Shown here: one piece after another, positions 1 to 64,000 of the stretch
Numbering within the stretch: position 1 is the first letter of the stretch
Layout: the number at the start of each line of letters is the position of its first letter
Assembly (NCBI GenBank): GCA_009746045.1
Contig: RPFO01000086.1
Location: 275,732-339,731, forward strand
From: Mesostigma viride
Taxonomy: Eukaryota; Streptophyta; Mesostigmatophyceae; Mesostigmatales; Mesostigmataceae
Reading direction: 5' to 3'
DNA: 64,000 bases
Program-made: the position numbers and the translations under genes
Notes under the pieces: generated by a model
What the model saw: only the letters and a program-made list of their open reading frames with translations
The model's database searches: none
Told to the model about the DNA's origin: nothing

Positions 1-190
1 GAGGGTACTTGGACTTTACCGTAATAGCGTTCAGCTTACGATAGTCCGTGACGAGCCGCAACTTGCCCCCAGGCTTGGGGACCAACAGCACGCCTGCTGA
101 GAAGGGGCTGTTGCTGGGCTCGATGAGACCCCGCTCCAGAAGCGCCATCAAGATCTTCTTGAGCTTGTCGCGTTTGCGTGCCATATCATC
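1..190 (-). pseudogene. Ty3/gypsy reverse transcriptase, N-terminal fragment (runs off left edge)
   Basis: Read on the minus strand from about 190 to 1, the sequence encodes the start of a Ty3/gypsy RT: a Lys/Arg-rich lead-in, then LLERGLIEPSNSPFSAG, LLVPKPGGKLRLVTDYRKLN and a following T-V-K-S-K-Y-P. These match RT blocks 1-2 of gypsy pol. The finger/palm core and YxDD would lie left of the window. It has the same orientation as the protease and gag at 1147-2955 and is almost certainly the same element, separated from them by about 1 kb of foreign DNA. RT initiates copying of the element RNA in the virus-like particle. Seen: the motif blocks. Inferred: membership in the same element. Confidence 0.9.
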
Positions 191-1165
191 CTGGACTGGT
201 CATTACCGCTACTTGGAATGCATCCACTATCAGCAGTAATCATGTGTGAGATATGCCACCTCCCCCCCCCTTTTTTTTGATTCTTGAGACCATGCTTTAT
301 CATTAAAGCAACCAAAAGACATTTCAATTCCAATGAGATACATGACGAATTACAAAGAGTGTCGAATTGTAATGTTGTAGTTATAAGAGCAGCTGTGAGG
401 CCCCTTGGGTGACGCCACTGCAGGCCCCTTGTGGCGGCAGTGCGTGTGTTCCCGACCTAGTTCCTACTGGCATTCTTGCCAACGACGACCAGGGTGCCCG
501 AAGGCCCTGTCCCTTGTCTCATTCTCAGTCTTACACACATTCTTAACAAAAACAATACATTGTCATATCCGTCAGTCCATCCTCATGGCAACTGACTGCA
601 TGCAACCACTCACGGGGGCTGCTCCGGGCTGCTCGAACTATTTCACCCCATGAAGACAACAAACCAGTTGTGAGGGAGAGAAACGGACGAACAACGACCA
701 CCATGGTTCGTTGCTCATCCTTCTATACTGCTCAAAGCTCAAGCCTGGCGGCTGGCGCCACTAGCGCCACTTTAGACATCAGCCAATCATAACATTGTCT
801 AATTTCCGACAAGCTAAACTTCAAGCTTTATCTGTCAAGCGAACACAAATATACAAGGGCAAATCTATCGGCTATGCCAGGCACCGCCTGGGGCTTCCTT
901 GCATTTGTGTCTGGTGTCCCACGTTGAAATCCTGAAATTGCACATCTGCTCAGTGCCTCGCCGGCTTGCTGCGTACCAGCATTCGGCAAACTGCCCTTGT
1001 GACGAATGTCAGTGAAATTCAGGTCCGCCCAAAAGTTCCGTCAGCAAATTCAGCGGACTTGGCGCGTGAGTACAATTGAGATCCGCGGCGTCAGTACCGG
1101 GCCGCGGTATAGCAACCCGCACAAGGCTGCGGACGTCAGAATTACGCTAAAATCTGAATTGCGGA
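191..1165. other. Unassigned insertion splitting the Ty3 pol between PR linker and RT
   Basis: No coding frame in this kilobase continues gypsy pol, although pol resumes on both sides. A 12-bp inverted match (GAGCTTGTCGCG at 161-172, CGCGACAAGCTC at 1182-1193) brackets it, but both copies lie in plausible pol codons, so chance is likely. The left junction reads CCAG|GATGATATG in pol sense, so an intron-like 3' splice site is conceivable, but retrotransposons rarely keep introns. I see no clear target duplication and no recognised element. Confidence 0.5.
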
Positions 1166-2340
1166 CGTGATAGATCACGGACGCGACAAGCTCCACCAGC
1201 TCCTCCGGAACCATGCGGTACATAGGGGACGTCGTAGGGCCATAGCCCTCCTGCAATTGGATGCGGTGGAGCACCGAGCGCGGCGGGGGAAACTCGATCT
1301 TGCTTACTCTCATCAAAGAGCTTCGCGCGTGCTGCCAACACCGCATTGTAGCGCTCAGTCTCCTCGGGGGTGAAGCCCACACCGATCTCATTGAGCATGA
1401 GCTCCACGGCAGCGAGGTCGAGGCGATACATGTAGTATTCCTTGCCCTGACGCAACTTGCCCTCCAACGACTTGATGCTCATGAGGATCTGTGAGGCTTG
1501 GCGGGGTTGGGTAAATTCCCGCTCGTGCGTGACGTTGTGCACAGTGGGACCCTGCGCCTGATATTCGCCAACCGGACTCCAAAAGGAGCCGTCGGGGAAC
1601 CACACCACGCGACGCTTAATGCTGATGTCAACATCCTGAGCGTCCATCCAGTCAATGCCAATAATGATATCGGCTGCGCCCAGCGGCGCGACAGTGGCGG
1701 TAAGCTCCACAGGGATGCCCTGAATCACCGCCTTGATGTCGACTAGACCTGGCGAGGGGTTCTTGCGACCATCTGAGTAAGTCACATTTACCACTGTCGC
1801 GTGTGGCCGTATAGTGTAGCCAGCGCGACGCGCCAGTGCCTCATTGATGAATGATGTGGAAGCGCCCGTGTCGACCATGAACTGCACGTCCATGACAGTC
1901 TTGCCCTTGAGGAAGGGGTCCAGTGCTGTTGATGGCACTGCCAGACCCCCTCGAAAGAGGAGCAAGCTGCGGGCCGCACTCCTCGGGGCTGCATGCGTCG
2001 GCGGGGCGTCCGCGTTGCTGCCCGAAGCCGGAATTGTAGCCGTGGCTGGAGCCTCACCAACTGGCTCCATACTCGCGCCGGTATCCGCAACTAACGGTGC
2101 CTGTACGGCGGAGCTACTGCTATCTACACTATTTACTCCTACTACGCTATCTACCCTATCTACCTGAGCTACCGCTACTTCTACCCCCAAGGGGAGGGAC
2201 ACTACGCGCGAGGAACGGATGGCCGGGAGGCCGCCTCGTTCGACCGCCCGGTCCGCTCTTCCCCCTCCTCCACCGCGGTTCCTCCTCATCGTCGTCGCCA
2301 TACGCATAGCCTGCGATGGCCTGGGCATCCAGCCGCCCAC
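1147..2340 (-). pseudogene. Ty3/gypsy aspartic protease and linker to RT, frameshifted
   Basis: This minus-strand frame encodes a retropepsin: active site F-M-V-D-T-G-A-S-T-S-F at about residues 150-160, then a flap region and the G-A-A-D-I-I-I-G-I-D-W-M block typical of gypsy PR (about residues 215-225). Near position 1305 the frame shifts by one base. The typical gypsy sequence E-F-P-P-P-R-S-V-L-H-R-I, followed by Y-R-M-V-P-E-E-L, continues in the other frame (1168-1300) up to the insertion at 1165. The upstream part overlaps gag by about 185 nt and is in the +1 frame relative to it, which may be the natural gag-pro arrangement. The protease would cleave Gag-Pol. The RT-side frameshift and the insertion make this copy dead. 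Confidence 0.88.
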
Positions 2341-2955
2341 TGTCCGAGTCGTGATCGGCCGCGCCTCGTTGCTGCGCTAGCACCTTGTTCACCTCGCGGG
2401 TCACCCGTTGGAAGGATGGACCTGAGGCCCGAGGCGTTTGATACTGTGCGGGCTGGCGGCGGGCATCCTGCAGCTTGGCTGCACGTGCTCCCGCATTACG
2501 GGGCCGATCGCCTCGCTGCGCAGGGTCCGGACGTTTGCCGAAGGCGGGGCCAGAGAACTGGGGTACATGCGTCTCCTCATCCTTGCGGGCGCGCAGGCGA
2601 GGGCACTCGCGCTTGAGGTGGCCAACCTCGCCGCACGCAAAGCAGCGGGAAGTGGCCGGATCGATCGCATTGACCTGGAAATCAGGGTCATAATCGCTCT
2701 CCGCTGGCAGCTCGTAGTCATACGCGTCCTCCTGTGCGACCTCAGGGTCCGCGGTGGTGAAGTGGACGCGCCGGGGTGCCGCGAGCGGGAAGCGCCGTGT
2801 AGATGCTGCACGGCGGCGGGCGATCACATCCGAGACTTGTAGCAGGTACTGCTGAATTTTTATCACATCCCACTCCTCCCATGGGACCTCGGCATAGTGC
2901 TTGAGCACCTCATCCAAGAGGTCCGGGTGCAGCGCCTCGATGAACCGTGCCTTGT
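2156..2955 (-). pseudogene. Ty3/gypsy Gag C-terminal half with zinc knuckle
   Basis: Minus-strand coding starting at W-T-E-Y-K-A-R-F-I-E-A-L, just left of the hAT insertion. It has a helical capsid-like stretch, then a CCHC knuckle C-F-A-C-G-E-V-G-H-L-K-R-E-C (CX2CX4HX4C; around 2650-2610), then a basic, Gln/Arg-rich nucleocapsid tail. Upstream codons R-L-D-D-M-T-W-T-E are found on the other side of the hAT element (4296-4325), so gag was continuous before the insertion. The open frame running on to 3172 is not gag but read-through into the inserted element. Gag packages element RNA. The N-terminus of gag is missing; TRIM-B sequence takes over at 4329. Confidence 0.87.
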
Positions 2956-3045
2956 ACTCGGTCCAGTGAACAGCCATACGGCGTATAATACGCCGTATAT
3001 GGCGCGTATTATACGCCATACGCAAGATTTCCGGATGAAAATGGG

Positions 3046-3128
3046 AAAAAAAATACGCACTGCGTATTTTTTGCGTATTTTTTGCGTATTGCGTATTTTT
3101 TGCGTATTTTTTGCGTATTTTTTGCGTA
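3046..3128. repeat. GCGTATTTTTT short tandem array
   Basis: About six tandem copies of an 11-12 bp unit (GCGTATTTTTT) lie in the left subterminal part of the hAT-type element. They read through as K-I-R-K-K-Y-A-K-N-T repeats on the minus strand, which explains the artificial N-terminal extension of the gag frame. Probably subterminal transposase-binding repeats or simple expansion. Confidence 0.8.
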
Positions 3129-3444
3129 TGAACCGCGTTCGAAGTAGCTTCTGGCATCATTTTGGACGGCACGTGGAGCCGGAACTAGACTGTATCTAGG
3201 CGACCTGGAACTCCGCGACAAATAAACGACATGCAGGTGCCAAGCTGGCCGTGCATGTACGACTGTACGTGCATTGCTGCAGATTGCTGCGTGTCGGACT
3301 AGGGTCTAGGAGACGAAGGACGAGGAAATTAGGTGACGAAGTTATGTTGTCTGCCAACAAGGGCGCGCATCTGGCACCTAACATTTAATCGTAGCACAAT
3401 TGACATCCAGGCACCATGGCTAGCGACGGTGATGGTGTGGGTCT

Positions 3445-3744
3445 ATGGAACACGATGATGACTGGGCCGACGAGATGCAGGCCGTATTCGAGACTGTCTG
3501 GACACACATCGTGAAAGAACAGACTCTCAACAAGAAAGGGCAGCCGACAGGTAACTACAAGCTAAGTGACGTGCACACTTTTGGATGCAGAATTCTCGGG
3601 TTCTACCACCCGAGCAAGGCTAGCACCCGCCATATCATGGGCGCTACGTACGCGAAGGAGGCAAGAGTGAGCGAGTGCAAGAGGCCGCCGGAGGCATTAC
3701 GTCGCAGGCTGCGGGGTATTTGGTGTGACTCGCGATGCACATAA
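3445..3744 (+). CDS. Small unrecognised ORF carried inside the hAT-type element
   Basis: A 99-codon frame beginning M-E-H-D-D-D-W-A-D-E-M. It is acidic at the N-terminus, mixed afterwards and basic at the C-terminus. I do not recognise the family and it is not an obvious BED, DUF659 or hAT dimerisation domain. A good splice-donor-like CAG|GTAAC lies at about 3550, so the true reading may be an exon ending there. It could be a captured host exon (Pack-type cargo), a remnant of the transposase or a chance ORF. Confidence 0.3.
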   Translation: MEHDDDWADEMQAVFETVWTHIVKEQTLNKKGQPTGNYKLSDVHTFGCRILGFYHPSKASTRHIMGATYAKEARVSECKRPPEALRRRLRGIWCDSRCT

Positions 3745-4328
3745 ATGCCTTATTTAGCCATGCAGGCTGCTGCTAGCCAGCCACCGTACCATATGTGTTA
3801 ATGGTTTAGGGAAGCTGGGTCGGGTTGCTGGCATGCATGGTATCCTGCACGCTAGCCACATTGTTGGCAGCCCGTATGGATTCTTGCTTCATGTAGATCA
3901 ATATTGCATGGTGGCCTACTACCACGAGTAGGCAAGATGTCTGTTTCTGGCACAATGTCTTATTACTTTTGGCAAGTTGGCCGACTGACCGTGTGCTATT
4001 TACAGACATTATTAATAACAACAGATGTACAATGCTTGTATTTGTAGGCATGCAGCGACGGCAACGGCAATATTATGTGATGATGTGTTAAATAAAGGCA
4101 AGTGGTGTTGCAAGAACACAAAAAAAACATGCCTGATTGGTCAGGATGTTGAAGAACCCCCTGAACCATGCAAAAAACAGCATTTTCAAGAGTCCCCGTA
4201 TGATTTGCGTATTATACCCCGTATGGCGTATTATACACCATACCCATGGGCCCCGTATGGTTGCGTATTGCGTATGGCTGTACACTGACTCGGTCCAGGT
4301 CATGTCGTCAAGCCGGGCAGTGTGCGCA

Positions 4329-4400
4329 GGATGTAAGAATATGCGTTAACCTCAGCAAAAGGGTTTGCGCATAAAAAGTATAAGCACTAGCTTGTACAAC
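4329..4400. repeat. TRIM-B half palindrome, cut at its centre
   Basis: One arm (about 72 bp) of the TRIM-B palindrome, reading TGCGCAGGATGTAAG... to ...CTTGTACAACT. It begins exactly at the palindrome centre (TGCGCA) and directly abuts Ty3 gag sequence. Full palindromes of the same family lie at 13017-13171, 32291-32443 and 44900-45056; another half, also ending at the centre, is at 45303-45382. Confidence 0.85.
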
Positions 4401-4554
4401 TTAGAACCGGCGCGGCGCGGAAGTCATGGGTTCGAAAACTCGTGGGGACAGTGCCGAGCAGGGATTATTTGGGAGGATCCGCCGGGGCACCGGTCGGACC
4501 TAATTTATCGCCTCGCGAGGTAGATATCGGGCCTTCCCGGGATTAATATCGAAT
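4401..4554. mobile_element. TRIM-B internal spacer, first part, with tRNA-like T-arm
   Basis: Internal segment of TRIM-B. Next to the palindrome end it reads TTAGAACCGGCGC, then (4421-4440) a box-B-like GGGTTCGAAAACT, which in the better-preserved copies is GGGTTCGAAACC. The remainder of this spacer is at 9880-9983 and 11302-11313; it was split by the DIRS-like element, the hAT and the TTAA element. The intact spacer at 45057-45302 (opposite strand) confirms the order. Confidence 0.75.
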
Positions 4555-4932
4555 CGGGGTTCTCTGAACATAGTTTCTTTATAGTGATACGGAAGGGGAG
4601 CCGCTGATGCTAGGTGAAATAGAGCTGGGTGATGTGATCGTAATAAGGTTGATTAGGCTTCTAGTGTACGAGTATTACGGATGATATGGCCTAATTGTTG
4701 CGGCCCATACCTTGACGGTGTGCTGAGTACCTTGACGACGGATTTTTGCGTCTAGGTTCTCCTAGCAGATCTGTGATTGCGGACGGGTTTGCAACAAGCA
4801 ATATCTGAAGTAAAACTTGACGGCTAAAACTGTTTAGAGGCCGTTGCCGGATCTGGCCGTTGGTAGAGAGCCGTTGGCCTTGTAACACGATAAAAGCTTG
4901 CTCACCTAGCTCATGGCGGTCTCTTTTGTTTT
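4555..4932 (+). repeat. DIRS-like element repeat A1
   Basis: Left copy of the A repeat, beginning CGGGGTTCTCTGAACATAG and ending CTCTTTTGTTTT. It contains the element start and probably its promoter. The first about 30 bp resemble the A repeat of the non-autonomous element at 40108, the likely shared cis-acting end. Confidence 0.92.
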
Positions 4933-5002
4933 AACGAAGGCGGCGACAGGGGTCAGGGGCAGCGTAGCTGACGCCCGAATTCCTTTCTGCAAAGCGGCTG
5001 GG

Positions 5003-6061
5003 ATGCCGAAGCCCGGGCGGAAGCCAGGTTCGACAGGTGCTGGGAAGCAATTACCGAAAGCTAATCCCGAGGTGCCGACAGCTACTAAACAGACGGGAAA
5101 GGGCCGACTAGGCTGGCCGACGCAGAAGAAAAGGCTCCATCAGGAGCTCTCCACTTGCTCGGGCCTGCCTGAAGTGTGCGCTGCCTTTGAGGCGGTCCTC
5201 GGGACCGACTGGGTAACTACTGTCAGCCGGTGGTCTGCGGCCCAGCTGGAGTCCGTCGTTGGACTGCTGGTCGACCACGTGGACGGGCCTGAAATTCTGG
5301 CAGCAGCGGACCCAAACGAAGCGCTAGTGGCAGCCCTCCAAAGCGCCCGGGACTTGGCGGACTCGGACGAAGAGGAGATGCAGCCACCACGCCGGCCCAC
5401 GAAAGGGGCGAAAAAGGGGACGAAAAAAGTCGGAAGCCCAGCCCCGAGCAAGGGAAAGGCCGCGGGGGATGTGAGGGAGCAGCTCTTGGAGCTGGCGGCT
5501 ATTATTGGCAAGCAGGGGCAGGCGGGCAAAGAAGAGGAGGAGGAGGAGGAGTCCGAGGAAGAGGATTTCCTGACGAAATTGAAGGATGCGCTGGCCGGGG
5601 CAGATGGGGCTTCCAGGAAGCCGAAAAAGACCAAAGGGGTGACGCTGCCCACTCGAGCACAAGTGGTGAATTGGAGGGTGCAAGAGAGAGTGCTCCCCGA
5701 GGTGCTCGAGGATGCCAACGACAATGGAGGGGGGATAAAGAGTTGGATCATGGCTACTCGCCAAGGGGGGTGGAGGAACCAGGAAAGCAGGAAGGTGGTC
5801 ATGAACATCGCCCTGGCCATGGACACACTCTTCAAGGAGTTGGGGCCGGCAGCCGGGGAGTTGGCTGGGGTAGAGTATCTCATGAGGGTGGTGGCAGCCA
5901 TGCTCCTAGTGGAGAGCCAGGGGTCAGGAGGGTGGAAGGTGGCTGGCCACCTCCTTGCTCTCAAGGAAGATGCCTCCTTGGTGAGCAACCCGGCCATGAA
6001 GATGGCCCTGCAAAGCGCCACGATGATGGAGAAGCTGGGCAAGGCCCAGCAAACCAAGTAA
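5003..6061 (+). CDS. Gag-like ORF1 of the DIRS/Kangaroo-like element
   Basis: The frame is open from 4913, but that first ATG lies inside repeat A1 (which also occurs at 9754). I prefer the ATG at 5003 (M-P-K-P-G-R-K-P-G), giving about 352 aa. The N-terminus is basic. A helical middle is followed by an acidic run (E-E-E-E-E-E-S-E-E-E-D, about residues 185-200) and a C-terminal helical domain rich in Leu/Ala/Met. There is no CCHC knuckle, as is common in DIRS-type Gag. Presumed role: nucleoprotein/capsid-like protein that packages the RNA. It lies 47 nt upstream of the pol ORF and appears intact. The assignment rests on position and composition, not a family motif. Confidence 0.7.
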   Translation: MPKPGRKPGSTGAGKQLPKANPEVPTATKQTGKGRLGWPTQKKRLHQELSTCSGLPEVCAAFEAVLGTDWVTTVSRWSAAQLESVVGLLVDHVDGPEILAAADPNEALVAALQSARDLADSDEEEMQPPRRPTKGAKKGTKKVGSPAPSKGKAAGDVREQLLELAAIIGKQGQAGKEEEEEEESEEEDFLTKLKDALAGADGASRKPKKTKGVTLPTRAQVVNWRVQERVLPEVLEDANDNGGGIKSWIMATRQGGWRNQESRKVVMNIALAMDTLFKELGPAAGELAGVEYLMRVVAAMLLVESQGSGGWKVAGHLLALKEDASLVSNPAMKMALQSATMMEKLGKAQQTK

Positions 6062-6108
6062 ACACCGAAAGGGTAAACCGCTCCCCCTTCCCACTGCCTC
6101 TTCCTACA

Positions 6109-8733
6109 ATGCCTCTAAGCACTACGTGGGGGAGAGTGAGGTCAGCACGCAGACGCCAGCGTGCAACTCGCCGCCGCCGGACCTTCACTCTACAACACAA
6201 GGTGATTACGTGGTTGAATTGGCTATGGCACGGGGGGGCAGACCCTCCGCCTAAATCTGGAGGCGCGTGCTCCAGAGGAACGGCGGAGGCCCTGAAAAGG
6301 GTCAAGAAGCACTGCGAGTGGTACAGTCGCCGCGTAACCGGCGTTGCGACAGGCCCCGCAGAAGGAAGTGATCTAATCTATGGGAAATGTAATAAGTATG
6401 AACAACTTGTGGCGGAGCGGGTGAGTCTGCCGAAGCGCGAGGTGGCAGGAAAGGCGAAGCTGCTGGATTTGCTGGCGCTACGACCTAGTTGGCGAGAGGT
6501 GTACGCGAGCGAAGCCAACTGCATCAAGCCGGAGGTGGCTGCCAGTGCGAGGTATTGGAATGTACCTGCCCCCAGCCGAGGGTGCACCATGGCGGAGTGG
6601 GGCAAGTTGATGGGGAGGGCAGCGGACGTGGGGATGGTGGAGTTCCGAGAGACGCGGCCAAAGTGGGTAGACGGATGTTTTGGGGTGGCCAAAGGAGTGG
6701 GGGAGTTAAGGCTCATTGTGAATAAGAAGTTGGGGAACGCACTGTGGGTGGACCCCCCTAAGACGGTGTTACCCCACCTGGGCATATACTCGGAGGTCTA
6801 TATCAAGGGTCGGTGCTACACGGCCAAGAGCGATCTGGTCTCGTATTACTATACCATCCAAGTGCCGGAGTGGTGGTGGGATTATCAAGGGCTACCTGAT
6901 GTGTGGTCCACCGATGTCGGGCTGCCGGGGCGGCGGAGGAGGGTGTGGCCAGTGCTGAAAGTGCTGGCCATGGGGCACTCCCACGCTGTAGCGCTAGGGG
7001 AAGCCATCCATGAGATGGTCCTCTATGCCACGGGCGCTTTGGATCCTAGACGGCAGGTGAACCGCCTCACAAGTGTAGGGGAGCTGACCGTGCTTCGGAA
7101 TGCATGGGGTAACCCAACCGCCCTAGCCATCGAGTACAAGGAGGAGAGCACGAGGGAGATGCAAATCGACCTTGAGGACCCCCCTGCCCCTATGGTATCC
7201 ATCACTATTGATGACCTGGTGGTCAGCAATGGGCGCACGTGCGAGGCGGTGAATCGCTTAATCGCGAGTGCTATTGAAGACGGGTACGCGCCTAACAACC
7301 TTGTGCCCTCCAAGGACAAGACGATCATGGCTAGCCCGGAGGGGGAGGACGAGCTAGAAGCTCTGGGTGTTGTTCACCGGCGGGATGGGGTGTTGGAGCC
7401 GACAGCTAAGCAGCTCACCCTTGTGGTTGCGCACACTCGTGTACTCCTCGAGAGGGGACGCGCTACCGCTGAGGCGCTGGCGGCCGTCGTGGGCCGGTGG
7501 GTGTGGCTGCAGATGCTCAGCCGCACTTGCTTGTCCATATGGCAGCAGAGTTTTAAGTTCATCAACCTCAAGGGGTGGGGCCAGCGAACGCGACCTTTGT
7601 GGCAAGGTGTGCGCGATGAGCTCGAGTGTGCCATGGCGTTGGCCCCCATGCTCCGTGTGGACCGGGGGGCTGCCCTGGCTCCGGTGGTGGTGGCCTCGGA
7701 TGCGTCTAGTTTTGGGCAGGGGGTTGTCTACGCTGAGATGGCCCCAGCTGAGGTGACGGAATTAGCTCGGGCCCGGGAGGTGCGGGGTTACCCAACCCTC
7801 CTCACCCCAGGTGAGGCCATGTATGCCGGGCCTAGACCCTTGACCAAGGCCGCGGAAAAAGCCATCATCCACGGGCGATGGCGCGTAGGGATCAAGAGTC
7901 GCTGGCGCGATTCGACCATGCACATCAACGAGAAGGAAGTGCGGGCCGCTGTGAAGGGGGTGGAGCGCTCGGCCCGGAACCTCGGAACATGGGGTAAGCG
8001 GGTGGTGAGGTTAGTGGACTCCACTGCCGCTTTGGGCTGCTTGGCTAAAGGGCGTTCCTCTTCTTACCGGTTAAACAAGCAATGCCGCCGGTTGTGCGCT
8101 CTTACGTTGGTCACCGGCAGCCGCTCACAATGGGTCTGGACGCCAAGTGAGCTTCAGCCTGCGGATGGGCCTTCGCGGGGGCTTTCCATGGCTGCCTCGG
8201 TGGCCGGGTGGGTCCGCGATTTGACTCGCGAGGGTGTTCATCCCAATCCCGGGCCTCGGCTTGGCGCTAGCTACTTGACCCTTCTTGAGGGCAAGGTGAA
8301 GCCGGCTACTTTGATGGTTTACCATCGGGGTCTTAGGTCCTTTTTCGCATGGTGGGCGAGCCGGCGGGGTCGGGTTGGCAGCTTGTTGCGCGGCTTGACG
8401 ATAGAGGAATACTATTGCGAGTATGTCGCTTGGGCGCACTCACGGTGTTACAGCCGCCAGTTGTGTGTCAATGCGCTTATGGGCCTGAATTTGTACTTCC
8501 CCGGGAGGTGCGGGATTGGGCCTTGGCACGAAGTGTTTTGGCTGGCTGGCGCACGTTGGCACCCCCTCGTGCCCCCCCCCCATTCCATGGGAGGCTGCGT
8601 TTGCGCTTGCTTGTACTATGGTGCTCCAGCGGCAGCCTCGTGCGGCTATGATGGTCATCGTTATTTTCCAACAATACCTGCGGGTATCGGAGGCGCTCAA
8701 CCTGTTGGTCGGCCATGTGCGCTTGCAGCCTGA
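6109..8733 (+). CDS. DIRS-like Pol: reverse transcriptase, RNase H and start of tyrosine recombinase
   Basis: The first ATG after ORF1 is 6109. RT motif A is K-S-D-L-V-S-Y-Y-Y-T-I (about residue 240), motif B is M-G-H-S-H-A-V-A-L-G-E, and motif C is T-I-D-D-L-V-V (about residue 366; IDD in place of YxDD). RNase H follows with V-A-S-D-A-S-S (about 526), I-N-E-K-E (about 606), V-D-S-T-A-A (about 636) and P-A-D-G-P-S-R (about 684), a DIRS-type RNase H. From about residue 722 the core-binding domain of a tyrosine recombinase begins. The frame is lost at a run of ten C (8572-8581); codons after it in this frame are not recombinase. The catalytic recombinase domain continues in another frame (to 9184). 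Confidence 0.92.
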   Translation: MPLSTTWGRVRSARRRQRATRRRRTFTLQHKVITWLNWLWHGGADPPPKSGGACSRGTAEALKRVKKHCEWYSRRVTGVATGPAEGSDLIYGKCNKYEQLVAERVSLPKREVAGKAKLLDLLALRPSWREVYASEANCIKPEVAASARYWNVPAPSRGCTMAEWGKLMGRAADVGMVEFRETRPKWVDGCFGVAKGVGELRLIVNKKLGNALWVDPPKTVLPHLGIYSEVYIKGRCYTAKSDLVSYYYTIQVPEWWWDYQGLPDVWSTDVGLPGRRRRVWPVLKVLAMGHSHAVALGEAIHEMVLYATGALDPRRQVNRLTSVGELTVLRNAWGNPTALAIEYKEESTREMQIDLEDPPAPMVSITIDDLVVSNGRTCEAVNRLIASAIEDGYAPNNLVPSKDKTIMASPEGEDELEALGVVHRRDGVLEPTAKQLTLVVAHTRVLLERGRATAEALAAVVGRWVWLQMLSRTCLSIWQQSFKFINLKGWGQRTRPLWQGVRDELECAMALAPMLRVDRGAALAPVVVASDASSFGQGVVYAEMAPAEVTELARAREVRGYPTLLTPGEAMYAGPRPLTKAAEKAIIHGRWRVGIKSRWRDSTMHINEKEVRAAVKGVERSARNLGTWGKRVVRLVDSTAALGCLAKGRSSSYRLNKQCRRLCALTLVTGSRSQWVWTPSELQPADGPSRGLSMAASVAGWVRDLTREGVHPNPGPRLGASYLTLLEGKVKPATLMVYHRGLRSFFAWWASRRGRVGSLLRGLTIEEYYCEYVAWAHSRCYSRQLCVNALMGLNLYFPGRCGIGPWHEVFWLAGARWHPLVPPPHSMGGCVCACLYYGAPAAASCGYDGHRYFPTIPAGIGGAQPVGRPCALAA

Positions 8734-9184
8734 TGTTCGGTTGCGGGGTTCGCAGCGGGGCGCCTTGTTGTTGATGTCAGCTAAGACGGCTAAGGGGGAG
8801 GTGCAGTCTGTGGTGATCGAGGATGTCATGACTGAGACCCTCTTGCGGGCTTGTATGCGTGGCAAGGCGGCCTGGGAGCGGGTGTTCCCTTACGATTATG
8901 CCCAGTTCAGCCGGGTTTGGCATCAGGCCACGCAAGCTTTGGGGGTCGACACGGTGTTTACCATTCACGGGCTGCGGCATGGGGGGGCTACCTATGATTT
9001 TTTGCGGCAGCGCAGCATGGCTGATATTCAGCATCGGGGTCGCTGGCGCAGCAGCAAAACTGTCGCCCACTATGTGGGATTGCACCGGAGCTTGGCCCTC
9101 ACCCTTCCTGACGCCCTGGTTCGGGCTATCGCCGCCTGCCCCCCGCGCATTTGGCGGAGCGTCTTTTCTCTGCCTTCCTCTTAA
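8572..9184 (+). CDS. Tyrosine recombinase catalytic domain (continues Pol after C10 frame change)
   Basis: Continuation of Pol in a second frame (open from 8516). Catalytic signatures: L-R-V-S-E (Arg I, about 8680), H-G-L-R-H-G-G (HxxR, about 8967-8987), H-R-G-R-W (about 9031-9045) and the nucleophile in V-A-H-Y-V (about 9065-9078). The enzyme joins the circular cDNA to genomic DNA, replacing the DDE integrase of LTR elements. The two frames meet at the C10 homopolymer, so the break is either a real 1-base indel, a sequencing/assembly slip or a programmed shift. The rest of Pol has no stop, so the domain was under constraint until recently. Confidence 0.9.
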
Positions 9185-9260
9185 GTTCCCTTCATTCTTG
9201 TCTTATGCGTCCACCGGTTTTTGTTTTGCCCCTGGCTTGGGTCGCCAGGGAGGGATGTAA

Positions 9261-9333
9261 GGGTAAGGCTAGCCTTTTTGGACATAAAGTGTTCCCATGG
9301 GTAAGGATGGCCAGTTGAGGGCCACTTCCCGAT
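9261..9333 (+). repeat. DIRS-like element repeat B1
   Basis: A 73-bp unit beginning GGGTAAGGCTAGCCTTTTTG and ending CACTTCCCGAT, placed after pol. It is followed by 62 bp with a TTGTTTTAATAAAG polyadenylation-like stretch and then A2. B2 at 9807-9879 is the identical terminal copy. Confidence 0.92.
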
Positions 9334-9395
9334 GTGCTCTACTTATTGTTTTAATAAAGAGTCTGGTTACCCTGGAGTTCCACGGTTAATAGAAT

Positions 9396-9773
9396 CGGGG
9401 TTCTCTGAACATAGTTTCTTTATAGTGATACGGAAGGGGAGCCGCTGATGCTAGGTGAAATAGAGCTGGGTGATGTGATCGTAATAAGGTTGATTAGGCT
9501 TCTAGTGTACGAGTATTACGGATGATATGGCCTAATTGTTGCGGCCCATACCTTGACGGTGTGCTGAGTACCTTGACGACGGATTTTTGCGTCTAGGTTC
9601 TCCTAGCAGATCTGTGATTGCGGACGGGTTTGCAACAAGCAATATCTGAAGTAAAACTTGACGGCTAAAACTGTTTAGAGGCCGTTGCCGGATCTGGCCG
9701 TTGGTAGAGAGCCGTTGGCCTTGTAACACGATAAAAGCTTGCTCACCTAGCTCATGGCGGTCTCTTTTGTTTT
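9396..9773 (+). repeat. DIRS-like element repeat A2
   Basis: Second copy of the 378-bp A repeat, identical to A1 as far as I can see. It is followed by a 33-bp pyrimidine-rich linker (CCCACCCGCCCTCCC...) before B2. In split-direct-repeat elements the B1-A2 junction acts as template for making the circular intermediate. Confidence 0.92.
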
Positions 9774-9806
9774 CCCACCCGCCCTCCCTGTGTGTTGCCT
9801 GTTTGG

Positions 9807-9879
9807 GGGTAAGGCTAGCCTTTTTGGACATAAAGTGTTCCCATGGGTAAGGATGGCCAGTTGAGGGCCACTTCCCGAT
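9807..9879 (+). repeat. DIRS-like element repeat B2 (right end)
   Basis: Terminal B copy. The element ends ...CTTCCCGAT and is followed directly by the target sequence CAGTAATTCG. Confidence 0.92.
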
Positions 9880-9983
9880 CAGTAATTCGATATCGAATCA
9901 GTAATTCGATATCGAATTAGTAATTCGATGCGGAAGTAAAACCCTAGTTTAATAGGGAGCCGCTTAAGATTTCGCCCCAACGC
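9880..9983. mobile_element. TRIM-B internal spacer, second part
   Basis: Continues the spacer from 4554 with three near-copies of AATTCGATATCGAAT/CAGTAATTCG, then ...GGGAGCCGCTTAAGATTTCGCCCCAACGC. The same order, inverted, is found at 32444-32600 and 45057-45180. The last 8 bp CCCAACGC (9976-9983) are the left target duplication of the hAT at 9984. Confidence 0.8.
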
Positions 9984-11293
9984 CCGGGTTGGCAAATACG
10001 TGTGCGGGGTATAATACGCGGACCTAAAATACGCGTATTATACGTGGGGGGTGTAAAATACGTGGCGGTAAAATACGCGACAGTTTTTGTGGTCCAATTG
10101 TCAGTCACCCAATTAGCACGCTCCTTGATGATGGTCATGCAGTTATTGCAACTGAAATTTGGTGTATATGCTTATTTATTAACATCTTCCATTTATGCCC
10201 TGGAATCCTATCTGATTATGATTTGTTAAATGCAGGGGGGAGCAGGCTGCAACGGGAATAGTAAGGAATCAATTAATTAATTGATTGTAAGGAAAGCCAT
10301 CCACTATATAATGCATGAGAGGACATAAGACACAACTTCCGAGAAGGAGGGGTGACGTGCCCTCCTTTGTACTGGATCATGCCGGCCACCATCTGCTTGA
10401 AAGAGGCGCTCTCAGCTGCATTGAAGGCAATGCCGTTCTCGATAAAAAATTCGGCAGCCAGCAGCTGGACACCTTTCTCGTCGACGGGAACCAGCCATTT
10501 GGTGATGCTCAGCTGGCCTTCGCTGGGAACCGACGACAAGTCAGCCGGCGCAGCCCCTCCCATCTCCGCCATTGCCCTGTTCAAATTGTGCTGCTTCTTG
10601 GCGTCTGACTTCTGCAACTTGTTGTTAGCAATCCTGAGAAACCTGCTCCGGATATTCGGTGGAATTTTGTCGCAGGGTAACATCCCTTTCCCTGCGATTC
10701 CGGCAAAGTGTGCACGGACTCGGAATACGCTGATTGCCCCCGCCCCGTATGAGAACTTCTTGTTGCAAAATGAGCAGAACTTATTCGACACAAACTGTGT
10801 TTTGTTACTAACAGCATCTGTGACTGCTTCTTTCTTCTCGAGAACCAAATCCCATTCAGGCCCTTTCTTCTTCATGGCTGCAAATCGAAAATGGCTGCAC
10901 ACTGCATGTCGCACAGTCGCACTGGCCTCGTCGTCGCTGTATTGCATTACACCGTCAGTAGCACAGCTGGCATTTGCTGGCACACTGTTATTATGCGTTA
11001 TGTACCTAGTCCTAGCTGTCTCGATCCTACCGGCCAAACATTTTGCAAGGCTTGCGCTTTATGAAAAGAACTGTACGCATCTACTTCTAGTAGTAAAAAT
11101 CTCAACTGTGCAGTGAGCGCGCCGCGCCCAGAACCTGGGCACCGCGTCAGTGCCCGCTGCCCGCTGGTACCCCCGAAAAATTCTAAGTCCAAACCGCGTA
11201 GTCTGAAGTAAAGTACGCGTATAATACGCGGAGGCCTAAAATATGCTTTATCCCGCATTTTTTTGCATCCGTATGGTGTACAGACCAACCCGG
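9984..11293 (-). mobile_element. hAT transposon, internally deleted derivative with 8-bp TSD
   Basis: 1310 bp with ends CCGGGTTGG...CCAACCCGG and target duplication CCCAACGC (9976-9983) / CCCAACTC (11294-11301), one mismatch. Without it the TRIM-B spacer is continuous. Subterminal regions carry repeated CGTATTATAC/CGTATTTTA motifs. It encodes only the transposase N-terminus. Its 3'-terminal about 340 bp (9984-10325) reappear inverted at 47285-47637, next to a transposase C-terminus. The coding part appears to jump directly into the 3' end near 10320, over a short stretch (AGTTGTGTCTTATGTC) that both sides share: a microhomology-type internal deletion. Confidence 0.9.
10273..11037 (-). pseudogene. 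hAT transposase N-terminus: BED zinc finger and start of DUF659-like region
   Basis: On the minus strand, a BED-type zinc finger reads F-C-S-F-C-N-K-K-F-S-Y-G...H-F-A-G-I-A-G-K-G...L-P-C (about residues 85-125). A Lys/Asn-rich linker follows, then F-F-I-E-N-G-I-A-F-N-A-A-E-S-A-S-F-K-Q-M and P-P-S-R-K-L, the conserved entry to the hAT catalytic region. After R-K-L the frame runs into the element's 3' end, so the DDE catalytic core, insertion domain and dimerisation domain are absent. The product could at most bind DNA: the BED finger recognises ends, so a repressor role is possible but unproven. The missing C-terminal portion of a closely related transposase is at 45384-46602. Confidence 0.88.
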
Positions 11294-11313
11294 CCCAACT
11301 CGCAAGGTTTTAA

Positions 11314-13013
11314 CCCCTAAATGGGCAGAAATACTGCCGATGCATCGGCTGTAACTTCACAATTTTGCAAACCAGATGCCATCCAACCCACCCATATCCA
11401 ATGGCTGTCCTTGGGGGCCAAGCATGTCCATGAGTTGCCCTTCGGGTTGGTATATCACAACCTTACATATATGCAGGGTAGGCCATGTATAACTGCCGTC
11501 AAAGTCAGGGGGGTCAAGACGAGCGTTTTCATTTTTGGTAGAATGTGCATTTTGAATTATGTTGTAAGAGCTAGGCACCTACCACTTCAGGGATGATAAA
11601 CAATTAGTTGCTGAACAGTTTGAGCCATTGGGGTCATCATTTGGGTGGGTATACCAGCAGTTACACCCAGTACAGCCCATAGGGGTACCGTTGGTAAAAA
11701 GCAACCAAGGGGGTAGGGGTGGGCATACTACCTACTAATACCTACTAAAAATATCCCCCAACCATGCCACACAATACATTTCCCTTCCACAATGATGGGG
11801 AAACATAACTGCATCATCACACTGCCCTTACATGGCACCTATGTGCAGGTGCCACCTTGTCCATGCACGTAGGTAACGTGGTACGGATACCATACGCAAG
11901 GCACGCATTCTAGGAGGCAGCCACAAACAAACTAGTGAATTCAAGCCTATTTCAGCTTGCCCTAGCAAGGATAAACTAGGCCTAAGCTGCTATAGCTTGC
12001 CAGGTGATGGCCAGCACACCTGGTGGCACATGCTGACAATGGGAAGCTTCCACTCACCGGGTACATGGTTGATGATGCCACAGAGACCAGCCAACTGCCT
12101 CACACTCATGCAATATGTGTGTGGGAAATGTATAACAAACATATATGGAGGTATTCAAACCCATACAGCCTCTAAAACTTATGACCATCACACTATGGCA
12201 GGTCAACTGACTGAGGGAAGCATCTAAGAATGGTGTTTTAGGAAGGGGCCAGGCCATGGTCAAGAAAGAGCATGAATAATACAAAAAGAATGTGCTACAC
12301 AAGCTAGAACGTATATATAAACGTCAAAAATCGACAAGAAAACGATAACTCAGCTTTACGTGGCATGGTTGGCATTACCTTGGCCGAGGCGGTGGCCGCA
12401 AAATGGCGCATTTCGGCACACCAAAGTTGTGCAGCATGGTCGCTGGATTCGGCGATTTCTGGCCACCCTTGCACGTTTACGACTACTATTTATCATAAAA
12501 AGTACAAAGAAACCGATATATCCTTTAAAATACGCCGGAAAGGTATTGCTGTCAACGTTTCTATCGTCCGGCCTGATCGCAGTTTTTTCCAGCAAGAACG
12601 CTGCCGACACCTATCAAATGGCATTCCCGCGAACCAAAAATTGGCCTGTATCATCTTTAGGACGTATAAAATCAATTACCTGAGTTTGGTCAGAAAATTC
12701 GAACGAAAACGTAAATGCCATGCGTGGGCGCAAGCCGCCATGGCCAGGTCGTCGTTTTCCGGAATGCACGTTGTACGTGAAAAAGTACCCTGACCCCTTG
12801 TACTTTGACCGGCCAGAACACCTCCATAACTTTGTCAGAAGTATGCAAACCCTAGTACCATGCTGTGAGGAAAATTATAAACTTTCGATCTTCTCAGCTA
12901 AACTTTTCCTAATTCTCAATAGTTTTCGCGGCATTTGGTCCCCCGAGAAGGGGCCGACGTGTCGGCTGTAACTCAGTTTTAGGCGGAAAATCGGCAGCCA
13001 GACCATTTAGGGG
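11314..13013. mobile_element. piggyBac-like non-autonomous element with TTAA duplication
   Basis: 1.7 kb bounded by TTAA (11310-11313, 13014-13017) and 11-bp inverted ends CCCCTAAATGG...CCATTTAGGGG. A further CGGCTGTAACT(T/C) motif recurs near both ends. Removing it restores TRIM-B (GGTTTTAA|GTTGTACAAGC). TTAA targets plus CCC-starting ends indicate piggyBac (established knowledge). I see no transposase; the interior has only short, unconvincing ORFs. It must be mobilised in trans. Confidence 0.85.
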
Positions 13014-13016
13014 TTA

Positions 13017-13171
13017 AGTAATTGTACAAGCTAGTGCTCATACTTTTTATGCGCAAACCCTTTTGCTAAGGTTAACGCATATTCTTACATCCTGCGCAGG
13101 ATGTAAGAGTATGCGTTAACCTTAGCAAAAGGGTTTGCGCATAAAAAGTATAGGCACTAGCTTGTACAACT
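13017..13171. repeat. TRIM-B palindrome (155 bp)
   Basis: Near-perfect inverted repeat of about 75-bp arms around the centre TGCGCA. The ends are A(G)TTGTACAAGC and GCTTGTACAACT; the left end has the variant AGTAATTGTACAAGC next to the TTAA element. It is the right-hand terminal unit of the first TRIM-B copy. Transcripts or single strands would form a 75-bp hairpin. Confidence 0.88.
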
Positions 13172-13471
13172 GTTCTTCTGTGCTGACAGAATGGCCATGG
13201 GCGACTTTCTCAAGTCGCTGCAGCTGGATCCTATCACGATGGACAACGTGTCCATCCACATGCGCCAGGTCCATGGATGCCGCCGCCATGACGGACCATG
13301 CAGCTGTACGAGTGATTCAGTGGCAAGTATGTAGGCGGGAAGCGCCCACGTCAAGGGGACGAGGAGGCAGCTGAGCCCATGCAGTCAAGTCCATGAGGGG
13401 ATCGGGCCACGGGGGTCCAGCGTCCTCAAGGGGGCCTGAGACCTCTTTCAGGGGTCGAGGAAGGTCCAGGA
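13172..13471 (+). pseudogene. Cop-2 gag fragment, upstream part
   Basis: An open stretch reading C-A-D-R-M-A-M-G-D-F-L-K-S-L-Q-L-D-P-I-T-M-D-N-V, broken by stops near 13330 and later. It looks like the middle of a copia-like Gag, consistent with the zinc knuckle after the TRIM-A insertion. The 5' part of Cop-2 (LTR, Gag N-terminus) is absent, replaced by TRIM-B sequence. Confidence 0.55.
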
Positions 13472-13476
13472 GGGGG

Positions 13477-14032
13477 AGTTAGGTTAAATAGTGCCGGAAC
13501 CTTTTGCCCACTGAGGCAAATCGGTCTGTCACACAGTCTATTTTGCCCGGAATAACCATGCACTTCCGAGCACCCAAATTAATTCGGCCGAATTAACTTG
13601 GGTGCTCGATCGGAAGTGGTTATTCCGGGCAAAATAGTGTGACGGACCGATTTGCCTCAGTGGGCAAAAGGTTCCGGCACTATTTAACCTAACTAAAACC
13701 TGGCCTCGTGGAGGGGGGACGAAGAGCCCGAGACATCCGCCTAGGCCGCTGAGCACGCAAATAATATTGCGCCGGAGCTGCCTCAGTGAGGATTCGAACC
13801 CCTGACTTCCAAGGTGCACAGGTTTTAGTTAGGTTAAATAGTGCCGGAACCTTTTGCCCCCTGAGGCAAATCGGTCCGTCACACTATTTTGCCCGGCATA
13901 ACCACTTCCGAGCACCCAAGTTAATTTGGCCGAATTAACTTGGGTGCTCGGAAGTGGTTATTCCGGGCAAAATAGTGTGACGGACCGATTTGCCTCAGGG
14001 GGCAAAAGGTTCCGGCACTATTTAACCTAACT
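13477..14032. mobile_element. TRIM-A: miniature LTR-like element with palindromic LTRs, 5-bp TSD
   Basis: 556 bp: unit 1 (13477-13694, 218 bp), spacer (13695-13826, 132 bp), unit 2 (13827-14032, 206 bp), flanked by GGGGG on each side (13472-13476, 14033-14037). Each unit starts AGTTAGGTTAAATAGTGCCG and ends ...TTTAACCTAACT, and is a near-perfect palindrome with about 100-bp arms. The spacer starts AAAACCTGG and contains, on the minus strand, a tRNA-like T-arm GGGGTTCGAATCCTC (13789-13803) preceded by GGAAGTCA. The AGTTA...TAACT ends and 5-bp TSD match the full-length copia-like LTRs in this window, so it may be a TRIM mobilised by them (inference). It interrupts Cop-2 gag. Confidence 0.85.
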
Positions 14033-14665
14033 GGGGGCGTGGAAGAATGGCTGGACGGGGGACACCTCCGAAGTCGGGACCTCCACAGTCCCGGTTTGAT
14101 TTCAAGAGGGTGGGTGGTCCTCCCAAGGCTGGGCCCAGCAGTGGGACCTCACGGGACATCAGTCAGGTGGAATGTTATTTCTGCCAAGGGAAGGGAGGGT
14201 CACTTCAGGAATGAGTGTCCCTCGTACCTGAGGCAGGGAGGTCGGAGCAAGCCAGCCCAGGGTGGCAGCAAGGAGAAGGCTGGTCCATCCCAGGACAAGG
14301 GCAAGGGCAAGGCTGTTGATCATTGACTGGAACCTGCACATGCACATCCCTGAACCCTGGAGGGTGCCCCCACGGGGGTACGTGTGTAATGTAGCTGCTA
14401 GTGACGGCAGTGATGGGCAGCCCCATGCTCTTGTGATAGAGCCCATAGGACACGATGGGGCAAGCTTGGTTACCACAGAGAGTATGCCAGCTGTAGCAGC
14501 AGTGGTTACTCGCCAACGTGCCCGCCATGGCGGTGCTGAGCCTGAGGTAGGACCTGGTGCTGTGGACCCAGGTGGATCTCAGAAGCATTCTGACCGTGCA
14601 GGACTGGCACAGGATGGTCAGGATGAGGATAGGGCTGTAGACAGTCTGACAGGCACGACCCTGGT
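14033..14665 (+). pseudogene. Cop-2 gag zinc knuckle and downstream linker, frameshifted
   Basis: Gag resumes after TRIM-A with R-G-T-P-P-K-S-G-P-P-Q-S-R-F-D-F-K-R, then V-E-C-Y-F-C-Q-G-K in one frame and E-G-H-F-R-N-E-C-P-S in the next: a CCHC knuckle broken by a 1-base shift near 14200. A basic Gly/Lys/Gln tail follows. The linker to the integrase continues to 14665, where Cop-1 is inserted. I see no protease motif between knuckle and integrase, consistent with the clade's unusual order. Confidence 0.7.
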
Positions 14666-15046
14666 AGTTAGTCTAAGTCTCCCGCCTGTAGCCTAAGTGG
14701 ACACGTGCCAGCACTGCCGGCGCCCAATTGGGTACTGCATGGGACGGTGCTGGACTAGAGCAGTCGTGGCATGGACACGTGGCTAGACTCAGTATGTCAT
14801 GAGCCGGTACCTCAGTACCGGGACTGTAGTTGTCATGTTAGGACTGACTAGATCAGGTTGTTACTGATAGGCTAGTCCGTCCAGGATCAGTAAGTTAGGC
14901 TTAACTTACGCAAAGTCTGGTCAGCCGCAATTGACGGCTGACCAGCAGTATATGTGCCATTCTATCCTAATGCCAAGGTGTCTCGTCGTTCACACACACG
15001 CCATTTGGCACTGCCTAAGCATTCCCAGCTCAGTGTGTCTATAACT
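14666..15046 (+). repeat. Cop-1 5' LTR
   Basis: 381 bp, AGTTAGTCTAAG...TCTATAACT. It does not have the usual TG...CA ends; the boundary is fixed by the CTGGT duplication. The downstream TGCATTAAAAACTCC would be the primer-binding region; I do not recognise the tRNA. Confidence 0.92.
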
Positions 15047-15150
15047 TGCATTAAAAACTCCAGTAAAAAGACACGCGTGAAAGACGACGAGCGTTCAAAG
15101 CGATTATTTCGCGAAAACCCACTTCATTTTCTACCTACATTTTTGTACCA

Positions 15151-17360
15151 ATGGCTCCCAAGACTCCGAACAACAAGGGCAAGGCCCTGATGGGCGCGAC
15201 CTCCTCAGACGAGGAGTCGCCATCAGTCACGCAGTATCAGTCGTCTTCGTCCCCGCTGTCTGACGACTCGGGGACGTCCGATTCGGATTTGGCGAGTTTG
15301 CGCCAGGAAATTCTGGACCGGAACACCCGGGACGAGACGCACCCGGATGACATCGAGGAGGATGACCCGTCGTATAGGGATGTCGTGCAGGAAGTGGTGC
15401 GCATTCCATTAATGCGTAGGGTGAGGGGTTCGACGCCGGTGGTGGCACGTGCTCCGCGGGGTCCGCCATATGCACCATGTGGGGCGGGGCCGGGCGTCAC
15501 CTCGTCGGGGGAGAAGACTGGCGGGGAGTCGGGCGGGGAGTCCGAATCCAGCTCTCTCGGTCTGTTTGGCATGCAGCCCTCATCGGCAGATGAGGCACGC
15601 TCGGCTCAGGTGGAAGCCGACGCGGCACTGGCACGTCGCATTGCTGAGCAGGAGTCAGCGGAGGAGAGGAGGCTGGACCTGAGGTCACGTGAGAGGGCAG
15701 CACAGATGGAGGATGCTGCAAGGGTCCGAGCGGCCCTGAGGAGGCCGGCCTCGCCGACCTACGAGGTGGTCAGGCGGGGTGACCTGGCATGTTTCAACGT
15801 CTTCGCAGGTCTGAGACGATCCCGCGGGAGATCGACGGGGTGCTACAAGAGTCAGAGTTTTCCCTGACGGGACCGTCGGCTTCGGACGCTGAAGACCTGG
15901 TGGAGATGACACCAGCTATGCAGGAGCGCGAGAAGGAGGCCAAGCGGAGGCTGGAGGTCTTCCAGGCGGAGAGGGCGAAGAAGCAGCGCAGGCGCGAGGC
16001 GATTGAGCAGAGGAAGCTGCGCGAGCAGCAAGAGCGCGACAGGGCGGAGGCGCTCGCGGCGAGGATTAGGGTGAAGATGTCTCACACCAAGGTGCGGTGT
16101 GAGCGTCTCACCCGCGACATGAAGTCCTGGAAATACAGGAAGGTCGCCGAGTTGGCACCACTGCAGGGGCCGGCTCGTAGGGAAGCCGAGGCGCGCTACC
16201 GCCGGAAGCTGGCCATCTGGGAGGCAAGCGTCGGCCGACTGGAGAGGCGTATGCTGAAGCAGCGACGCCGTATGTCGAAGAACATCAAGAAGGCTGCTGT
16301 GAGGGGATGCATGGGGGAGGCGGTAAGAGCTGAATTTGGTTTAATGCCGGATGAGCGCATTTCCACCGAGCAACTGTACCATTTCTTGTCGCAGCCCACG
16401 CATACCATTTCAAACCGAGATGGCACAGCGGCAAGAACCAGGGTGACGCACCGGGGCGAACCCGGTCCAGCGACACTGTCGCACCGGGAGGACATCCGGA
16501 GGCAACTCCAACTGGCCCAGCAGATGCTGGACGAGGGGAGGGAGCTCACCCCGGCGGAGCATGGCAGGCTAGCAGACACGGTGGCGAGGCTGGTGGCCTC
16601 GCTGAAGCCAGCAAAGCGAAGGGCACCGGAGGAGGCATGCCAGCCACAGCAAAAACGCAGGAGGGACGAGGGGGAGGATGACGGAGAGAGGGGGGGCAAC
16701 CAGGGCGGGGGAGGACACGGCACCCAGGAGTCTGCACCAACACGGCACGAGGGCGGGGAGCGGCAGCAGCAACAGCAGCAACAGCAACAGCAGCAGCAGC
16801 AGCAGCAGCCACCTGCAGGAACGACCACAACCTCCAACATGGCCTTGAATAGGCCCAGGTTTGATCCAAAAAAGAAAGAGGATAAGCTAGTGTTTCCGGG
16901 TTTGCCAGAGGGCCATACCCAGGACGAAGCTAGGGAGTGGTTGTTTAAGTTGTCACATGCATATGCTAGTGATAATGTCCGTGATTGGTTTGCATCCCTA
17001 CGTGCATCCACACCCATCCATCAATCTGCCAAGCCTATCCAGCAGTTGGTACAATTGTACCAAAAGCGTGCCAGCAGCGGGGTAGACGTGGCAGAAAATG
17101 TGTTGTGGGCGCAGTTCATGGTAGACCTTAGGGCACTCGTCACAACGGGGGAGCACTTAGAAGTACTTAAGGGCTTCCAGTGGATAGAGGCGTATAAGGT
17201 CAATAAGCGTGACTATGTGAGTGACAACAAAAAGTATGTCATGTACATAGAGGGGGATGAGGAGCTGAAGAAGCTCAATGCCAAGTACCTAGTACACCTT
17301 AATGGCTACAAAAGGCAGAACTGGACCCTACCACCCTGTCAGTCATACTGGCAGGTCTGA
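15151..17360 (+). pseudogene. Cop-1 Gag, two overlapping frames
   Basis: Frame 1 (15151-15867) starts M-A-P-K-T-P-N-N-K-G-K and is acidic/Ser-rich, then coiled-coil-like. Frame 2 (15789-17360) continues with a strongly charged Arg/Glu/Lys coiled coil, a poly-Gln tract of about 15 (16765-16808), then the conserved P-R-F-D-P-K-K-K-E-D-K-L and a helical capsid-type domain ending about 17360. The overlap at about 15790-15860 implies a 1-base frameshift in what was one protein. The capsid region continues in a third frame (17340-17680: L-K-D-K-W-E-D-F-R-K-A-M). Gag assembles particles around element RNA. Confidence 0.78.
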
Positions 17361-17389
17361 AGGATAAGTGGGAGGACTTCAGGAAGGCA

Positions 17390-17680
17390 ATGGCCTATGT
17401 GCAGCAATGCCTAGAGCCATTTGCTGCTGCAGCCAAGGATGTAAAGGTGAAGCAGGTAAAGGGGGAGGAAGCCTCAGGTACGGGGCTCTCCAAGAAGCAG
17501 ATGCAGTCGCTGGTGGCCCAGGTAAAGGCGGTAATGGGGGGGGATAAAAACAAAAACAACAAAAGTGGGGGAGGTGGAAACAAGGGGGGGGGAAGAACAA
17601 TAACAATAAAAACAGAAAACAAAGTGGGGGAGCTAGCAAGCCAGGGGGTGCTAAGCCAGCAGGGGGGGACAAGAGGTTGC
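17390..17680 (+). pseudogene. Cop-1 Gag C-terminal linker (third frame)
   Basis: Lys/Gly/Asn-rich linker: E-D-F-R-K-A-M-A-Y-V-Q-Q-C-L, then basic Gly-rich stretches (G-G-G-N-K-G-G) built on G and A homopolymers. These homopolymers (17534-17600) probably account for the change of frame before the zinc knuckle at 17700. Confidence 0.6.
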
Positions 17681-19464
17681 CTCATGACCCCACCAAACAT
17701 TGCACTAGGTGCCTTTGTAAGGGGCACCTAAAAGATGATTGCTGGAAGGGCAAACCCGACTATGGTTCTGACGTTGATGTTTGTCCTGGATGCTGGAAAA
17801 CACGTCACCCCATTGCAGCAGGAGCGCGCTGCACGGCTCCCAGGCACAACAAGAACACGCCAGGGCGCTACAACCGCGCGGGGGCGGCAGACCAGGGAGA
17901 CTCCTGTAAGCTACCCTCACCATTTTTCACAAATGGTTTCCTGTTACCTTCTGTCTGCCAAGTGTTGCCTGAGTGTGATGATGTGGATTGGGAAGTGGCA
18001 TATGACATGACACTGTCACACATGATGCGTGACCCCACCATAGCTTCCCTTAGTGCAGCAGCAGAAAAGGTAATCACGTATGGTGCTCTAGCAGAGCAAC
18101 TGCACAAGGTTATGGGCCATGAGGCTGTGGCTGAAAGGCTAGCCAATAAAATACAAGGCCATGATCTGGAACAGATGTGCAGGCACGTACGTAAGCACTG
18201 TGAGCAATGTCAGCTATATGCTCCTAAGCCCAGAAAATGGCATGTGGCCACACCACCACTGGCTAGAGGCAAACTGGTTGGGGATGTTATACACGTGGTG
18301 AAGGACACGGTATACTACCTAGTCATAAAGGATGCCTGGTCAAGGTTTGTGGTAGTGGAGCCTCTGCCTGGGATGGATAAAGAGCAGCTGCACAGAGCTT
18401 TACAGATAGCCTTGGCACGTTTTCACCCCATTGAAAAAGTAATGCTGGATCAGCAGTTTCTCTGCATCCAGGACAGGAATGATCTGCCCAAGATAGAAGT
18501 GTCTGGGGCTCAAGATCATGAACGTCAGGGGTTGGTAGAACGTACCATGAGAGCCATCAGGGATGTGATAAGAAAAATGCCATCCAGGTTGGCTGACTCT
18601 GGTAGCTATGCTGACAGGGCATCTTGGGCAGCAGGGGTGACTACCCAGCTAAACGCCAAACCAATAATGTCCTCACCTTTTGGGGAAATCACCCCAACTG
18701 GCCTTCAGTCAGGCAGCTATGCTTCAGAGGTACACACTCACTACAACACACAAAGGCAGCACTTAGCCAAGTTGCTGGCAAAGAAAGACAAAAATAATGC
18801 CAGGCCTGTGTTTGAAGTGGGGGACCATGTGTTGTTTTTCAGAGAGGGTGACAGAGGAAGAGCACACTCTGCCAGATGGCACGGTCCAGCTGTAGTCACC
18901 AAAATTCATGAAGAAGGGACTGCAGTCACTATACAACATGACAGAGAGCGTGTGGTCAGCAAGCATAGACTCAAGCTTTATTACCCACCACTGGCAGACG
19001 TGTCAGGGGTAGAATTCTTGGACATGGATTCAGAGCAGGAGTCTGGTGGATTGATCTCACCCAATGAATTGGCTAAGGACGTCATTGATGCAAGCACTAG
19101 TACCACAGTAGAAGCTCCTGTGTTCCTCAGTAGTGCAGCCCCACTACAACCCAATAGTCCACCTGGGCAGGAGGACGGTGCACAGGGTGAGCAGCAGGTA
19201 GCACCTCCCTCACACCTGGAGGAGTCACAAAATAGAGCAGATCCTGTCGTTCCCAGGAAGTCATTTGCTGAGATTCTTAAGGCCTTGCACAAGGCACACA
19301 ACACTAAAGCAGTTGTGGCAACAGGTACAGCACAGGTCAATGCTGTAGGGGATGCAGGTCAAGATCCTAGTATTTTGGCTGTAGACACCCAAGCACAGGT
19401 GAGTATCATCAGTGCAGCAGCTGTATCTGGTCTGAAAATGAAGGCCTCACCAATGATGGGCTAG
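17677..19464 (+). CDS. Cop-1 zinc knuckle, integrase and start of protease-like domain
   Basis: 595 codons. CCHC knuckle C-T-R-C-L-C-K-G-H-L-K-D-D-C (residues 9-22), then a second Cys/His cluster (C-P-G-C...H...C). HHCC domain: H-K-V-M-G-H...C-E-Q-C (about residues 145-190). Integrase core: G-D-V-I-H-V, V-M-L-D-Q-Q-F (about 255) and G-L-V-E-R-T-M (about 285), with 29 residues between the second Asp and the Glu. An SH3-like C-terminal region follows (W-H-G-P-A-V-V-T-K-I). After P-R-K-S-F-A-E-I-L-K-A-L comes L-A-V-D-T-Q-A-Q-V-S-I-I, the protease-like active site, so PR follows IN. The frame breaks at 19464 and PR continues in other frames. Confidence 0.88.
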   Translation: MPHDPTKHCTRCLCKGHLKDDCWKGKPDYGSDVDVCPGCWKTRHPIAAGARCTAPRHNKNTPGRYNRAGAADQGDSCKLPSPFFTNGFLLPSVCQVLPECDDVDWEVAYDMTLSHMMRDPTIASLSAAAEKVITYGALAEQLHKVMGHEAVAERLANKIQGHDLEQMCRHVRKHCEQCQLYAPKPRKWHVATPPLARGKLVGDVIHVVKDTVYYLVIKDAWSRFVVVEPLPGMDKEQLHRALQIALARFHPIEKVMLDQQFLCIQDRNDLPKIEVSGAQDHERQGLVERTMRAIRDVIRKMPSRLADSGSYADRASWAAGVTTQLNAKPIMSSPFGEITPTGLQSGSYASEVHTHYNTQRQHLAKLLAKKDKNNARPVFEVGDHVLFFREGDRGRAHSARWHGPAVVTKIHEEGTAVTIQHDRERVVSKHRLKLYYPPLADVSGVEFLDMDSEQESGGLISPNELAKDVIDASTSTTVEAPVFLSSAAPLQPNSPPGQEDGAQGEQQVAPPSHLEESQNRADPVVPRKSFAEILKALHKAHNTKAVVATGTAQVNAVGDAGQDPSILAVDTQAQVSIISAAAVSGLKMKASPMMG

Positions 19465-19917
19465 AGTGTCAGATTTTTCAGGCAAAACCAAAATGCAGGT
19501 CAAAGGTCAGGTGAGCATTCAAATCTTGGGTATGCCCACTCCATTTCAGGTGGTTGAGGGTTACTCAGGGAATGCCCTGTTAGGGGAACCTTTTGTATAT
19601 CTTACCCTGGTGTTGTCATCTCAGCTGGGAGGTTGAGTGTGGCAGGGGTAGGACAGGTGCCTCTAGATCATTTTAAAATCCCTTTGAGCCAGATTAGCAC
19701 TGGGTTGGATGCTGCCATCAATGCAGTCAAGCCCAAGTACCTCCCAGGTCAGGAACCGTGTGTGGAGGACCTCATACACTCTCAAAAGCTACACCCTTCA
19801 GCGTTTGGGCTTGGTAGATGGGATGTTGCATCCATGTCTCCCCTGTCCTATGATGATATTGTACGGGACTGCCAGACGCAGATTGGGTTTCTTAAGTGGC
19901 TGGAGGCTTTTACCAAA
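19465..19917 (+). pseudogene. Cop-1 protease-like domain remainder and RT N-terminal linker
   Basis: After frameshifts at 19464 and about 19605, the frames read Q-V-S-I-Q-I-L-G-M-P-T-P-F-Q-V-V-E-G-Y and A-L-L-G-E-P-F-V (the ILG-type block of retropepsins), then S-V-A-G-V-G-Q-V-P-L-D-H-F. This is followed by the linker to RT ending F-L-K-W-L-E-A-F-T. At about 19917 coding stops at the foreign block; the partner sequence A-R-E-E-W resumes at 28774. Confidence 0.8.
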
Positions 19918-21746
19918 TTGGTCCTACCCCTTCGGGCGCCCCAGCTGAGGTACATTATACTCCAGATTATTCTGCCTCGAGCGCTGCGTCCGCCTCCTCG
20001 GTGTCTGTCCCTCCCTCTCCGGTCCCGTCGTCCCCTCGGTCGACCCGGGATGTCGCAGTAGAGCCTACCCCTTCGGGTTTGCCTGATCCTCTTTCGGCGA
20101 CGGTCTCGGCTATGCAGGCTCAGATCCAGTCTTTGACCACGGCGTTTGGGGCTTTCCTTGCGGCCCAGGCGCAGGTCCCGGCCACGCCGGCTGGATCCGC
20201 GCCCCCTACCCCTTCTGTCGCCCCGGCGACTACGGCTTCGCCCGCGCCCCCGCCTGCGCCCGCGGTCGCTGTGGTTCCGACGGCTCCTGCGACTCCTGCT
20301 GCCTCTGCGCCTGTCACCGCTCTACCTGCGCCTACGCGGGAGTCTCCTGCCCCTGTTAGCTCGCCCTCCGTCGCTGCTTCCGAGCCTCCTCTCGCTCAGG
20401 CGCAGACGTCGCGGGGTTTCTTTGGCGATACTAGCGGCCTTCCCAGACTTTGGGAGGGTGGTCCTCCGCAGAGGATTCCGGTTCCTGACTGGGGCCTGGA
20501 TGGTAGTCAATCTTATGCAGGACTGCCTGTCCCTACGGGCCCCATTTTCAACATGTGGCCTGAGGGTGCACCGGCAACGGAGACCGGCGCGCCTGCGTCG
20601 TTGGTGGGTCCGTCACGGCCCTCTCTGGCTTCAGGTCCGGCGCGACCTCCTGTTTTACCAGTGCTCCCTGCGTCGGTGTCGGCTCCTGCCCCTGCGTCAG
20701 CCCCTGCTCCGGTCCCTCCTCCTTCGGCCTCGCGGTCGTTGTCCGCGGTTGTTCGGTCCACCGGTCAGGATCCTCGCGCCACCCGCGCTGCCGATTCCCT
20801 CAGGGAGTTGTCCCAGGGTGATCGGGACAGGGCTCCTTCTGTGGTGCACGCGACGCCGGAGTCGCGTGACGCGCCCATTCCGGGGTATGGTATGTCCGCA
20901 CTCGCCTGCCGACAGTGTGACCTGCCGCGCGCCTCTGCTGAGCTTGCCATCTCTCCCATGTCCTATGGGTTCTCCCAGGTGTGTCGTGCGCCCCGGGATC
21001 GTGGCCTACCCATTGAGACTGATCGGCCTCCGTTCGACATGGTTATTTTAGCTGATCCGGTGTTCGAGGGTGAGATCCTGGTCCGGCGCGTCCTGTATCG
21101 CTGGGCGAGGCGCCACAACGACTTGGACACCTACGGTGGGTTTCAGTGGGCTTACCCTCCCCCTCTGGGCATTATGGCTTCGGATGCCCTTACAGTAGAG
21201 TTTCCTGCGGTGCAGGGTGCGGCGTACACTACGGTCCTCCAGCCCATCCTTGAGTGGGATGCCCGCCGCCCGGTACCTATCCCGGGCCAGGGTCTAGACT
21301 CCCGCGGTCACCCTCCTCCTCGTGCCAGCGACTACCTAGAGACATTCGGGTCGCGACAGTGTGTTCGTCGGTGGCGCTCCCGCGAGATTCGGCACATCCG
21401 GTTGTGGCCGTCCAACGTGGAGCCCTTGGTGGACCTGTTCTTCCCGACGGTTCTGCGCCCTCGGATTCGGTATCATTGCCTCCTCCTGCGGGCCCTTTGC
21501 CTGATCGCGGTAGAGCCTTTCCTTCGCCTCTTTGCCTGTGGCTTTCTGGACTGGGCCCGTGGCCAGGTCGTCCTCACGCAGCATAGGTATTACTGGGCCT
21601 TCCTGGGCCTCTTTCCTGACGGCGTGTGGGCCGATGTTTTCCTCACTGTAGATAGGCATGACAATGTTGAGGATGTGGCTCACTATCAGGCCTACCTGGA
21701 GGTCCTGCTGGCCTCTCGTGGCACTTACCAGACGGATGGCCACTAG
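19918..21746 (+). CDS. Large unrecognised ORF of an LTR element (Pro/Ala/Ser-rich N-terminus)
   Basis: The open frame begins at 19896 in Cop-1 sequence; element-specific coding starts at 19918, so the true N-terminus is missing. Residues about 30-330 are Pro/Ala/Ser/Val-rich low complexity, with a short helix S-A-T-V-S-A-M-Q-A-Q-I-Q-S-L-T. The last about 250 residues form an ordinary mixed domain with many Trp/Tyr/Leu and a hydrophobic stretch (L-L-L-R-A-L-C-L-I-A-V-E-P-F-L), ending ...G-T-Y-Q-T-D-G-H. No CCHC, PR, RT or IN motif is present. Its stop lies 376 bp before LTR-A and a G-rich PPT. It could be the Gag of a gag-only element or an extra 3' ORF (envelope-like). Family unknown. Confidence 0.6.
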
Positions 21747-22109
21747 ATAGAGGGCCTTAAGCCCGACCTGAGGGTGTTGTCCCTCCGGTATGTAGAGTCG
21801 CCCTCATATTCTGGCCAGTTGGTTGGCTGTTCTTGGTCCTTAGCGCTGATGTGTTTACTCTGTGTGTCCTGCCCAGTGCCGTCCCCCCGGCCAGGACTCC
21901 GTTCCAGGCAGTTAGGGGAACCTACCACCAGGCTTGGTGCTGGCTAACCCTACACCACCCGGCGTGGTGGTGGAGACCGTGTGAACTATTGGTGCTTTGT
22001 ATCTGGGATGGTCTATCGATTGTGTTGGTGTGTGCTGGGTGCGTTAGGATTATTTTCCTACCCCTCTGGTTCCCTCCTCTCTGCGTAGGGAGAGGGCTCC
22101 CTACCTTTT

Positions 22110-22122
22110 GTGGGGGGGGAGG
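22110..22122 (+). promoter_or_regulatory. Polypurine tract next to LTR-A
   Basis: GTGGGGGGGGAGG immediately before the TGTTACG start of LTR-A, placed as a plus-strand primer site for an element in + orientation. Confidence 0.65.
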
Positions 22123-22694
22123 TGTTACGTCGCGTAACAATTCGTTGTAGTTACGGACGTAAATTAGGTCCTTGGCCTCGGTTGTTCCTAGGTTACGTGC
22201 AGTTCTAGTCTGGACATGATTGTCCCCGTAACAGTACTGTGGTATATTGGGTGCCTTTGGGCGCCGCGCCGCGTACTATATTAGTGGTCCTTATCCTTTT
22301 GTAGAATGTAGTGGACCGGCGTGCATCTGTGCACCTGCCTGTGTTTCTGTGGTTCTGCAGGCGAGGGCCAGGTCGGCCCGAGCCTGTTGGACCGTTGGTG
22401 ACCATTTATGCACGTTCCACTCCTTGTGTGGTTACTCGGCGTGTGTTAAGTGAATTGACACATTTAGGCTTGGGTCACGGCAGTGTAGTTGTGTTTCCTT
22501 CCTCTATTCCTGGAGTAAACGGGTTTTGGTAAATGGTTGTATGGCGTATTATAGCAACACTTACGTTAATGCATTGAGATCAGCTCCGTCACGTTCGTCT
22601 TTCGCCAGAGGGTTAAGTAGAGGAGGCCTGACCAGTTTAGGTAGTATCAGGCCCATTAGAGGTAGAGGTGGAGGTAGATATCCGCGGCGTAACA
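22123..22694 (+). repeat. LTR-A (3' LTR of the unrecognised LTR element)
   Basis: 572 bp with canonical TG...CA and extended inverted ends: TGTTACGTCGCG at the start and CGCGGCGTAACA at the end. Its right edge falls inside the L1-A RT coding sequence, so it inserted there. The design resembles LTR-B (27441-28024), but the bodies are diverged. Confidence 0.72.
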
Positions 22695-22850
22695 AGCGAT
22701 TTCCTCGAAGAGGCGACGCGCGACGAAGATGGCCATGACGGTGTTGCGCCCAGGACGGAAGCCCATTTGACTTTCCCCAAGGTGACAGTCGAGAGCAGAA
22801 CGAAGGCGGTTGAGGATCATGCGCGTGAACAAATGGGCTAAAACCGAGCA
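22695..22850 (-). pseudogene. L1-A reverse transcriptase fragment
   Basis: Minus-strand reading gives V-L-A-H-L-F-T-R-M-I-L-N-R-L, then S-Q-M-G-F-R-P-G-R-N-T-V-M-A-I-F and R-R-L-F-E-E-I-A: the classic LINE RT blocks 2-2a (nRL...QxGFRpgR). It is cut at 22694 by LTR-A and lost after about 22860. It is probably the same LINE as the ORF1 at 24774-26555, in the same orientation. Confidence 0.82.
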
Positions 22851-23187
22851 AAACCGCGGTTTTTATGCTACTTGACGTCACCGTTGGGACCCCTGCAGGT
22901 ATCCAAAAAATGTGCAACTTTGCAATCCCTCTTGGGGCACTAGATAGACCTTAACGACCACATGTGGGCCTATGTATGAGCAAAACTGCAGTCAGGAAAA
23001 ATTGACATGTCATATTTGGCACAAAATGCCTTGAAAAGCACCTTCACGTCAATTTTCTGACACAAGCCATGAAATTTTTTTTTGTCAGAACATTGTTTTG
23101 GTGTTTTTTCCAACCATATGCGTCATTGAAGACCAAAAAACGCATATCTCAAAAAATTTGGTTTTGGTAAATGCAAATTTACCAAAC
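22851..23187. other. No gene recognised
   Basis: AT-rich stretch between the L1-A RT scrap and the Cop-6 gag, with several A/T homopolymers. I see no ORF or repeat structure that I can assign; it probably contains the decayed 3' junction of Cop-6. Confidence 0.5.
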
Positions 23188-24282
23188 CTACGGGTGTTTG
23201 GGGTACTGCAAGGGTTGAGGAGGAGAGGGTTTCTTGCTGGTGGTTTCCAGCGGGGGGGCATCTTCAGCTACCACCCCATGCTTGGCCAAGATGGCCTCCG
23301 TGACCCTGGCTTGGGTTATGGAGGACATGGCTTTAAAATGTGCTGACCGAGCAAGCTCGGCCAGGTCTTGACCATCCGAGTATTCCATCGGATAGTCAGC
23401 ATTTTTGAGGAGGTCGCGTAGCCGCTGAGTGGCCTCGCGGTACGCCGCCGCCATCGCCTGGTGGGTGGCCAGGCGACGGGCGGCCTCCTCCTCATATTCC
23501 TGCCGCTTAGCGGCGAGCCGAAAAGCCGCCTCTCGACGGACCTCCCGGTCTCGCTGCCTCGCTCGGCGTTCTTCATTAGCCACCAGCGCGGCCTGCTCGA
23601 CCGCCAGGAGCGCTGGGGTAAGAGTTATCTCAGTCTCCCCATCGGGAAGACTGGCAGTGTCGGAGACCTCATCATCGGACATTTGTTGTCCTCCGATGGG
23701 CTCCACGGGTCTACGCACCACCCGCGCGAGCTTAATGCTTTCCATGTCCTTCTTCTTGCGAAGAAGGGAAGCAGAACTAGGTCGCCCAAACGTTAGCTCG
23801 AAATGATTGTGTCCCTGAGCGAAGGGAACACGAAGATCAGATGTGGCGGGGCGAAACGTGATCGCCCCGTCCGGCGCCACCGAAGCCGTCTGACAGGGCA
23901 TGAGCTCCCGAATAGTCGGCAACGGGGGGCCGAACTGGGGAGCCGCGGTGGGGTTTACCACCGAGGGCTCCGCAGCCATGGCTGTGCCAGCCGTGGTTGC
24001 GGCTGGGGCAGCTGCCGGAGTCGAGGGTAAGCCGGTCCCCCGGGGGGGAGCCGTCTCGTCCTCCGGCTTCTCAGGGGAGGGGGGTAGGTCGGTCGGCTTT
24101 GCAGCCGCCGTCCCCTCGTCCTGGCAGACATTGTGGTTCTTTTTGTTTTTCTTCTTTTTCTTGGAAATGGCCGCATCGCCAGCCGGCTTCTGATTGTTGT
24201 CTTTGGGCATCCGCCGATCCTGCCCATCATCATCCTCGTTGTAGGTAAGCTTCTTAGCGACATTCTTGTTCGTGATAGCCAT
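23188..24282 (-). CDS. Cop-6 Gag-like protein
   Basis: 364 aa from an ATG in good context (GCTACCATGG) 18 nt after the LTR. A basic nuclear-localisation-like run (K-K-K-K-K-N-K-K-N, about residue 45) is followed by a Pro/Ala-rich segment and a long charged coiled coil (R-R-A-R-Q-R-D-R-E-V-R-R-E-A-A-F-R and R-Q-E-Y-E-E-E-A-A-R-R, about residues 235-300). The composition is much like the coiled-coil half of Cop-1 Gag. No zinc knuckle is reached; the element is truncated after it. Assigned as Gag by position behind an AGTT...AACT LTR. Confidence 0.65.
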   Translation of the reverse strand: MAITNKNVAKKLTYNEDDDGQDRRMPKDNNQKPAGDAAISKKKKKNKKNHNVCQDEGTAAAKPTDLPPSPEKPEDETAPPRGTGLPSTPAAAPAATTAGTAMAAEPSVVNPTAAPQFGPPLPTIRELMPCQTASVAPDGAITFRPATSDLRVPFAQGHNHFELTFGRPSSASLLRKKKDMESIKLARVVRRPVEPIGGQQMSDDEVSDTASLPDGETEITLTPALLAVEQAALVANEERRARQRDREVRREAAFRLAAKRQEYEEEAARRLATHQAMAAAYREATQRLRDLLKNADYPMEYSDGQDLAELARSAHFKAMSSITQARVTEAILAKHGVVAEDAPPLETTSKKPSPPQPLQYPKHP

Positions 24283-24300
24283 GGTAGCAAATAAAATTCA

Positions 24301-24773
24301 AGTTAGATTGCGACGGGATATATTGCTTGAGAACACAGTGAGCAATGAGCAGTGAATGCTTTAGATCATTAGAAAATAGGTTTGCCCTTTATCAACGTCC
24401 CTCTCACTGGCTGCGCCGCCAGTGACCGTTGGGTGCAGACCGTTGGCCCGAGGCCACACGATGACAGGTAGCAGTCTAGTCACTGCATCGTGCGATCACA
24501 GATCAATGCACGCTGCAGTACGGTCCCTATCTAGGATACTCTAGTACCGTCCAATGACAGGACACTACGTATACTGGGTACTGACATCAGTCACGTACCT
24601 CAGTACCCAAAGTACCTATCTAGGGAAACGTATGCGACTCGACTAGCATTCCTATCTGCATAGCCCACGTGGTATTTATATTCACATACCAACGTAGGTT
24701 TACAAGGCTTATTCATACGTTGTATTCACAATGCCTTTGAGACTTAGTCTACAGCAAAGCATGGAGACTAACT
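24301..24773 (-). repeat. Cop-6 5' LTR (minus orientation)
   Basis: 473 bp; on the minus strand it starts AGTTAGTCTCCATGC and ends GCAATCTAACT, the same terminal signature as Cop-1 and Cop-3. It interrupts the L1-A ORF1 coding sequence at 24774. A GGTACTGAGGTACGTGAC-type stretch resembles the Cop-1 LTR. No matching 3' LTR is present, so its TSD cannot be tested. Confidence 0.72.
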
Positions 24774-26555
24774 ATAGCTCCCGTCGCCGTTGTTGCTGCG
24801 CCAGGGTCAAGTCGTCGTCCACGGTGAAGTCGAGTCTTCTCGAGCCGCTTGCGGCGTCTGAGAAACGAAATCTTGTCCGCAGGGCTGTCAAAGATGAGAA
24901 GAAGCGGAGGCGCCCCGGCCTTACCCCGCGCGCGGGGGAGGCGGTGGGCGGTCAGCTTAATCTCATGCACCAATTATAGGAGGCCCAGGCCGGGCCCACT
25001 TCAAATGTTCCGCCGTCCAAGCCAAGTGTGTGACACTTTTTCGCTATTTTCGCAAAAAAAAACTAAAATGTCGCACGAGTTCGCGTGATTTTCGCGTGAT
25101 TTTCGCAAAATTTTCACACATTTTCGCACGATTTCGCACGATTTCGCACAATTTTGCATGATTTCGCACAATTTCGCATGGATTTCAACCAAGGGTCGTT
25201 TTGGGGAGTGACGTTTGACAAAATTTCGCATGAATTCACACACGTTGTGCACATCAAAATTTTTTACCGTCGACATTTTTCACATGAAATTTCGCACAAT
25301 TTCAGCAAATTTCGCACAAATTCGCACGATTTCAGCAAATTTCACACGATTTCAGCAAATTTCGCACAATTTCGCACGATTTCGCACGACGAATCACTCT
25401 GCAGAGTGACGATCGTCGAAAAAGTCAAAAAAACGACCAAAAGTGTCACACTTTTCGGAACATTTGAAGTGGGCCCGGCCCCCATGCGTGCAAGGATTTT
25501 GCTCTCAAAGGCACGTGCAAGCTTCTCGGAATTCTCACCTTCCACCATGTCGAAGTTCTTGAGTATGGCGTTGAGGCTGCGCTTGGCGAGCTCGGCCTCC
25601 TCGCGGAGGTCAAGCGTCTGCCGCTGGAGCTGGGCTGCGACGGCGGAGGTGGTGGAGGTGGTATGTTGCTTAAGCATGTCCGCCCAGGTCGTGATCATTG
25701 GGAGGAGCATCGCCGGCCAGGCCAGCCGGGGCTGGCTTGGCGGCAATGTCCTTCACTGCCTGGGCGGTGAGGCCTGCGGTGTTCTGCAGGACCTCGATAG
25801 CGATGGCATTATCCTTAAGACGCTGGTCGATGTCGCGGAGCTGGGCGGTGATGGAGTCGGTGGAGGCGGTGGAGGTGGAGGCGAGGAGGGTGGAGGTGGA
25901 GGTGACGGCCGGTGGTGGAAATGTTAGGGAGCTCAGCAGCCAGCGTGCCTCCCAATGCCGTCACATCTGTCTGTGGCAAGGGGGGTCACGTGCTGCTCGA
26001 AAGCTTCCTTAAGGAGGGTGCGGATGGTGGCTTTGGTGGGAAAGGTGGGGGGGGGCGGTGGGGAAGCCCAGATCGCGCCTCGCGGTTTCGGAGCGTCCAA
26101 GGAGGGAGCAGAGGGCGAAGCTAGCGTTGGAGCTTGGGGCGATTCATGCGGTGAAGGATTGGGAGAGCCTCGGCAGGGTCGACAAGCTGGCCATTACCAG
26201 GCCAGCGGCCGCGGTTGTGGGATGTGAGGTGCACGCACAGGGCTAGAAGCGAGGCGTACGTGCCGAAAAACACGTCTTCCATGAACCATCCCGGGCTGCG
26301 TTGCCAGTAGCCGGAGCTGTTGACGTCAAAGGAGATCTCTACCCATGCAGGGCGGCTCAGCAGAGCGACTGCGCTTAGGTTCAGGCGATGCAGATGGCGA
26401 GGCATGCCCGGAGGGCTGGGCGAGCACCAGTGCACGACTAGTGTCACCGTCGCCGTCTGGGCCGGGGGGCGAAGCTGCAGCCGATGCTGCAGGCGTAATA
26501 TCATTGCCGAGCGCAGCCGCCAGGCTGCGTTGCGTCGAGAGGCGCGTTTGCTCAT
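24774..26555 (-). pseudogene. L1-A ORF1 (coiled coil plus RRM-like nucleic-acid chaperone), interrupted
   Basis: Minus strand. A frame starts M-S-K-R-A-S-R-R at 26555. A coiled-coil region reads S-I-T-A-Q-L-R-D-I-D-Q-R-L-K-D-N and L-D-L-R-E-E-A-E-L-A-K-R-S-L-N-A-I-L-K (25880-25500). After a TIR-element insertion comes the RRM-like part H-R-L-P-R-A-R-G-K-A-G...A-D-K-I-S-F-L-R-R-R-K (24960-24830). The same block occurs in L1-B at 52604-52790. ORF1p of L1-type LINEs binds element RNA. Several frameshifts, the 24988-25480 insertion and the Cop-6 LTR at 24773 make it non-functional. Confidence 0.75.
24988..25480. mobile_element. TIR element with TTTCGCAC arrays inside L1-A ORF1
   Basis: 493 bp bounded by perfect 25-bp inverted repeats (start GGCCGGGCCCACTTCAAATG, 24988-25012 and 25456-25480), with inner GTGTGACACTTTT / AAAAGTGTCACAC. 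The interior is two arrays of about 12-bp repeats of the type ATTTCGCAC(A/G) (25080-25190, 25280-25395). No ORF of its own. L1-A ORF1 resumes on both sides. The embedded CACTTCAAATG end is reminiscent of CACTA elements, but I cannot define a target duplication. Confidence 0.7.
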
Positions 26556-26825
26556 CGTATATTGCGTAATAGCTTCGGAAAATTATATCAGCATGTGCGT
26601 CGTAGAAAGACGCATCGATTAATTGTGATATTCACGGCTAAATTCGGTGCTCAAACGTGAAAGTTATTATGAGCTCCGCCGTCAGCCATGGCTACCTCGT
26701 GGCTCGTGGCTCGTGGCTCGTATATCTGTATATATGGTGCATATTAGGGTCATATTAGGGTGCTCCGTGACTCCCCAACGGGAGCACGAGTTTAATTAAT
26801 TAATTAATTAATTAATTAGGGTCAT
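26556..26825. other. Probable L1-A 5' region plus (TTAA)n
   Basis: Upstream of the L1-A ORF1 start. It contains a short GGCTCGTGGCTCGTG direct repeat (26700-26720), ATATTAGGGTC repeats (26740-26760) and a pure (TTAA)n run at 26792-26818. No coding sequence recognised. Confidence 0.5.
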
Positions 26826-27313
26826 GGGTCGGTTACCGGGGGCGAGTTTACAACCAAGGGTCGGGTCGGTTACCAGGGCCGAGTACAACCGGGAGGGGCC
26901 GGTTACTACAACCGACCGTTAGCGGTAGTACCGATACCGGTAATTGCACCAACCAACAGCCAGCCCAGCAAGTACGTATTTCGTCACTAGCTCTTCCAGA
27001 CAGCAAGTTGAATGTGGTAACGGTAACCAGCAGTTAACCGATGGTGCATGCATGATCGGCCGGTACCTGTAATTAACTGATGGTAACCGGAGTACTACTA
27101 CTAGTTAGCATGCACTGGACTTTAAAGTAGCCTTCAGTTTATATGCCATTGGGTATACCGGTACCGGCCGGTAACCATCATGCATGCACGACGGTAACCG
27201 GCCGGTATATACCAGTACTGATTGCCTCGCCGATACCGGTACTGGTAGCCGATCGAGGCCGGGCGAGGACCGGTTCCAGTACCCGGATGGGCTATAAAAC
27301 CGGTAACCGACCC
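26826..27313. mobile_element. Small TIR element rich in GGTAACC/CCGGTA motifs
   Basis: 488 bp bounded by perfect 14-bp inverted repeats GGGTCGGTTACCGG (26826-26839) and CCGGTAACCGACCC (27300-27313); TAGGGT just outside the left end is partly mirrored as ACCCTA on the right. The interior contains more than ten GGTTAC/GTAACC and CCGGTACCGG variants on both strands. No coding capacity. No clean target duplication seen. Confidence 0.6.
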
Positions 27314-27335
27314 AACCCTATTATCTATAGCAAGT

Positions 27336-27440
27336 GGATGCATGTTATTGCCCCTGAGGATAGCCGCTACACTACCGCCTCGTCTGCATCCATTACAGGA
27401 TATAGAGGACAGCTCAGATGAGGATTATATCCCCTTCTTG
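27336..27440 (+). pseudogene. LINE (L1-B type) extreme C-terminus scrap
   Basis: Encodes P-E-D-S-R-Y-T-T-A-S-S-A-S, then in a shifted frame the S-S-D-E-D-Y-like acidic end. This is the same C-terminal tail as L1-B (53862-53955, P-E-D-S-R-Y-T-T-A-S-S-A-I). A 5'-truncated LINE copy into whose 3' end LTR-B inserted. Confidence 0.75.
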
Positions 27441-28024
27441 TGTTACGTCCCTGCCCTTTTGGCTGGACGTAACAATGGAATAAATTACTAAGGCTGTTTG
27501 GTCTATTGAACTTGGGTTTTACGGACCTTGGCTATTGTGTGAATTGGACTAGTTATTTTGGTCCTAGGTTGTCCTTTTAGGGGCCGGCGCTGTGGCGCCG
27601 CGCCGGTTCTGAGTCTGTCAGTGGTTCTAGGCGTGGATCCTATAGTTGAGGGTCGATGTCGGCCCGGATCCTACGTGGAATGAGTGACTCGGATTGTTCT
27701 AAGGAAATTGGCGTGTATCTGCGCCGCAACCAACCTAGGTTAAATTGGTCCAAGGACGAGAGTCTCGTCCTCTTGGTTTAATGAATGATAAGTGCGAATA
27801 CGCCTACACATTGAGCCCGGGGCACTATCCATTTGTAATTGGTATTGCTAGCCATTATAAGTGTGAACTAATTAGCTTGGCATTAAGCCGTGATGCCAGA
27901 TATCTCACGACTCACGTCGTGAAGCGCAACCTACTTTAGGCTATCTTGAATTATTCCTAATTCCGGCAAGAAGGGTCTTTTGCTACGTAGCTCAGGCTAG
28001 GTGAGTCTGGGCAGGGACGTAACA
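27441..28024 (+). repeat. LTR-B, 5' LTR with 16-bp inverted ends
   Basis: 584 bp: starts TGTTACGTCCCTGCCC and ends GGGCAGGGACGTAACA (16-bp perfect inverted repeats, canonical TG...CA). An internal GGACGTAACA sits 25 bp from the start. It is followed directly by a primer-binding site. No 3' partner is present in the window. Confidence 0.85.
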
Positions 28025-28025
28025 C

Positions 28026-28036
28026 TGGTATCGGAG
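28026..28036 (+). promoter_or_regulatory. Primer-binding site, initiator-tRNA-Met type
   Basis: TGGTATCGGAG one base after LTR-B. It differs by one base from TGGTATCAGAG, the usual complement of the initiator tRNA 3' end used by many LTR elements. Confidence 0.78.
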
Positions 28037-28773
28037 GAAATGTGCTGGAAAGGTTAGCTAACTCTCGCGGAGAGGGTTAGTGAGCCAATTAGGATACCAA
28101 GACGAAGCTTGGCGTAGGTAGAGGTTCCGGAATTCAACGATTGCTGTCAGGCCGGCGGCCAGCCCGTAAAGGGATTCAACGACGACCTAGCAGCAAGCGG
28201 CCAGTCTGGGATACTCGGCGGGGCTAGCAATAGTCCTGTGGTGAGGTGCTGTCAACTATAGCGTTCAGCCCTCCTGTTTTCAACGACACCTAGTGGCGGC
28301 CAGGGCTTGCCTTCAACGACACCGGGTGGCGGCCAGTTCAGGAGGGATTAACGTCATCGAAGATGGTACGTCCCCTAGTTAGAATTCTTTCTTTACAAAG
28401 CTATGCCTGCTGAAGGCTAGCTGGCGAGCTTGCTCTCTATCCGGGAACGCGCGCGCAGGGGGTTTATGTTATATGTTGTGCCTCTATAGGTTGTAAATGT
28501 TGTTGGTGCCCATGGACGTCGCGGAGACGGACATTCGTTGTTTGACCTGCAAGGGGTCGTGGGGGTGGATACCGTCTGGCTGTTGCCGACTGTGTTGACG
28601 GTGTTTACCTCCGTGTGTGCGTATAGCCCGTTCCTGCGGAAGGCTCGGGCGTGTGCTGTGATATACTCCGTGCTCCCTCTCCTCGTTTGTTTAAGGTCAC
28701 TGCATTAGAGGTAGCCTGGGTTTCCCCTTTCTCTCTTGCTTGCAAGCCGCTGCCAGACTATGATGTAACATAT
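28037..28773 (+). other. Leader of the LTR-B element, with short repeats
   Basis: No long ORF. Contains three or four copies of a TTCAACGAC...GCGGCCAG motif (about 28133-28340), probably a structured RNA leader or packaging signal. A short open stretch (M-D-V-A-E-T-D-I-R-C-L-T-C-K, from 28512) ends after about 30 codons. It ends abruptly where Cop-1 RT coding resumes. Confidence 0.5.
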
Positions 28774-30279
28774 GCCAGGGAGGAGTGGGTTGTTCCAGAT
28801 GCACGTAGTCCCACACACACACCACCTGTGACTCCTCTTGATGCTATGCCAGCTGGAGCCAAGAAGCTAAGGTTAAAGTTTGTGTGCAAGCATAAACCTC
28901 AGGCTGATGGGGGACCACCCATTTTCCATGCTAGGCCATGTGTCACTGAGTTCAGGGGCTCTACAGAGCTGACAGAGGCTGAGCTTTATACTCCTGGTAT
29001 TCAGCAAACGTCTCTCAAGGTGTTGCTTTCCTTGTTTTTGCATCAGCTTAATACAGGGAAGGATTATGTGTGTAAAGCCACAGATATCAAAAGAGCCTTT
29101 CTAAAGGGGGACCCTGCCATAGCACAGCAGGTCTGGAGAGGTCAGGTATACGTGGTGAATACTCCTAAGGTGTGGCACAGGGATATTGTTCAACCCTTGT
29201 TGAGGCCAAACCTGGGGGTTGAAGGGTTGCAGTCAGCTCCAAAAAATTTTAGGCTGTCTGCACAGGAGGTATTCATGAAGCTAGGGGCCACCTATGATGA
29301 CATTGACCCTTGCTTGTTTGTCATCCCACACACTGATGGAATGATGATGTTTGTCTGGCATATGGGGATGATCAGTTAATCTCAGGCCCTGGAGCTGCAG
29401 TGGATGCTTTCATAGCTCAGGTGTCTGCCAGTTTTGAGATTGGCAAGCAGCTAGAGCTGGGCAAGGAGCCAGTCAAGTTCTGTGGCATGATGCTTGAGTT
29501 GCTGCAGCAGCAGGGCAGCTGGGTTTGTTCCATGCAGGCCTCTGCTGAATACATTAAGTCTTGTCTGGATGTCCTGCCTGTTCACATCACCCCGGACATG
29601 TGCCCTACCATTAGAGGCAAGCTTGGTTGGCTATGTGCTACATGTGCACCCCACCTGGCTTTCGTGAGCAGGGTAGATGATGAGGTACTACAGGAGGTAG
29701 GAGCACGGGCAATCAAGCAGTTATTGCATGATGGTCCACCTTTGATGCTTCACTCACTGGACCTGTTTACTCCCATTCACATCACGTGCATGATGGATAG
29801 TTCAATGGAGTCCAGGGTAGTTACCAAGGTTCAAGCCAGAGAGGCTGGATTGTTTTTCCTGCATAACCAAGGTGGGAAGAAGTCACTAGTCTCATGGTTC
29901 AGTAGATTGCACAAGAGGAAAGCTGTGAGTAGCAATGTAGCTGAATGCAGGGCTGTGGTATCTTGTGTCTTAATTGCATGCAAGGTATCTCAATCACTTG
30001 CTGGTCTGGCTTCAACACCAGGCTGGTAGCTCTGCAGGAGTGAAAGCACATTTGCTGACTGACTCTCAATCTATCATCTCTTTCCTTGCCAATCCTTTGG
30101 CTGTACACTCGGACCTGGATTGGATTGTGCTAAAACAGGAATGCAAGTACCTGGAGTCTAAAGCCCACGTCAGGGACAAAGACAATGCTGCAGATGCACT
30201 GACCAAGGTGCCACAAGCAGCAGGACCACAGTACCAGGTCTTGTATGGGTTGATGAACCCTGGTTACAGTCTGAAGTGA
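28774..30279 (+). pseudogene. Cop-1 reverse transcriptase and RNase H, frameshifted
   Basis: Three frames. The first (to 29379) covers RT from A-R-E-E-W through R-L-K-F-V...R-P-C-V-T-E-F and F-K-G-type K-R-A-F-L-K-G-D to L-F-V-I-P-H-T-D. At the catalytic box the sequence is W-H-[2-nt insertion]-G-D-D-Q-L-I-S-G (29355-29380), so the original was WHGDD, not YVDD. The second frame (29380-29975) holds RT thumb and RNase H (M-M-D-S-S-M-E; V-A-E-C-R-A). The third (29976-30279) holds L-T-D-S-Q-S and the terminal N-A-A-D-A-L-T-K. The three RNase H acidic positions D-E-D are present. Dead by two small indels despite near-identical LTRs. Confidence 0.9.
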
Positions 30280-30662
30280 CTGGCACATTGTACATGTTAG
30301 CCCATGACCCCCTGCCTAATACTGCAGCTGAAAGGCTGCAGTGGCAGCTGGGTAGTTTTCTGACAGTGAGAAGCACTGGTCTAGAAAGTTGGGACATGAT
30401 GAATGTGTTATTTATTGAATAAATTTTTTGGGACACCTGTTTGGATGACCATGACATGCTGGGGCCTTGAGCACCCATCTCACTCAGTTAAGAAACCATG
30501 CTTGAGACATGGGGCCTTTTTAATGCATCTCTTGTACATGTGTGAGGTGACCTTTGGGTCCTAGTAGGTTATCTGACAGTTTTTCTAAGGCATTGGGAAT
30601 GGCTGCGTCCATTTGATGGCTATATGTGTTTCTGTTGAAACCCAAAGAAAACTTAAAGTGGG
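30280..30662 (+). other. Cop-1 3' untranslated region and PPT
   Basis: No ORF. Ends with the purine-rich GAAAGAAAACTTAAAGTGGG-type run directly before the 3' LTR, the expected plus-strand primer (30650-30662). Confidence 0.7.
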
Positions 30663-31039
30663 AGTTAGTCTAAGTCTCCCGCCTGTAGCCTAAGGGGACA
30701 CGTGCCAGCACTGCCGGCGCCCAATTGGGTACTGGGACGGTGCTGGACTAGAGCAGTCGTGGCATGGACACGTGGCTAGACTCAGTATGTGATGAGCCGG
30801 TACCTCAGTACCGGGACTGTAGTTGTCATGTTAGGACTGACTAGATCAGGTTGTAACTGATAGGCTAGTCCGTCCAGGATCAGTAAGTTAGGCTTAACTT
30901 ACGCAAAGTCTGGTCAGCCGCAATTGACGGCTGACCAGCAGTATATGTGCCATTCTATCCTAATGCCAAGGTGTCTCGTCGTTCACACACACGCCATTTG
31001 GCACTGCCTAAGCATTCCCAGCTCAGTGTGTCCATAACT
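30663..31039 (+). repeat. Cop-1 3' LTR
   Basis: 377 bp, AGTTAGTCTAAG...TCCATAACT, followed by the CTGGT duplication (31040-31044). Differs from the 5' LTR at about five bases and one 4-bp gap. Confidence 0.93.
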
Positions 31040-31044
31040 CTGGT

Positions 31045-32290
31045 GCCTCCTGTACATAAGGGATCTGTACATACCTTGAGTGCTAATAATGACAATAAAA
31101 GATTTTCTCTCTTGTATGACATTGCCTCAAGGTTGCATACCATGTTTGGCCAGGCAGCTTAGTCTTTGCAAGTTGCTAGACGGCTGGGAGGAAGTGAGTT
31201 GTACTCCATTTGCCAACAGGTTGCTCAAGCTTGCAGGTGCAGGCTAGTTGCTAGAAAGCCCAAGCAGTCTCATACCAGGTCTCCTATTTTGCATGCAGGC
31301 CATCATGTGCAGGTGGATATTCAGAGAATCCGAGGGGTTTGAAGCTGCTGGTGGCAGTGGACAGATATACCAAGTACAAGACCCTAGAGATCCTGCCTGA
31401 CATGGAGAAGCCTACGTTGATTGCTGCTCTGAAGTTGACAAGGAGCAGGTATGTACCCTGGGTTGGAGTTGCTGCAGTGTGACATTCAGTTTGAGTGCGG
31501 TGAAAACCTGCCAGAGTTTCCAGAGTTGCCGATTACACCCAGGGAGAGCCACGGCCAGCAAGGGGTGGTGGAGAGAGCCATCCAAGAGACGGTGCTGCTG
31601 GTGGAGAGGACACCAAGGACGTCATCTGCCATTGTGACATCTGCATGGCTACGTTCTGTGGAGGATAGGCTGAACCTGAGGACTCCCATGTTCTTTGGTG
31701 ACATTGCCATCAATCCTCTTATAATGTTGCATACCAGGATGCTGCCAGCTGATGCTGAGCAGGCATGGAAGGAGAAGCTAGAGGCCAAGTTCCTCAAGCT
31801 GAGGCAGATCGAAAGACAAGGGCTGCAGTGTCCTAGAACCCAACGTTGGAAAACAGGTTGTTGTGTGCAGTGGAAGGAGCCAAGCTTTCCAGGGAAACGT
31901 AGCAGCTGGCATGATGGGGTGGTGACCCGAGTAGAAGCCGCTGGCCATAATAAGTGCTGGGTGGCCATTGATGGCTCCCAGGCAGTGCACCGTCTGTCAT
32001 GGTCAAAGATCCGTCCCCGGGGAGGTAATAAAGGAGACCTCTAATTCCAGGTGCCCGCTGGTGTACAAGGCGGGGGTGATGTTGTGAGCTTCCTGATCAT
32101 GGTGCTACAGCTGTATCGAGCCCTCGGGGTGGCCCTGGCCCGGCCCCTGGGGTACCTTCACATACGCGGTGGTTGGGCAAGCAGGCGGACAGGCTGCACC
32201 TCCGGAACGGCCCGACACCAGGCCTAGGGGTGTGCGTCTATCAGATATTGTATACAGGCTTTGCAGAGAGCCAAGAAGGATCGCCTAAGG
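31045..32290 (+). pseudogene. Cop-2 integrase and IN-PR linker, degraded
   Basis: Continuation of Cop-2 after the Cop-1 insertion. HHCC remnants (L-H-T-M-F-G-Q-A...C-R-C) and first catalytic Asp in H-V-Q-V-D-I-Q-R-I-R-G occur in broken frames (31080-31340). A long clean frame 31451-32044 holds L-L-Q-C-D-I-Q-F (second Asp) and H-G-Q-Q-G-V-V-E-R (Glu; 29 residues between). It then has a C-terminal domain with W-K-E-P-S-F-P-G-K-R...W-H-D-G-V-V-T-R-V and V-H-R-L-S-W. Beyond 32045 a broken frame gives R-L-S-D-I-V-Y-R-L-C-R, equivalent to the motif before PR in Cop-1, Cop-3 and Cop-5. TRIM-B cuts it there, so PR/RT are missing. Confidence 0.85.
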
Positions 32291-32443
32291 AGTTGTACAA
32301 GCTACTGCTTATACTTTTTATGCGCAAACCTTTTTAGCTAAGGTTAATGCATATTCTTACATCCTGCGCAGGACATTGTAAGAATATGCGTTAACCTTAG
32401 CTAAAAAGGTTTGCGCATAAAAAGTATAAGCAGTAGCTTGTAC
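32291..32443. repeat. TRIM-B palindrome, left end of tandem dimer
   Basis: Near-perfect palindrome starting AGTTGTACAAGC; its right arm ends ...AGCTTGTAC, lacking the last AACT. The centre CATCCTGCGCAGGA is followed by a small imperfection (CATTGTAAG). It directly follows Cop-2. Confidence 0.88.
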
Positions 32444-32600
32444 CTTTGCGCGTTGGGGCGGAATATTAAGCGGCTCCCTAACTAGGGCTTTACTTCCGCA
32501 TCGAATTACTAATTCGATATCGAATTACTGATTCGATATCGAATTACTGATTCGATATTAATCCCGGGAAGGTCCGATATCTACCTCGCTAGGCGATTAA
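32444..32600. mobile_element. TRIM-B spacer, first part (minus orientation), ends at TTAA
   Basis: CTTTGCGCGTTGGGGCGGAA...CGATATCGAATTACTGATTC...CTAGGCGATTAA. The remainder (TTAATTAGGTCCGACCGG...) is at 44794-44899. The TTAA at 32597-32600 is the left duplication of the element starting at 32601. Confidence 0.82.
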
Positions 32601-33268
32601 GGGGTCCGAGGGTCCCATAGAAATATATCAAAACTTACCCCCCCTAATAACTACAGAAATGCAACTGACAACCACTGAATGATGTTTGGGGACCATAAAC
32701 ATGATGTTTCAATGGGCATGCATACCACCACTTGTTGGGGGTACTACCCCCAGCCATACACCGGCTATGAGCTAAAAATAGAAAAAAACGCTGTCCGGGG
32801 CACATCTTGCCCAGAACAGTGGGAGAACCAGTTGCATGAAAAAAGCACACCCCATATAAAAATGTCATGGGACATGGTTTCTACCTAATTGGATCAACAA
32901 AATCAGCACATCCCTTTGAGTTATTAATTTTTGGGCCAAAAATACGCTTTTTTAGGCGGGGCGTCCCCATACACACTCATAACACATCAATTAGGCCTGA
33001 AAAGCACAAGTCAAATTTTGTCATGACCATAGAAGGCACTGTCAAAGTTTGGTGGCATTCTGAGCTCAGCTGTAGCAGTTATTAATTTTGGCAGTTGGCC
33101 ACCTGTGCAGACGCTAAGGAAGGCATTAGTGAGTATTAAGGCACACTAACACTTCCTATGCCATCCAAAAGGCTCCTGACCATGCCCAATTCGACCACAA
33201 TGTACAAGGAGGTGGCTGGGCACGTCATGTGCCCTTGCCTTACCTCGACACGGGCAACCTGTTGCGTG

Positions 33269-33912
33269 AGTTAGCATTTTGGGCAACCAATATGCTAAGT
33301 GGATACAGTTTGGAAAGACCTTTCCAACGCCGTGCTGACCGCCTGAAACAGACAAGGGACAAGAAAGATATCAAGTCCCGAAGTCCTAGCCATCCGTGGC
33401 CGACTAGGGTGCAGTCCTCTGGCCTAGTGGACAGGACACGTGGCAGGCCGTGCCTGCACAGGCTTAGCCTGATTATCACGTGACTGTGGTCCACGTAGAT
33501 CAGAGGAGCAGCAGCCTGTGACTGGTGGAATACTGGAGCTGGCACAGGTCTGCAAGGATACTAGGCCTTGCAGGCTTGTGACAGGTCCTGTACTTCCTAG
33601 GTTGCAGAGTCTAGGCAAATCCAGTTCGTCCTGGCTCTGCACTGATGCCAGTGGACGTTGAGGATTTGCTTGCACGCCTGCACGTGCCTCGTCATGCCGA
33701 TGGGAACGAGGAACAACGCAAAGGATATAGCTTGGTCATGGGGGATGACCAGCTATCTCGGAAAGCACGAACCGTGGGTGCCACCTTGGTCGTGGAAGTG
33801 CCCATTGTGGTCGTGGCCTGGTGAACAGATTTAAGGTTGCTGCCTTGCAACATTGGCTAAGACGCGCTGTGAAAGACCAAGAGCTCACATACGTTGGGAG
33901 CTCTTTCTAACT
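33269..33912 (+). repeat. Cop-3 5' LTR
   Basis: AGTTAGCATT...CTTTCTAACT, boundary fixed by GCGTG. Followed by CGTATTATTGTCTCC, the presumed primer-binding region. Confidence 0.94.
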
Positions 33913-33937
33913 CGTATTATTGTCTCCTTACTTCTTC

Positions 33938-35125
33938 ATGTCCAACGTGCCGAGGGAACAGGCCATTGAGCCTTCGCAAAGCCAGAGCTCGCAGCCGCAG
34001 CTTCGGGTAGGAGCCCCGGAGCGATCACGACCTTTTCATCCCTACGCTCATCCGAGCACCGCATCAACCTTCGTCCAGGCGGCGTACCTGGCAAGGGGGC
34101 TGGCGAAGAAAGGTTGGGTAGCAGTTTGCGGAACTGCAGCAGGGCCGGCGGCGAGCGACCCCATTGTGATGCAGATTGAGGCTTCGACAGCTCCCGGCGA
34201 ATTGTCGCGAGAGGCCGTCGAAAAGTTTGTGTCAATACGGGACGAGCTGTCCTCGACCATTTACGGTCTGGAGGTGGCTCACCAGGGCGGGCACGTGACC
34301 GTGTCGCAGCTGGATTTGGCGCGGGAGGCACTGGGCCAGATCGTGGCCATTGGACTGGGAGCAGCGCGACTGTTCAACCATCAGGTGGCAACGTCTGTGC
34401 TGGGCGCGGGAGTTGAAGTCCCGGACGTGATCAGGCAAGCGCAGGCGCGCGAAGTCGACAACCCCTGGTCGACGGCAGAGGTGGTTTCACAAACGTGCGA
34501 ACACCTCGTGAACATTCTTTTGCAGGAGTCACGGGGTAACGCAGACCGGTGGGTGATAACCACACGACCATTTGGGATTTGGTCAACACTCGACACACCG
34601 CGGGCGGCGGAACCAGACGCACACGATCCAGTGGTCGAGGTCATCACGGGTCGGGAGGTAACGCCAGAAGACTTCCATTACCAATTCGTTGATCAGCCAG
34701 AGGGGATCATCGAACGTTCATCTCAGCAGATAGATCAAGGCGACGGTACCACAGAAGGGTACGCTGCACGACGTCGTGCTGAGCTGCACGTCCCGCAAGA
34801 GCCCGAACACGACTACGGTGGTCGTGGGGCTTGCAACGACAAGCGGGGTGGTGGAACGCGGTGGGTGAAGAACCTTGAGTGGGATCGCTCGAGTGGGAGC
34901 GAGCCCCGGATCCCAGTGGAGAAATCTGCAGACGGGCGACCCGTTAGCAGAGTGTTTGGACCCTACGCCGACGGGGAGGACGCCGCTGGCAGCGACGAGG
35001 AGCGGCCAGAGACGCCCATCGCAGCCACTGCTCAAGAGCGAGAGCTGGAGGCAGCGAACCAAGCAGGTGCTGAGTCAGTAGCTGGGACGGTGCCCACGGC
35101 ATCCCCCAGCGACGCCAGTGCTTGA
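33938..35125 (+). CDS. Cop-3 ORF1, unrecognised, precedes Gag
   Basis: The first ATG is 33938 (M-S-N-V-P-R-E-Q), 25 nt after the LTR; about 395 aa, intact. Mixed helical protein: residues about 35-200 are Ala/Val/Leu-rich with regular heptad-like spacing (S-I-R-D-E-L-S-S-T-I-Y-G-L-E-V). The C-terminal third is acidic and Gly/Arg-rich. No zinc knuckle, protease, RT or IN motif. It ends 53 nt before the Gag ATG. In Cop-1 the corresponding region is the acidic N-terminal Gag part, so this may be a split-off matrix/assembly domain (inference). Confidence 0.7.
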   Translation: MSNVPREQAIEPSQSQSSQPQLRVGAPERSRPFHPYAHPSTASTFVQAAYLARGLAKKGWVAVCGTAAGPAASDPIVMQIEASTAPGELSREAVEKFVSIRDELSSTIYGLEVAHQGGHVTVSQLDLAREALGQIVAIGLGAARLFNHQVATSVLGAGVEVPDVIRQAQAREVDNPWSTAEVVSQTCEHLVNILLQESRGNADRWVITTRPFGIWSTLDTPRAAEPDAHDPVVEVITGREVTPEDFHYQFVDQPEGIIERSSQQIDQGDGTTEGYAARRRAELHVPQEPEHDYGGRGACNDKRGGGTRWVKNLEWDRSSGSEPRIPVEKSADGRPVSRVFGPYADGEDAAGSDEERPETPIAATAQERELEAANQAGAESVAGTVPTASPSDASA

Positions 35126-35178
35126 GTCAGTTCTTCCTTTTTCCTTCGCCTTTATTGTTGTGTCCCCACTTGTATATA

Positions 35179-36531
35179 ATGCCTCGTGGCAAACCGGGCG
35201 ACGGCGACAAGGGCGAGGAGGGGGCACCGGCTGGAGAGCCAGGAGCCTGGGAAGGGCAAGGAGGCGCTGGTGGGAGAGGCGATCCCAGCCAGCGACGGCG
35301 ATGGGGGAAAGCGACCAGGGAGCAAGAGGCGACACGAAGACTCGGTGGAGGAGGCGCGCAAGGCGCGGGCGCTGGGGCATCTGATGCAATAACGGTGGCG
35401 AATGGGCAACCTGCCGTGGAGAAGCGTAAGAGGGACCCCTCTGCTGACGGCAATGGTAAGAGGCCTCATGTGGATGTGCTCTCCCCTGTGCCTGCTGGAC
35501 CAAGTGGTGCTGTTGTTGTGACACCCGCTGTGGTGGAGCCAGTGAAGGCGCTGCCAGGGTCGAGACCTCACATGAGTGCTGTCACTGTTATGAATGGACA
35601 AAAGCCTCTTAACCCACCACTAGCACAGGAAGCTTTGGACAAGTGGCTAGAGGACATGGAGCTTGTTGTGTTCTCCGTGGACCCCACTGTCAACCTAGTG
35701 CAAGTGTTTCACTCGTCCACGTGCAACAGGGACTCGTCAGAGCGTGTCAGGGAGAAGGCTAGGACTGCTGTCAAGGATAAGCTAACCTGGGCACAGTTCC
35801 TGGATGGGTTGAGGGAGGAGTTCTCTGACAAGGTTCTCAACCTCACCAACTACTACAAGCATCAGTATGACACCTTTGAGATAGTGGGCCCTGTGGCAGA
35901 GGAATGGGCTAGGCTCAACCGTATCAGGGACAAGGGGGCCAAGTATGGCTTCCTGGTCACAGATAGGGCCTTGGCAGACTATTTCCTGGACCGTATGGGT
36001 TTGAGTGTGGATGGGAGGAACGGTGCCCGCATGTTTCTTAACCAGACTGATGGCTCCTTGCGTGCTCTGGAGCTTGTAATCCTCAGCATAAGGAAGCCAG
36101 AACCTGCCTGCAAGGCTATCCAGTCCCATGGCAGCAATGCCACCTCCGCTGTGCAGGGCCAAGGTGATGTCCCCGGGTACCCAGCCCGTGATGGGGCAAG
36201 GCCCAACAAGCGTAAGCGCTTCAGGCGCCAGAGGCAGGGGGCTCAGGGTGGCAAGGGTGCAGGTCCCCAAGGAGGGGTTGGGGGCCAGCAAGCTGGTGGT
36301 CAGCAGGGTAAGGGTGGCCAAGGGCAAGGCAAGGGCCAAGCTCAAGGCAACCAGGGCAAGCAGGGTGGGCAGCCTCAGGGAGGCCAGGGGAAGCCTGGCA
36401 AGGGTGGGGCTGGGTCTGGGAAGAAGGGTGGAGCATGTTTTGTGTGTGGCAAGGAAGGTCACTGGCGTCGTGAGTGTCCTGACAGGAAGGCCAAGCCTGC
36501 TGGGGCAGGAGGCCAGTCTGGGCAGCAGTGA
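35179..36531 (+). CDS. Cop-3 Gag with CCHC zinc knuckle
   Basis: I choose the ATG at 35179 (M-P-R-G-K-P-G-D-G-D); the frame is open from 35122. About 450 aa. The N-terminus is Gly/Arg/Glu-rich. A copia-type capsid domain spans about residues 130-290 (L-A-Q-E-A-L-D-K-W-L-E-D-M-E-L, Y-Y-K-H-Q-Y-D-T-F-E-I). A long Gly/Gln/Lys low-complexity tract follows (about 320-415), then a zinc knuckle C-F-V-C-G-K-E-G-H-W-R-R-E-C (CX2CX4HX4C, about 420-433). Role: RNA packaging and particle assembly. Intact. Confidence 0.88.
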   Translation: MPRGKPGDGDKGEEGAPAGEPGAWEGQGGAGGRGDPSQRRRWGKATREQEATRRLGGGGAQGAGAGASDAITVANGQPAVEKRKRDPSADGNGKRPHVDVLSPVPAGPSGAVVVTPAVVEPVKALPGSRPHMSAVTVMNGQKPLNPPLAQEALDKWLEDMELVVFSVDPTVNLVQVFHSSTCNRDSSERVREKARTAVKDKLTWAQFLDGLREEFSDKVLNLTNYYKHQYDTFEIVGPVAEEWARLNRIRDKGAKYGFLVTDRALADYFLDRMGLSVDGRNGARMFLNQTDGSLRALELVILSIRKPEPACKAIQSHGSNATSAVQGQGDVPGYPARDGARPNKRKRFRRQRQGAQGGKGAGPQGGVGGQQAGGQQGKGGQGQGKGQAQGNQGKQGGQPQGGQGKPGKGGAGSGKKGGACFVCGKEGHWRRECPDRKAKPAGAGGQSGQQ

Positions 36532-36579
36532 CTAGCTACATCATCCCCTGTAAATAGTCAATCACCCCTTGGGGAAGGT

Positions 36580-37464
36580 GTGCTGGATGTACATAAGGAC
36601 GGGGGTGTGCCCCTTGTGCAGCACCAAGGGTGTAAAGATGTTGTTCTTCCACTGGATTGCAATAACAATGCTGCAGCTGAATTCCCTATGCCTCATGCAG
36701 GTGGTGGGTCTCCAGCAGGTGCTGGCCTGGAGGGCCAAGGGACCTTGCTGGAAGGGCCTGGAGCGGTCCAGGGTGCAGGGCCTGACTTGGGGCGTCAGGA
36801 CGGCCTGCAGGGAAGCCCTGGAACCTCAGGAGTGGATCATGTGTCCCCACACACGGTTCAGACGTCTCGCCAGGTCAGTACTGACAGAGTGCTGAGCTAT
36901 GCTGAGGCTGGCCATAGGTTGCATCACATGTTTGGGCATTCTGGGCAGGCAGCAATGTTTGCTTGGAAGCTAGGTAGGGAGCCTTTGTGGGAGGCTTGCC
37001 AGGCTGCTGCTGAGAACTGTGGTTGCCAGGAGAATGCTGTTCACCCACCTCAGTCCCATGCTAGGGAGCCTGCTAGGGAGCGTGGCGACATCCAGATGGA
37101 TATCCAGCATATCAGGGGCTTGTATATATTGGTGGGGGTGGACAGGTTCAGCAGATACAGGCTGATAGACGTTCTGCCTGGTATGCAGGAGCACCACTTG
37201 TTGTTGGGTATGAAGGCCCTGATCCCAGGCTTTGGGGTGTGCAAGAGTGTGCAGGCAGACTTGCAGTTTGACTGTTTGCTCAAGCATCAGGACCAGCTGC
37301 CTTGTAAGCTGGTAGTAGTCCCCAGGGAGAGTCATGGGCAGCAAGGGGCTGTAGAGAGATCCATACGTGAAGTGAAGACAGTGGTGCTAGCAGCAGAGTC
37401 AGTGCCACTTGTGGCATCTGCCTTAGAGAGGGCAGCCTGGTGTAAGGGGATAGAGAGCAGCTGA
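36580..37464 (+). CDS. Cop-3 integrase N-terminal and catalytic domain
   Basis: The open frame covers a Gly-rich linker (no protease motif), then the HHCC domain A-G-H-R-L-H-H-M-F-G-H...C-G-C (about residues 110-150). The catalytic core has D-I-Q-M-D-I-Q-H-I, V-Q-A-D-L-Q-F and H-G-Q-Q-G-A-V-E-R-S, with 31 residues between the second Asp and the Glu. The frame stops at 37464; the C-terminal domain follows in another frame (37460 on), so one small indel separates them. The enzyme inserts the cDNA; here it must recognise AG...CT LTR ends. Confidence 0.88.
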   Translation: MLDVHKDGGVPLVQHQGCKDVVLPLDCNNNAAAEFPMPHAGGGSPAGAGLEGQGTLLEGPGAVQGAGPDLGRQDGLQGSPGTSGVDHVSPHTVQTSRQVSTDRVLSYAEAGHRLHHMFGHSGQAAMFAWKLGREPLWEACQAAAENCGCQENAVHPPQSHAREPARERGDIQMDIQHIRGLYILVGVDRFSRYRLIDVLPGMQEHHLLLGMKALIPGFGVCKSVQADLQFDCLLKHQDQLPCKLVVVPRESHGQQGAVERSIREVKTVVLAAESVPLVASALERAAWCKGIESS

Positions 37465-38474
37465 ACCACAGGGTTAACTATTACTTTGATGGTGTGGCTG
37501 TCTCTCCCCTGGCCCTGCAGTATAGCTTGTTGCCTGAGAACGTGGTGCAGGCCAGTCTTAGGAAGGCAGATAGGTTATTTGCCCAGCTGAGACGTAAGGA
37601 CAAGAACTGGAATGTGCTGAGGCCTCAGGTGGGGCTGAAGGTCAGGATGTGGAAGGAACCATCTATTCCAGGCAAGCGGGGGAAGTGGCAGGATGGGGTT
37701 GTCACTCGTGTGGAGGAAGCTAACAGATCTTGCCTGGTGGCTTTGGAAAAGGATCCAAGGCACGTGTACAGGTTGTCCTGGGCTCATGTCAAGGAAAGAA
37801 GGCCACATGCAATCTGGCCTGCAGACGGGCCAGGCCCTCCCAGCTGGGTTGAGGAGCCAGGCCAGAGCCAGGCAGCAGCAGCTAACAATCCTCTGGTGGT
37901 GGATGATGGTCTGTCCCTGCTGGAAGATGACGAGCAGGAGGAGGCTGCTGAAGCAACTGTCACAAGGCCAGAGGGGACGGGGCAGCCACCTAAGGCCCGG
38001 GGGCCTCTCATGGCGGACGTCATCCGAGCACTCATGCGCAGCAAACATGATCCCAAGGTATCCAAGCTCACGGGGTGGGGGTCGTGCTGGGCAGCTACAA
38101 TGGAGGTAGATACCAACTCACAGGTGTCTGTCATCAGGGAAGAGGATGCTGTAGGCTTACAGATGTCCCATCCCAGTTGCCTTGCTGTGTCTGATTTCTC
38201 AGGAAAGGTGTCCATGAAGATCCTTGGGGAAGTGAGTGTGCCTATCTTAGGGGTGCCCACCACGTTCTGTGTGGTAGAGGGCTATCAGGGGCCTGCCATT
38301 CTGGGTCAGAACTTCTTGTGCATGCCAGGGGTTACTTTGACCTCTGATGAGTTGGCACTAGAAGGCAGGGGCAGCCTCCCCCTTGAAAGATATCACTATT
38401 CCCAGGGTCTTGCAGTGGCGGTAAGGCTGTTAGGAGTCAGCCAGCTGAGGGTCCTCAAGGTCAGGAGCCCATAG
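37465..38474 (+). CDS. Cop-3 integrase C-terminus and protease-like domain
   Basis: Listed as an ORF from 37494. It opens with the IN C-terminal region (K-V-R-M-W-K-E-P-S-I-P-G-K-R...W-Q-D-G-V-V-T-R-V; V-Y-R-L-S-W-A-H-V). A linker with the conserved R-G-P-L-M-A-D-V-I-R-A-L-M-R follows, then the retropepsin-like part: M-E-V-D-T-N-S-Q-V-S-V-I (about residue 205), V-S-V-P-I-L-G-V-P-T-T-F and A-I-L-G-Q-N-F-L-C-M (ILG block). So the protease-like domain lies after IN and before RT. The active site is DTN in place of D[T/S]G. Catalytic competence is uncertain. Confidence 0.87.
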
Positions 38475-38485
38475 CTGAGGACCTG

Positions 38486-40102
38486 TTGATAATCCCAACC
38501 ACCTTTGATCCACGGCAGTTAGGGGTAAACAGGTACCAGATAGCTGCTCACAGTCCTATTCCCTGGCGCCAGCTAGTCGAGATGATGCAGAGCCCCAAGA
38601 TGGCTAAGGCATGGACTCTTGGCTTTGTTGCTTCTGGGCATGAGTGGATAGTTTCCAACTGTGCAGAACCTGTGGATGAGCTGCCAGAAGTTCACCAGCT
38701 GCTCAGATTGATGTTTGTCCTCAAGCTCAAGGAGGTAGATGGTGTCCAGGTGCCACATGTCAGACCAGTTGTAACCGAGTATCATGGCACTGGCCAGTTG
38801 TTAGATGAGGAGCTCTATACTCCAGGGATGCTGCATGACACGTGGAGGATTCTGCTGTGTATATTTCTGTCTTTTCTGGTTAAGGGTGTGCCCTATAGCT
38901 CTGTGCTGATTGATTTCAAGAGGGCTTTTCTCAAGGGTGACCAAGATCAGGCTAGGCAGACTTGGAGAGATATCCCTCCTTTCTTTGTGACTGTACCTGC
39001 TGTATGGAGAGCAGAGATAAAGGCCAGGTACCTGAGAATTCTGAAAGGGTTGGAAGGTCTCAGGTCCAGTCCCATTATCTGGAGAAAGAGCCTAGAGAAA
39101 TTCTTGAAGAATACTTGTGGGTTTTCTGTGTCTCCAGTGGATCCCTGTTTGTTCCAAGGGTCCCACAATGGCCTTCCTGTCTTTGCCTCACTGCATGGTG
39201 ATGACCTGCATCTCATAGGTCCACCAGACTGGGTTGAGGCTGTCTTGGCTAAGATCCAGAAGCGGTTTGAGCTGGGTAAGATACAGCACATGGTGGAGAA
39301 TGAGCCTATGGTCTTCTGTGGCATGCAGGCTACGTTGTTCCAAGCCAAGGGCTCGTGGTTCATCAGGATGGAGGGTGGTAAGGACTACCCACAGCAGATT
39401 GTAGATGCATTGCAGGAGCCCATCACGCAGGCTAGGTGTGCTACCATCAGGGGCATGCTGGCATGGCTTGCAAGTATATGTGCCCCTGACTTGCTGGTTC
39501 TGAGTCGACTTACTGATTCCCAGCTGGTTGAGGTGGGTGCTGAGAGTGTGGTGCAGGCTGTCATGATGTCTCCCCCTCTCATACTGGGTCCTGTGGATTT
39601 GTACAAGCCCCTTGACATGGTTCTCTATGTAGACAGTTCTATGGATAATAGGAAGGTCACAGAGGTCAGGGGAAGGGCAGCAGCATTAGTTACCCTGGAG
39701 CAAGATCACACCTCACTTGTTACCTGGTACAGTCGGTTGCAGAATAGGGTTACACCCAGCAGTGATATTGCTGAGTGCAGGGCAATCTGTGAAGGGCTGC
39801 ATACTGCTCTTTATTTGAGGGAGCTCTTCTACCAGCTATGTCAAGTGGCTTCCTGTAGGTTGCAGCTGCACACACTGGTGAGGACTGATAGCATGGGCAT
39901 GGTGCAATTTGTGCACAGGCAGCTGGCCAGGAGCAGGGACCTTGACTACTTGTTGCTCAAGGAGATGTCCTACCTAGCTCACATTGAACATGTGCCTGGT
40001 GTGGATAACCCTGCAGATGCCCTCACCAAGCTGGAGGAGAAGGCGGAGAGGCAGTACCCCCTGCTCCGTGGGCTCATGGACCCCTTACACGGGCGGCCAT
40101 AG
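38486..40102 (+). CDS. Cop-3 reverse transcriptase and RNase H
   Basis: 538 codons, intact. RT: F-V-L-K-L-K-E-V-D-G...R-P-V-V-T-E, V-L-I-D-F-K-R-A-F-L-K-G-D (motif A), L-E-G-L-R-S-S-P-I-I-W, catalytic box A-S-L-H-G-D-D-L-H-L-I (about residue 237). The tyrosine of YVDD is His. Then F-C-G-M-Q and I-R-G-M-L-A-W-L-A. RNase H: Y-V-D-S-S-M-D-N (about 381), I-A-E-C-R-A-I, R-T-D-S-M-G, terminal N-P-A-D-A-L-T-K. The stop at 40102 lies 5 bp before the DIRS-like insertion. PR and RT frames are separated by only 11 bp. Confidence 0.93.
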   Translation: MIIPTTFDPRQLGVNRYQIAAHSPIPWRQLVEMMQSPKMAKAWTLGFVASGHEWIVSNCAEPVDELPEVHQLLRLMFVLKLKEVDGVQVPHVRPVVTEYHGTGQLLDEELYTPGMLHDTWRILLCIFLSFLVKGVPYSSVLIDFKRAFLKGDQDQARQTWRDIPPFFVTVPAVWRAEIKARYLRILKGLEGLRSSPIIWRKSLEKFLKNTCGFSVSPVDPCLFQGSHNGLPVFASLHGDDLHLIGPPDWVEAVLAKIQKRFELGKIQHMVENEPMVFCGMQATLFQAKGSWFIRMEGGKDYPQQIVDALQEPITQARCATIRGMLAWLASICAPDLLVLSRLTDSQLVEVGAESVVQAVMMSPPLILGPVDLYKPLDMVLYVDSSMDNRKVTEVRGRAAALVTLEQDHTSLVTWYSRLQNRVTPSSDIAECRAICEGLHTALYLRELFYQLCQVASCRLQLHTLVRTDSMGMVQFVHRQLARSRDLDYLLLKEMSYLAHIEHVPGVDNPADALTKLEEKAERQYPLLRGLMDPLHGRP

Positions 40103-40107
40103 AGACT

Positions 40108-41900
40108 CGGTGTTCTCTGAACGTAGTTTCTTTATAACAGATGAGAATGAACGCCGCTATGTGAGTGGTACTACGGGACGGTGGGCCTTGGGCTGGACCG
40201 GTTCCATGAGTTAGAATTAGTTGGCCAGTTTTGTATGGCCATTTCTAGTTCGTTAAGTTAAGTAGCAATTAAGTTACTGTTGCTGACGGCTCATGAGGCG
40301 AGCCCGGGCTACGCCGCCCTAAAGTGCCAATTGCACGATGTTCTAGGTCTCTTTTTCTTGTGATCGGATGTATGGGGTATGGGTATGGCGGATTACAAGA
40401 AATTTAATGCTGCCCTAATCGCGTCAGCCTTTTGGCTGGCGGTGGCCGATTAGAGATGGCGCGTGACTGACATAGCTTGAACAGTCACGTGACTGTGAAA
40501 AAGAAATTAATTACCCTCGTCGGTTTTCTCCCCGCAGCTGGGTTCTTGGCCGACGAGAGACTATAAAATACTTCGCGTTTGCCTGCGCGTGGCACCTGTA
40601 CGGAACTCTGAAACCATGAGTAAGATTTCCGTGCCACGCTGCAGTGCCTACCGCTTTGCTGCGGAATGTCGCAGCAGGGTTGCAGTTCCTGACTACTGAC
40701 TGCCGAAGGAAGGGTGGTCGGGTTACTTTCAGTGGGCATTGTGATGGACGACAAGTCTGTCGGCCCTCGCGTAAGTAGAAAAATATTTACCAGCATCCGC
40801 TCTTATGGGTGCGTGAGGTCTCGGGAATGTGGTGGGGACGAATTCCGGAATTATGCAATATTTCGATTCAGACCGAGACTTAAGGGGCCAGTTTAACAGA
40901 CGGACCTGGGCCGGGCAGGACCAAATATTTTGGCCGGCCCAGTTGCGCTTGCGCTTTATCGGCCGCTGGGGTGTGTGATGAGAGCCTGCTCATCAACTAA
41001 AACCTGAAATATGGAAAGTTACTCCCCCAGGTGACAACGTTGACAGTAATCGAGATATGGTGGCATCGGGTGACGTCCTACAAGTTGTCGTCACGTTAGG
41101 GCGGCACTGGCCTTTGAGGGAGGTCCGTGGTCGTTAAACGAGGCGTCTTCTTCCTTGTCTTTGCGTGCACATTCAACACCCTCTTTTACTGGCCGAGGGT
41201 GGAAGGCTGGGGGGGGCCCTGCGAAGGGTTATCGTGCATGAGGCTCGCTACAGCCGCCGGCGATTGTAATGGTCGTGACCGTTGCGGCAGGGCAGCCTCG
41301 AGAGCCACTGAGCGAAAGTGGTTGGCGGAGCTTTGGAGATAAAGCACCAGGAAAGGGGGGTTGGGTAACGAGAACTACAATCAATCATGAAATGGGTGCA
41401 GCGTGGCAGGCTCACTCATGGGTTCTGTAATTGCCCACTTATTGTTTTAATCAAATGTTGGTGGATTGGTAATAGTGGGAATAGAATCGGTGTTCTCTGA
41501 ACGTAGTTTCTTTATAACAGATGAGAATGAACGCCGCTATGTGAGTGGTACTACGGGACGGTGGGCCTTGGGCTGGACCGGTTCCATGAGTTAGAATTAG
41601 TTGGCCAGTTTTGTATGGCCATTTCTAGTTCGTTAAGTTAAGTAGCAATTAAGTTACTGTTGCTGACGGCTCATGAGGCGAGCCCGGGCTACGCCGCCCT
41701 AAAGTGCCAATTGCACGATGTTCTAGGTCTCTTTTTCTTGTCCCGCCCTCCCTCCCTCTTCTTGTGTTTGTTTCTAGGGTAACGAGAACTACAATCAATC
41801 ATGAAATGGGTGCAGCGTGGCAGGCTCACTCATGGGTTCTGTAATTGCCCACTTATTGTTTTAATCAAATGTTGGTGGATTGGTAATAGTGGGAATAGAA
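40108..41900 (+). mobile_element. Non-autonomous DIRS/Kangaroo-like element with split direct repeats
   Basis: 1.8 kb with layout A1 (40108-40361, 254 bp), non-coding interior (40362-41362), B1 (41363-41487), A2 (41488-41741), linker (41742-41776), B2 (41777-41900): exactly the plan of the autonomous element at 4555. Its A repeat starts CGGTGTTCTCTGAACGTAG, near-identical to the autonomous CGGGGTTCTCTGAACATAG. The A2-B2 linkers of both are CCCGCCCTCC-rich, and both B repeats start GGGTAA. No target duplication: Cop-3 sequence joins as AGACT|CAGGCC. No RT or recombinase; presumably driven in trans. Confidence 0.9.
41363..41900 (+). repeat. B1-A2-B2 repeat block of the non-autonomous element
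   Basis: B1 41363-41487 and B2 41777-41900 begin GGGTAACGAGAACTAC; A2 41488-41741 duplicates A1. Copies look identical, implying recent insertion. B contains CTTATTGTTTTAATCAAAT, paralleling TTATTGTTTTAATAAAG of the autonomous element, a likely polyadenylation region. Confidence 0.9.
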
Positions 41901-42908
41901 CAGGCCTTGCTTCAGCTTGGGTGCCCCCAGTGGGCTGCTTGACCAAAGTACCAAGTGGTGACTGGTGCTTACTGGTTGACAGCCGGTCCTTCAGGGTTAG
42001 GTACACCCTCCTGGACAGGAGTTGGTGTGGAATGTCACTCCTACCAGCTGAGAATCTTGCCTGGCCCTCCCCATGGGGTTCAGAAGAGTCGCCAGGACTT
42101 AAGTCGACGCCTTTGGCCTCAAACAGTTAGGCCATGCAAGGGCAACCCGAATGCTGGTTCTTACAGGTTGCTGTATATATGTCTTCTAGTGCTTGTTTCC
42201 AACCTGTTGCTAATAAAGAACCTGGTTGTGTGACCATGTGGAACATGGTTGCCAGGGAGCCACATTCTGGGTTATATATTGCTTGAATAAAACATAATCA
42301 TGTCATGTCATTCTCATGTTGTTCTCATGGTTGTAATGTTTCTCTTGTGTAAAGTTCCAGGTCACCTATAAACCTGGAGGTTGGGGTGGGGTTCAATTCC
42401 CCAGCAGAGCCACAGCCTGGCATGAGTGATTCCTGGGCTTAACACCCAGTGAAGACATGGGCTCCCCAATGAGGCAGTATTTATATAGGTGCTACCTGAG
42501 TCTCTTTGAGCATAAAAGGGAAAGGCTGGCCAAGGCGGGCGCCATAAGAACGGGCGCCTGTGATAACTGTGAAAGATCAGGAACTCACAATAATACGTTC
42601 TTGGCATCCTTTAATCCCAGCCATTGGACTAGGTAATGTGCCTTGACTTTAATCTAACACCAAGTTCCCAAGGAAAGGTTGGGAGCTGACCAAGGGGTCA
42701 GGGGATAACCTGGGGTGACCTCTGATTCACTGGCCAGAACATCTAGCCTGGTCCAAGGGCGTATATGTTGTTTCCCAAAAGGAGGCAGGAACCTGGGCCC
42801 TATCAGATCTGATCAATCCCAAGGGACCAAGCGGTCTGTGGCCGAGTGAGCACAAGCAAGGTTAGGCTTGTTTCAAGCTGGTCCAGCTCCAAAAGAAGAA
42901 AGGGTTGG
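41901..42908 (+). other. Cop-3 3' untranslated region with a tRNA-like T-arm and PPT
   Basis: No pol coding. A perfect T-arm-like hairpin TGGGGTTCAATTCCCCA is at 42387-42403, preceded by a stem-loop CCAGGT...ACCTGG (42357-42376), reminiscent of a tRNA 3' half. I see no A box or acceptor pairing, so not a tRNA gene. The polypurine tract AAAAGAAGAAAGGG lies just before the 3' LTR (42891-42904). Confidence 0.6.
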
Positions 42909-43552
42909 AGTTAGCATTTTGGGCAACCAATATGCTAAGTGGATACAGTTTGGAAAGACCTTTCCAACGCCGTGCTGACCGCCTGAAACAGACAAGGGAC
43001 AAGAAAGATATCAAGTCCCGAAGTCCTAGCCATCCGTGGCCGACTAGGGTGCAGTCCTCTGGCCTAGTGGACAGGACACGTGGCAGGCCGTGCCTGCACA
43101 GGCTTAAGCCTGATTATCACGTGACTGTGGTCCACGTAGATCAGAGGAGCAGCAGCCTGTGACTGGTGGAATACTGGAGCTGGCACAGGTCTGCAAGGAT
43201 ACTAGGCCTTGCAGGCTTGTGACAGGTCCTGTACTTCCTAGGTTGCAGAGTCTAGGCAAATCCAGTTCGTCCTGGCTCTGCACTGATGCCAGTGGACGTT
43301 GAGGATTTGCTTGCACGCCTGCACGTGCCTCGTCATGCCGATGGGAACGAGGAACAACGCAAGGATATAGCTTGGTCATGGGGGATGACCAGCTATCTCG
43401 GAAAGCACGAACCGTGGGTGCCACCTTGGTCGTGGAAGTGCCCATTGTGGTCGTGGCCTGGTGAACAGATTTAAGGTTGCTGCCTTGCAACATTGGCTAA
43501 GACGCGCTGTGAAAGACCAAGAGCTCACATACGTTGGGAGCTCTTTCTAACT
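42909..43552 (+). repeat. Cop-3 3' LTR
   Basis: 644 bp, AGTTAGCATT...CTTTCTAACT, followed by GCGTG. Essentially identical to the 5' copy. Confidence 0.94.
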
Positions 43553-43557
43553 GCGTG

Positions 43558-44793
43558 TGTGCACAACAATGAGGCAGGTAGCTCTACATGCCTAGCCAAC
43601 ACTTCTAAAGCATATTCCAGGTTTATGGTGTGGGCATCATCCCAAAACCAAGCTCAAACACACCCTAGAAAGCCATATCCACTAATTGCCCAACAAGGGT
43701 AACAACAGACAGTCCACAGAGAAAGCAGAGTTATCATACATGCTGCTTGCCAAGGCTTCTTACCATGGTTACCTTGCCTTGCTAGCATATGAATTAGGGC
43801 TCTCCCATTTTAGTGGGAGAAAGGCCAACAAGACAACGATAACCCCTACCAACGTGCAGTTCCACCCATGCAGTATGCCCCTCAGAAAAACCACTGCCAC
43901 CTTTCTTTCCAGCGCAATTGTTTGCCAAGAAACAAACTCAAGCTTGTGAGCCTTTAACCACAATGAAGCCTCTGCTAAGAAAGGCCGCGTCAATATTCAC
44001 ACAAAACTGAGTGCTGTTAGCAATCTCCTTCCAAGAAACCACTCAGCACATCCCTGACAACTTGACGATATGCCACGGTCACGCTTTGACACATCCCAGC
44101 CATGCAACGTACATAAAAACCACTGAAAGGTGCCAGGAATCTGGCGATGCGCAGCACGGAATGGCATTATACCTGGCGCTAACTGCACGGAAAGAAGCCG
44201 AAAACTTGCGTTGATAACCCATAAAGGAAGCGAAACATCATAGGGTCACGTTGATCACACGATCGTACCATTACCGGAATTGTCCTTCGCCCAGCGGCGC
44301 AAGAAAGAACAACCTTCCATGGAATAATAAGACGCGCATCCCGCGAGCCTGGAGAGTGTCTTACCGATCATGCATGACGGAAATCTTGCCGAAACCCAGC
44401 AAATTTTTTAAAGCTTTACCAATAACGATTTAAACGCATCCTTGACGCTAGGTAAAGCCCATAAAACCTGACAATCACCGCCGCCAGCGTGCATTCTAAT
44501 TTATTCCTCTCGACGAAAACATCAGATTGGACCCCCGTGGCGATGGTCATCAATAAAATCATCGACACTGCAAAAAACGCGAACTCCGCTACGAAGTAGT
44601 ATCATTTACTCATCGTCTTTAAGATTCGCTCAGTTTCTCTGCATTCCGCGAGCTATCTTTTTCTACTCTGCCTGAAAGCACGTCGCCATGGCCAGCTCCG
44701 GTAGGGGTGCGCGCCCCGTGCACCACTTTTTCACGGTACGGACGGGTACCGCGAATTTTTCGGCGCCAAAATATTCGCGCCGGGACCGTCCCC
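43558..44793. other. Right part of the TTAA-flanked element, no gene seen
   Basis: AT-rich, many short ORFs below 90 codons, none with a recognisable motif. Ends ...GCCGGGACCGTCCCC before TTAA. Confidence 0.5.
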
Positions 44794-44797
44794 TTAA

Positions 44798-44899
44798 TTA
44801 GGTCCGACCGGTGCCCCGGCGGATCCTCCCAAATAATCCCTACTCGGCACTGGCCCCACGAGGTTTCGAACCCGTGACTTCCGCGCCGCGCCGGTTCTA
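44798..44899. mobile_element. TRIM-B spacer, second part, with T-arm-like box B
   Basis: TTAGGTCCGACCGGTGCC... through GAGGTTTCGAACCCGTGAC (44859-44877; on the minus strand GGGTTCGAAACC) to GCCGGTTCTA. Continues the spacer interrupted at 32600. Confidence 0.82.
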
Positions 44900-45056
44900 A
44901 GTTGTACAAGCTACTGCTTATACTTTTTATGCGCAAACCTTTTTTATAGCTAAGGTTAACGCATATTCCTACATCCTGCGCAGGATGTAAGACTACGCGT
45001 TGACCTTGGCTAAAAAGGTTCGCGCATAAAAAGTATAAGCGTTAGCTTGTACAACT
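44900..45056. repeat. TRIM-B palindrome, middle unit of tandem dimer
   Basis: 157 bp, AGTTGTACAAGC...GCTTGTACAACT, about 75-bp arms, centre CATCCTGCGCAGGATG. Separates two spacers, so the structure is palindrome-spacer-palindrome-spacer-half palindrome. Confidence 0.9.
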
Positions 45057-45302
45057 TAAAACCTTTGCGCGTTGGGGCGGAATATTAAGCGGCTCCCTAA
45101 CTAGGGCTTTTCTTCCGCATCGAATTACTAATTCGATATCGAATTGCTGATTCGATATTAATCCCGGGAAGGTCCGATATCTACCTCGCTAGGCGATTAA
45201 TTAGGTCCGACCGGTGCCCCGGCGGATCCTCCCAAATAATCCCTACTCGGCACTGGCCCCACGAGGTTTCGAACCCGTGACTTCCGCGCCGCGCCGGTTC
45301 TA
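45057..45302. mobile_element. TRIM-B spacer, complete copy
   Basis: Reference copy (246 bp): TAAAACCTTTGCGCG..., CGATATCGAATT repeats, ...GCCCCGGCGGATCC..., then a minus-strand T-arm GGGTTCGAAACCTCG (45262-45276) preceded by GGAAGTCAC, ending GGTTCTA at the next palindrome. Confidence 0.85.
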
Positions 45303-45382
45303 AGTTGTACAAGCTAACGCTTATACTTTTTATGCGCAAACCTTTTATCTAAGGTTAACGCACATTCTCACATCCTGCGCAG
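45303..45382. repeat. TRIM-B half palindrome, cut at centre
   Basis: AGTTGTACAAGCTAAC... to CATCCTGCGCAG; stops at the palindrome centre and abuts hAT transposase coding sequence, mirroring the half unit at 4329. Confidence 0.85.
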
Positions 45383-45383
45383 A

Positions 45384-46602
45384 GGCCAGGGAGGTGCGCT
45401 CGCTGATCCTGCACGAGGGGCTGTGGCAGGAGCTCGGCAATGTGCTGCAGGTCTTGCAGCTGATGTACAAGGTCCTGCGCGAGGTCGATGGGCGGCGGCC
45501 CAGCATGGGCACGATCTACGCGTCCATGCTGGACGTGGAGAAGGCCTTGGAGGCATCAAACCCGAAGAGGGAGGAGGTTCTTGCATCGCCGACAAGAAGC
45601 GCAGGGGCGACGTGCTGGACATCTGGCGCAGCCGCCGGGTGGGAATGCATGAACAACGACCTGCAGATGGCGGGCTTCGCCTTGAACCCCCAGCACGTCG
45701 TTCGGATCGTCCAGGACAACAGGGGCAGGCAGGTGGAGGTGGGCCGGCCGGGCATTGAGGACAATGAGCTAGGAGGTGATGGTGGCTTTGGCGCGTATCT
45801 GCGAGAAGCTCCTGGGCAGCGAGAAGGGTGCAGAGGCTGTGAGCCAGTGGCACAGGTTCCGGAGGCTGGAGGGCGCCTTTGGCTCCAAGATGTCCATGAC
45901 CTGGATCGAGAAGGAGACGCCCTCTGGATACTGGCAGCAGATTGGGGGCATGGCAGGCGCCATCGAGCTGAAGAGGGTGGCTGTGGCTGTGCTGGCGGCG
46001 CCAACGTCCGCGAGTGCGGCCGAGGGTTGTTGGTCCAACATGAAGTAACTTCCTGCACACCAAGTTGCGGAACCGTCTGTCCGAGGAGAAGGTGGTGGAC
46101 TTGATGTACATGTATCACAACATCAGGGCTGTCAACAAGGCCCTGGATGCGCAGTACGCGGAGGCGTTCCTCAGGCACGACGGCTACGCCACCGATGATG
46201 AGGCCAGCGGGGATGAGGTGGAGATGGAGGAGGAGGAGGAGGAGGAGGAGGAGGAGGAGGAGGAGGAGGAGGAGGAGGAGGAGGAGGAGGAGGAGGAGGA
46301 GGAGGAGGAGGAGGAGGAGGAGGAGGAGGAGGAGGAGGAGGAGGAGGAGGAGGAGGAGGAGGAGGAGGAGGACGGAGGAGGAGGAGGAGGAGGAGGTGCA
46401 GGGCAAGCACCGTGGTCACGGCACCACTGTGGGAAGAAGGCCTGGCTCCTCCCGGTTGGAGGAGGAGGTGGGGGAGGAGGAGGCGGAGGAGGACCTGCGC
46501 CTGCGGCGCAAGGTTCGCGCTGCCTGCACAGCCCGGGCAAAGAAGCCGCGGCCGGTTCTTGCCGCTGCAGCCGCCAGACAAGAACTAAAGGGTCATGCTT
46601 AG
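45384..46602 (+). pseudogene. hAT transposase C-terminal half with dimerisation domain and poly-Glu tail
   Basis: Split over three frames. 45400-45590: L-W-Q-E-L-G-N-V-L-Q-V-L and V-L-R-E-V-D-G-R-R-P-S-M-G. 45595-45770: D-V-L-D-I-W and L-Q-M-A-G-F-A-L-N-P-Q-H (the H-x-A-x-x-L-N-P block). 45776-46048: T-P-S-G-Y-W-Q-Q-I-G-G and A-P-T-S-A-S-A-A-E-G-C-W-S. 46050 on: R-N-R-L-S-E-E-K-V-V-D-L-M-Y-M-Y-H-N-I-R, which is the hAT dimerisation region. A GGA run then encodes about 50 Glu. It is truncated at the left by TRIM-B, so the BED and catalytic N-terminal parts are absent. Same strand as, and continuous with, the hAT 3' end at 47285-47637. Confidence 0.88.
46226..46372 (+). repeat. (GGA)n triplet run in the hAT pseudogene
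   Basis: About 49 near-pure GGA/GAG triplets. In the transposase frame this is poly-Glu extending a natural acidic tail (S-G-D-E-V-E-M-E-E); in other frames it gives artificial Arg or Ser/Pro runs. Confidence 0.93.
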
Positions 46603-46854
46603 CATGATCTATGAAGGAGTCTTTTGTCTTAATACTTATACCATCTTGAGCCGGTGTAGTATGTGATGGCAGTGGGTGATGGCCGATGGTTGCATGGACG
46701 CATGTGATGGATGGGACATAAGTTATAACTCACAAGTTACTAGCAATAGTATAGTGAGAACAAGGGCTGCATGCGCTGCCGTTAAGAAAGCATGGCCATG
46801 CTGGCTCAAATAATTGCATGGACCAACGTGGAGTAATCTCCATGGCAGCGGGGG

Positions 46855-47284
46855 TGCTGTTGTGCATTTTGTCAATGCATGATGAATGTGTGTGCACATG
46901 TGTGTATGTGTATGGAGCTTGTTGTGGGATCCTTGAGAGCAAGGTCCTTGTGTCTTATATCCTCTGCTGTTGTGCATTTTGTCAATGATGAATGTGTGTG
47001 CACATGTGTGTATGTGTATGGAGCTTATTGTGGGATCCTTGAGAGCACTTGCTCTCAAGGATCCCACAATAAGGTCCTTGTGTCTTATATCCTCTGCTGT
47101 TGTGCATTTTGTCAATGATGAATGTGTGTGCACATGTGTGTATGTGTATGGAGCTTGTTGTGGGATCCTTGAGAGCAAGGTCCTTGTGTCTTATATCCTC
47201 TGCTGTTGTGCATTTTGTCAATGATGAATGTGTGTGTATGTGTATGGAGTTTGTTGTAGGATCCTTGAGAGCATGGTCCGTAGT
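46855..47284 (+). repeat. 106-bp minisatellite in the hAT 3' region, four copies
   Basis: Copies start near 46861, 46971, 47101 and 47207 (TGTGCATTTTGTCAATG...), each with CACATGTGTGTATGTGTATG and GGGATCCTTGAGAGCA. Copy 2 is about 24 bp longer because GATCCTTGAGAGCA is repeated inverted (palindrome 47026-47071). It lies between the transposase end and the terminal repeats. Confidence 0.88.
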
Positions 47285-47637
47285 TGTGTCTTATGTCGTC
47301 TCATGCATTATATAGTGGATGGCTTTCCTTACAATTAATTTTAGATTCCTTACAATTCCCGTTGCAGCATGCTCCCCCCTGCATTTAACAATTAATCATA
47401 ATCAGATAGGATTGCAGGGCATAAATGGAAGATGTTAATAAATAAGCATATACACCAAATTTCAGTTGCAATAACTGCATGACCATCATCAAGGAGCGTG
47501 CTAATTGGGTGACTGACAATTGGACCACAAAAACTGTCGCGTATTTTACGGTCCGCCGCGTATTTTACACCCCCCACGTATAATACGCGTATTTTAGGTC
47601 CGCGTATTATACCCCGCACACGTATTTGCCAACCCGG
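47285..47637 (+). mobile_element. hAT 3' terminal region, inverted copy of 9984-10325
   Basis: Starting GTTGTGTCTTATGTC, it matches the inverse of 10325-9984 almost throughout, including the CGTATTTTACAC / CGTATAATACGCG subterminal motifs and the end CCAACCCGG (47629-47637). It belongs with the transposase C-terminus at 45384. The 5' end of this copy is missing, so no TSD can be checked. Confidence 0.87.
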
Positions 47638-48460
47638 CTTGATTGTACATAATCCTGAGCACACCTTGAGGGGTGAGACATGTCTCCAGATGGTGTGGGA
47701 ATGTCTGACATTGTCTCTGATGGAGAGATGTCTATCTGGGGTTTTCATCTCAGTCTGAGGTTTCCCCAGATCTGTGGTTTGTGGGCGGGGTTCGATTCCC
47801 TGGTGCCGTCTTAAGGCGAAGTTTCACGGACTGGCTGACCCATCCATCATGCTGATGAGGTGGCGACAGGTCCCCTGATTTCCACGGTTGGAATGAGTGT
47901 AAGAGCTTGTGCTTTTGCATGTGCTTCGCGTAGATGTTGTATCTGGTTCGATAAGGGGCAGCTTACCGGCGCCGACTCCTGTCTGGGGGTCAGCAATGTT
48001 TTCTGATGAGCTGTTAATTGTGAGTGATCTGTGGGGTTTCGCCTAAGGTCCTGAAGCTTGTACATACTTCTCAAGTTCTTCGCTGAACACCTTAGTATGG
48101 GCTGCCACAGTTGGCCAACCTCTTGTACATGGGTAACACAACGACTCAGCCTCCAGGAAGGGATAGGGACTCATTGTAATTTGTTTGTGCTCCTGAACCA
48201 GTATGGGTGCTATGTACATTCAATAAGGAATCCAAGCTGGCTGTCATGCCCAGAGGGTTGTGACTTGTAGCTAGTCGGGGAGGATGTCCAGTACCCATTG
48301 TGTTTGTTTGTATGCATTTAGACAAGTTTGTGTGAGCTGCTACAGCTCAAGAAAAGAAAGGATTGGAGACGACGCCAAGCGCACTGGCATGTTCCTGATT
48401 TGGCATATCTCTACGATTCCAGCGGCACCGGAACGAGTTCATTTCGACAAGTATCAAGAA
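47638..48460. other. No gene recognised; isolated box B-like sequence
   Basis: Contains a good T-arm/box B match GGGGTTCGATTCCCTGG (47787-47803) but no A box or clover-leaf around it, so at most a tRNA-derived SINE scrap. Otherwise unassigned. Confidence 0.45.
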
Positions 48461-49069
48461 AGTTATGGTGTTCCGACTTTCCGGTCGCGCGCGAGCGCGA
48501 GCCGGCTGTTCTTCCAAGTCGTGCGTGAATATGTGCCGACGGCATATACTGGGTCGACAGTAATTCCTGGGCTGACAGGAATTAGGTGCTGTACCTACGA
48601 CGGTATTGGATCAATACGTCGTACGCAGGAAATCGGAACCTTAACCTGTGGTCTGTTGGTACCGCAGGCTTAGTCATGGACTATTGGGTGCAGATGCAAT
48701 AATCACTGTGTAGACTGTACTCTGTGGTCACTGTGCCTGTATAGCAGACCTGCTGTATAGGATCTGGACGCTGTACAGGTTGTTAATACTGTACAGGGGT
48801 GTTAATACTGAGCAGGCCCAACGAGGCTGCTCACGCCTAGCAAAGCACAGTGAACAAGTATATAAAGAATAGGCCAGTGCCAACTGCCAGGTCATCTTGC
48901 GAGCCCGCCTCACACAGTGTTGCCTTGACTTGGCAAGCTCGTGTCTAAGCCCTCAAGTGCCTGAGTGCTGTAATCCTATCCATTTTTAACAAAGCTCCGT
49001 TCCAACCACATTCGCATAATTGCTGCATTGCAACAATATCCTTATACATTGCACTTAAAAACGTTAACT
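48461..49069 (+). repeat. Possible Cop-7 LTR with TATA box
   Basis: Sequence from about 48461 (AGTTATGGTG) to 49069 (AACGTTAACT) would fit an AGTTA...TAACT LTR placed directly before a gag scrap. A strong TATATAAAG lies at 48859-48867. There is no second copy and no testable duplication, so boundaries are a guess. Confidence 0.35.
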
Positions 49070-49390
<321 letters not shown>

Positions 49391-49820
49391 GTGTTCTTTG
49401 TGAGTTGGTACGGACAGGGATGTACTCAAGATGATCGGTACGGCCGCATCCCAGTCACCGACTTCACAATCCTAGTAGTGGCAAAGTCTTGTTGGGAAAC
49501 ATGCAACACCAACAAGCATAGCGGTCGCATGAACATGGTATGCATGCGCAAGACACACATCATGCATGATGGCAAGTTACTTATTCATCGCACCACACTA
49601 GGGAGACCCGGAAACATAGTATGCCGGCCATGCATCGATCGCCAAGCATCAACGGGTGAAACCCAGACTTAAGAGCCCATTACATAGTATGCAACCGATC
49701 CCTCGCAGAGGGAAGCATCAAGGCCATGGTCAATGCCAATTGTAACTAGGAGATTCAGGAAAGACTGAGAACACACATGAGTCAAGTCAATATGTAACCC
49801 TGAAATCAGACAGGGACAAA
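49391..49820. other. No gene recognised
   Basis: Between the Cop-7 scrap and the Cop-8 RNase H scrap; only short frames without recognisable motifs. Confidence 0.5.
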
Positions 49821-50230
49821 CTAAAGTGTCGCCTGAACTATACAAAGCTCGTCATACTGAGGCCTAGCCTTGGCATACAGCTTGGTCAAACTGAAAGCAA
49901 CTGAAATGTTATCATTGTCGCGAACATGGTACAGCGAAACAGCATCACTATATTCTTTGGCGCAAAGGAAGTTGAGCTTGCGCGTGCGCGCATAAGGAAT
50001 TGGCCAGAAAGTCAATCAGCGACTGCGAATCCGTGAAGATGGTGGTATCAACCTGTGGAATGACACGGCAAAACTTCACACACCACCGAATAATTAACCA
50101 CACGGAAATACATCAACTCCTCAGCAGTCTCGCAGAAGGCACGAGCCTCTGCAGTACATTACTACCTACATACACCCGCCGATGTAAGCGAGAAAACCAC
50201 GCAAAGGGTGAGGGGGAAGGTTCAGTGACA
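49821..50230 (-). pseudogene. Cop-8 RNase H C-terminal scrap
   Basis: Minus strand, two to three frames: T-A-E-A-R-A-F-C-E-T-A-E-E-L, then T-D-S-Q-S-L-I-D-F-L, then Y-A-R-T-R-K-L-N-F-L-C-A-K-E, ending F-S-L-T-K-L-Y-A-K-A-R-P-Q-Y. This parallels Cop-4 (54711-55100) closely, so it is a degraded copy of that family. It abuts a palindrome at 50239. Confidence 0.82.
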
Positions 50231-50238
50231 TGGACAGT

Positions 50239-50407
50239 AGTTAGGTAAATATTGTGCGAAAACCTTTTGACACTCGGCTTCTAAGGTTCCGCACAATATT
50301 ACCAGTTCATGCCGGCATGAACTTGAGTGTACCAGCGAATGGTTATCGCTGGTAATATTGTGCGGAAGCCGAGTGGCAAAAGGTTTCCGCACAATATTAA
50401 CCTAACT
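50239..50407. repeat. TRIM-A family palindrome (diverged)
   Basis: AGTTAGGTAAATATTGTGCG...TTAACCTAACT; outer arms pair, plus an inner AATATTACCAG/CTGGTAATATT stem. It is followed by AAAACCTAGC, exactly where the TRIM-A spacer starts with AAAACCTGG, and by a related spacer (50408-50524). Confidence 0.78.
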
Positions 50408-50529
50408 AAAACCTAGCTAGCCTCTTGGGGCGAGGACGAATCACTAGGCTCGGAACACCCGCAGATATGAATATGAATATGAGCGCACGTACGCAAATAT
50501 GGATATGAACATGAGCGCACTATAGGGAG

Positions 50530-50604
50530 AGTTAGGTTAAATAGTAGTGCCGGAACCTTTTGCCACCCGCGGCAAAAGGTTCCGGCACTATATTTAACCT
50601 AACT
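50530..50604. repeat. TRIM-A family solo palindrome with 5-bp TSD
   Basis: 75 bp, AGTTAGGTTAAATAGTAGTG...TTTAACCTAACT with a perfect hairpin; flanked by GGGAG (50525-50529, 50605-50609). An independent confirmation of AGTT...AACT ends with 5-bp duplication. Confidence 0.85.
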
Positions 50605-50609
50605 GGGAG

Positions 50610-52589
50610 AGCCACGGCCACAGTCTGTTTGGGGTTTCATTTGAGGTCTTTTGGACAAGTATTGAGCAAATTATGAGGTTTCCCACGTGAAGAGATATTT
50701 GGAGACCTGGACTTGGTCAACTGCATGACTTGTATGGACCCTCATCGGTCGTGGCCTGATCCACGTGCGGCTATAAGTTGGTCGGTTCTGCCAAGTCTTA
50801 AATAATCCTTTAGGACTACAGTGCTTATCAAGATTCTGTGATTCCACGTCTGGATTCTGCCAGGCTGGTGTGTGTGCTGTTCTGTTACGTGTCTAGTTAC
50901 AGTACAGAGGGACGAAAGAATCTTGCCTTGTGTTGCTGTAACATGATCGGTCCATTTCAGGCTGACGTTGGAGGCTTGGAGCGTGCTTGATATGCACGTT
51001 GATATCAGGACGTATGGGTCGCCATTGCTGGGACGTTGGTTGTGATCTAATCTAACATGGTATAATAAGTAGGTTCTATGAAGAGACTAACCCATAGTCC
51101 GCTGACCCATTTTGGGCATTTTCATACCCCCAAAAATGAAAAAAATCATAACTCACAGGCCACAACTCCAAATACCCTCAACCAAGATGCCAAACATATT
51201 TACGCTTTAAGGGCTTTCAGAATATGCAATAATATCATGGGTTTATCAAAGCATTTGGATGGCAGCGCCAGTCAAAGTTGGCCAAAAGACGATATCTTTT
51301 TTCCCCAAGAAAAAAGTGTACCTACCCCTAACTTCCCAGGGAGGGAAGGGAACCTCAATACCAACATTGGACAACTTAGTTGGATAGTCTAATGGTGGTT
51401 TCCTTGGGTCAGACCACCCGGATAACCCATTCGACCAATAAAACGTGCTCGTATATGTGTGTGGGTTACGCGCGCGTAAACAGCCATCCATGACATGCAA
51501 TACAAGAATGCATTATAGCAGGCTATAAAAGACTGCCAAAGGTGCTGGAATACAAACATGCTGCATACCTGCACTAACGGAATGATGTGCTCCAAAGAAA
51601 TGCCATAAACTGGGCACTTTCAGGGCTAATACCATTCTCGACAGCAGACATGGAAGCTTGCTAAACAGTGCACTAATAAGCTCGTCAAATATAATGCATG
51701 GAAGACATATTCCGCTGCAAACAACACGCAAACCCGTTGTCGTACATGGCTCGTTCATGTCCCGCACGGACTCCCCTGGCCGGGACCCTCATATCTCACA
51801 CATACCGTTGCTCTACAGGCAAAGGCCGCCATAGCCTCATCCTGCATTATCCTCCATGATTACCAGATTGATGTTCCGTTCAAAGATGACCTATAAACGC
51901 GTCCGCATTCCCAGCTAACGCTGCAGCGGACATCCCGTACCAAATCTGGATGCTTGGGCTGGCGCAGACTGCCCGGCCATAGGGAGAAAATCGACATATG
52001 ATAAGCGATGACTCATCTAGCACTGAAGACCAAGAAAGCACTATTTTCCTACCTGTATTTTCCCAATCCTATAAATCTGGCCATGCCTAACCTACGAAAA
52101 TCACGCATCGACATTCTGAGCAACATTCTGAACCGTTTCTGGCCGCAAGACGCAAAATTTCCATGATAACGGCACGTTGGCAGCCATATCTCGTTACGCG
52201 CGCGCGAGCGAAAATTTCCCGCCAAAGTCACGTGATGGTGTCGTAAAGCACGTTGTAATTACCAGGCTATGGCGAATATTACCCCCAAACCTATGCATCA
52301 CCTTCGTCCCTAAGTGTTCCCGGAACCACCGGACAAATTGCATCCGTCACGGGTGGCGCGGCGCTTGCGGCGCGGCGCGAATTACGACCGTTGGTCAAAC
52401 TACCCGAAATTTCGGGTGGTTTACGGACCAACCCATTCTCAAAAGCCTCTTGCTCGTTGACCACTTTCAGTTCCACAGAAGTAGTCAAGGATATTACTTG
52501 TCTAAGTTGTGTCTGCAAGGGTTGTGGTAACCAAACCACGTGCTGTGGAATCACCATCTCGACATTTCTCTGGCCTATGTGAAGCCTAG
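50610..52589. other. No gene recognised (about 2 kb)
   Basis: Only short ORFs under 110 codons without family motifs. A stretch ending ATCTAACATGGTATAATAAG (about 51050-51069) faintly resembles an LTR end plus primer site, but no partner exists. From 51070 the sequence is AT-rich and could be another non-autonomous transposon. Confidence 0.5.
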
Positions 52590-52931
52590 ACATTCTTGCC
52601 CCCATGCAACTCACTGGTGAGCTGGACATGTCGGCTGTCCGCCTCCCCCGCGCGCAGGGTAAGGCTGGCCCGGCACCCGTGCTCCTCACCTTTAAGTACA
52701 TGGCTGACAAGCTGGCGTTCCTTATTAAATGCCGCAAGAAGCTCTCGAGGACTCGCTTCACGCTGCATGGATGGCGACTTGACCCTGGCCCAGCAACAGC
52801 GGCGACGCGAGCTATGGCCGACCTACCTTCAGCTCCGGCAGAGCGCAGGGGGGAAGCCGGTATACTGGAGGGGGGCGGTCATCCACGTTGACCACAAGCC
52901 CTGGCAGGCACCTCCTGCCACCTCAGACTAG
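52590..52931 (+). pseudogene. L1-B ORF1 C-terminus (RRM-like), frameshifted
   Basis: Frame 1: V-R-L-P-R-A-Q-G-K-A-G-P-A-P-V-L-L-T-F and D-K-L-A-F-L-I-K-C-R-K-K-L (RRM-like core). After a shift near 52775, frame 2: D-L-T-L-A-Q-Q-Q-R-R-R-E-L-W and G-A-V-I-H-V-D-H. This is the RRM plus C-terminal domain arrangement of L1-type ORF1p. Same block as in L1-A. Confidence 0.78.
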
Positions 52932-53955
52932 GGAATATATACCAGTAGTGTAGATTAGTAAGGCTTAGCCTAGCATGTGGCCCACGCGCATGTGCGCCCA
53001 TAATGGCCCCCACTGTGGCTAGACAGCTTATCACTGGAAGCGCGGGCGGTGGGGCTTATGATCAGCAAGAAAACGGAGGTCATGGCCATCGGCTTCCCTG
53101 CTGGGATAGCCCCACCCACCCTCCTCTTGCTGGACGGCAGCCCCGTCCCCCCGGCGACTCGCTTCAAGCTCCTTGGCAGCTGGCTTCCCTCTGGCACGGC
53201 CGACGACATCAACACCCGCATTGGCCAGGCGCCTGGGCGGCCCTCCCCCGCCCGACAGGTTCTGGACCTGTCGCTACCAGAGTGAGCGACGCAAGCGCAT
53301 TCTGTTCAAGGCCCTTGTCCTCAGCATCCTCCTTTATGGCTGCGAGGCGTGGACCCTGGACCAGGCGCTGAGCCAGCAGCTTGACGGCACCGTCACTCGA
53401 ATGCTCCGTCATATCCTCGGCGTCCGCTACCAAGAACGCCGCACCCGGGCCGAGCTCTACTGCGAGCTCCCTCTTGTCACCCATACCATCCGACACCGCC
53501 GCCTCCTCTTTGCCGGCCATCTCGCCCGCACAGACCAGGTGAATACCGATGTGGGCCCTGCCGGGGGGCTTAAGACGGGCCAACCAGGTAGACACCTCCT
53601 CCTATGGCAGGGTCCCCTTGTCCCATCGCAACCCACTGGCAAACTTGCGCGCGCCGGGCACCGGCGCGGCGCGACCCGGACCTATGTGACACAACTGCTT
53701 GAAGATGCAGGGCTTCTGGGACTATCCGTACTCCGCGCCCGCATGATTGACAAGGAGAAATGGGCTGCCATCTGCGATAAGCACCTTCCCGAGGGGTATG
53801 CTCCTGTTTCCTCCCCACGGGCCCCGCGGCCCGTTGCTAGCCAGGGTAGAAGTCCGCAGGTGGAGGTTATTGGTCCTGAGGATAGCCGCTATACTACCGC
53901 CTCGTCTGCCATTACAGTAGAGGACAGCTCGGATGAGGATTACATCCCCATCTAG
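52932..53955 (+). pseudogene. L1-B reverse transcriptase thumb/C-terminal region
   Basis: Frames at 53049-53285 and 53173-53955: G-L-M-I-S-K-K-T-E-V-M, F-K-L-L-G-S-W-L, then K-A-L-V-L-S-I-L-L-Y-G-C-E-A-W-T-L, M-L-R-H-I-L-G-V, R-H-R-R-L-L-F-A-G-H-L-A-R-T and an acidic C-terminus D-S-S-D-E-D-Y-I-P-I before the stop. These are the post-YxDD blocks of LINE RTs. The endonuclease and catalytic RT are missing: sequence jumps from ORF1 to the thumb, so this copy carries a large internal deletion. It is 5' truncated and frameshifted near 53270. Confidence 0.85.
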
Positions 53956-54710
53956 TGCGTAACGGTTGGGGGATGATGCAGACGATATTTGTTTAAACTT
54001 TTGTGTAATTATTTTTCTAATGAGATTATGTAGCAGTTGAGAATGACTTTGGAAGGGTTTGGTTGCAATGGCTGCGGCTCCTTGGCCGCTGTTTATTGCT
54101 TTAATTTATAGATTTACAGCCGGTCAACCTTCTAGAGATGCCTAGAAACCTTGTCCTGCACTGTCGTTACAAGTATGGCAATGCAGTATGCGTTGTGCAC
54201 ATGGAACCTTCTAGACACCAGACGCCAAACTTAAGTCTGCCATGGTTATATCTTAACAACCCGTGGCAAGACTGCAACCATTTTGGCAACCATTTTGGCC
54301 AACGACATGAGTCGCGCCGGATTCATTGTCCGCATCCAGGTAATCAACATCACGTGCGGCAAACTGATATATTGCATAACAGAAAACCTGGACAGAATAA
54401 TGCATACGTTTATTTCAATGTGTCGTTCCGACAGTATTTTTCCGAGCCGGCCTGCCCAGCATCATTTGTAATGCTTTACAACTCCAGCACTTTTCTTTTT
54501 CATGTGGCAAAGATGGCCAGCGTACTCTTATCAGTCATTAACGGCCGCGCGGGCCATGCCATCATGAATAGCAACTACAACACCGACATAGTCTCAGAGG
54601 GTAATGCCCACTGAACATTATTATACAACAATAGGTAATCACTCCCGGGGAAAACCTACCAAGGCTGAAAACCCGTGGCGCGGGGCCATTCATGGTTCAA
54701 CGCAACTCAA
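53956..54710. other. L1-B 3' region and unassigned sequence
   Basis: The first about 170 bp after the stop would be the LINE 3' UTR (AT-rich, no poly-A tail seen). The remainder holds a 158-codon open frame (54138-54614) without recognisable domain or codon bias; I do not call it a gene. Confidence 0.5.
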
Positions 54711-56340
54711 CTAGTGCGAAGACTGACCCAGTGATAGCCTATTCATCGTGTGTCGCAGAAGCGGGTACTGTGCCTTAGCTGAGCTATACAGTTTAGTAAG
54801 GGCCGGCATCGGAGTAGTTCCTTTCGCCCGGCACATGCTGGGTACTGACACAATCAGAGAACTCCTTGACCCTGAGGAAGTCCAAGTCCCGTGTGCGGGC
54901 ATAAGGGTTCTCAATGAAATCAACAACCGCCTGGCTGTCCGTGCGTATCACGCGACGGAGATGCGGAGTGGTGCCGCCCACCGCGAGAATCCAGCAAATG
55001 AGCGCGTGGAAGTAGGACAGCTCGCTCGCAGCCTCGCAGTATGCGCGCGCCTCAGCGGTGTCGGATCCCACATACACGCGGCGGTGCAAACGGGAATACC
55101 ATGCAAAGATGGAAGACATCGTGGGTTGGTCAGCGTTGCAAATGGTAGTGACAGCAGCGCACCTACCACGCATCTTGGTGAGCACGCGGGCATCTAGGGA
55201 ACTGTCGCAATAAGACACAAGCTCCACGGGCTTATCCCAGTCTACACCTTGTAACATCAACCCGGGTGAGGCCAGGAGGTACTGCACAATCACCGCACGG
55301 TCAATAAGGCACAGTACATTGTCAGGCAGTCGGCTAAGGACAGCCAAATCAGGGCTAGTGGTGCAGGCCAGCCAATTAAGCTTGCCACGCAATGTCCCAC
55401 ACTCAGACGCAAGAAGCGGCCCACTGCTGCTGAGTCATCACCTCCTTAACCAAATCCTGCACATAGCTGCCCTTGGGCTGAAGCAACATCGCCCAGTTGC
55501 CATGCTCATCGTGATCCAGGACAGTGTCCATGCCCATGAACTGAACCACCTTGCCCGGCTCACGGAAAATAAGCTTGCCCACAGGGTACCTGGCATGCAC
55601 AATGCTATGGAACCAGGCCGGCAATCCATTCACGCGGGCCAAAGCAATCACAGTCATCCGCATGTACGAACACAAACACCAGCTCGCCCTTCCAGACGCC
55701 CACAAACAAGGAGGGGTCCAAGTCACTGTACACCATGCGAGCTGTGTCATTGAAGGAGAAGGCGCTCTAGGCTCAGGCGCCAAGCCTGTGGACCAGCCAC
55801 GGTCCCATCAACCGCCTTTATCAACCGCATAAACTTCTTTCCTACAAGAGGCTCCCAGATTTTGGGTGTCCTAACATAGAGGGGTGTGGTTCCATCCCAT
55901 AGCCGAGCACTTTCATTGGCATCCCCGTGGAGGTAAGCCTTTGAAAAATCTAGCACAGCGGACCCATGTGGCATACCCCTATTCAAGCGCCCTAGATGAA
56001 AGCACACTACCATGCGCCACGTATCCTTGTTTAAACCTGGCGCAGTCAAGGCCGAAGGGGGCAGGTCAGAAGATCCAGAAAACTCTAGCACTACAGGTCT
56101 AGCAAATTCTACTTTCCTATCAGTGCCCGGGACGGGCTTCATCTGAAATGTCCACTTAAAGCGAAGCAATCTGCCATCCCTCGGTACAACGTCCACAGGC
56201 TCCACACACCCCAGCCCTAGCCATCGTTCCCCCGCAGCCAAGATGGCACCTTGGGTATTGTCTAGACCCTCCTCAGTCGAGACGTGCCTGGCTACATCAA
56301 AGAAGGACATGGGGCTCTCTTTAGCAAAGTCATGAAAATT
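54711..56340 (-). pseudogene. Cop-4 reverse transcriptase and RNase H, frameshifted
   Basis: Minus strand in three main frames. 56310-55747: E-S-P-M-S-F-F-D-V, R-F-K-W-T-F-Q-M-K...R-P-V-V-L-E, A-V-L-D-F-S-K-A-Y-L-H-G-D (motif A). 55783-55403: catalytic box in F-V-F-V-H-A-D-D-C-D-C-F (about 55670), so HADD instead of YVDD. 55392-54711: M-R-G-K-L-N-W-L-A, Y-C-D-S-S-L-D, T-A-E-A-R-A-Y, R-T-D-S-Q-A and S-D-A-[frameshift]-T-K-L-Y. RNase H acidic residues are retained. Gag, IN and PR are missing; the left part may have been removed when 56341-57067 was joined. Confidence 0.87.
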
Positions 56341-57067
56341 AAGCCAGTTAAAGCCCGACCGGCTCAGCTATGGCGGTCGGTCACGTTGAGCTTGGGATAA
56401 GGTGAACACAGAGAACTGCTGTCGGAGCTGGCCCACCACTGGTTTATGTCTTAGCCAGCAAACCCTATCCGGTTAGCCGTAACCGTGGGACAAGCTAGCC
56501 GTCCGTACTGACCCGGATAAGGCCCCGGACTGGGGCCTAGGTGGCGCCGGCCCTAGGCGCCGCCCTTAGACCGGTCGCCCGCATCGGACCGCCGGATTAT
56601 AGCCGGCGGCTGAGCGGACGCTAGCGGAAGGCGTGCGGACGGACATGGGGAACTCAGAGCCAGATCCTAGGGCTCTAGAGTTACTCAACTCCGACATACT
56701 CTTTTGTTCTTTGATTAATTATCAAAATAATTACATCAAATGCAGACCATACAAAACCCTCTAAGGTAGGGAACTCAAGGGGGCCTCAAGGCCGTCAAAA
56801 TCACCACGGTATCGACCCGCGCCCTTGTGATCACACATGAATAGTGATGTAATAAGTAGCGAGCAAAAACCAACTATGCCACCAGACAAAAGGTGACCCA
56901 TTTATTAGGACCAGTGACCCGCCGACGGGCCCAAGGCACCGTCCAACGTGGCTAGGGTATGGTCAGGACAAGCAAAAAAACTACCACCAAGATACTCGTG
57001 AATGCTAGCAACACAGGGTGAGTTATGGCTGTATTCATAAAGCGCCCGAGCCGTAACCCTGTGTGGC
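56341..57067. other. Unassigned sequence between Cop-4 and Cop-5
   Basis: Contains GC-rich palindromes (GGCGCCGGCCCTAGGCGCC, about 56541-56560; GCCGCCGGATTATAGCCGGCGGC, about 56589-56610). A minus-strand AGTTGAG...TTTAACT segment (56344-56697) could be an LTR, but there is no second copy. The stretch before 57068 would be the Cop-5 3' UTR. Confidence 0.4.
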
Positions 57068-59386
57068 TCACGGGTGTTGCATCGTCATGCGCTTGCGCAA
57101 CACTGCGTACTGCGGGGCAGCCTCCCGCGCCTCCTTGGTGAGTGCATCCGCGGGATTGAGTTCATCCGCGATGTGCTGGAGACGCGTGACGCAGGAGGCC
57201 GCCTCAGCGAGTACGAGGTAATCAACGTCCTGTGACCGCGCATAGGGATTGTCAAGGAAGGCCAAACAACTTTGTGAGTCAGTGTGCACCGTGCTAGTCC
57301 AGTGAAGAGTGAACCCACACGAGCCAAATACCCAACCCAGCAAGTACCGCAGCCACATGCCATGTGAGATAGCTGAAACAATGCCCCGGCATTCAGCCGT
57401 GTTGGGGCTAGTGGCAATGCGGCTGTGCAAGCGCGAGTACCAATCTAACAACATGCCAGGCTGGCCCTCATTGCTGATAAAGAACAGCGCCCCCATGCGG
57501 GCCCGCACTTGGCTGACTGTGCGCGTCTCTAGATTAGCATCCGTCACTATCTCGAGGTGCACCGGCTGTGAGCAATCAAGCCCACGAAGCACAATGCCGG
57601 GCGTCATGGCCAGCTGCCGCCGAACATGAATGGACCCTAGTCCTTCCAGCACATCATCGGGCAGGCGAGCGAGCACTGCCAAATCAGGTGCCACCGTGTC
57701 CGCCAACCACCCGAGCTTGCCCTTAACCGAGGGCCCATGGGTTGCCAACAGCGGGGACGGGAGGTCGGCCAGCAGGTCAACCACATAGTTGCGGCTATCC
57801 TGCATGTGCATGACCCATTCGCCAGAACGCGAATCCCGCTGCAACGTAGACTGCACGCCGCAAAACACCACGGGTTTACCCTCCTCATGATCCACCGCCC
57901 TGCCCAGGGGAAACTTAGCCGCCACTGCAGCAAGAAACTGGGTAGCAAATGTGCGAGGTGCCACCAGCTTGAAGTCATCGCCATGCCACACGAAGAGGGC
58001 TGGCTCGCCAGGGACGCCGGTGGGGACCACAAAGAAGTTAGGATCAGCGCGATGGTACGTGGCCCCTAAGCTCTGCAAGACCTCCTCCGCGGAAATGCGG
58101 AAGATGATGGGAGAGCTCTGCAGCCCCTCCACCCCTGTCAACAGCTCGATATACTCGCTGCCAATGGTGCCATCCTGCCAGACCACCGGGACCTTCACCA
58201 CGTAGCGGGTGCCTTGCCATGTTTGCTGCGCGACCCCAGCGTCGCTGTGGAGGAATGCCCGCTGAAAGTCACCGCACCACATCCCGTAGTCCTTGCCCGC
58301 GTTCCGCTTGCCCAAGTAGATGACCGTCAGTAGCCGATGCGAAACATGGTTGAGCCCAGGGGTATAAAGATCCTTGGCATCCAGCGGGGAGGACCCCTTC
58401 GTCTCCGTGACCACGGGCCTTACCCGGAACACCACCGAAGAGTTGGTCTCGTCCGGCTTGTAGGTGAGCACGAACTTCAACCGCAACCGCGTGGCCCCGG
58501 CTGGCACACTCTCCAATCCTCGGTAGACCTCGCGCTCTCGCCACTGCTCCTTGGCTCGAATGAACGCGTCGCGCCACAAAGCAAACTTGAGAGGATCTTG
58601 ACAGTCCAGGACAAGTTGCTCCCACGTCACAGGGCTATCCGCCGCCAGTGAGTGTGAGTGGAGGCCGAAGCTGCGCGGGTGCCAATCCTGAGGCTGAATG
58701 ATGGACTGGACGAGCGGCGGTGTGGAAAACGCCGCCATCGGTAAGCGCCGCACGACGCCGGGCTGCCCGACCACCACCCCCAATGGAGCGTGGTACTCGC
58801 GAAGCGGGATGCTGCCCACCCCCGCGACTGACAGCAAGTCAGCGGACACTGAGAACCCCGGGTATGATACGAAAGGTTCGCCCAGCAAGGCCACATCCTC
58901 GTAGCCATCCACGACGTGAAACGGCGTGTCAATGCCCAACACCGGCAGCACCACCATCCCGGTAACTTGATATGCCGAAGTGCCTGCAAAGTCGGTCACC
59001 GATTTGTACGGCGACTCTAGCACTGGATACAGGGTGGCTGCCCGACGAGAGATAATAGACACGGATGCTTGCGTGTCCACAGCCACCAGCTGCCACGGTC
59101 TACACGTAGGAAACAAGGCTGACTTAACCGGCCTGACCCCCTGTGAGAGAGTTTTGACCTGAGCCACCCCTGATGCAGCTTTCGCTTTAAGCGCCTGAGC
59201 ACGCCACAAGGCCGTGACCGTTGAAGCCAGGTCCCTAGGTGGGCGAGGCGCATGGGCAGGACCCTGACCCTCCGGCGAGGCCACGCTAGGCGGGCCTCCC
59301 ACATTATCCGTGGCTAGCACAGGAGGTGAGTCACTACGTGCACTAGGTCCCGTCAAACCCACCCCATCCTCATCCCACCCATCCAC
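57068..59386 (-). CDS. Cop-5 protease-like domain, reverse transcriptase and RNase H
   Basis: 772 codons, intact, starting in overlap with the Gag-IN ORF; the listed first codon is GTG, so it is probably made by frameshifting from upstream. PR-like: V-A-V-D-T-Q-A-S-V-S-I-I (about residue 100), V-L-P-V-L-G-I-D-T-P-F, A-L-L-G-E-P-F-V. RT: R-L-R-L-K-F-V-L-T-Y-K...R-P-V-V-T-E, W-C-G-D-F-Q-R-A-F-L-H-S-D, L-F-V-W-H-G-D-D-F-K-L-V (about 467), F-C-G-V-Q, K-G-K-L-G-W-L-A. RNase H: V-T-D-A-N-L-E, A-E-C-R-G-I, H-T-D-S-Q-S, N-P-A-D-A-L-T-K. Again PR lies directly before RT and after IN. Confidence 0.93.
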   Translation of the reverse strand: MDGWDEDGVGLTGPSARSDSPPVLATDNVGGPPSVASPEGQGPAHAPRPPRDLASTVTALWRAQALKAKAASGVAQVKTLSQGVRPVKSALFPTCRPWQLVAVDTQASVSIISRRAATLYPVLESPYKSVTDFAGTSAYQVTGMVVLPVLGIDTPFHVVDGYEDVALLGEPFVSYPGFSVSADLLSVAGVGSIPLREYHAPLGVVVGQPGVVRRLPMAAFSTPPLVQSIIQPQDWHPRSFGLHSHSLAADSPVTWEQLVLDCQDPLKFALWRDAFIRAKEQWREREVYRGLESVPAGATRLRLKFVLTYKPDETNSSVVFRVRPVVTETKGSSPLDAKDLYTPGLNHVSHRLLTVIYLGKRNAGKDYGMWCGDFQRAFLHSDAGVAQQTWQGTRYVVKVPVVWQDGTIGSEYIELLTGVEGLQSSPIIFRISAEEVLQSLGATYHRADPNFFVVPTGVPGEPALFVWHGDDFKLVAPRTFATQFLAAVAAKFPLGRAVDHEEGKPVVFCGVQSTLQRDSRSGEWVMHMQDSRNYVVDLLADLPSPLLATHGPSVKGKLGWLADTVAPDLAVLARLPDDVLEGLGSIHVRRQLAMTPGIVLRGLDCSQPVHLEIVTDANLETRTVSQVRARMGALFFISNEGQPGMLLDWYSRLHSRIATSPNTAECRGIVSAISHGMWLRYLLGWVFGSCGFTLHWTSTVHTDSQSCLAFLDNPYARSQDVDYLVLAEAASCVTRLQHIADELNPADALTKEAREAAPQYAVLRKRMTMQHP

Positions 59387-61761
59387 GGGGTCATATTGGG
59401 GCCCAGGGGAGGGGGGGGTGTAGCTGTGTCTGCCCCTGGGAGCGACCCGTGGGGTACCACCTCAGATGCTACGACAGGCGCATTATCCTTCACTACCCAC
59501 CCCAGTGCCCTGTTGGCTGCCAGCTCACTCTCCATGCTATCCCCTTGCTTATAGCCTGCCACCGATGCCCATGGTACCCTATACACCCGATCATTCCACT
59601 CTATGTCTATGACCCGCAGCGGCCAGTCTAACTTTGTGATGGCCCCAGGCCCCTGCATGGTGCCCCGTTTGCCGCTGGGCGAGCTCTCCTTGTGGAACAT
59701 GACCAACTGCCCGACCTCAAAAGCGCTAGACAAATCAGGCAGCGTGGCATCCTTGAGCCGCAGCTTGGCGGCGGTATCCTGTAGATGCTGTTGGTATGCC
59801 TCTACTACCTCGGGTGAGTAGGTGCCCGCTGACAGCCCCCGAGGCGTGACTAGCCCAAAGCCCTTGACATCAAGCACGTGCCTATGGTTGCACACATGCA
59901 TGAGCTCCTTGCACCACGCCGTCTTGACCGCGTAGGATTTGCCATGTGGGTTATCCTGTCGCTTGGCTGCCACAGTCTTGACATAGCTTACAGTGCGATC
60001 TATCATGCCCATATTGCCGTGATCCTCACGCCCCACGATGACCACGGCCTCCATCCCCGGCAAACCTTGCACACAGCGGAACTGCTGGTCTAGCATGAGC
60101 TCCACTACGGGATGAAAGAAAGCCAGGCTGATCTTGATAGCCCTGTGCAGGTCAGCCTCATACATGTGGGGCAGCGGCTCAATGTAGGTGACCTTGCTGA
60201 ACCTATCCTTGACTATGAAATAGGTGTCCCCCCCTTCCATGTGCATGACATCCCCCACAAGGTACCCTCGCTCCAAGGGTGGAGTCTTGGCATGCCGCCT
60301 ACGCGACTTCTTCCTGATCTTGATGCAGGCAGGACACTGAGCACGCACATTCTTCAGCTCGTTGTATAAAGGTGCCCCCAACATGTGTGCCCCCTCTACC
60401 TCGGCTTGGGCCTCATGCCCGTATGCACGGTGCATCTGGTATGCTAACAGTTTCAGGGTGACAGCCTGAGGTGCAGTGGCATTGTCAGGATTCTCAACAG
60501 GTGGGGTGACTACTGGGGTAGTGACATTGGCTAACTGGGCAGCTTCAGAGGCTGCACGAAAGGCCGCCCGTGTGAGCACCTTGCCAATGTGAAGATCCAC
60601 ACTAGGGTGGTGTGTACCGAGAACATCTGCCCGCCCAGCATTCTCTTGCACTGTCACAACATTCCTCATAGGCCCAACCGCCCCAGTATCTAGCTGGGGT
60701 GCTGCAGTAGTGCTTGGTCGCTCGGCGTTGTACACACCCGACCTAGAAGACACCACATTGCTTAGGTCACGCATTGTAGACCCGTGCTCAGGAAGCACGT
60801 GATCCTGGCGCGACAGAGCCAGAGCAGCATCAACGGATTGCGTGAGCACATCACGGAAGGAGACAGAGGATGCAGTCACGTTGCTTTTAGGAACGACGTC
60901 AGGCTCTACGACGGCCCGGTTCAGCGTGACGCATTGAGCAAAAGAAGGGGTATCGAGCGTGCTCTCACCTGACTTTCGTGCTGCCCGTCGCTCTGCCCAC
61001 TCCTCGCGTGTGCCGTGGACGACGATGCGCTTGGCCTTGCACGCCTCCACGCTGTGACCACGCAGAACGTCGTGGCACTTGCGGCAAAGGTTGTCCTCGA
61101 GCTCCAGGTCCGGGCGAACTCGGCAGTCATCCCGGACATGGCGACGTCCGAAGCAGCGCTCACAGCGTTGCTTGCGGTCAGTAGACGCCCCCTGCTGCCG
61201 CTTGGCCGGGGGATTATCACCCTGCTTGGCGTCGCCACCATGCCCGCGCTTGCGCCCTCGCTGGCCCCCGTTGTTGCCGTGGCCGACGACCTTTTTCAGG
61301 ATGGCCGTAAGCTCCGACCGCGTAATGGGAGCCTCTGCGCCTGAAGAAGAAGACGCGCCGGCATCCACCTTGCGCAGGGATGGCAGAGCAGCCGAGGCAG
61401 CCGGCTTGGACTGCGCACTCTTGAAGCATGAGATCAAATACAGCATGCCCTCGTCGAAACTGACGGCACTCTTCTTTTTGAGTTCCGTCGCTATGGTCAG
61501 ATGCACATCCGACGACAGGTCGCATTTCTTGAGAAATCGATTGCACAGGAAAATGGGCTTGAGTGTATCTAGCAGCTTGTGCTTGTGCACGAAGACCTGG
61601 AAATCACGTGCAGCCCCGGGCAAATTTGCCTTATTAACTGCATAGCCCTCGAAGTCGTTGAAGGCTTGCTCGTCGGCCTCTTCCTTAGACCGCGACAAGT
61701 GGGCATCTAGACCGTTGTAAAAAACTTCCCAGGTGGGTGGTTTTACCGGATTAGGATACAT
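59353..61761 (-). CDS. Cop-5 Gag and integrase polyprotein
   Basis: First ATG 61761 (M-Y-P-N-P-V-K-P-P); an in-frame stop lies just upstream and a 12-bp inverted repeat (AGGATACATTTG...CAAATGTATCCT) covers the start, so the N-terminus may be truncated. About 800 aa: capsid-like domain (residues 10-140), zinc knuckle C-E-R-C-F-G-R-R-H-V-R-D-D-C (about 200), second cluster C-R-K-C...H-S-V-E-A-C. A variable linker follows, then HHCC (M-H-R-A-Y-G-H...C-P-A-C, about 455-490) and the IN core G-D-V-M-H-M, M-L-D-Q-Q-F, G-M-I-D-R-T-V. Here the catalytic Glu is Asp, with 29 residues between. The SH3-like tail includes V-Y-R-V-P-W. The end overlaps the PR-RT ORF by 33 nt in the -1 frame after a run of eight C. 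Confidence 0.9.
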   Translation of the reverse strand: MYPNPVKPPTWEVFYNGLDAHLSRSKEEADEQAFNDFEGYAVNKANLPGAARDFQVFVHKHKLLDTLKPIFLCNRFLKKCDLSSDVHLTIATELKKKSAVSFDEGMLYLISCFKSAQSKPAASAALPSLRKVDAGASSSSGAEAPITRSELTAILKKVVGHGNNGGQRGRKRGHGGDAKQGDNPPAKRQQGASTDRKQRCERCFGRRHVRDDCRVRPDLELEDNLCRKCHDVLRGHSVEACKAKRIVVHGTREEWAERRAARKSGESTLDTPSFAQCVTLNRAVVEPDVVPKSNVTASSVSFRDVLTQSVDAALALSRQDHVLPEHGSTMRDLSNVVSSRSGVYNAERPSTTAAPQLDTGAVGPMRNVVTVQENAGRADVLGTHHPSVDLHIGKVLTRAAFRAASEAAQLANVTTPVVTPPVENPDNATAPQAVTLKLLAYQMHRAYGHEAQAEVEGAHMLGAPLYNELKNVRAQCPACIKIRKKSRRRHAKTPPLERGYLVGDVMHMEGGDTYFIVKDRFSKVTYIEPLPHMYEADLHRAIKISLAFFHPVVELMLDQQFRCVQGLPGMEAVVIVGREDHGNMGMIDRTVSYVKTVAAKRQDNPHGKSYAVKTAWCKELMHVCNHRHVLDVKGFGLVTPRGLSAGTYSPEVVEAYQQHLQDTAAKLRLKDATLPDLSSAFEVGQLVMFHKESSPSGKRGTMQGPGAITKLDWPLRVIDIEWNDRVYRVPWASVAGYKQGDSMESELAANRALGWVVKDNAPVVASEVVPHGSLPGADTATPPPPLGPNMTPWMGGMRMGWV

Positions 61762-62640
61762 TTGCACGGCTTCAAATGTATCCTAAATGCACCATTGGCA
61801 AACATGGTTTCTGGACATGGTCGATATCATTAATATGTTTGGCAAGCATAATATGATCATGCTTGCCAAAGATGTTGTCTCTTTTCATATTTCACACATA
61901 TATTATCGGCCTCGGCGTGCCATGCTTCCACGTTTGTTGTCTCTTTTCATATATTGTGAATATGATCAATAAAATTCCAAACATGACCATGTTGGAGACT
62001 TCAAGTGGAGCATCATGATTACTGTTTTCACTATTACGTAACCCATGGTTCATGTTAACATGGCATAATGAGCAATCCTATTGACCCCATGACTAATGGT
62101 GAAGTTAATAAAGTTACATCGTGGCACGTCACTATAGCATCAAGTTGCATCATTGTGCATAAAGTAGTTTAGCACTGAGTTGGCATGCCAACACCAGGTA
62201 CACTAAATAAATTAAAACCAGAATTGATAAACAACCCAGTATCCAAATACAGTATCCATATATATGCAGGTCGTACTACAGGTACAGCCACGGCTGCCAC
62301 GCGGCTTCTGCAGCGATCACGCTCTTTCTCCTAGACAATTGCTCTACTGGTCCCTACAGGTCGGTCGACTTGGACCATGATGCGTCAAGAACAGTTAATT
62401 GACCGACTTAAACAAGATGTTTGTCTACATGCAGCTGTCTGCACCTAACTAACGCGAAACCGCGTGCTACCAAATATAGGGGCAAATGCATGAGTAACAC
62501 ATGTCAACGCACAACCGGTGGAAATCACGCGATACCAACCGCGGCAACAGTGGTGTGAACATAGCGGGCACTGACATGCAAAAAAGCACCAGCAGCGGCA
62601 TCAGTAGCAAATTGTAGTAGCGGAACAATAGCCACTACAT
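61762..62640. other. No gene recognised
   Basis: AT-rich, with repeated GGCAAGCATAATATG/ATGATCATGCTTGCC-type inverted matches (61842-61868) and TGTCTCTTTTCATAT repeated at 61876 and 61938. No Cop-5 LTR could be identified. Confidence 0.5.
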
Positions 62641-63015
62641 CAATGCAACAACACATCAGCCCAGCAACACAGCAGCAGCATGACCGTAGCACAGCAGCAG
62701 CACAACTGTAGCACATCAACACGGCCGCATAGCAGGAGCACAAGTCAGCGCAGCAGCAACTTAGTATGCCGATTCCTGAATTTCCTATCAGTGGACTATA
62801 GTCCATTGATAGGAAATTCACTAATAGGCAGTACTAGCTCAGCAGCACGGCAGCAATGCAGCAGTGCATCAACACAGCAGCACGACAGCAATACATCAGC
62901 GGCACGGCAGCAATGCAGCAACACATCAGCACAATAGCACAGCAGCAGCACGGCAGCAATGCAGCAGCAATAGCATGGCAGCACAGCAGCAGCAGCAGCA
63001 CATGAGCAGCTCAAT
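62641..63015. repeat. Degenerate CAG/AGC microsatellite region with an embedded hairpin
   Basis: Imperfect (CAGCA/CAACA)n over about 375 bp. In its middle (62774-62820) a 47-bp sequence GAATTTCCTATCAGTGGACT...AGTCCATTGATAGGAAATTC forms a strong hairpin with about 20-bp arms, unrelated to the repeat. Confidence 0.8.
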
Positions 63016-63036
63016 GACAACAACGCTGCTTGCGCT

Positions 63037-63954
63037 TCAGCAGTCGTCGTCGTCGTCATCGTCATCGGCAAGGATGAGCGCTCGCTTCCGACGCCGGGAG
63101 GCGCCTGCGTTGTTGTTCTCCGCCACAACGTCGCTGGGTGGAACCATCTCGCGCAATCGAGCCTCGGCCAGGGTGATATCCGGCGCTTGCAACGCAGGGA
63201 CGACCACACCGGGGCACCCGCAGATCTGTGCCTCCAGCTCGTGGAGAGGCACGCAAGAAACCGCGTCCTCCTCCCAACGGGCACCCCAGTACATGGCTAC
63301 CATGTCGTTTTGCGTGTCGACAACAGCGACACGACCATGGTACCTGCCGTCCCGGCTTTCGGTGCGACCGTCCGCGGATGTCACACGCTCCGACGCCCAA
63401 TGACACACGACTTGCCCTACGAGGTTGCGGCTGCCACTCTTGACCTGCAGCGTTACGCCTTCCCAGCATGCCTTCGCCATGCCGACGATGCCCTTCGAGC
63501 ATTCAGCATCTTGCCACTTCACGACCGGGTGTTCCGCGTCATAGGGCACCTCCTTCAGCGCCTTTAGGCACTCCTTGGTGAGCTTTTCGTTCGCACCCAA
63601 GGAGACTCCATGGGGCGGCTGACCTCGCTTGCCCACCACTTGTGTCAAGACGAGGTCTGAGGCGGTGATGATCACCGTGTGCGCCGCAGTGGTTGGCGGA
63701 TGGGGCCATTGCGCAATGTCTGTATTCCACGGGTGCCACGTGTCATGCAAATGCTTAGCGCGGTATACAAAGAGCTCAATAGAAGGTTGGCCGCCATCCT
63801 CCTTCGCAACCACCTCCTTGATGATGCCAACGAGGACTGGAGTCCACGTGAGCTTCGAGTTGCAGAGAATACCAGCTGAAGGGTGCCAGTATAGAACAGC
63901 GGAGCCTTTCTCAACGCCTTGCATGCGCTTCAAGTAAGCGACCTTGGCTGCCAT
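63037..63954 (-). CDS. Hypothetical protein, probably continuing past the right edge
   Basis: 305 codons from the first in-window ATG; the frame stays open to 64000 (D-G-H-T-Q-Q-E-W-A-A-E-D-R-A precedes the M), so the true start may be outside. It contains S-A-V-L-Y-W-H-P-S-A-G-I, W-T-P-V-L-V-G-I-I-K-E-V-V, W-E-G-V-T-L-Q-V, Y-H-G-R-V-A-V-V-D and V-A-M-Y-W-G-A-R-W, with alternating hydrophobic strands suggesting beta-barrel or SH3/BAH-like folds. It ends with R-R-R-K-R-A followed by eight Asp from a GTC/ATC run. I do not recognise the family. It could be a host gene or the C-terminal part of a transposon protein. Confidence 0.5.
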   Translation of the reverse strand: MAAKVAYLKRMQGVEKGSAVLYWHPSAGILCNSKLTWTPVLVGIIKEVVAKEDGGQPSIELFVYRAKHLHDTWHPWNTDIAQWPHPPTTAAHTVIITASDLVLTQVVGKRGQPPHGVSLGANEKLTKECLKALKEVPYDAEHPVVKWQDAECSKGIVGMAKACWEGVTLQVKSGSRNLVGQVVCHWASERVTSADGRTESRDGRYHGRVAVVDTQNDMVAMYWGARWEEDAVSCVPLHELEAQICGCPGVVVPALQAPDITLAEARLREMVPPSDVVAENNNAGASRRRKRALILADDDDDDDDC

Positions 63955-64000
63955 GGCCCTGTCTTCTGCCGCCCATTCCTGCTGTGTGTGGCCATCATGA

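Follow-up and report, generated by a model that had tools for sequence, protein, structure and literature searches.

LTR retrotransposons are sorted largely by domain order, with Gag-PR-IN-RT-RH standard for Ty1/copia and Gag-PR-RT-RH-IN for Ty3/gypsy, and the locus described here raises the question of whether copia-like elements can carry a protease-like domain (PR) between integrase (IN) and reverse transcriptase (RT). The window, by which we mean the whole 64,000-nt stretch analysed, comes from the single-celled streptophyte alga Mesostigma viride (contig RPFO01000086.1, positions 275,732-339,731, forward strand) and is crowded with nested elements. Copies of the Cop-5 frame, the Cop-1 family and the P0011 family were sought in the host assembly (440 Mb, 2243 contigs, the window lying on C1945). 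One of the two M. viride genome papers (PMC6947507, PMC7027972) gives LTR retroelements the largest repeat share (27.9%), and the word copia is absent from the main text of both.

We find that Cop-1, Cop-3 and Cop-5 have a common order of CCHC knuckle, HHCC motif, DDE core, IN C-terminal region, linker, PR-like domain, RT and RNase H (RH) (Table 1), and that the IN-RT placement of PR extends to four families once that of gene model P0011 is included. Pairwise identity among the four is 29-47% in most comparisons. IN lies upstream of RT in all four, which departs from Ty3/gypsy, and PR follows IN with no protease detected between knuckle and IN, which departs from Ty1/copia. The first-pass annotation had read this order in Cop-3 and held that it matches neither superfamily; motifs, Pfam and tblastn uphold the former, and the predicted PR fold between IN and RT, with no protease detected between knuckle and IN, the latter. 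Its extension of the order to Cop-5 also stands, and that to Cop-1 stands in pieces, the window copy having a frame break inside PR (which spans 19375-19603) and ~9 kb of other DNA between PR and RT. We consider it highly probable that M. viride harbours copia-type LTR elements of the order Gag-(CCHC)-IN-PR-RT-RH in which the copia protease would have been replaced.

Table 1. Coordinates of the elements and their parts in the window.
Feature	Position	Strand	Remarks
Cop-1 5' LTR	14666..15046	+	AGTTAG...ATAACT; target duplication CTGGT before it; 97.7% repeat pair
Cop-1 knuckles, IN, first PR part	17548..19464	+	one frame; knuckles from 17701, IN 18052-19035; VDTQAQVSII, Asp at 19384
Cop-1 second PR part	19460..19621	+	ALLGEPF; different frame from first part
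Cop-1 RT and RNase H	28627..30261	+	RT-RH 28783-30261; frame break near 29361
Cop-1 3' LTR	30663..31039	+	target duplication CTGGT after it; 97.7% repeat pair
Cop-2 integrase remnant	31121..32038	+	knuckle side ~14150-14660, separated by Cop-1 insertion
Cop-3 5' LTR	33269..33912	+	AGTTAG...CTAACT; target duplication GCGTG before it; 99.5% repeat pair
Cop-3 additional upstream ORF	33911..35125	+	404 aa; no Pfam family above curated cut-off
Cop-3 Gag ORF	35074..36531	+	one CCHC knuckle at its end, 36433-36480, zf-CCHC E 4e-6
Cop-3 integrase	36862..37799	+	HHCC from 36922, DDE (alignment), C-terminal region
Cop-3 retropepsin-like domain	~38076..38400	+	VDTN...AILGQNFL; Asp codon 38109
Cop-3 RT and RNase H	38486..40102	+	HGDD, ADALTK
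Cop-3 3' LTR	42909..43552	+	target duplication GCGTG after it; 99.5% repeat pair
Cop-4 RT-RNase H fragments	54735..56343	-	related; tblastn
Cop-5 second ORF	57068..59461	-	retropepsin-like domain 59110-58790, RT-RH 58702-57071
Cop-5 first ORF	59353..61782	-	Gag part, two knuckles, CCHC 61164, IN 60483-59524

The assignment to copia comes from the RT. An RVT_2-type domain is matched above its Pfam cut-off in the relative P0014 (E 1.6e-12) and below it in Cop-3 (38678-39286, E 4.1e-5) and Cop-1 (E 2e-5), with no match in P0011 or Cop-5, and the same searches give no RVT_1 match in the RT-bearing proteins searched. The integrases match rve at E 2.1e-5 in Cop-1, under the cut-off, and at a mere 0.029 in Cop-3, where IN is spread over two overlapping frames (P0003 and P0004); further frame damage in Cop-3 comprises a stop after the knuckle and a frame change between PR and RT. 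Its knuckle sits slightly upstream of the segment, 36580..40102, delimited in the first-pass annotation. The Cop-3 RNase H, running to ~40090, was called from position and motif, Pfam giving no match, and the knuckle, IN and RT of Cop-5, likewise without Pfam matches, were assigned by motifs and by similarity to Cop-1 and Cop-3. Across the window, tblastn recovers four stretches each of integrase-like and RT-RH sequence and three PR-like ones, together with a weak RNase H-like match found with the P0011 query only (50214-49987, E 1.4e-4). NCBIfam, searched with eight proteins, gives weak IS481-transposase matches to two integrase frames (E 0.06 and 0.18) and one unrelated match; Rfam (gathering cut-off) and tRNA scans of the window give none.

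Structure prediction of the segment between IN and RT, the check on which the first-pass annotation had let the order stand or fall, points to a retropepsin fold. Retropepsins occupy all 50 rows listed in two structure comparisons of the Cop-3 PR model; the PR models are of modest confidence and support the fold less strongly outside the Cop-3 comparisons, and we take the fold to be a predicted clan AA one. Protease matches by sequence all fall below cut-off. Among themselves the domains are similar, with 37% identity over 99 aa between Cop-3 and Cop-5 (E 1e-18) and 59% over 46 aa between Cop-3 and the second half of Cop-1 PR (E 1e-11). Searched against the PDB, Cop-5 PR alone has no match and P0008 a single, unrelated one; the PINc proteins returned by a PDB profile search (A6) are also unrelated, having matched through the long P0011 tail.

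Two features, both overlooked in the first-pass annotation, set the domain apart. The active-site triplet is D-T-N in Cop-3, D-T-Q in Cop-5 and Cop-1 and D-T-M in P0011, so that Asp and Thr are kept in all four families and the D-[ST]-G of clan AA retropepsins is found in none. The later motif is ILG-type in all four (ILG, LLG, LLG, LIG), and the ILS usual in Ty1/Copia proteases is absent, ILG being described for almost all other clan AA proteases (PMC2642776). The combination of an ILG-type motif with a non-D-T-G triplet suggests that the copia protease was replaced by a retropepsin of another lineage rather than simply relocated. On this proposal, the original copia protease would have been lost and an ILG-type retropepsin of gypsy, retroviral or host type would have taken the IN-RT junction before the four families diverged; it would form a dimer inside the particle and separate Gag, IN, PR and RT-RH by cleavage.

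The same triplets could instead mark a catalysis-free retropepsin fold, a pseudoprotease or a dimerisation/assembly module, with maturation left to a host protease or dispensed with, which we regard as unlikely but as the most serious of the alternatives. All four families depart from Asp-Thr-Gly, a triplet described as common to all aspartic proteases in a review that also places Gly27 in the substrate cavity (PMC3185505), and by the genetic code no Asn, Gln or Met codon can be reached from one for Gly with fewer than two substitutions. Against it, a purely structural module would not need the Asp, the Thr and the ILG-type motif that all four families keep, the elements have no other detected protease, and families with the Gly-less triplet have been amplified as open, near-identical copies. 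Because the Asp is retained throughout and because of this amplification, we think it more likely that catalysis is real, though altered, than that it is absent.

A genuine protease between Gag and IN, the other finding by which the order was to be judged, is not detected by Pfam, PDB or spacer comparisons. The reading that a normal copia protease is, or once was, encoded between knuckle and IN, making the IN-RT domain an extra one, could draw on the Cop-3 and Cop-5 spacers, which are long enough (~147 and ~200 aa), on an LDTGAV in the latter and on a WMYIRTGV in a frame of the former that GC phase, and to a weak degree codon usage, favours. We nevertheless find it very improbable. Pfam reports no family at E up to 10 in any of five spacer ORFs, and a PDB search of two spacers returns no protease; spacers from different families are not significantly similar (54 frame pairs compared, highest z 3.3), whereas both the flanking IN and the IN-RT PR are similar. 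The Cop-5 motif is spaced wrongly, with VLG 22 residues after the Asp against 63 in the PR domains, and the codon preference in Cop-3 is equally misleading close by, in the tail of Gag. D[ST]G is absent between knuckle and HHCC in all 19 open Cop-1-family copies, upstream in the PR frame, as far as it is open, in 20/20 fetched P0011-family loci, and in open frames of at least 60 aa around the knuckles of one P0011-family copy. It is possible that the two stray motifs are vestiges of an upstream protease. The first-pass annotation had also cited the missing PR between knuckle and IN of the degraded Cop-2, a point that falls away: Cop-1 sits inside that very spacer and no PR-like match follows the Cop-2 IN (tblastn, window), so Cop-2 is uninformative on PR placement. 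The 660 bp upstream of the Cop-4 RT-RH likewise hold no PR-like match.

Copies elsewhere in the genome carry the order intact, with natural open frames spanning it in two of the four families. The Cop-1 family has 69 matches, 10 of them within a 1287-aa open frame; knuckle, HHCC and PR with D-T-Q share one stop-free frame in 19/19 fetched loci (the window's own excluded), the frame stays open through the RT HGDD in nine of these, and such copies are open across both the PR break and the PR-RT gap of the window copy. For the P0011 family, which overall reads IN-PR-RT-RH in one frame, 13 of 71 matches lie within a 1249-aa open frame, and IN, PR with D-T-M and the RT HGDD are in frame in 14/20 fetched loci; one copy has a separate Gag frame ending in two knuckles directly upstream. 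Compared with the P0011-family IN, that of Cop-5 is 41%, that of Cop-3 30% and that of Cop-1 29% identical. The second Cop-5 frame (797 aa, stop-free) is present in at least 57 copies, drawn from 8349 first-look candidates, and all 57 matches are 100% identical. Gene model P0010, 99.5-100% identical to this PR-RT-RH frame (P0007) and beginning inside PR, is not independent evidence. Unlike the Cop-1 and P0011 families, where IN and PR share a frame, Cop-5 has its PR-RT frame at -1 relative to IN, with a 109-nt overlap of the two ORFs that contains a run of eight C in 10/10 distinct copies (L031-L033 included); this may reflect a programmed frameshift or inheritance by near-identical copies.

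Nested insertions, assembly error or a single local rearrangement can practically be dismissed as the source of an artefactual order: nested elements do fill the window and its Cop-1 and Cop-3 frames are broken, but four families agree, Cop-1- and P0011-family copies in many places hold the order in one open frame and gene model P0011 reads PR-RT-RH. With four diverged families sharing the order, two of them in one open frame, local rearrangement is very unlikely, as the first-pass annotation had argued; the ancestry that it also claimed would, on these sequences, be shared among the families of one genome, that of M. viride.

The LTR ends are also unusual. TG...CA ends are usual for Ty1/copia, but not strictly defining; in the Cop-1, Cop-3 and Cop-5 families we find AGTT...AACT ends with 5-bp duplications. 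Both Cop-1 and Cop-3 start AGTTAG and finish TAACT between identical 5-bp flanks, and a second Cop-1-family element, L034 (AGTTAG...ATAACT, flanks CACAC), brings that family to 2/2. Matching flanks occur in two of three Cop-5-family elements, L032 and L033 (AGTTGAG...TTTAACT, flanks GAATC and GGCCA), and not in L031. Within the window, 664 AGTTA...TAACT pairs lie within 20 kb, and five have identical 5-bp flanks against 0.65 expected (1 in 1024): Cop-1, Cop-3, an LTR-bounded 556-bp element (13477-14032), a pair sharing the right end of the latter, and one without repeat support. The non-TG...CA ends named in PMC5659011 are TG-GA, TA-CA, TG-TA, TG-TT and AA-CA, a series from which AG-CT is absent.

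Searches of 5.8 billion proteins with P0007, A2 and A8 yield 2, 2 and 3 proteins, respectively, every one of them an M. viride gene model, each search scoring ~8000 candidates and so leaving room for relatives elsewhere; all three matches of the A8 profile at E up to 10 are from M. viride. No relatives emerge from IMG/VR (141 pattern matches for A2, 57 for the IN alignment A9) or from GTDB contigs (121 for A2). We found no prior report of PR between IN and RT in the titles or abstract openings of open-licence literature; a subscription paper or a Repbase entry could exist.

Set beside known systems, the elements resemble Ty1/copia in their RVT_2-type RT, IN upstream of RT, terminal RNase H, CCHC Gag, LTRs and 5-bp duplications, and differ in placing PR after IN, in its ILG-type motif and in their AG...CT ends. 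The Gmr1 clade of Ty3/gypsy, with a copia-like IN position, sets a precedent for pol-domain order changing inside a superfamily (PMC2774666), but there IN has shifted relative to RT, whereas here PR stands between IN and a copia-type RT. Clan AA retropepsins (retroviral PR, the Ddi1 RVP domain, Rickettsia APRc) share the predicted fold, the Asp-Thr and the ILG-type motif, and have Gly where M. viride has Asn, Gln or Met. Troyka is a precedent for a distinct LTR-element lineage with unusual LTR ends, although it has the gypsy order (RP-RT-RH-IN), its LTRs end CG...CG and its duplications are of 3 bp (PMC12440569). By their working, the M. viride elements would be copia-type retrotransposons with a retropepsin of their own, though they lack the defining copia order. 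Whether they form a separate, deep copia-related lineage, uniting the Gag-IN-PR-RT-RH order, a retropepsin of ILG type, captured and active with a D-T-N/Q/M triplet that lacks Gly, and AG...CT integration, and recently amplified in M. viride, we put at an even chance.

Annotation programs look for PR adjoining Gag, and elements with such an order could escape standard tools. A third order would show that a protease swap need not involve IN or RT. Whether the Gly can be dispensed with is put to a natural test by the many open copies whose triplet lacks it, and a parallel question, on end recognition by the integrase, is posed by the AG...CT ends.

A gypsy-type remnant, which encodes a Gag with a CCHC motif and also a canonical DTGA retropepsin matching gag-asp_proteas (E 3e-11), served as a positive control. 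The copia-type families Cop-1 and Cop-3 carry extra ORFs after the 5' LTR and ahead of Gag; these share no mutual similarity, and Pfam returns no match for the Cop-1 region and no family above its cut-off for the Cop-3 ORF.

Features by window position
Feature	Position	Strand
Gypsy-type remnant	1147-3184	-
PAT/DIRS-type element	4543-9879	+
Split direct repeats, first pair	4543-4932/9386-9773	
RT/RNase H-like long ORF	5293-8733	+
Recombinase ORF	8489-9184	+
Split direct repeats, second pair	9261-9333/9807-9879	
TRIM-like element	13477-14032	+
Cop-1 extra ORF region	15067-17360	+
Cop-3 extra ORF region	33911-35125	+
1.8-kb element	40099-41900	+
Its split repeats	40099-40361/41481-41741 and 41363-41486/41777-41900	
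(GGA)n triplet-repeat array, ~62 copies	46211-46396	
(GCA)n triplet-repeat array, ~69 copies	49070-49276	
Cop-5 integrase Asp	60000	-

The window also holds a tyrosine-recombinase retroelement of PAT/DIRS type, whose recombinase ORF matches Phage_integrase (Pfam, E 6e-7); its long ORF was assigned as RT/RNase H-like by reading of the sequence, with no Pfam match. Its split-repeat layout is shared by a 1.8-kb element that has inserted where the Cop-3 pol frame ends. Another element, TRIM-like and very short, is bounded by LTRs and has AGTTAG...CTAACT termini and GGGGG at its flanks.

At the catalytic Glu position, the Cop-1 and Cop-3 integrases have VER; Asp occupies it in the integrases of Cop-5 (MIDR) and of the related P0011 family (LIDR, locus L035). 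These motifs suggest that the amplified Cop-5 and P0011 families may encode DDD integrases.
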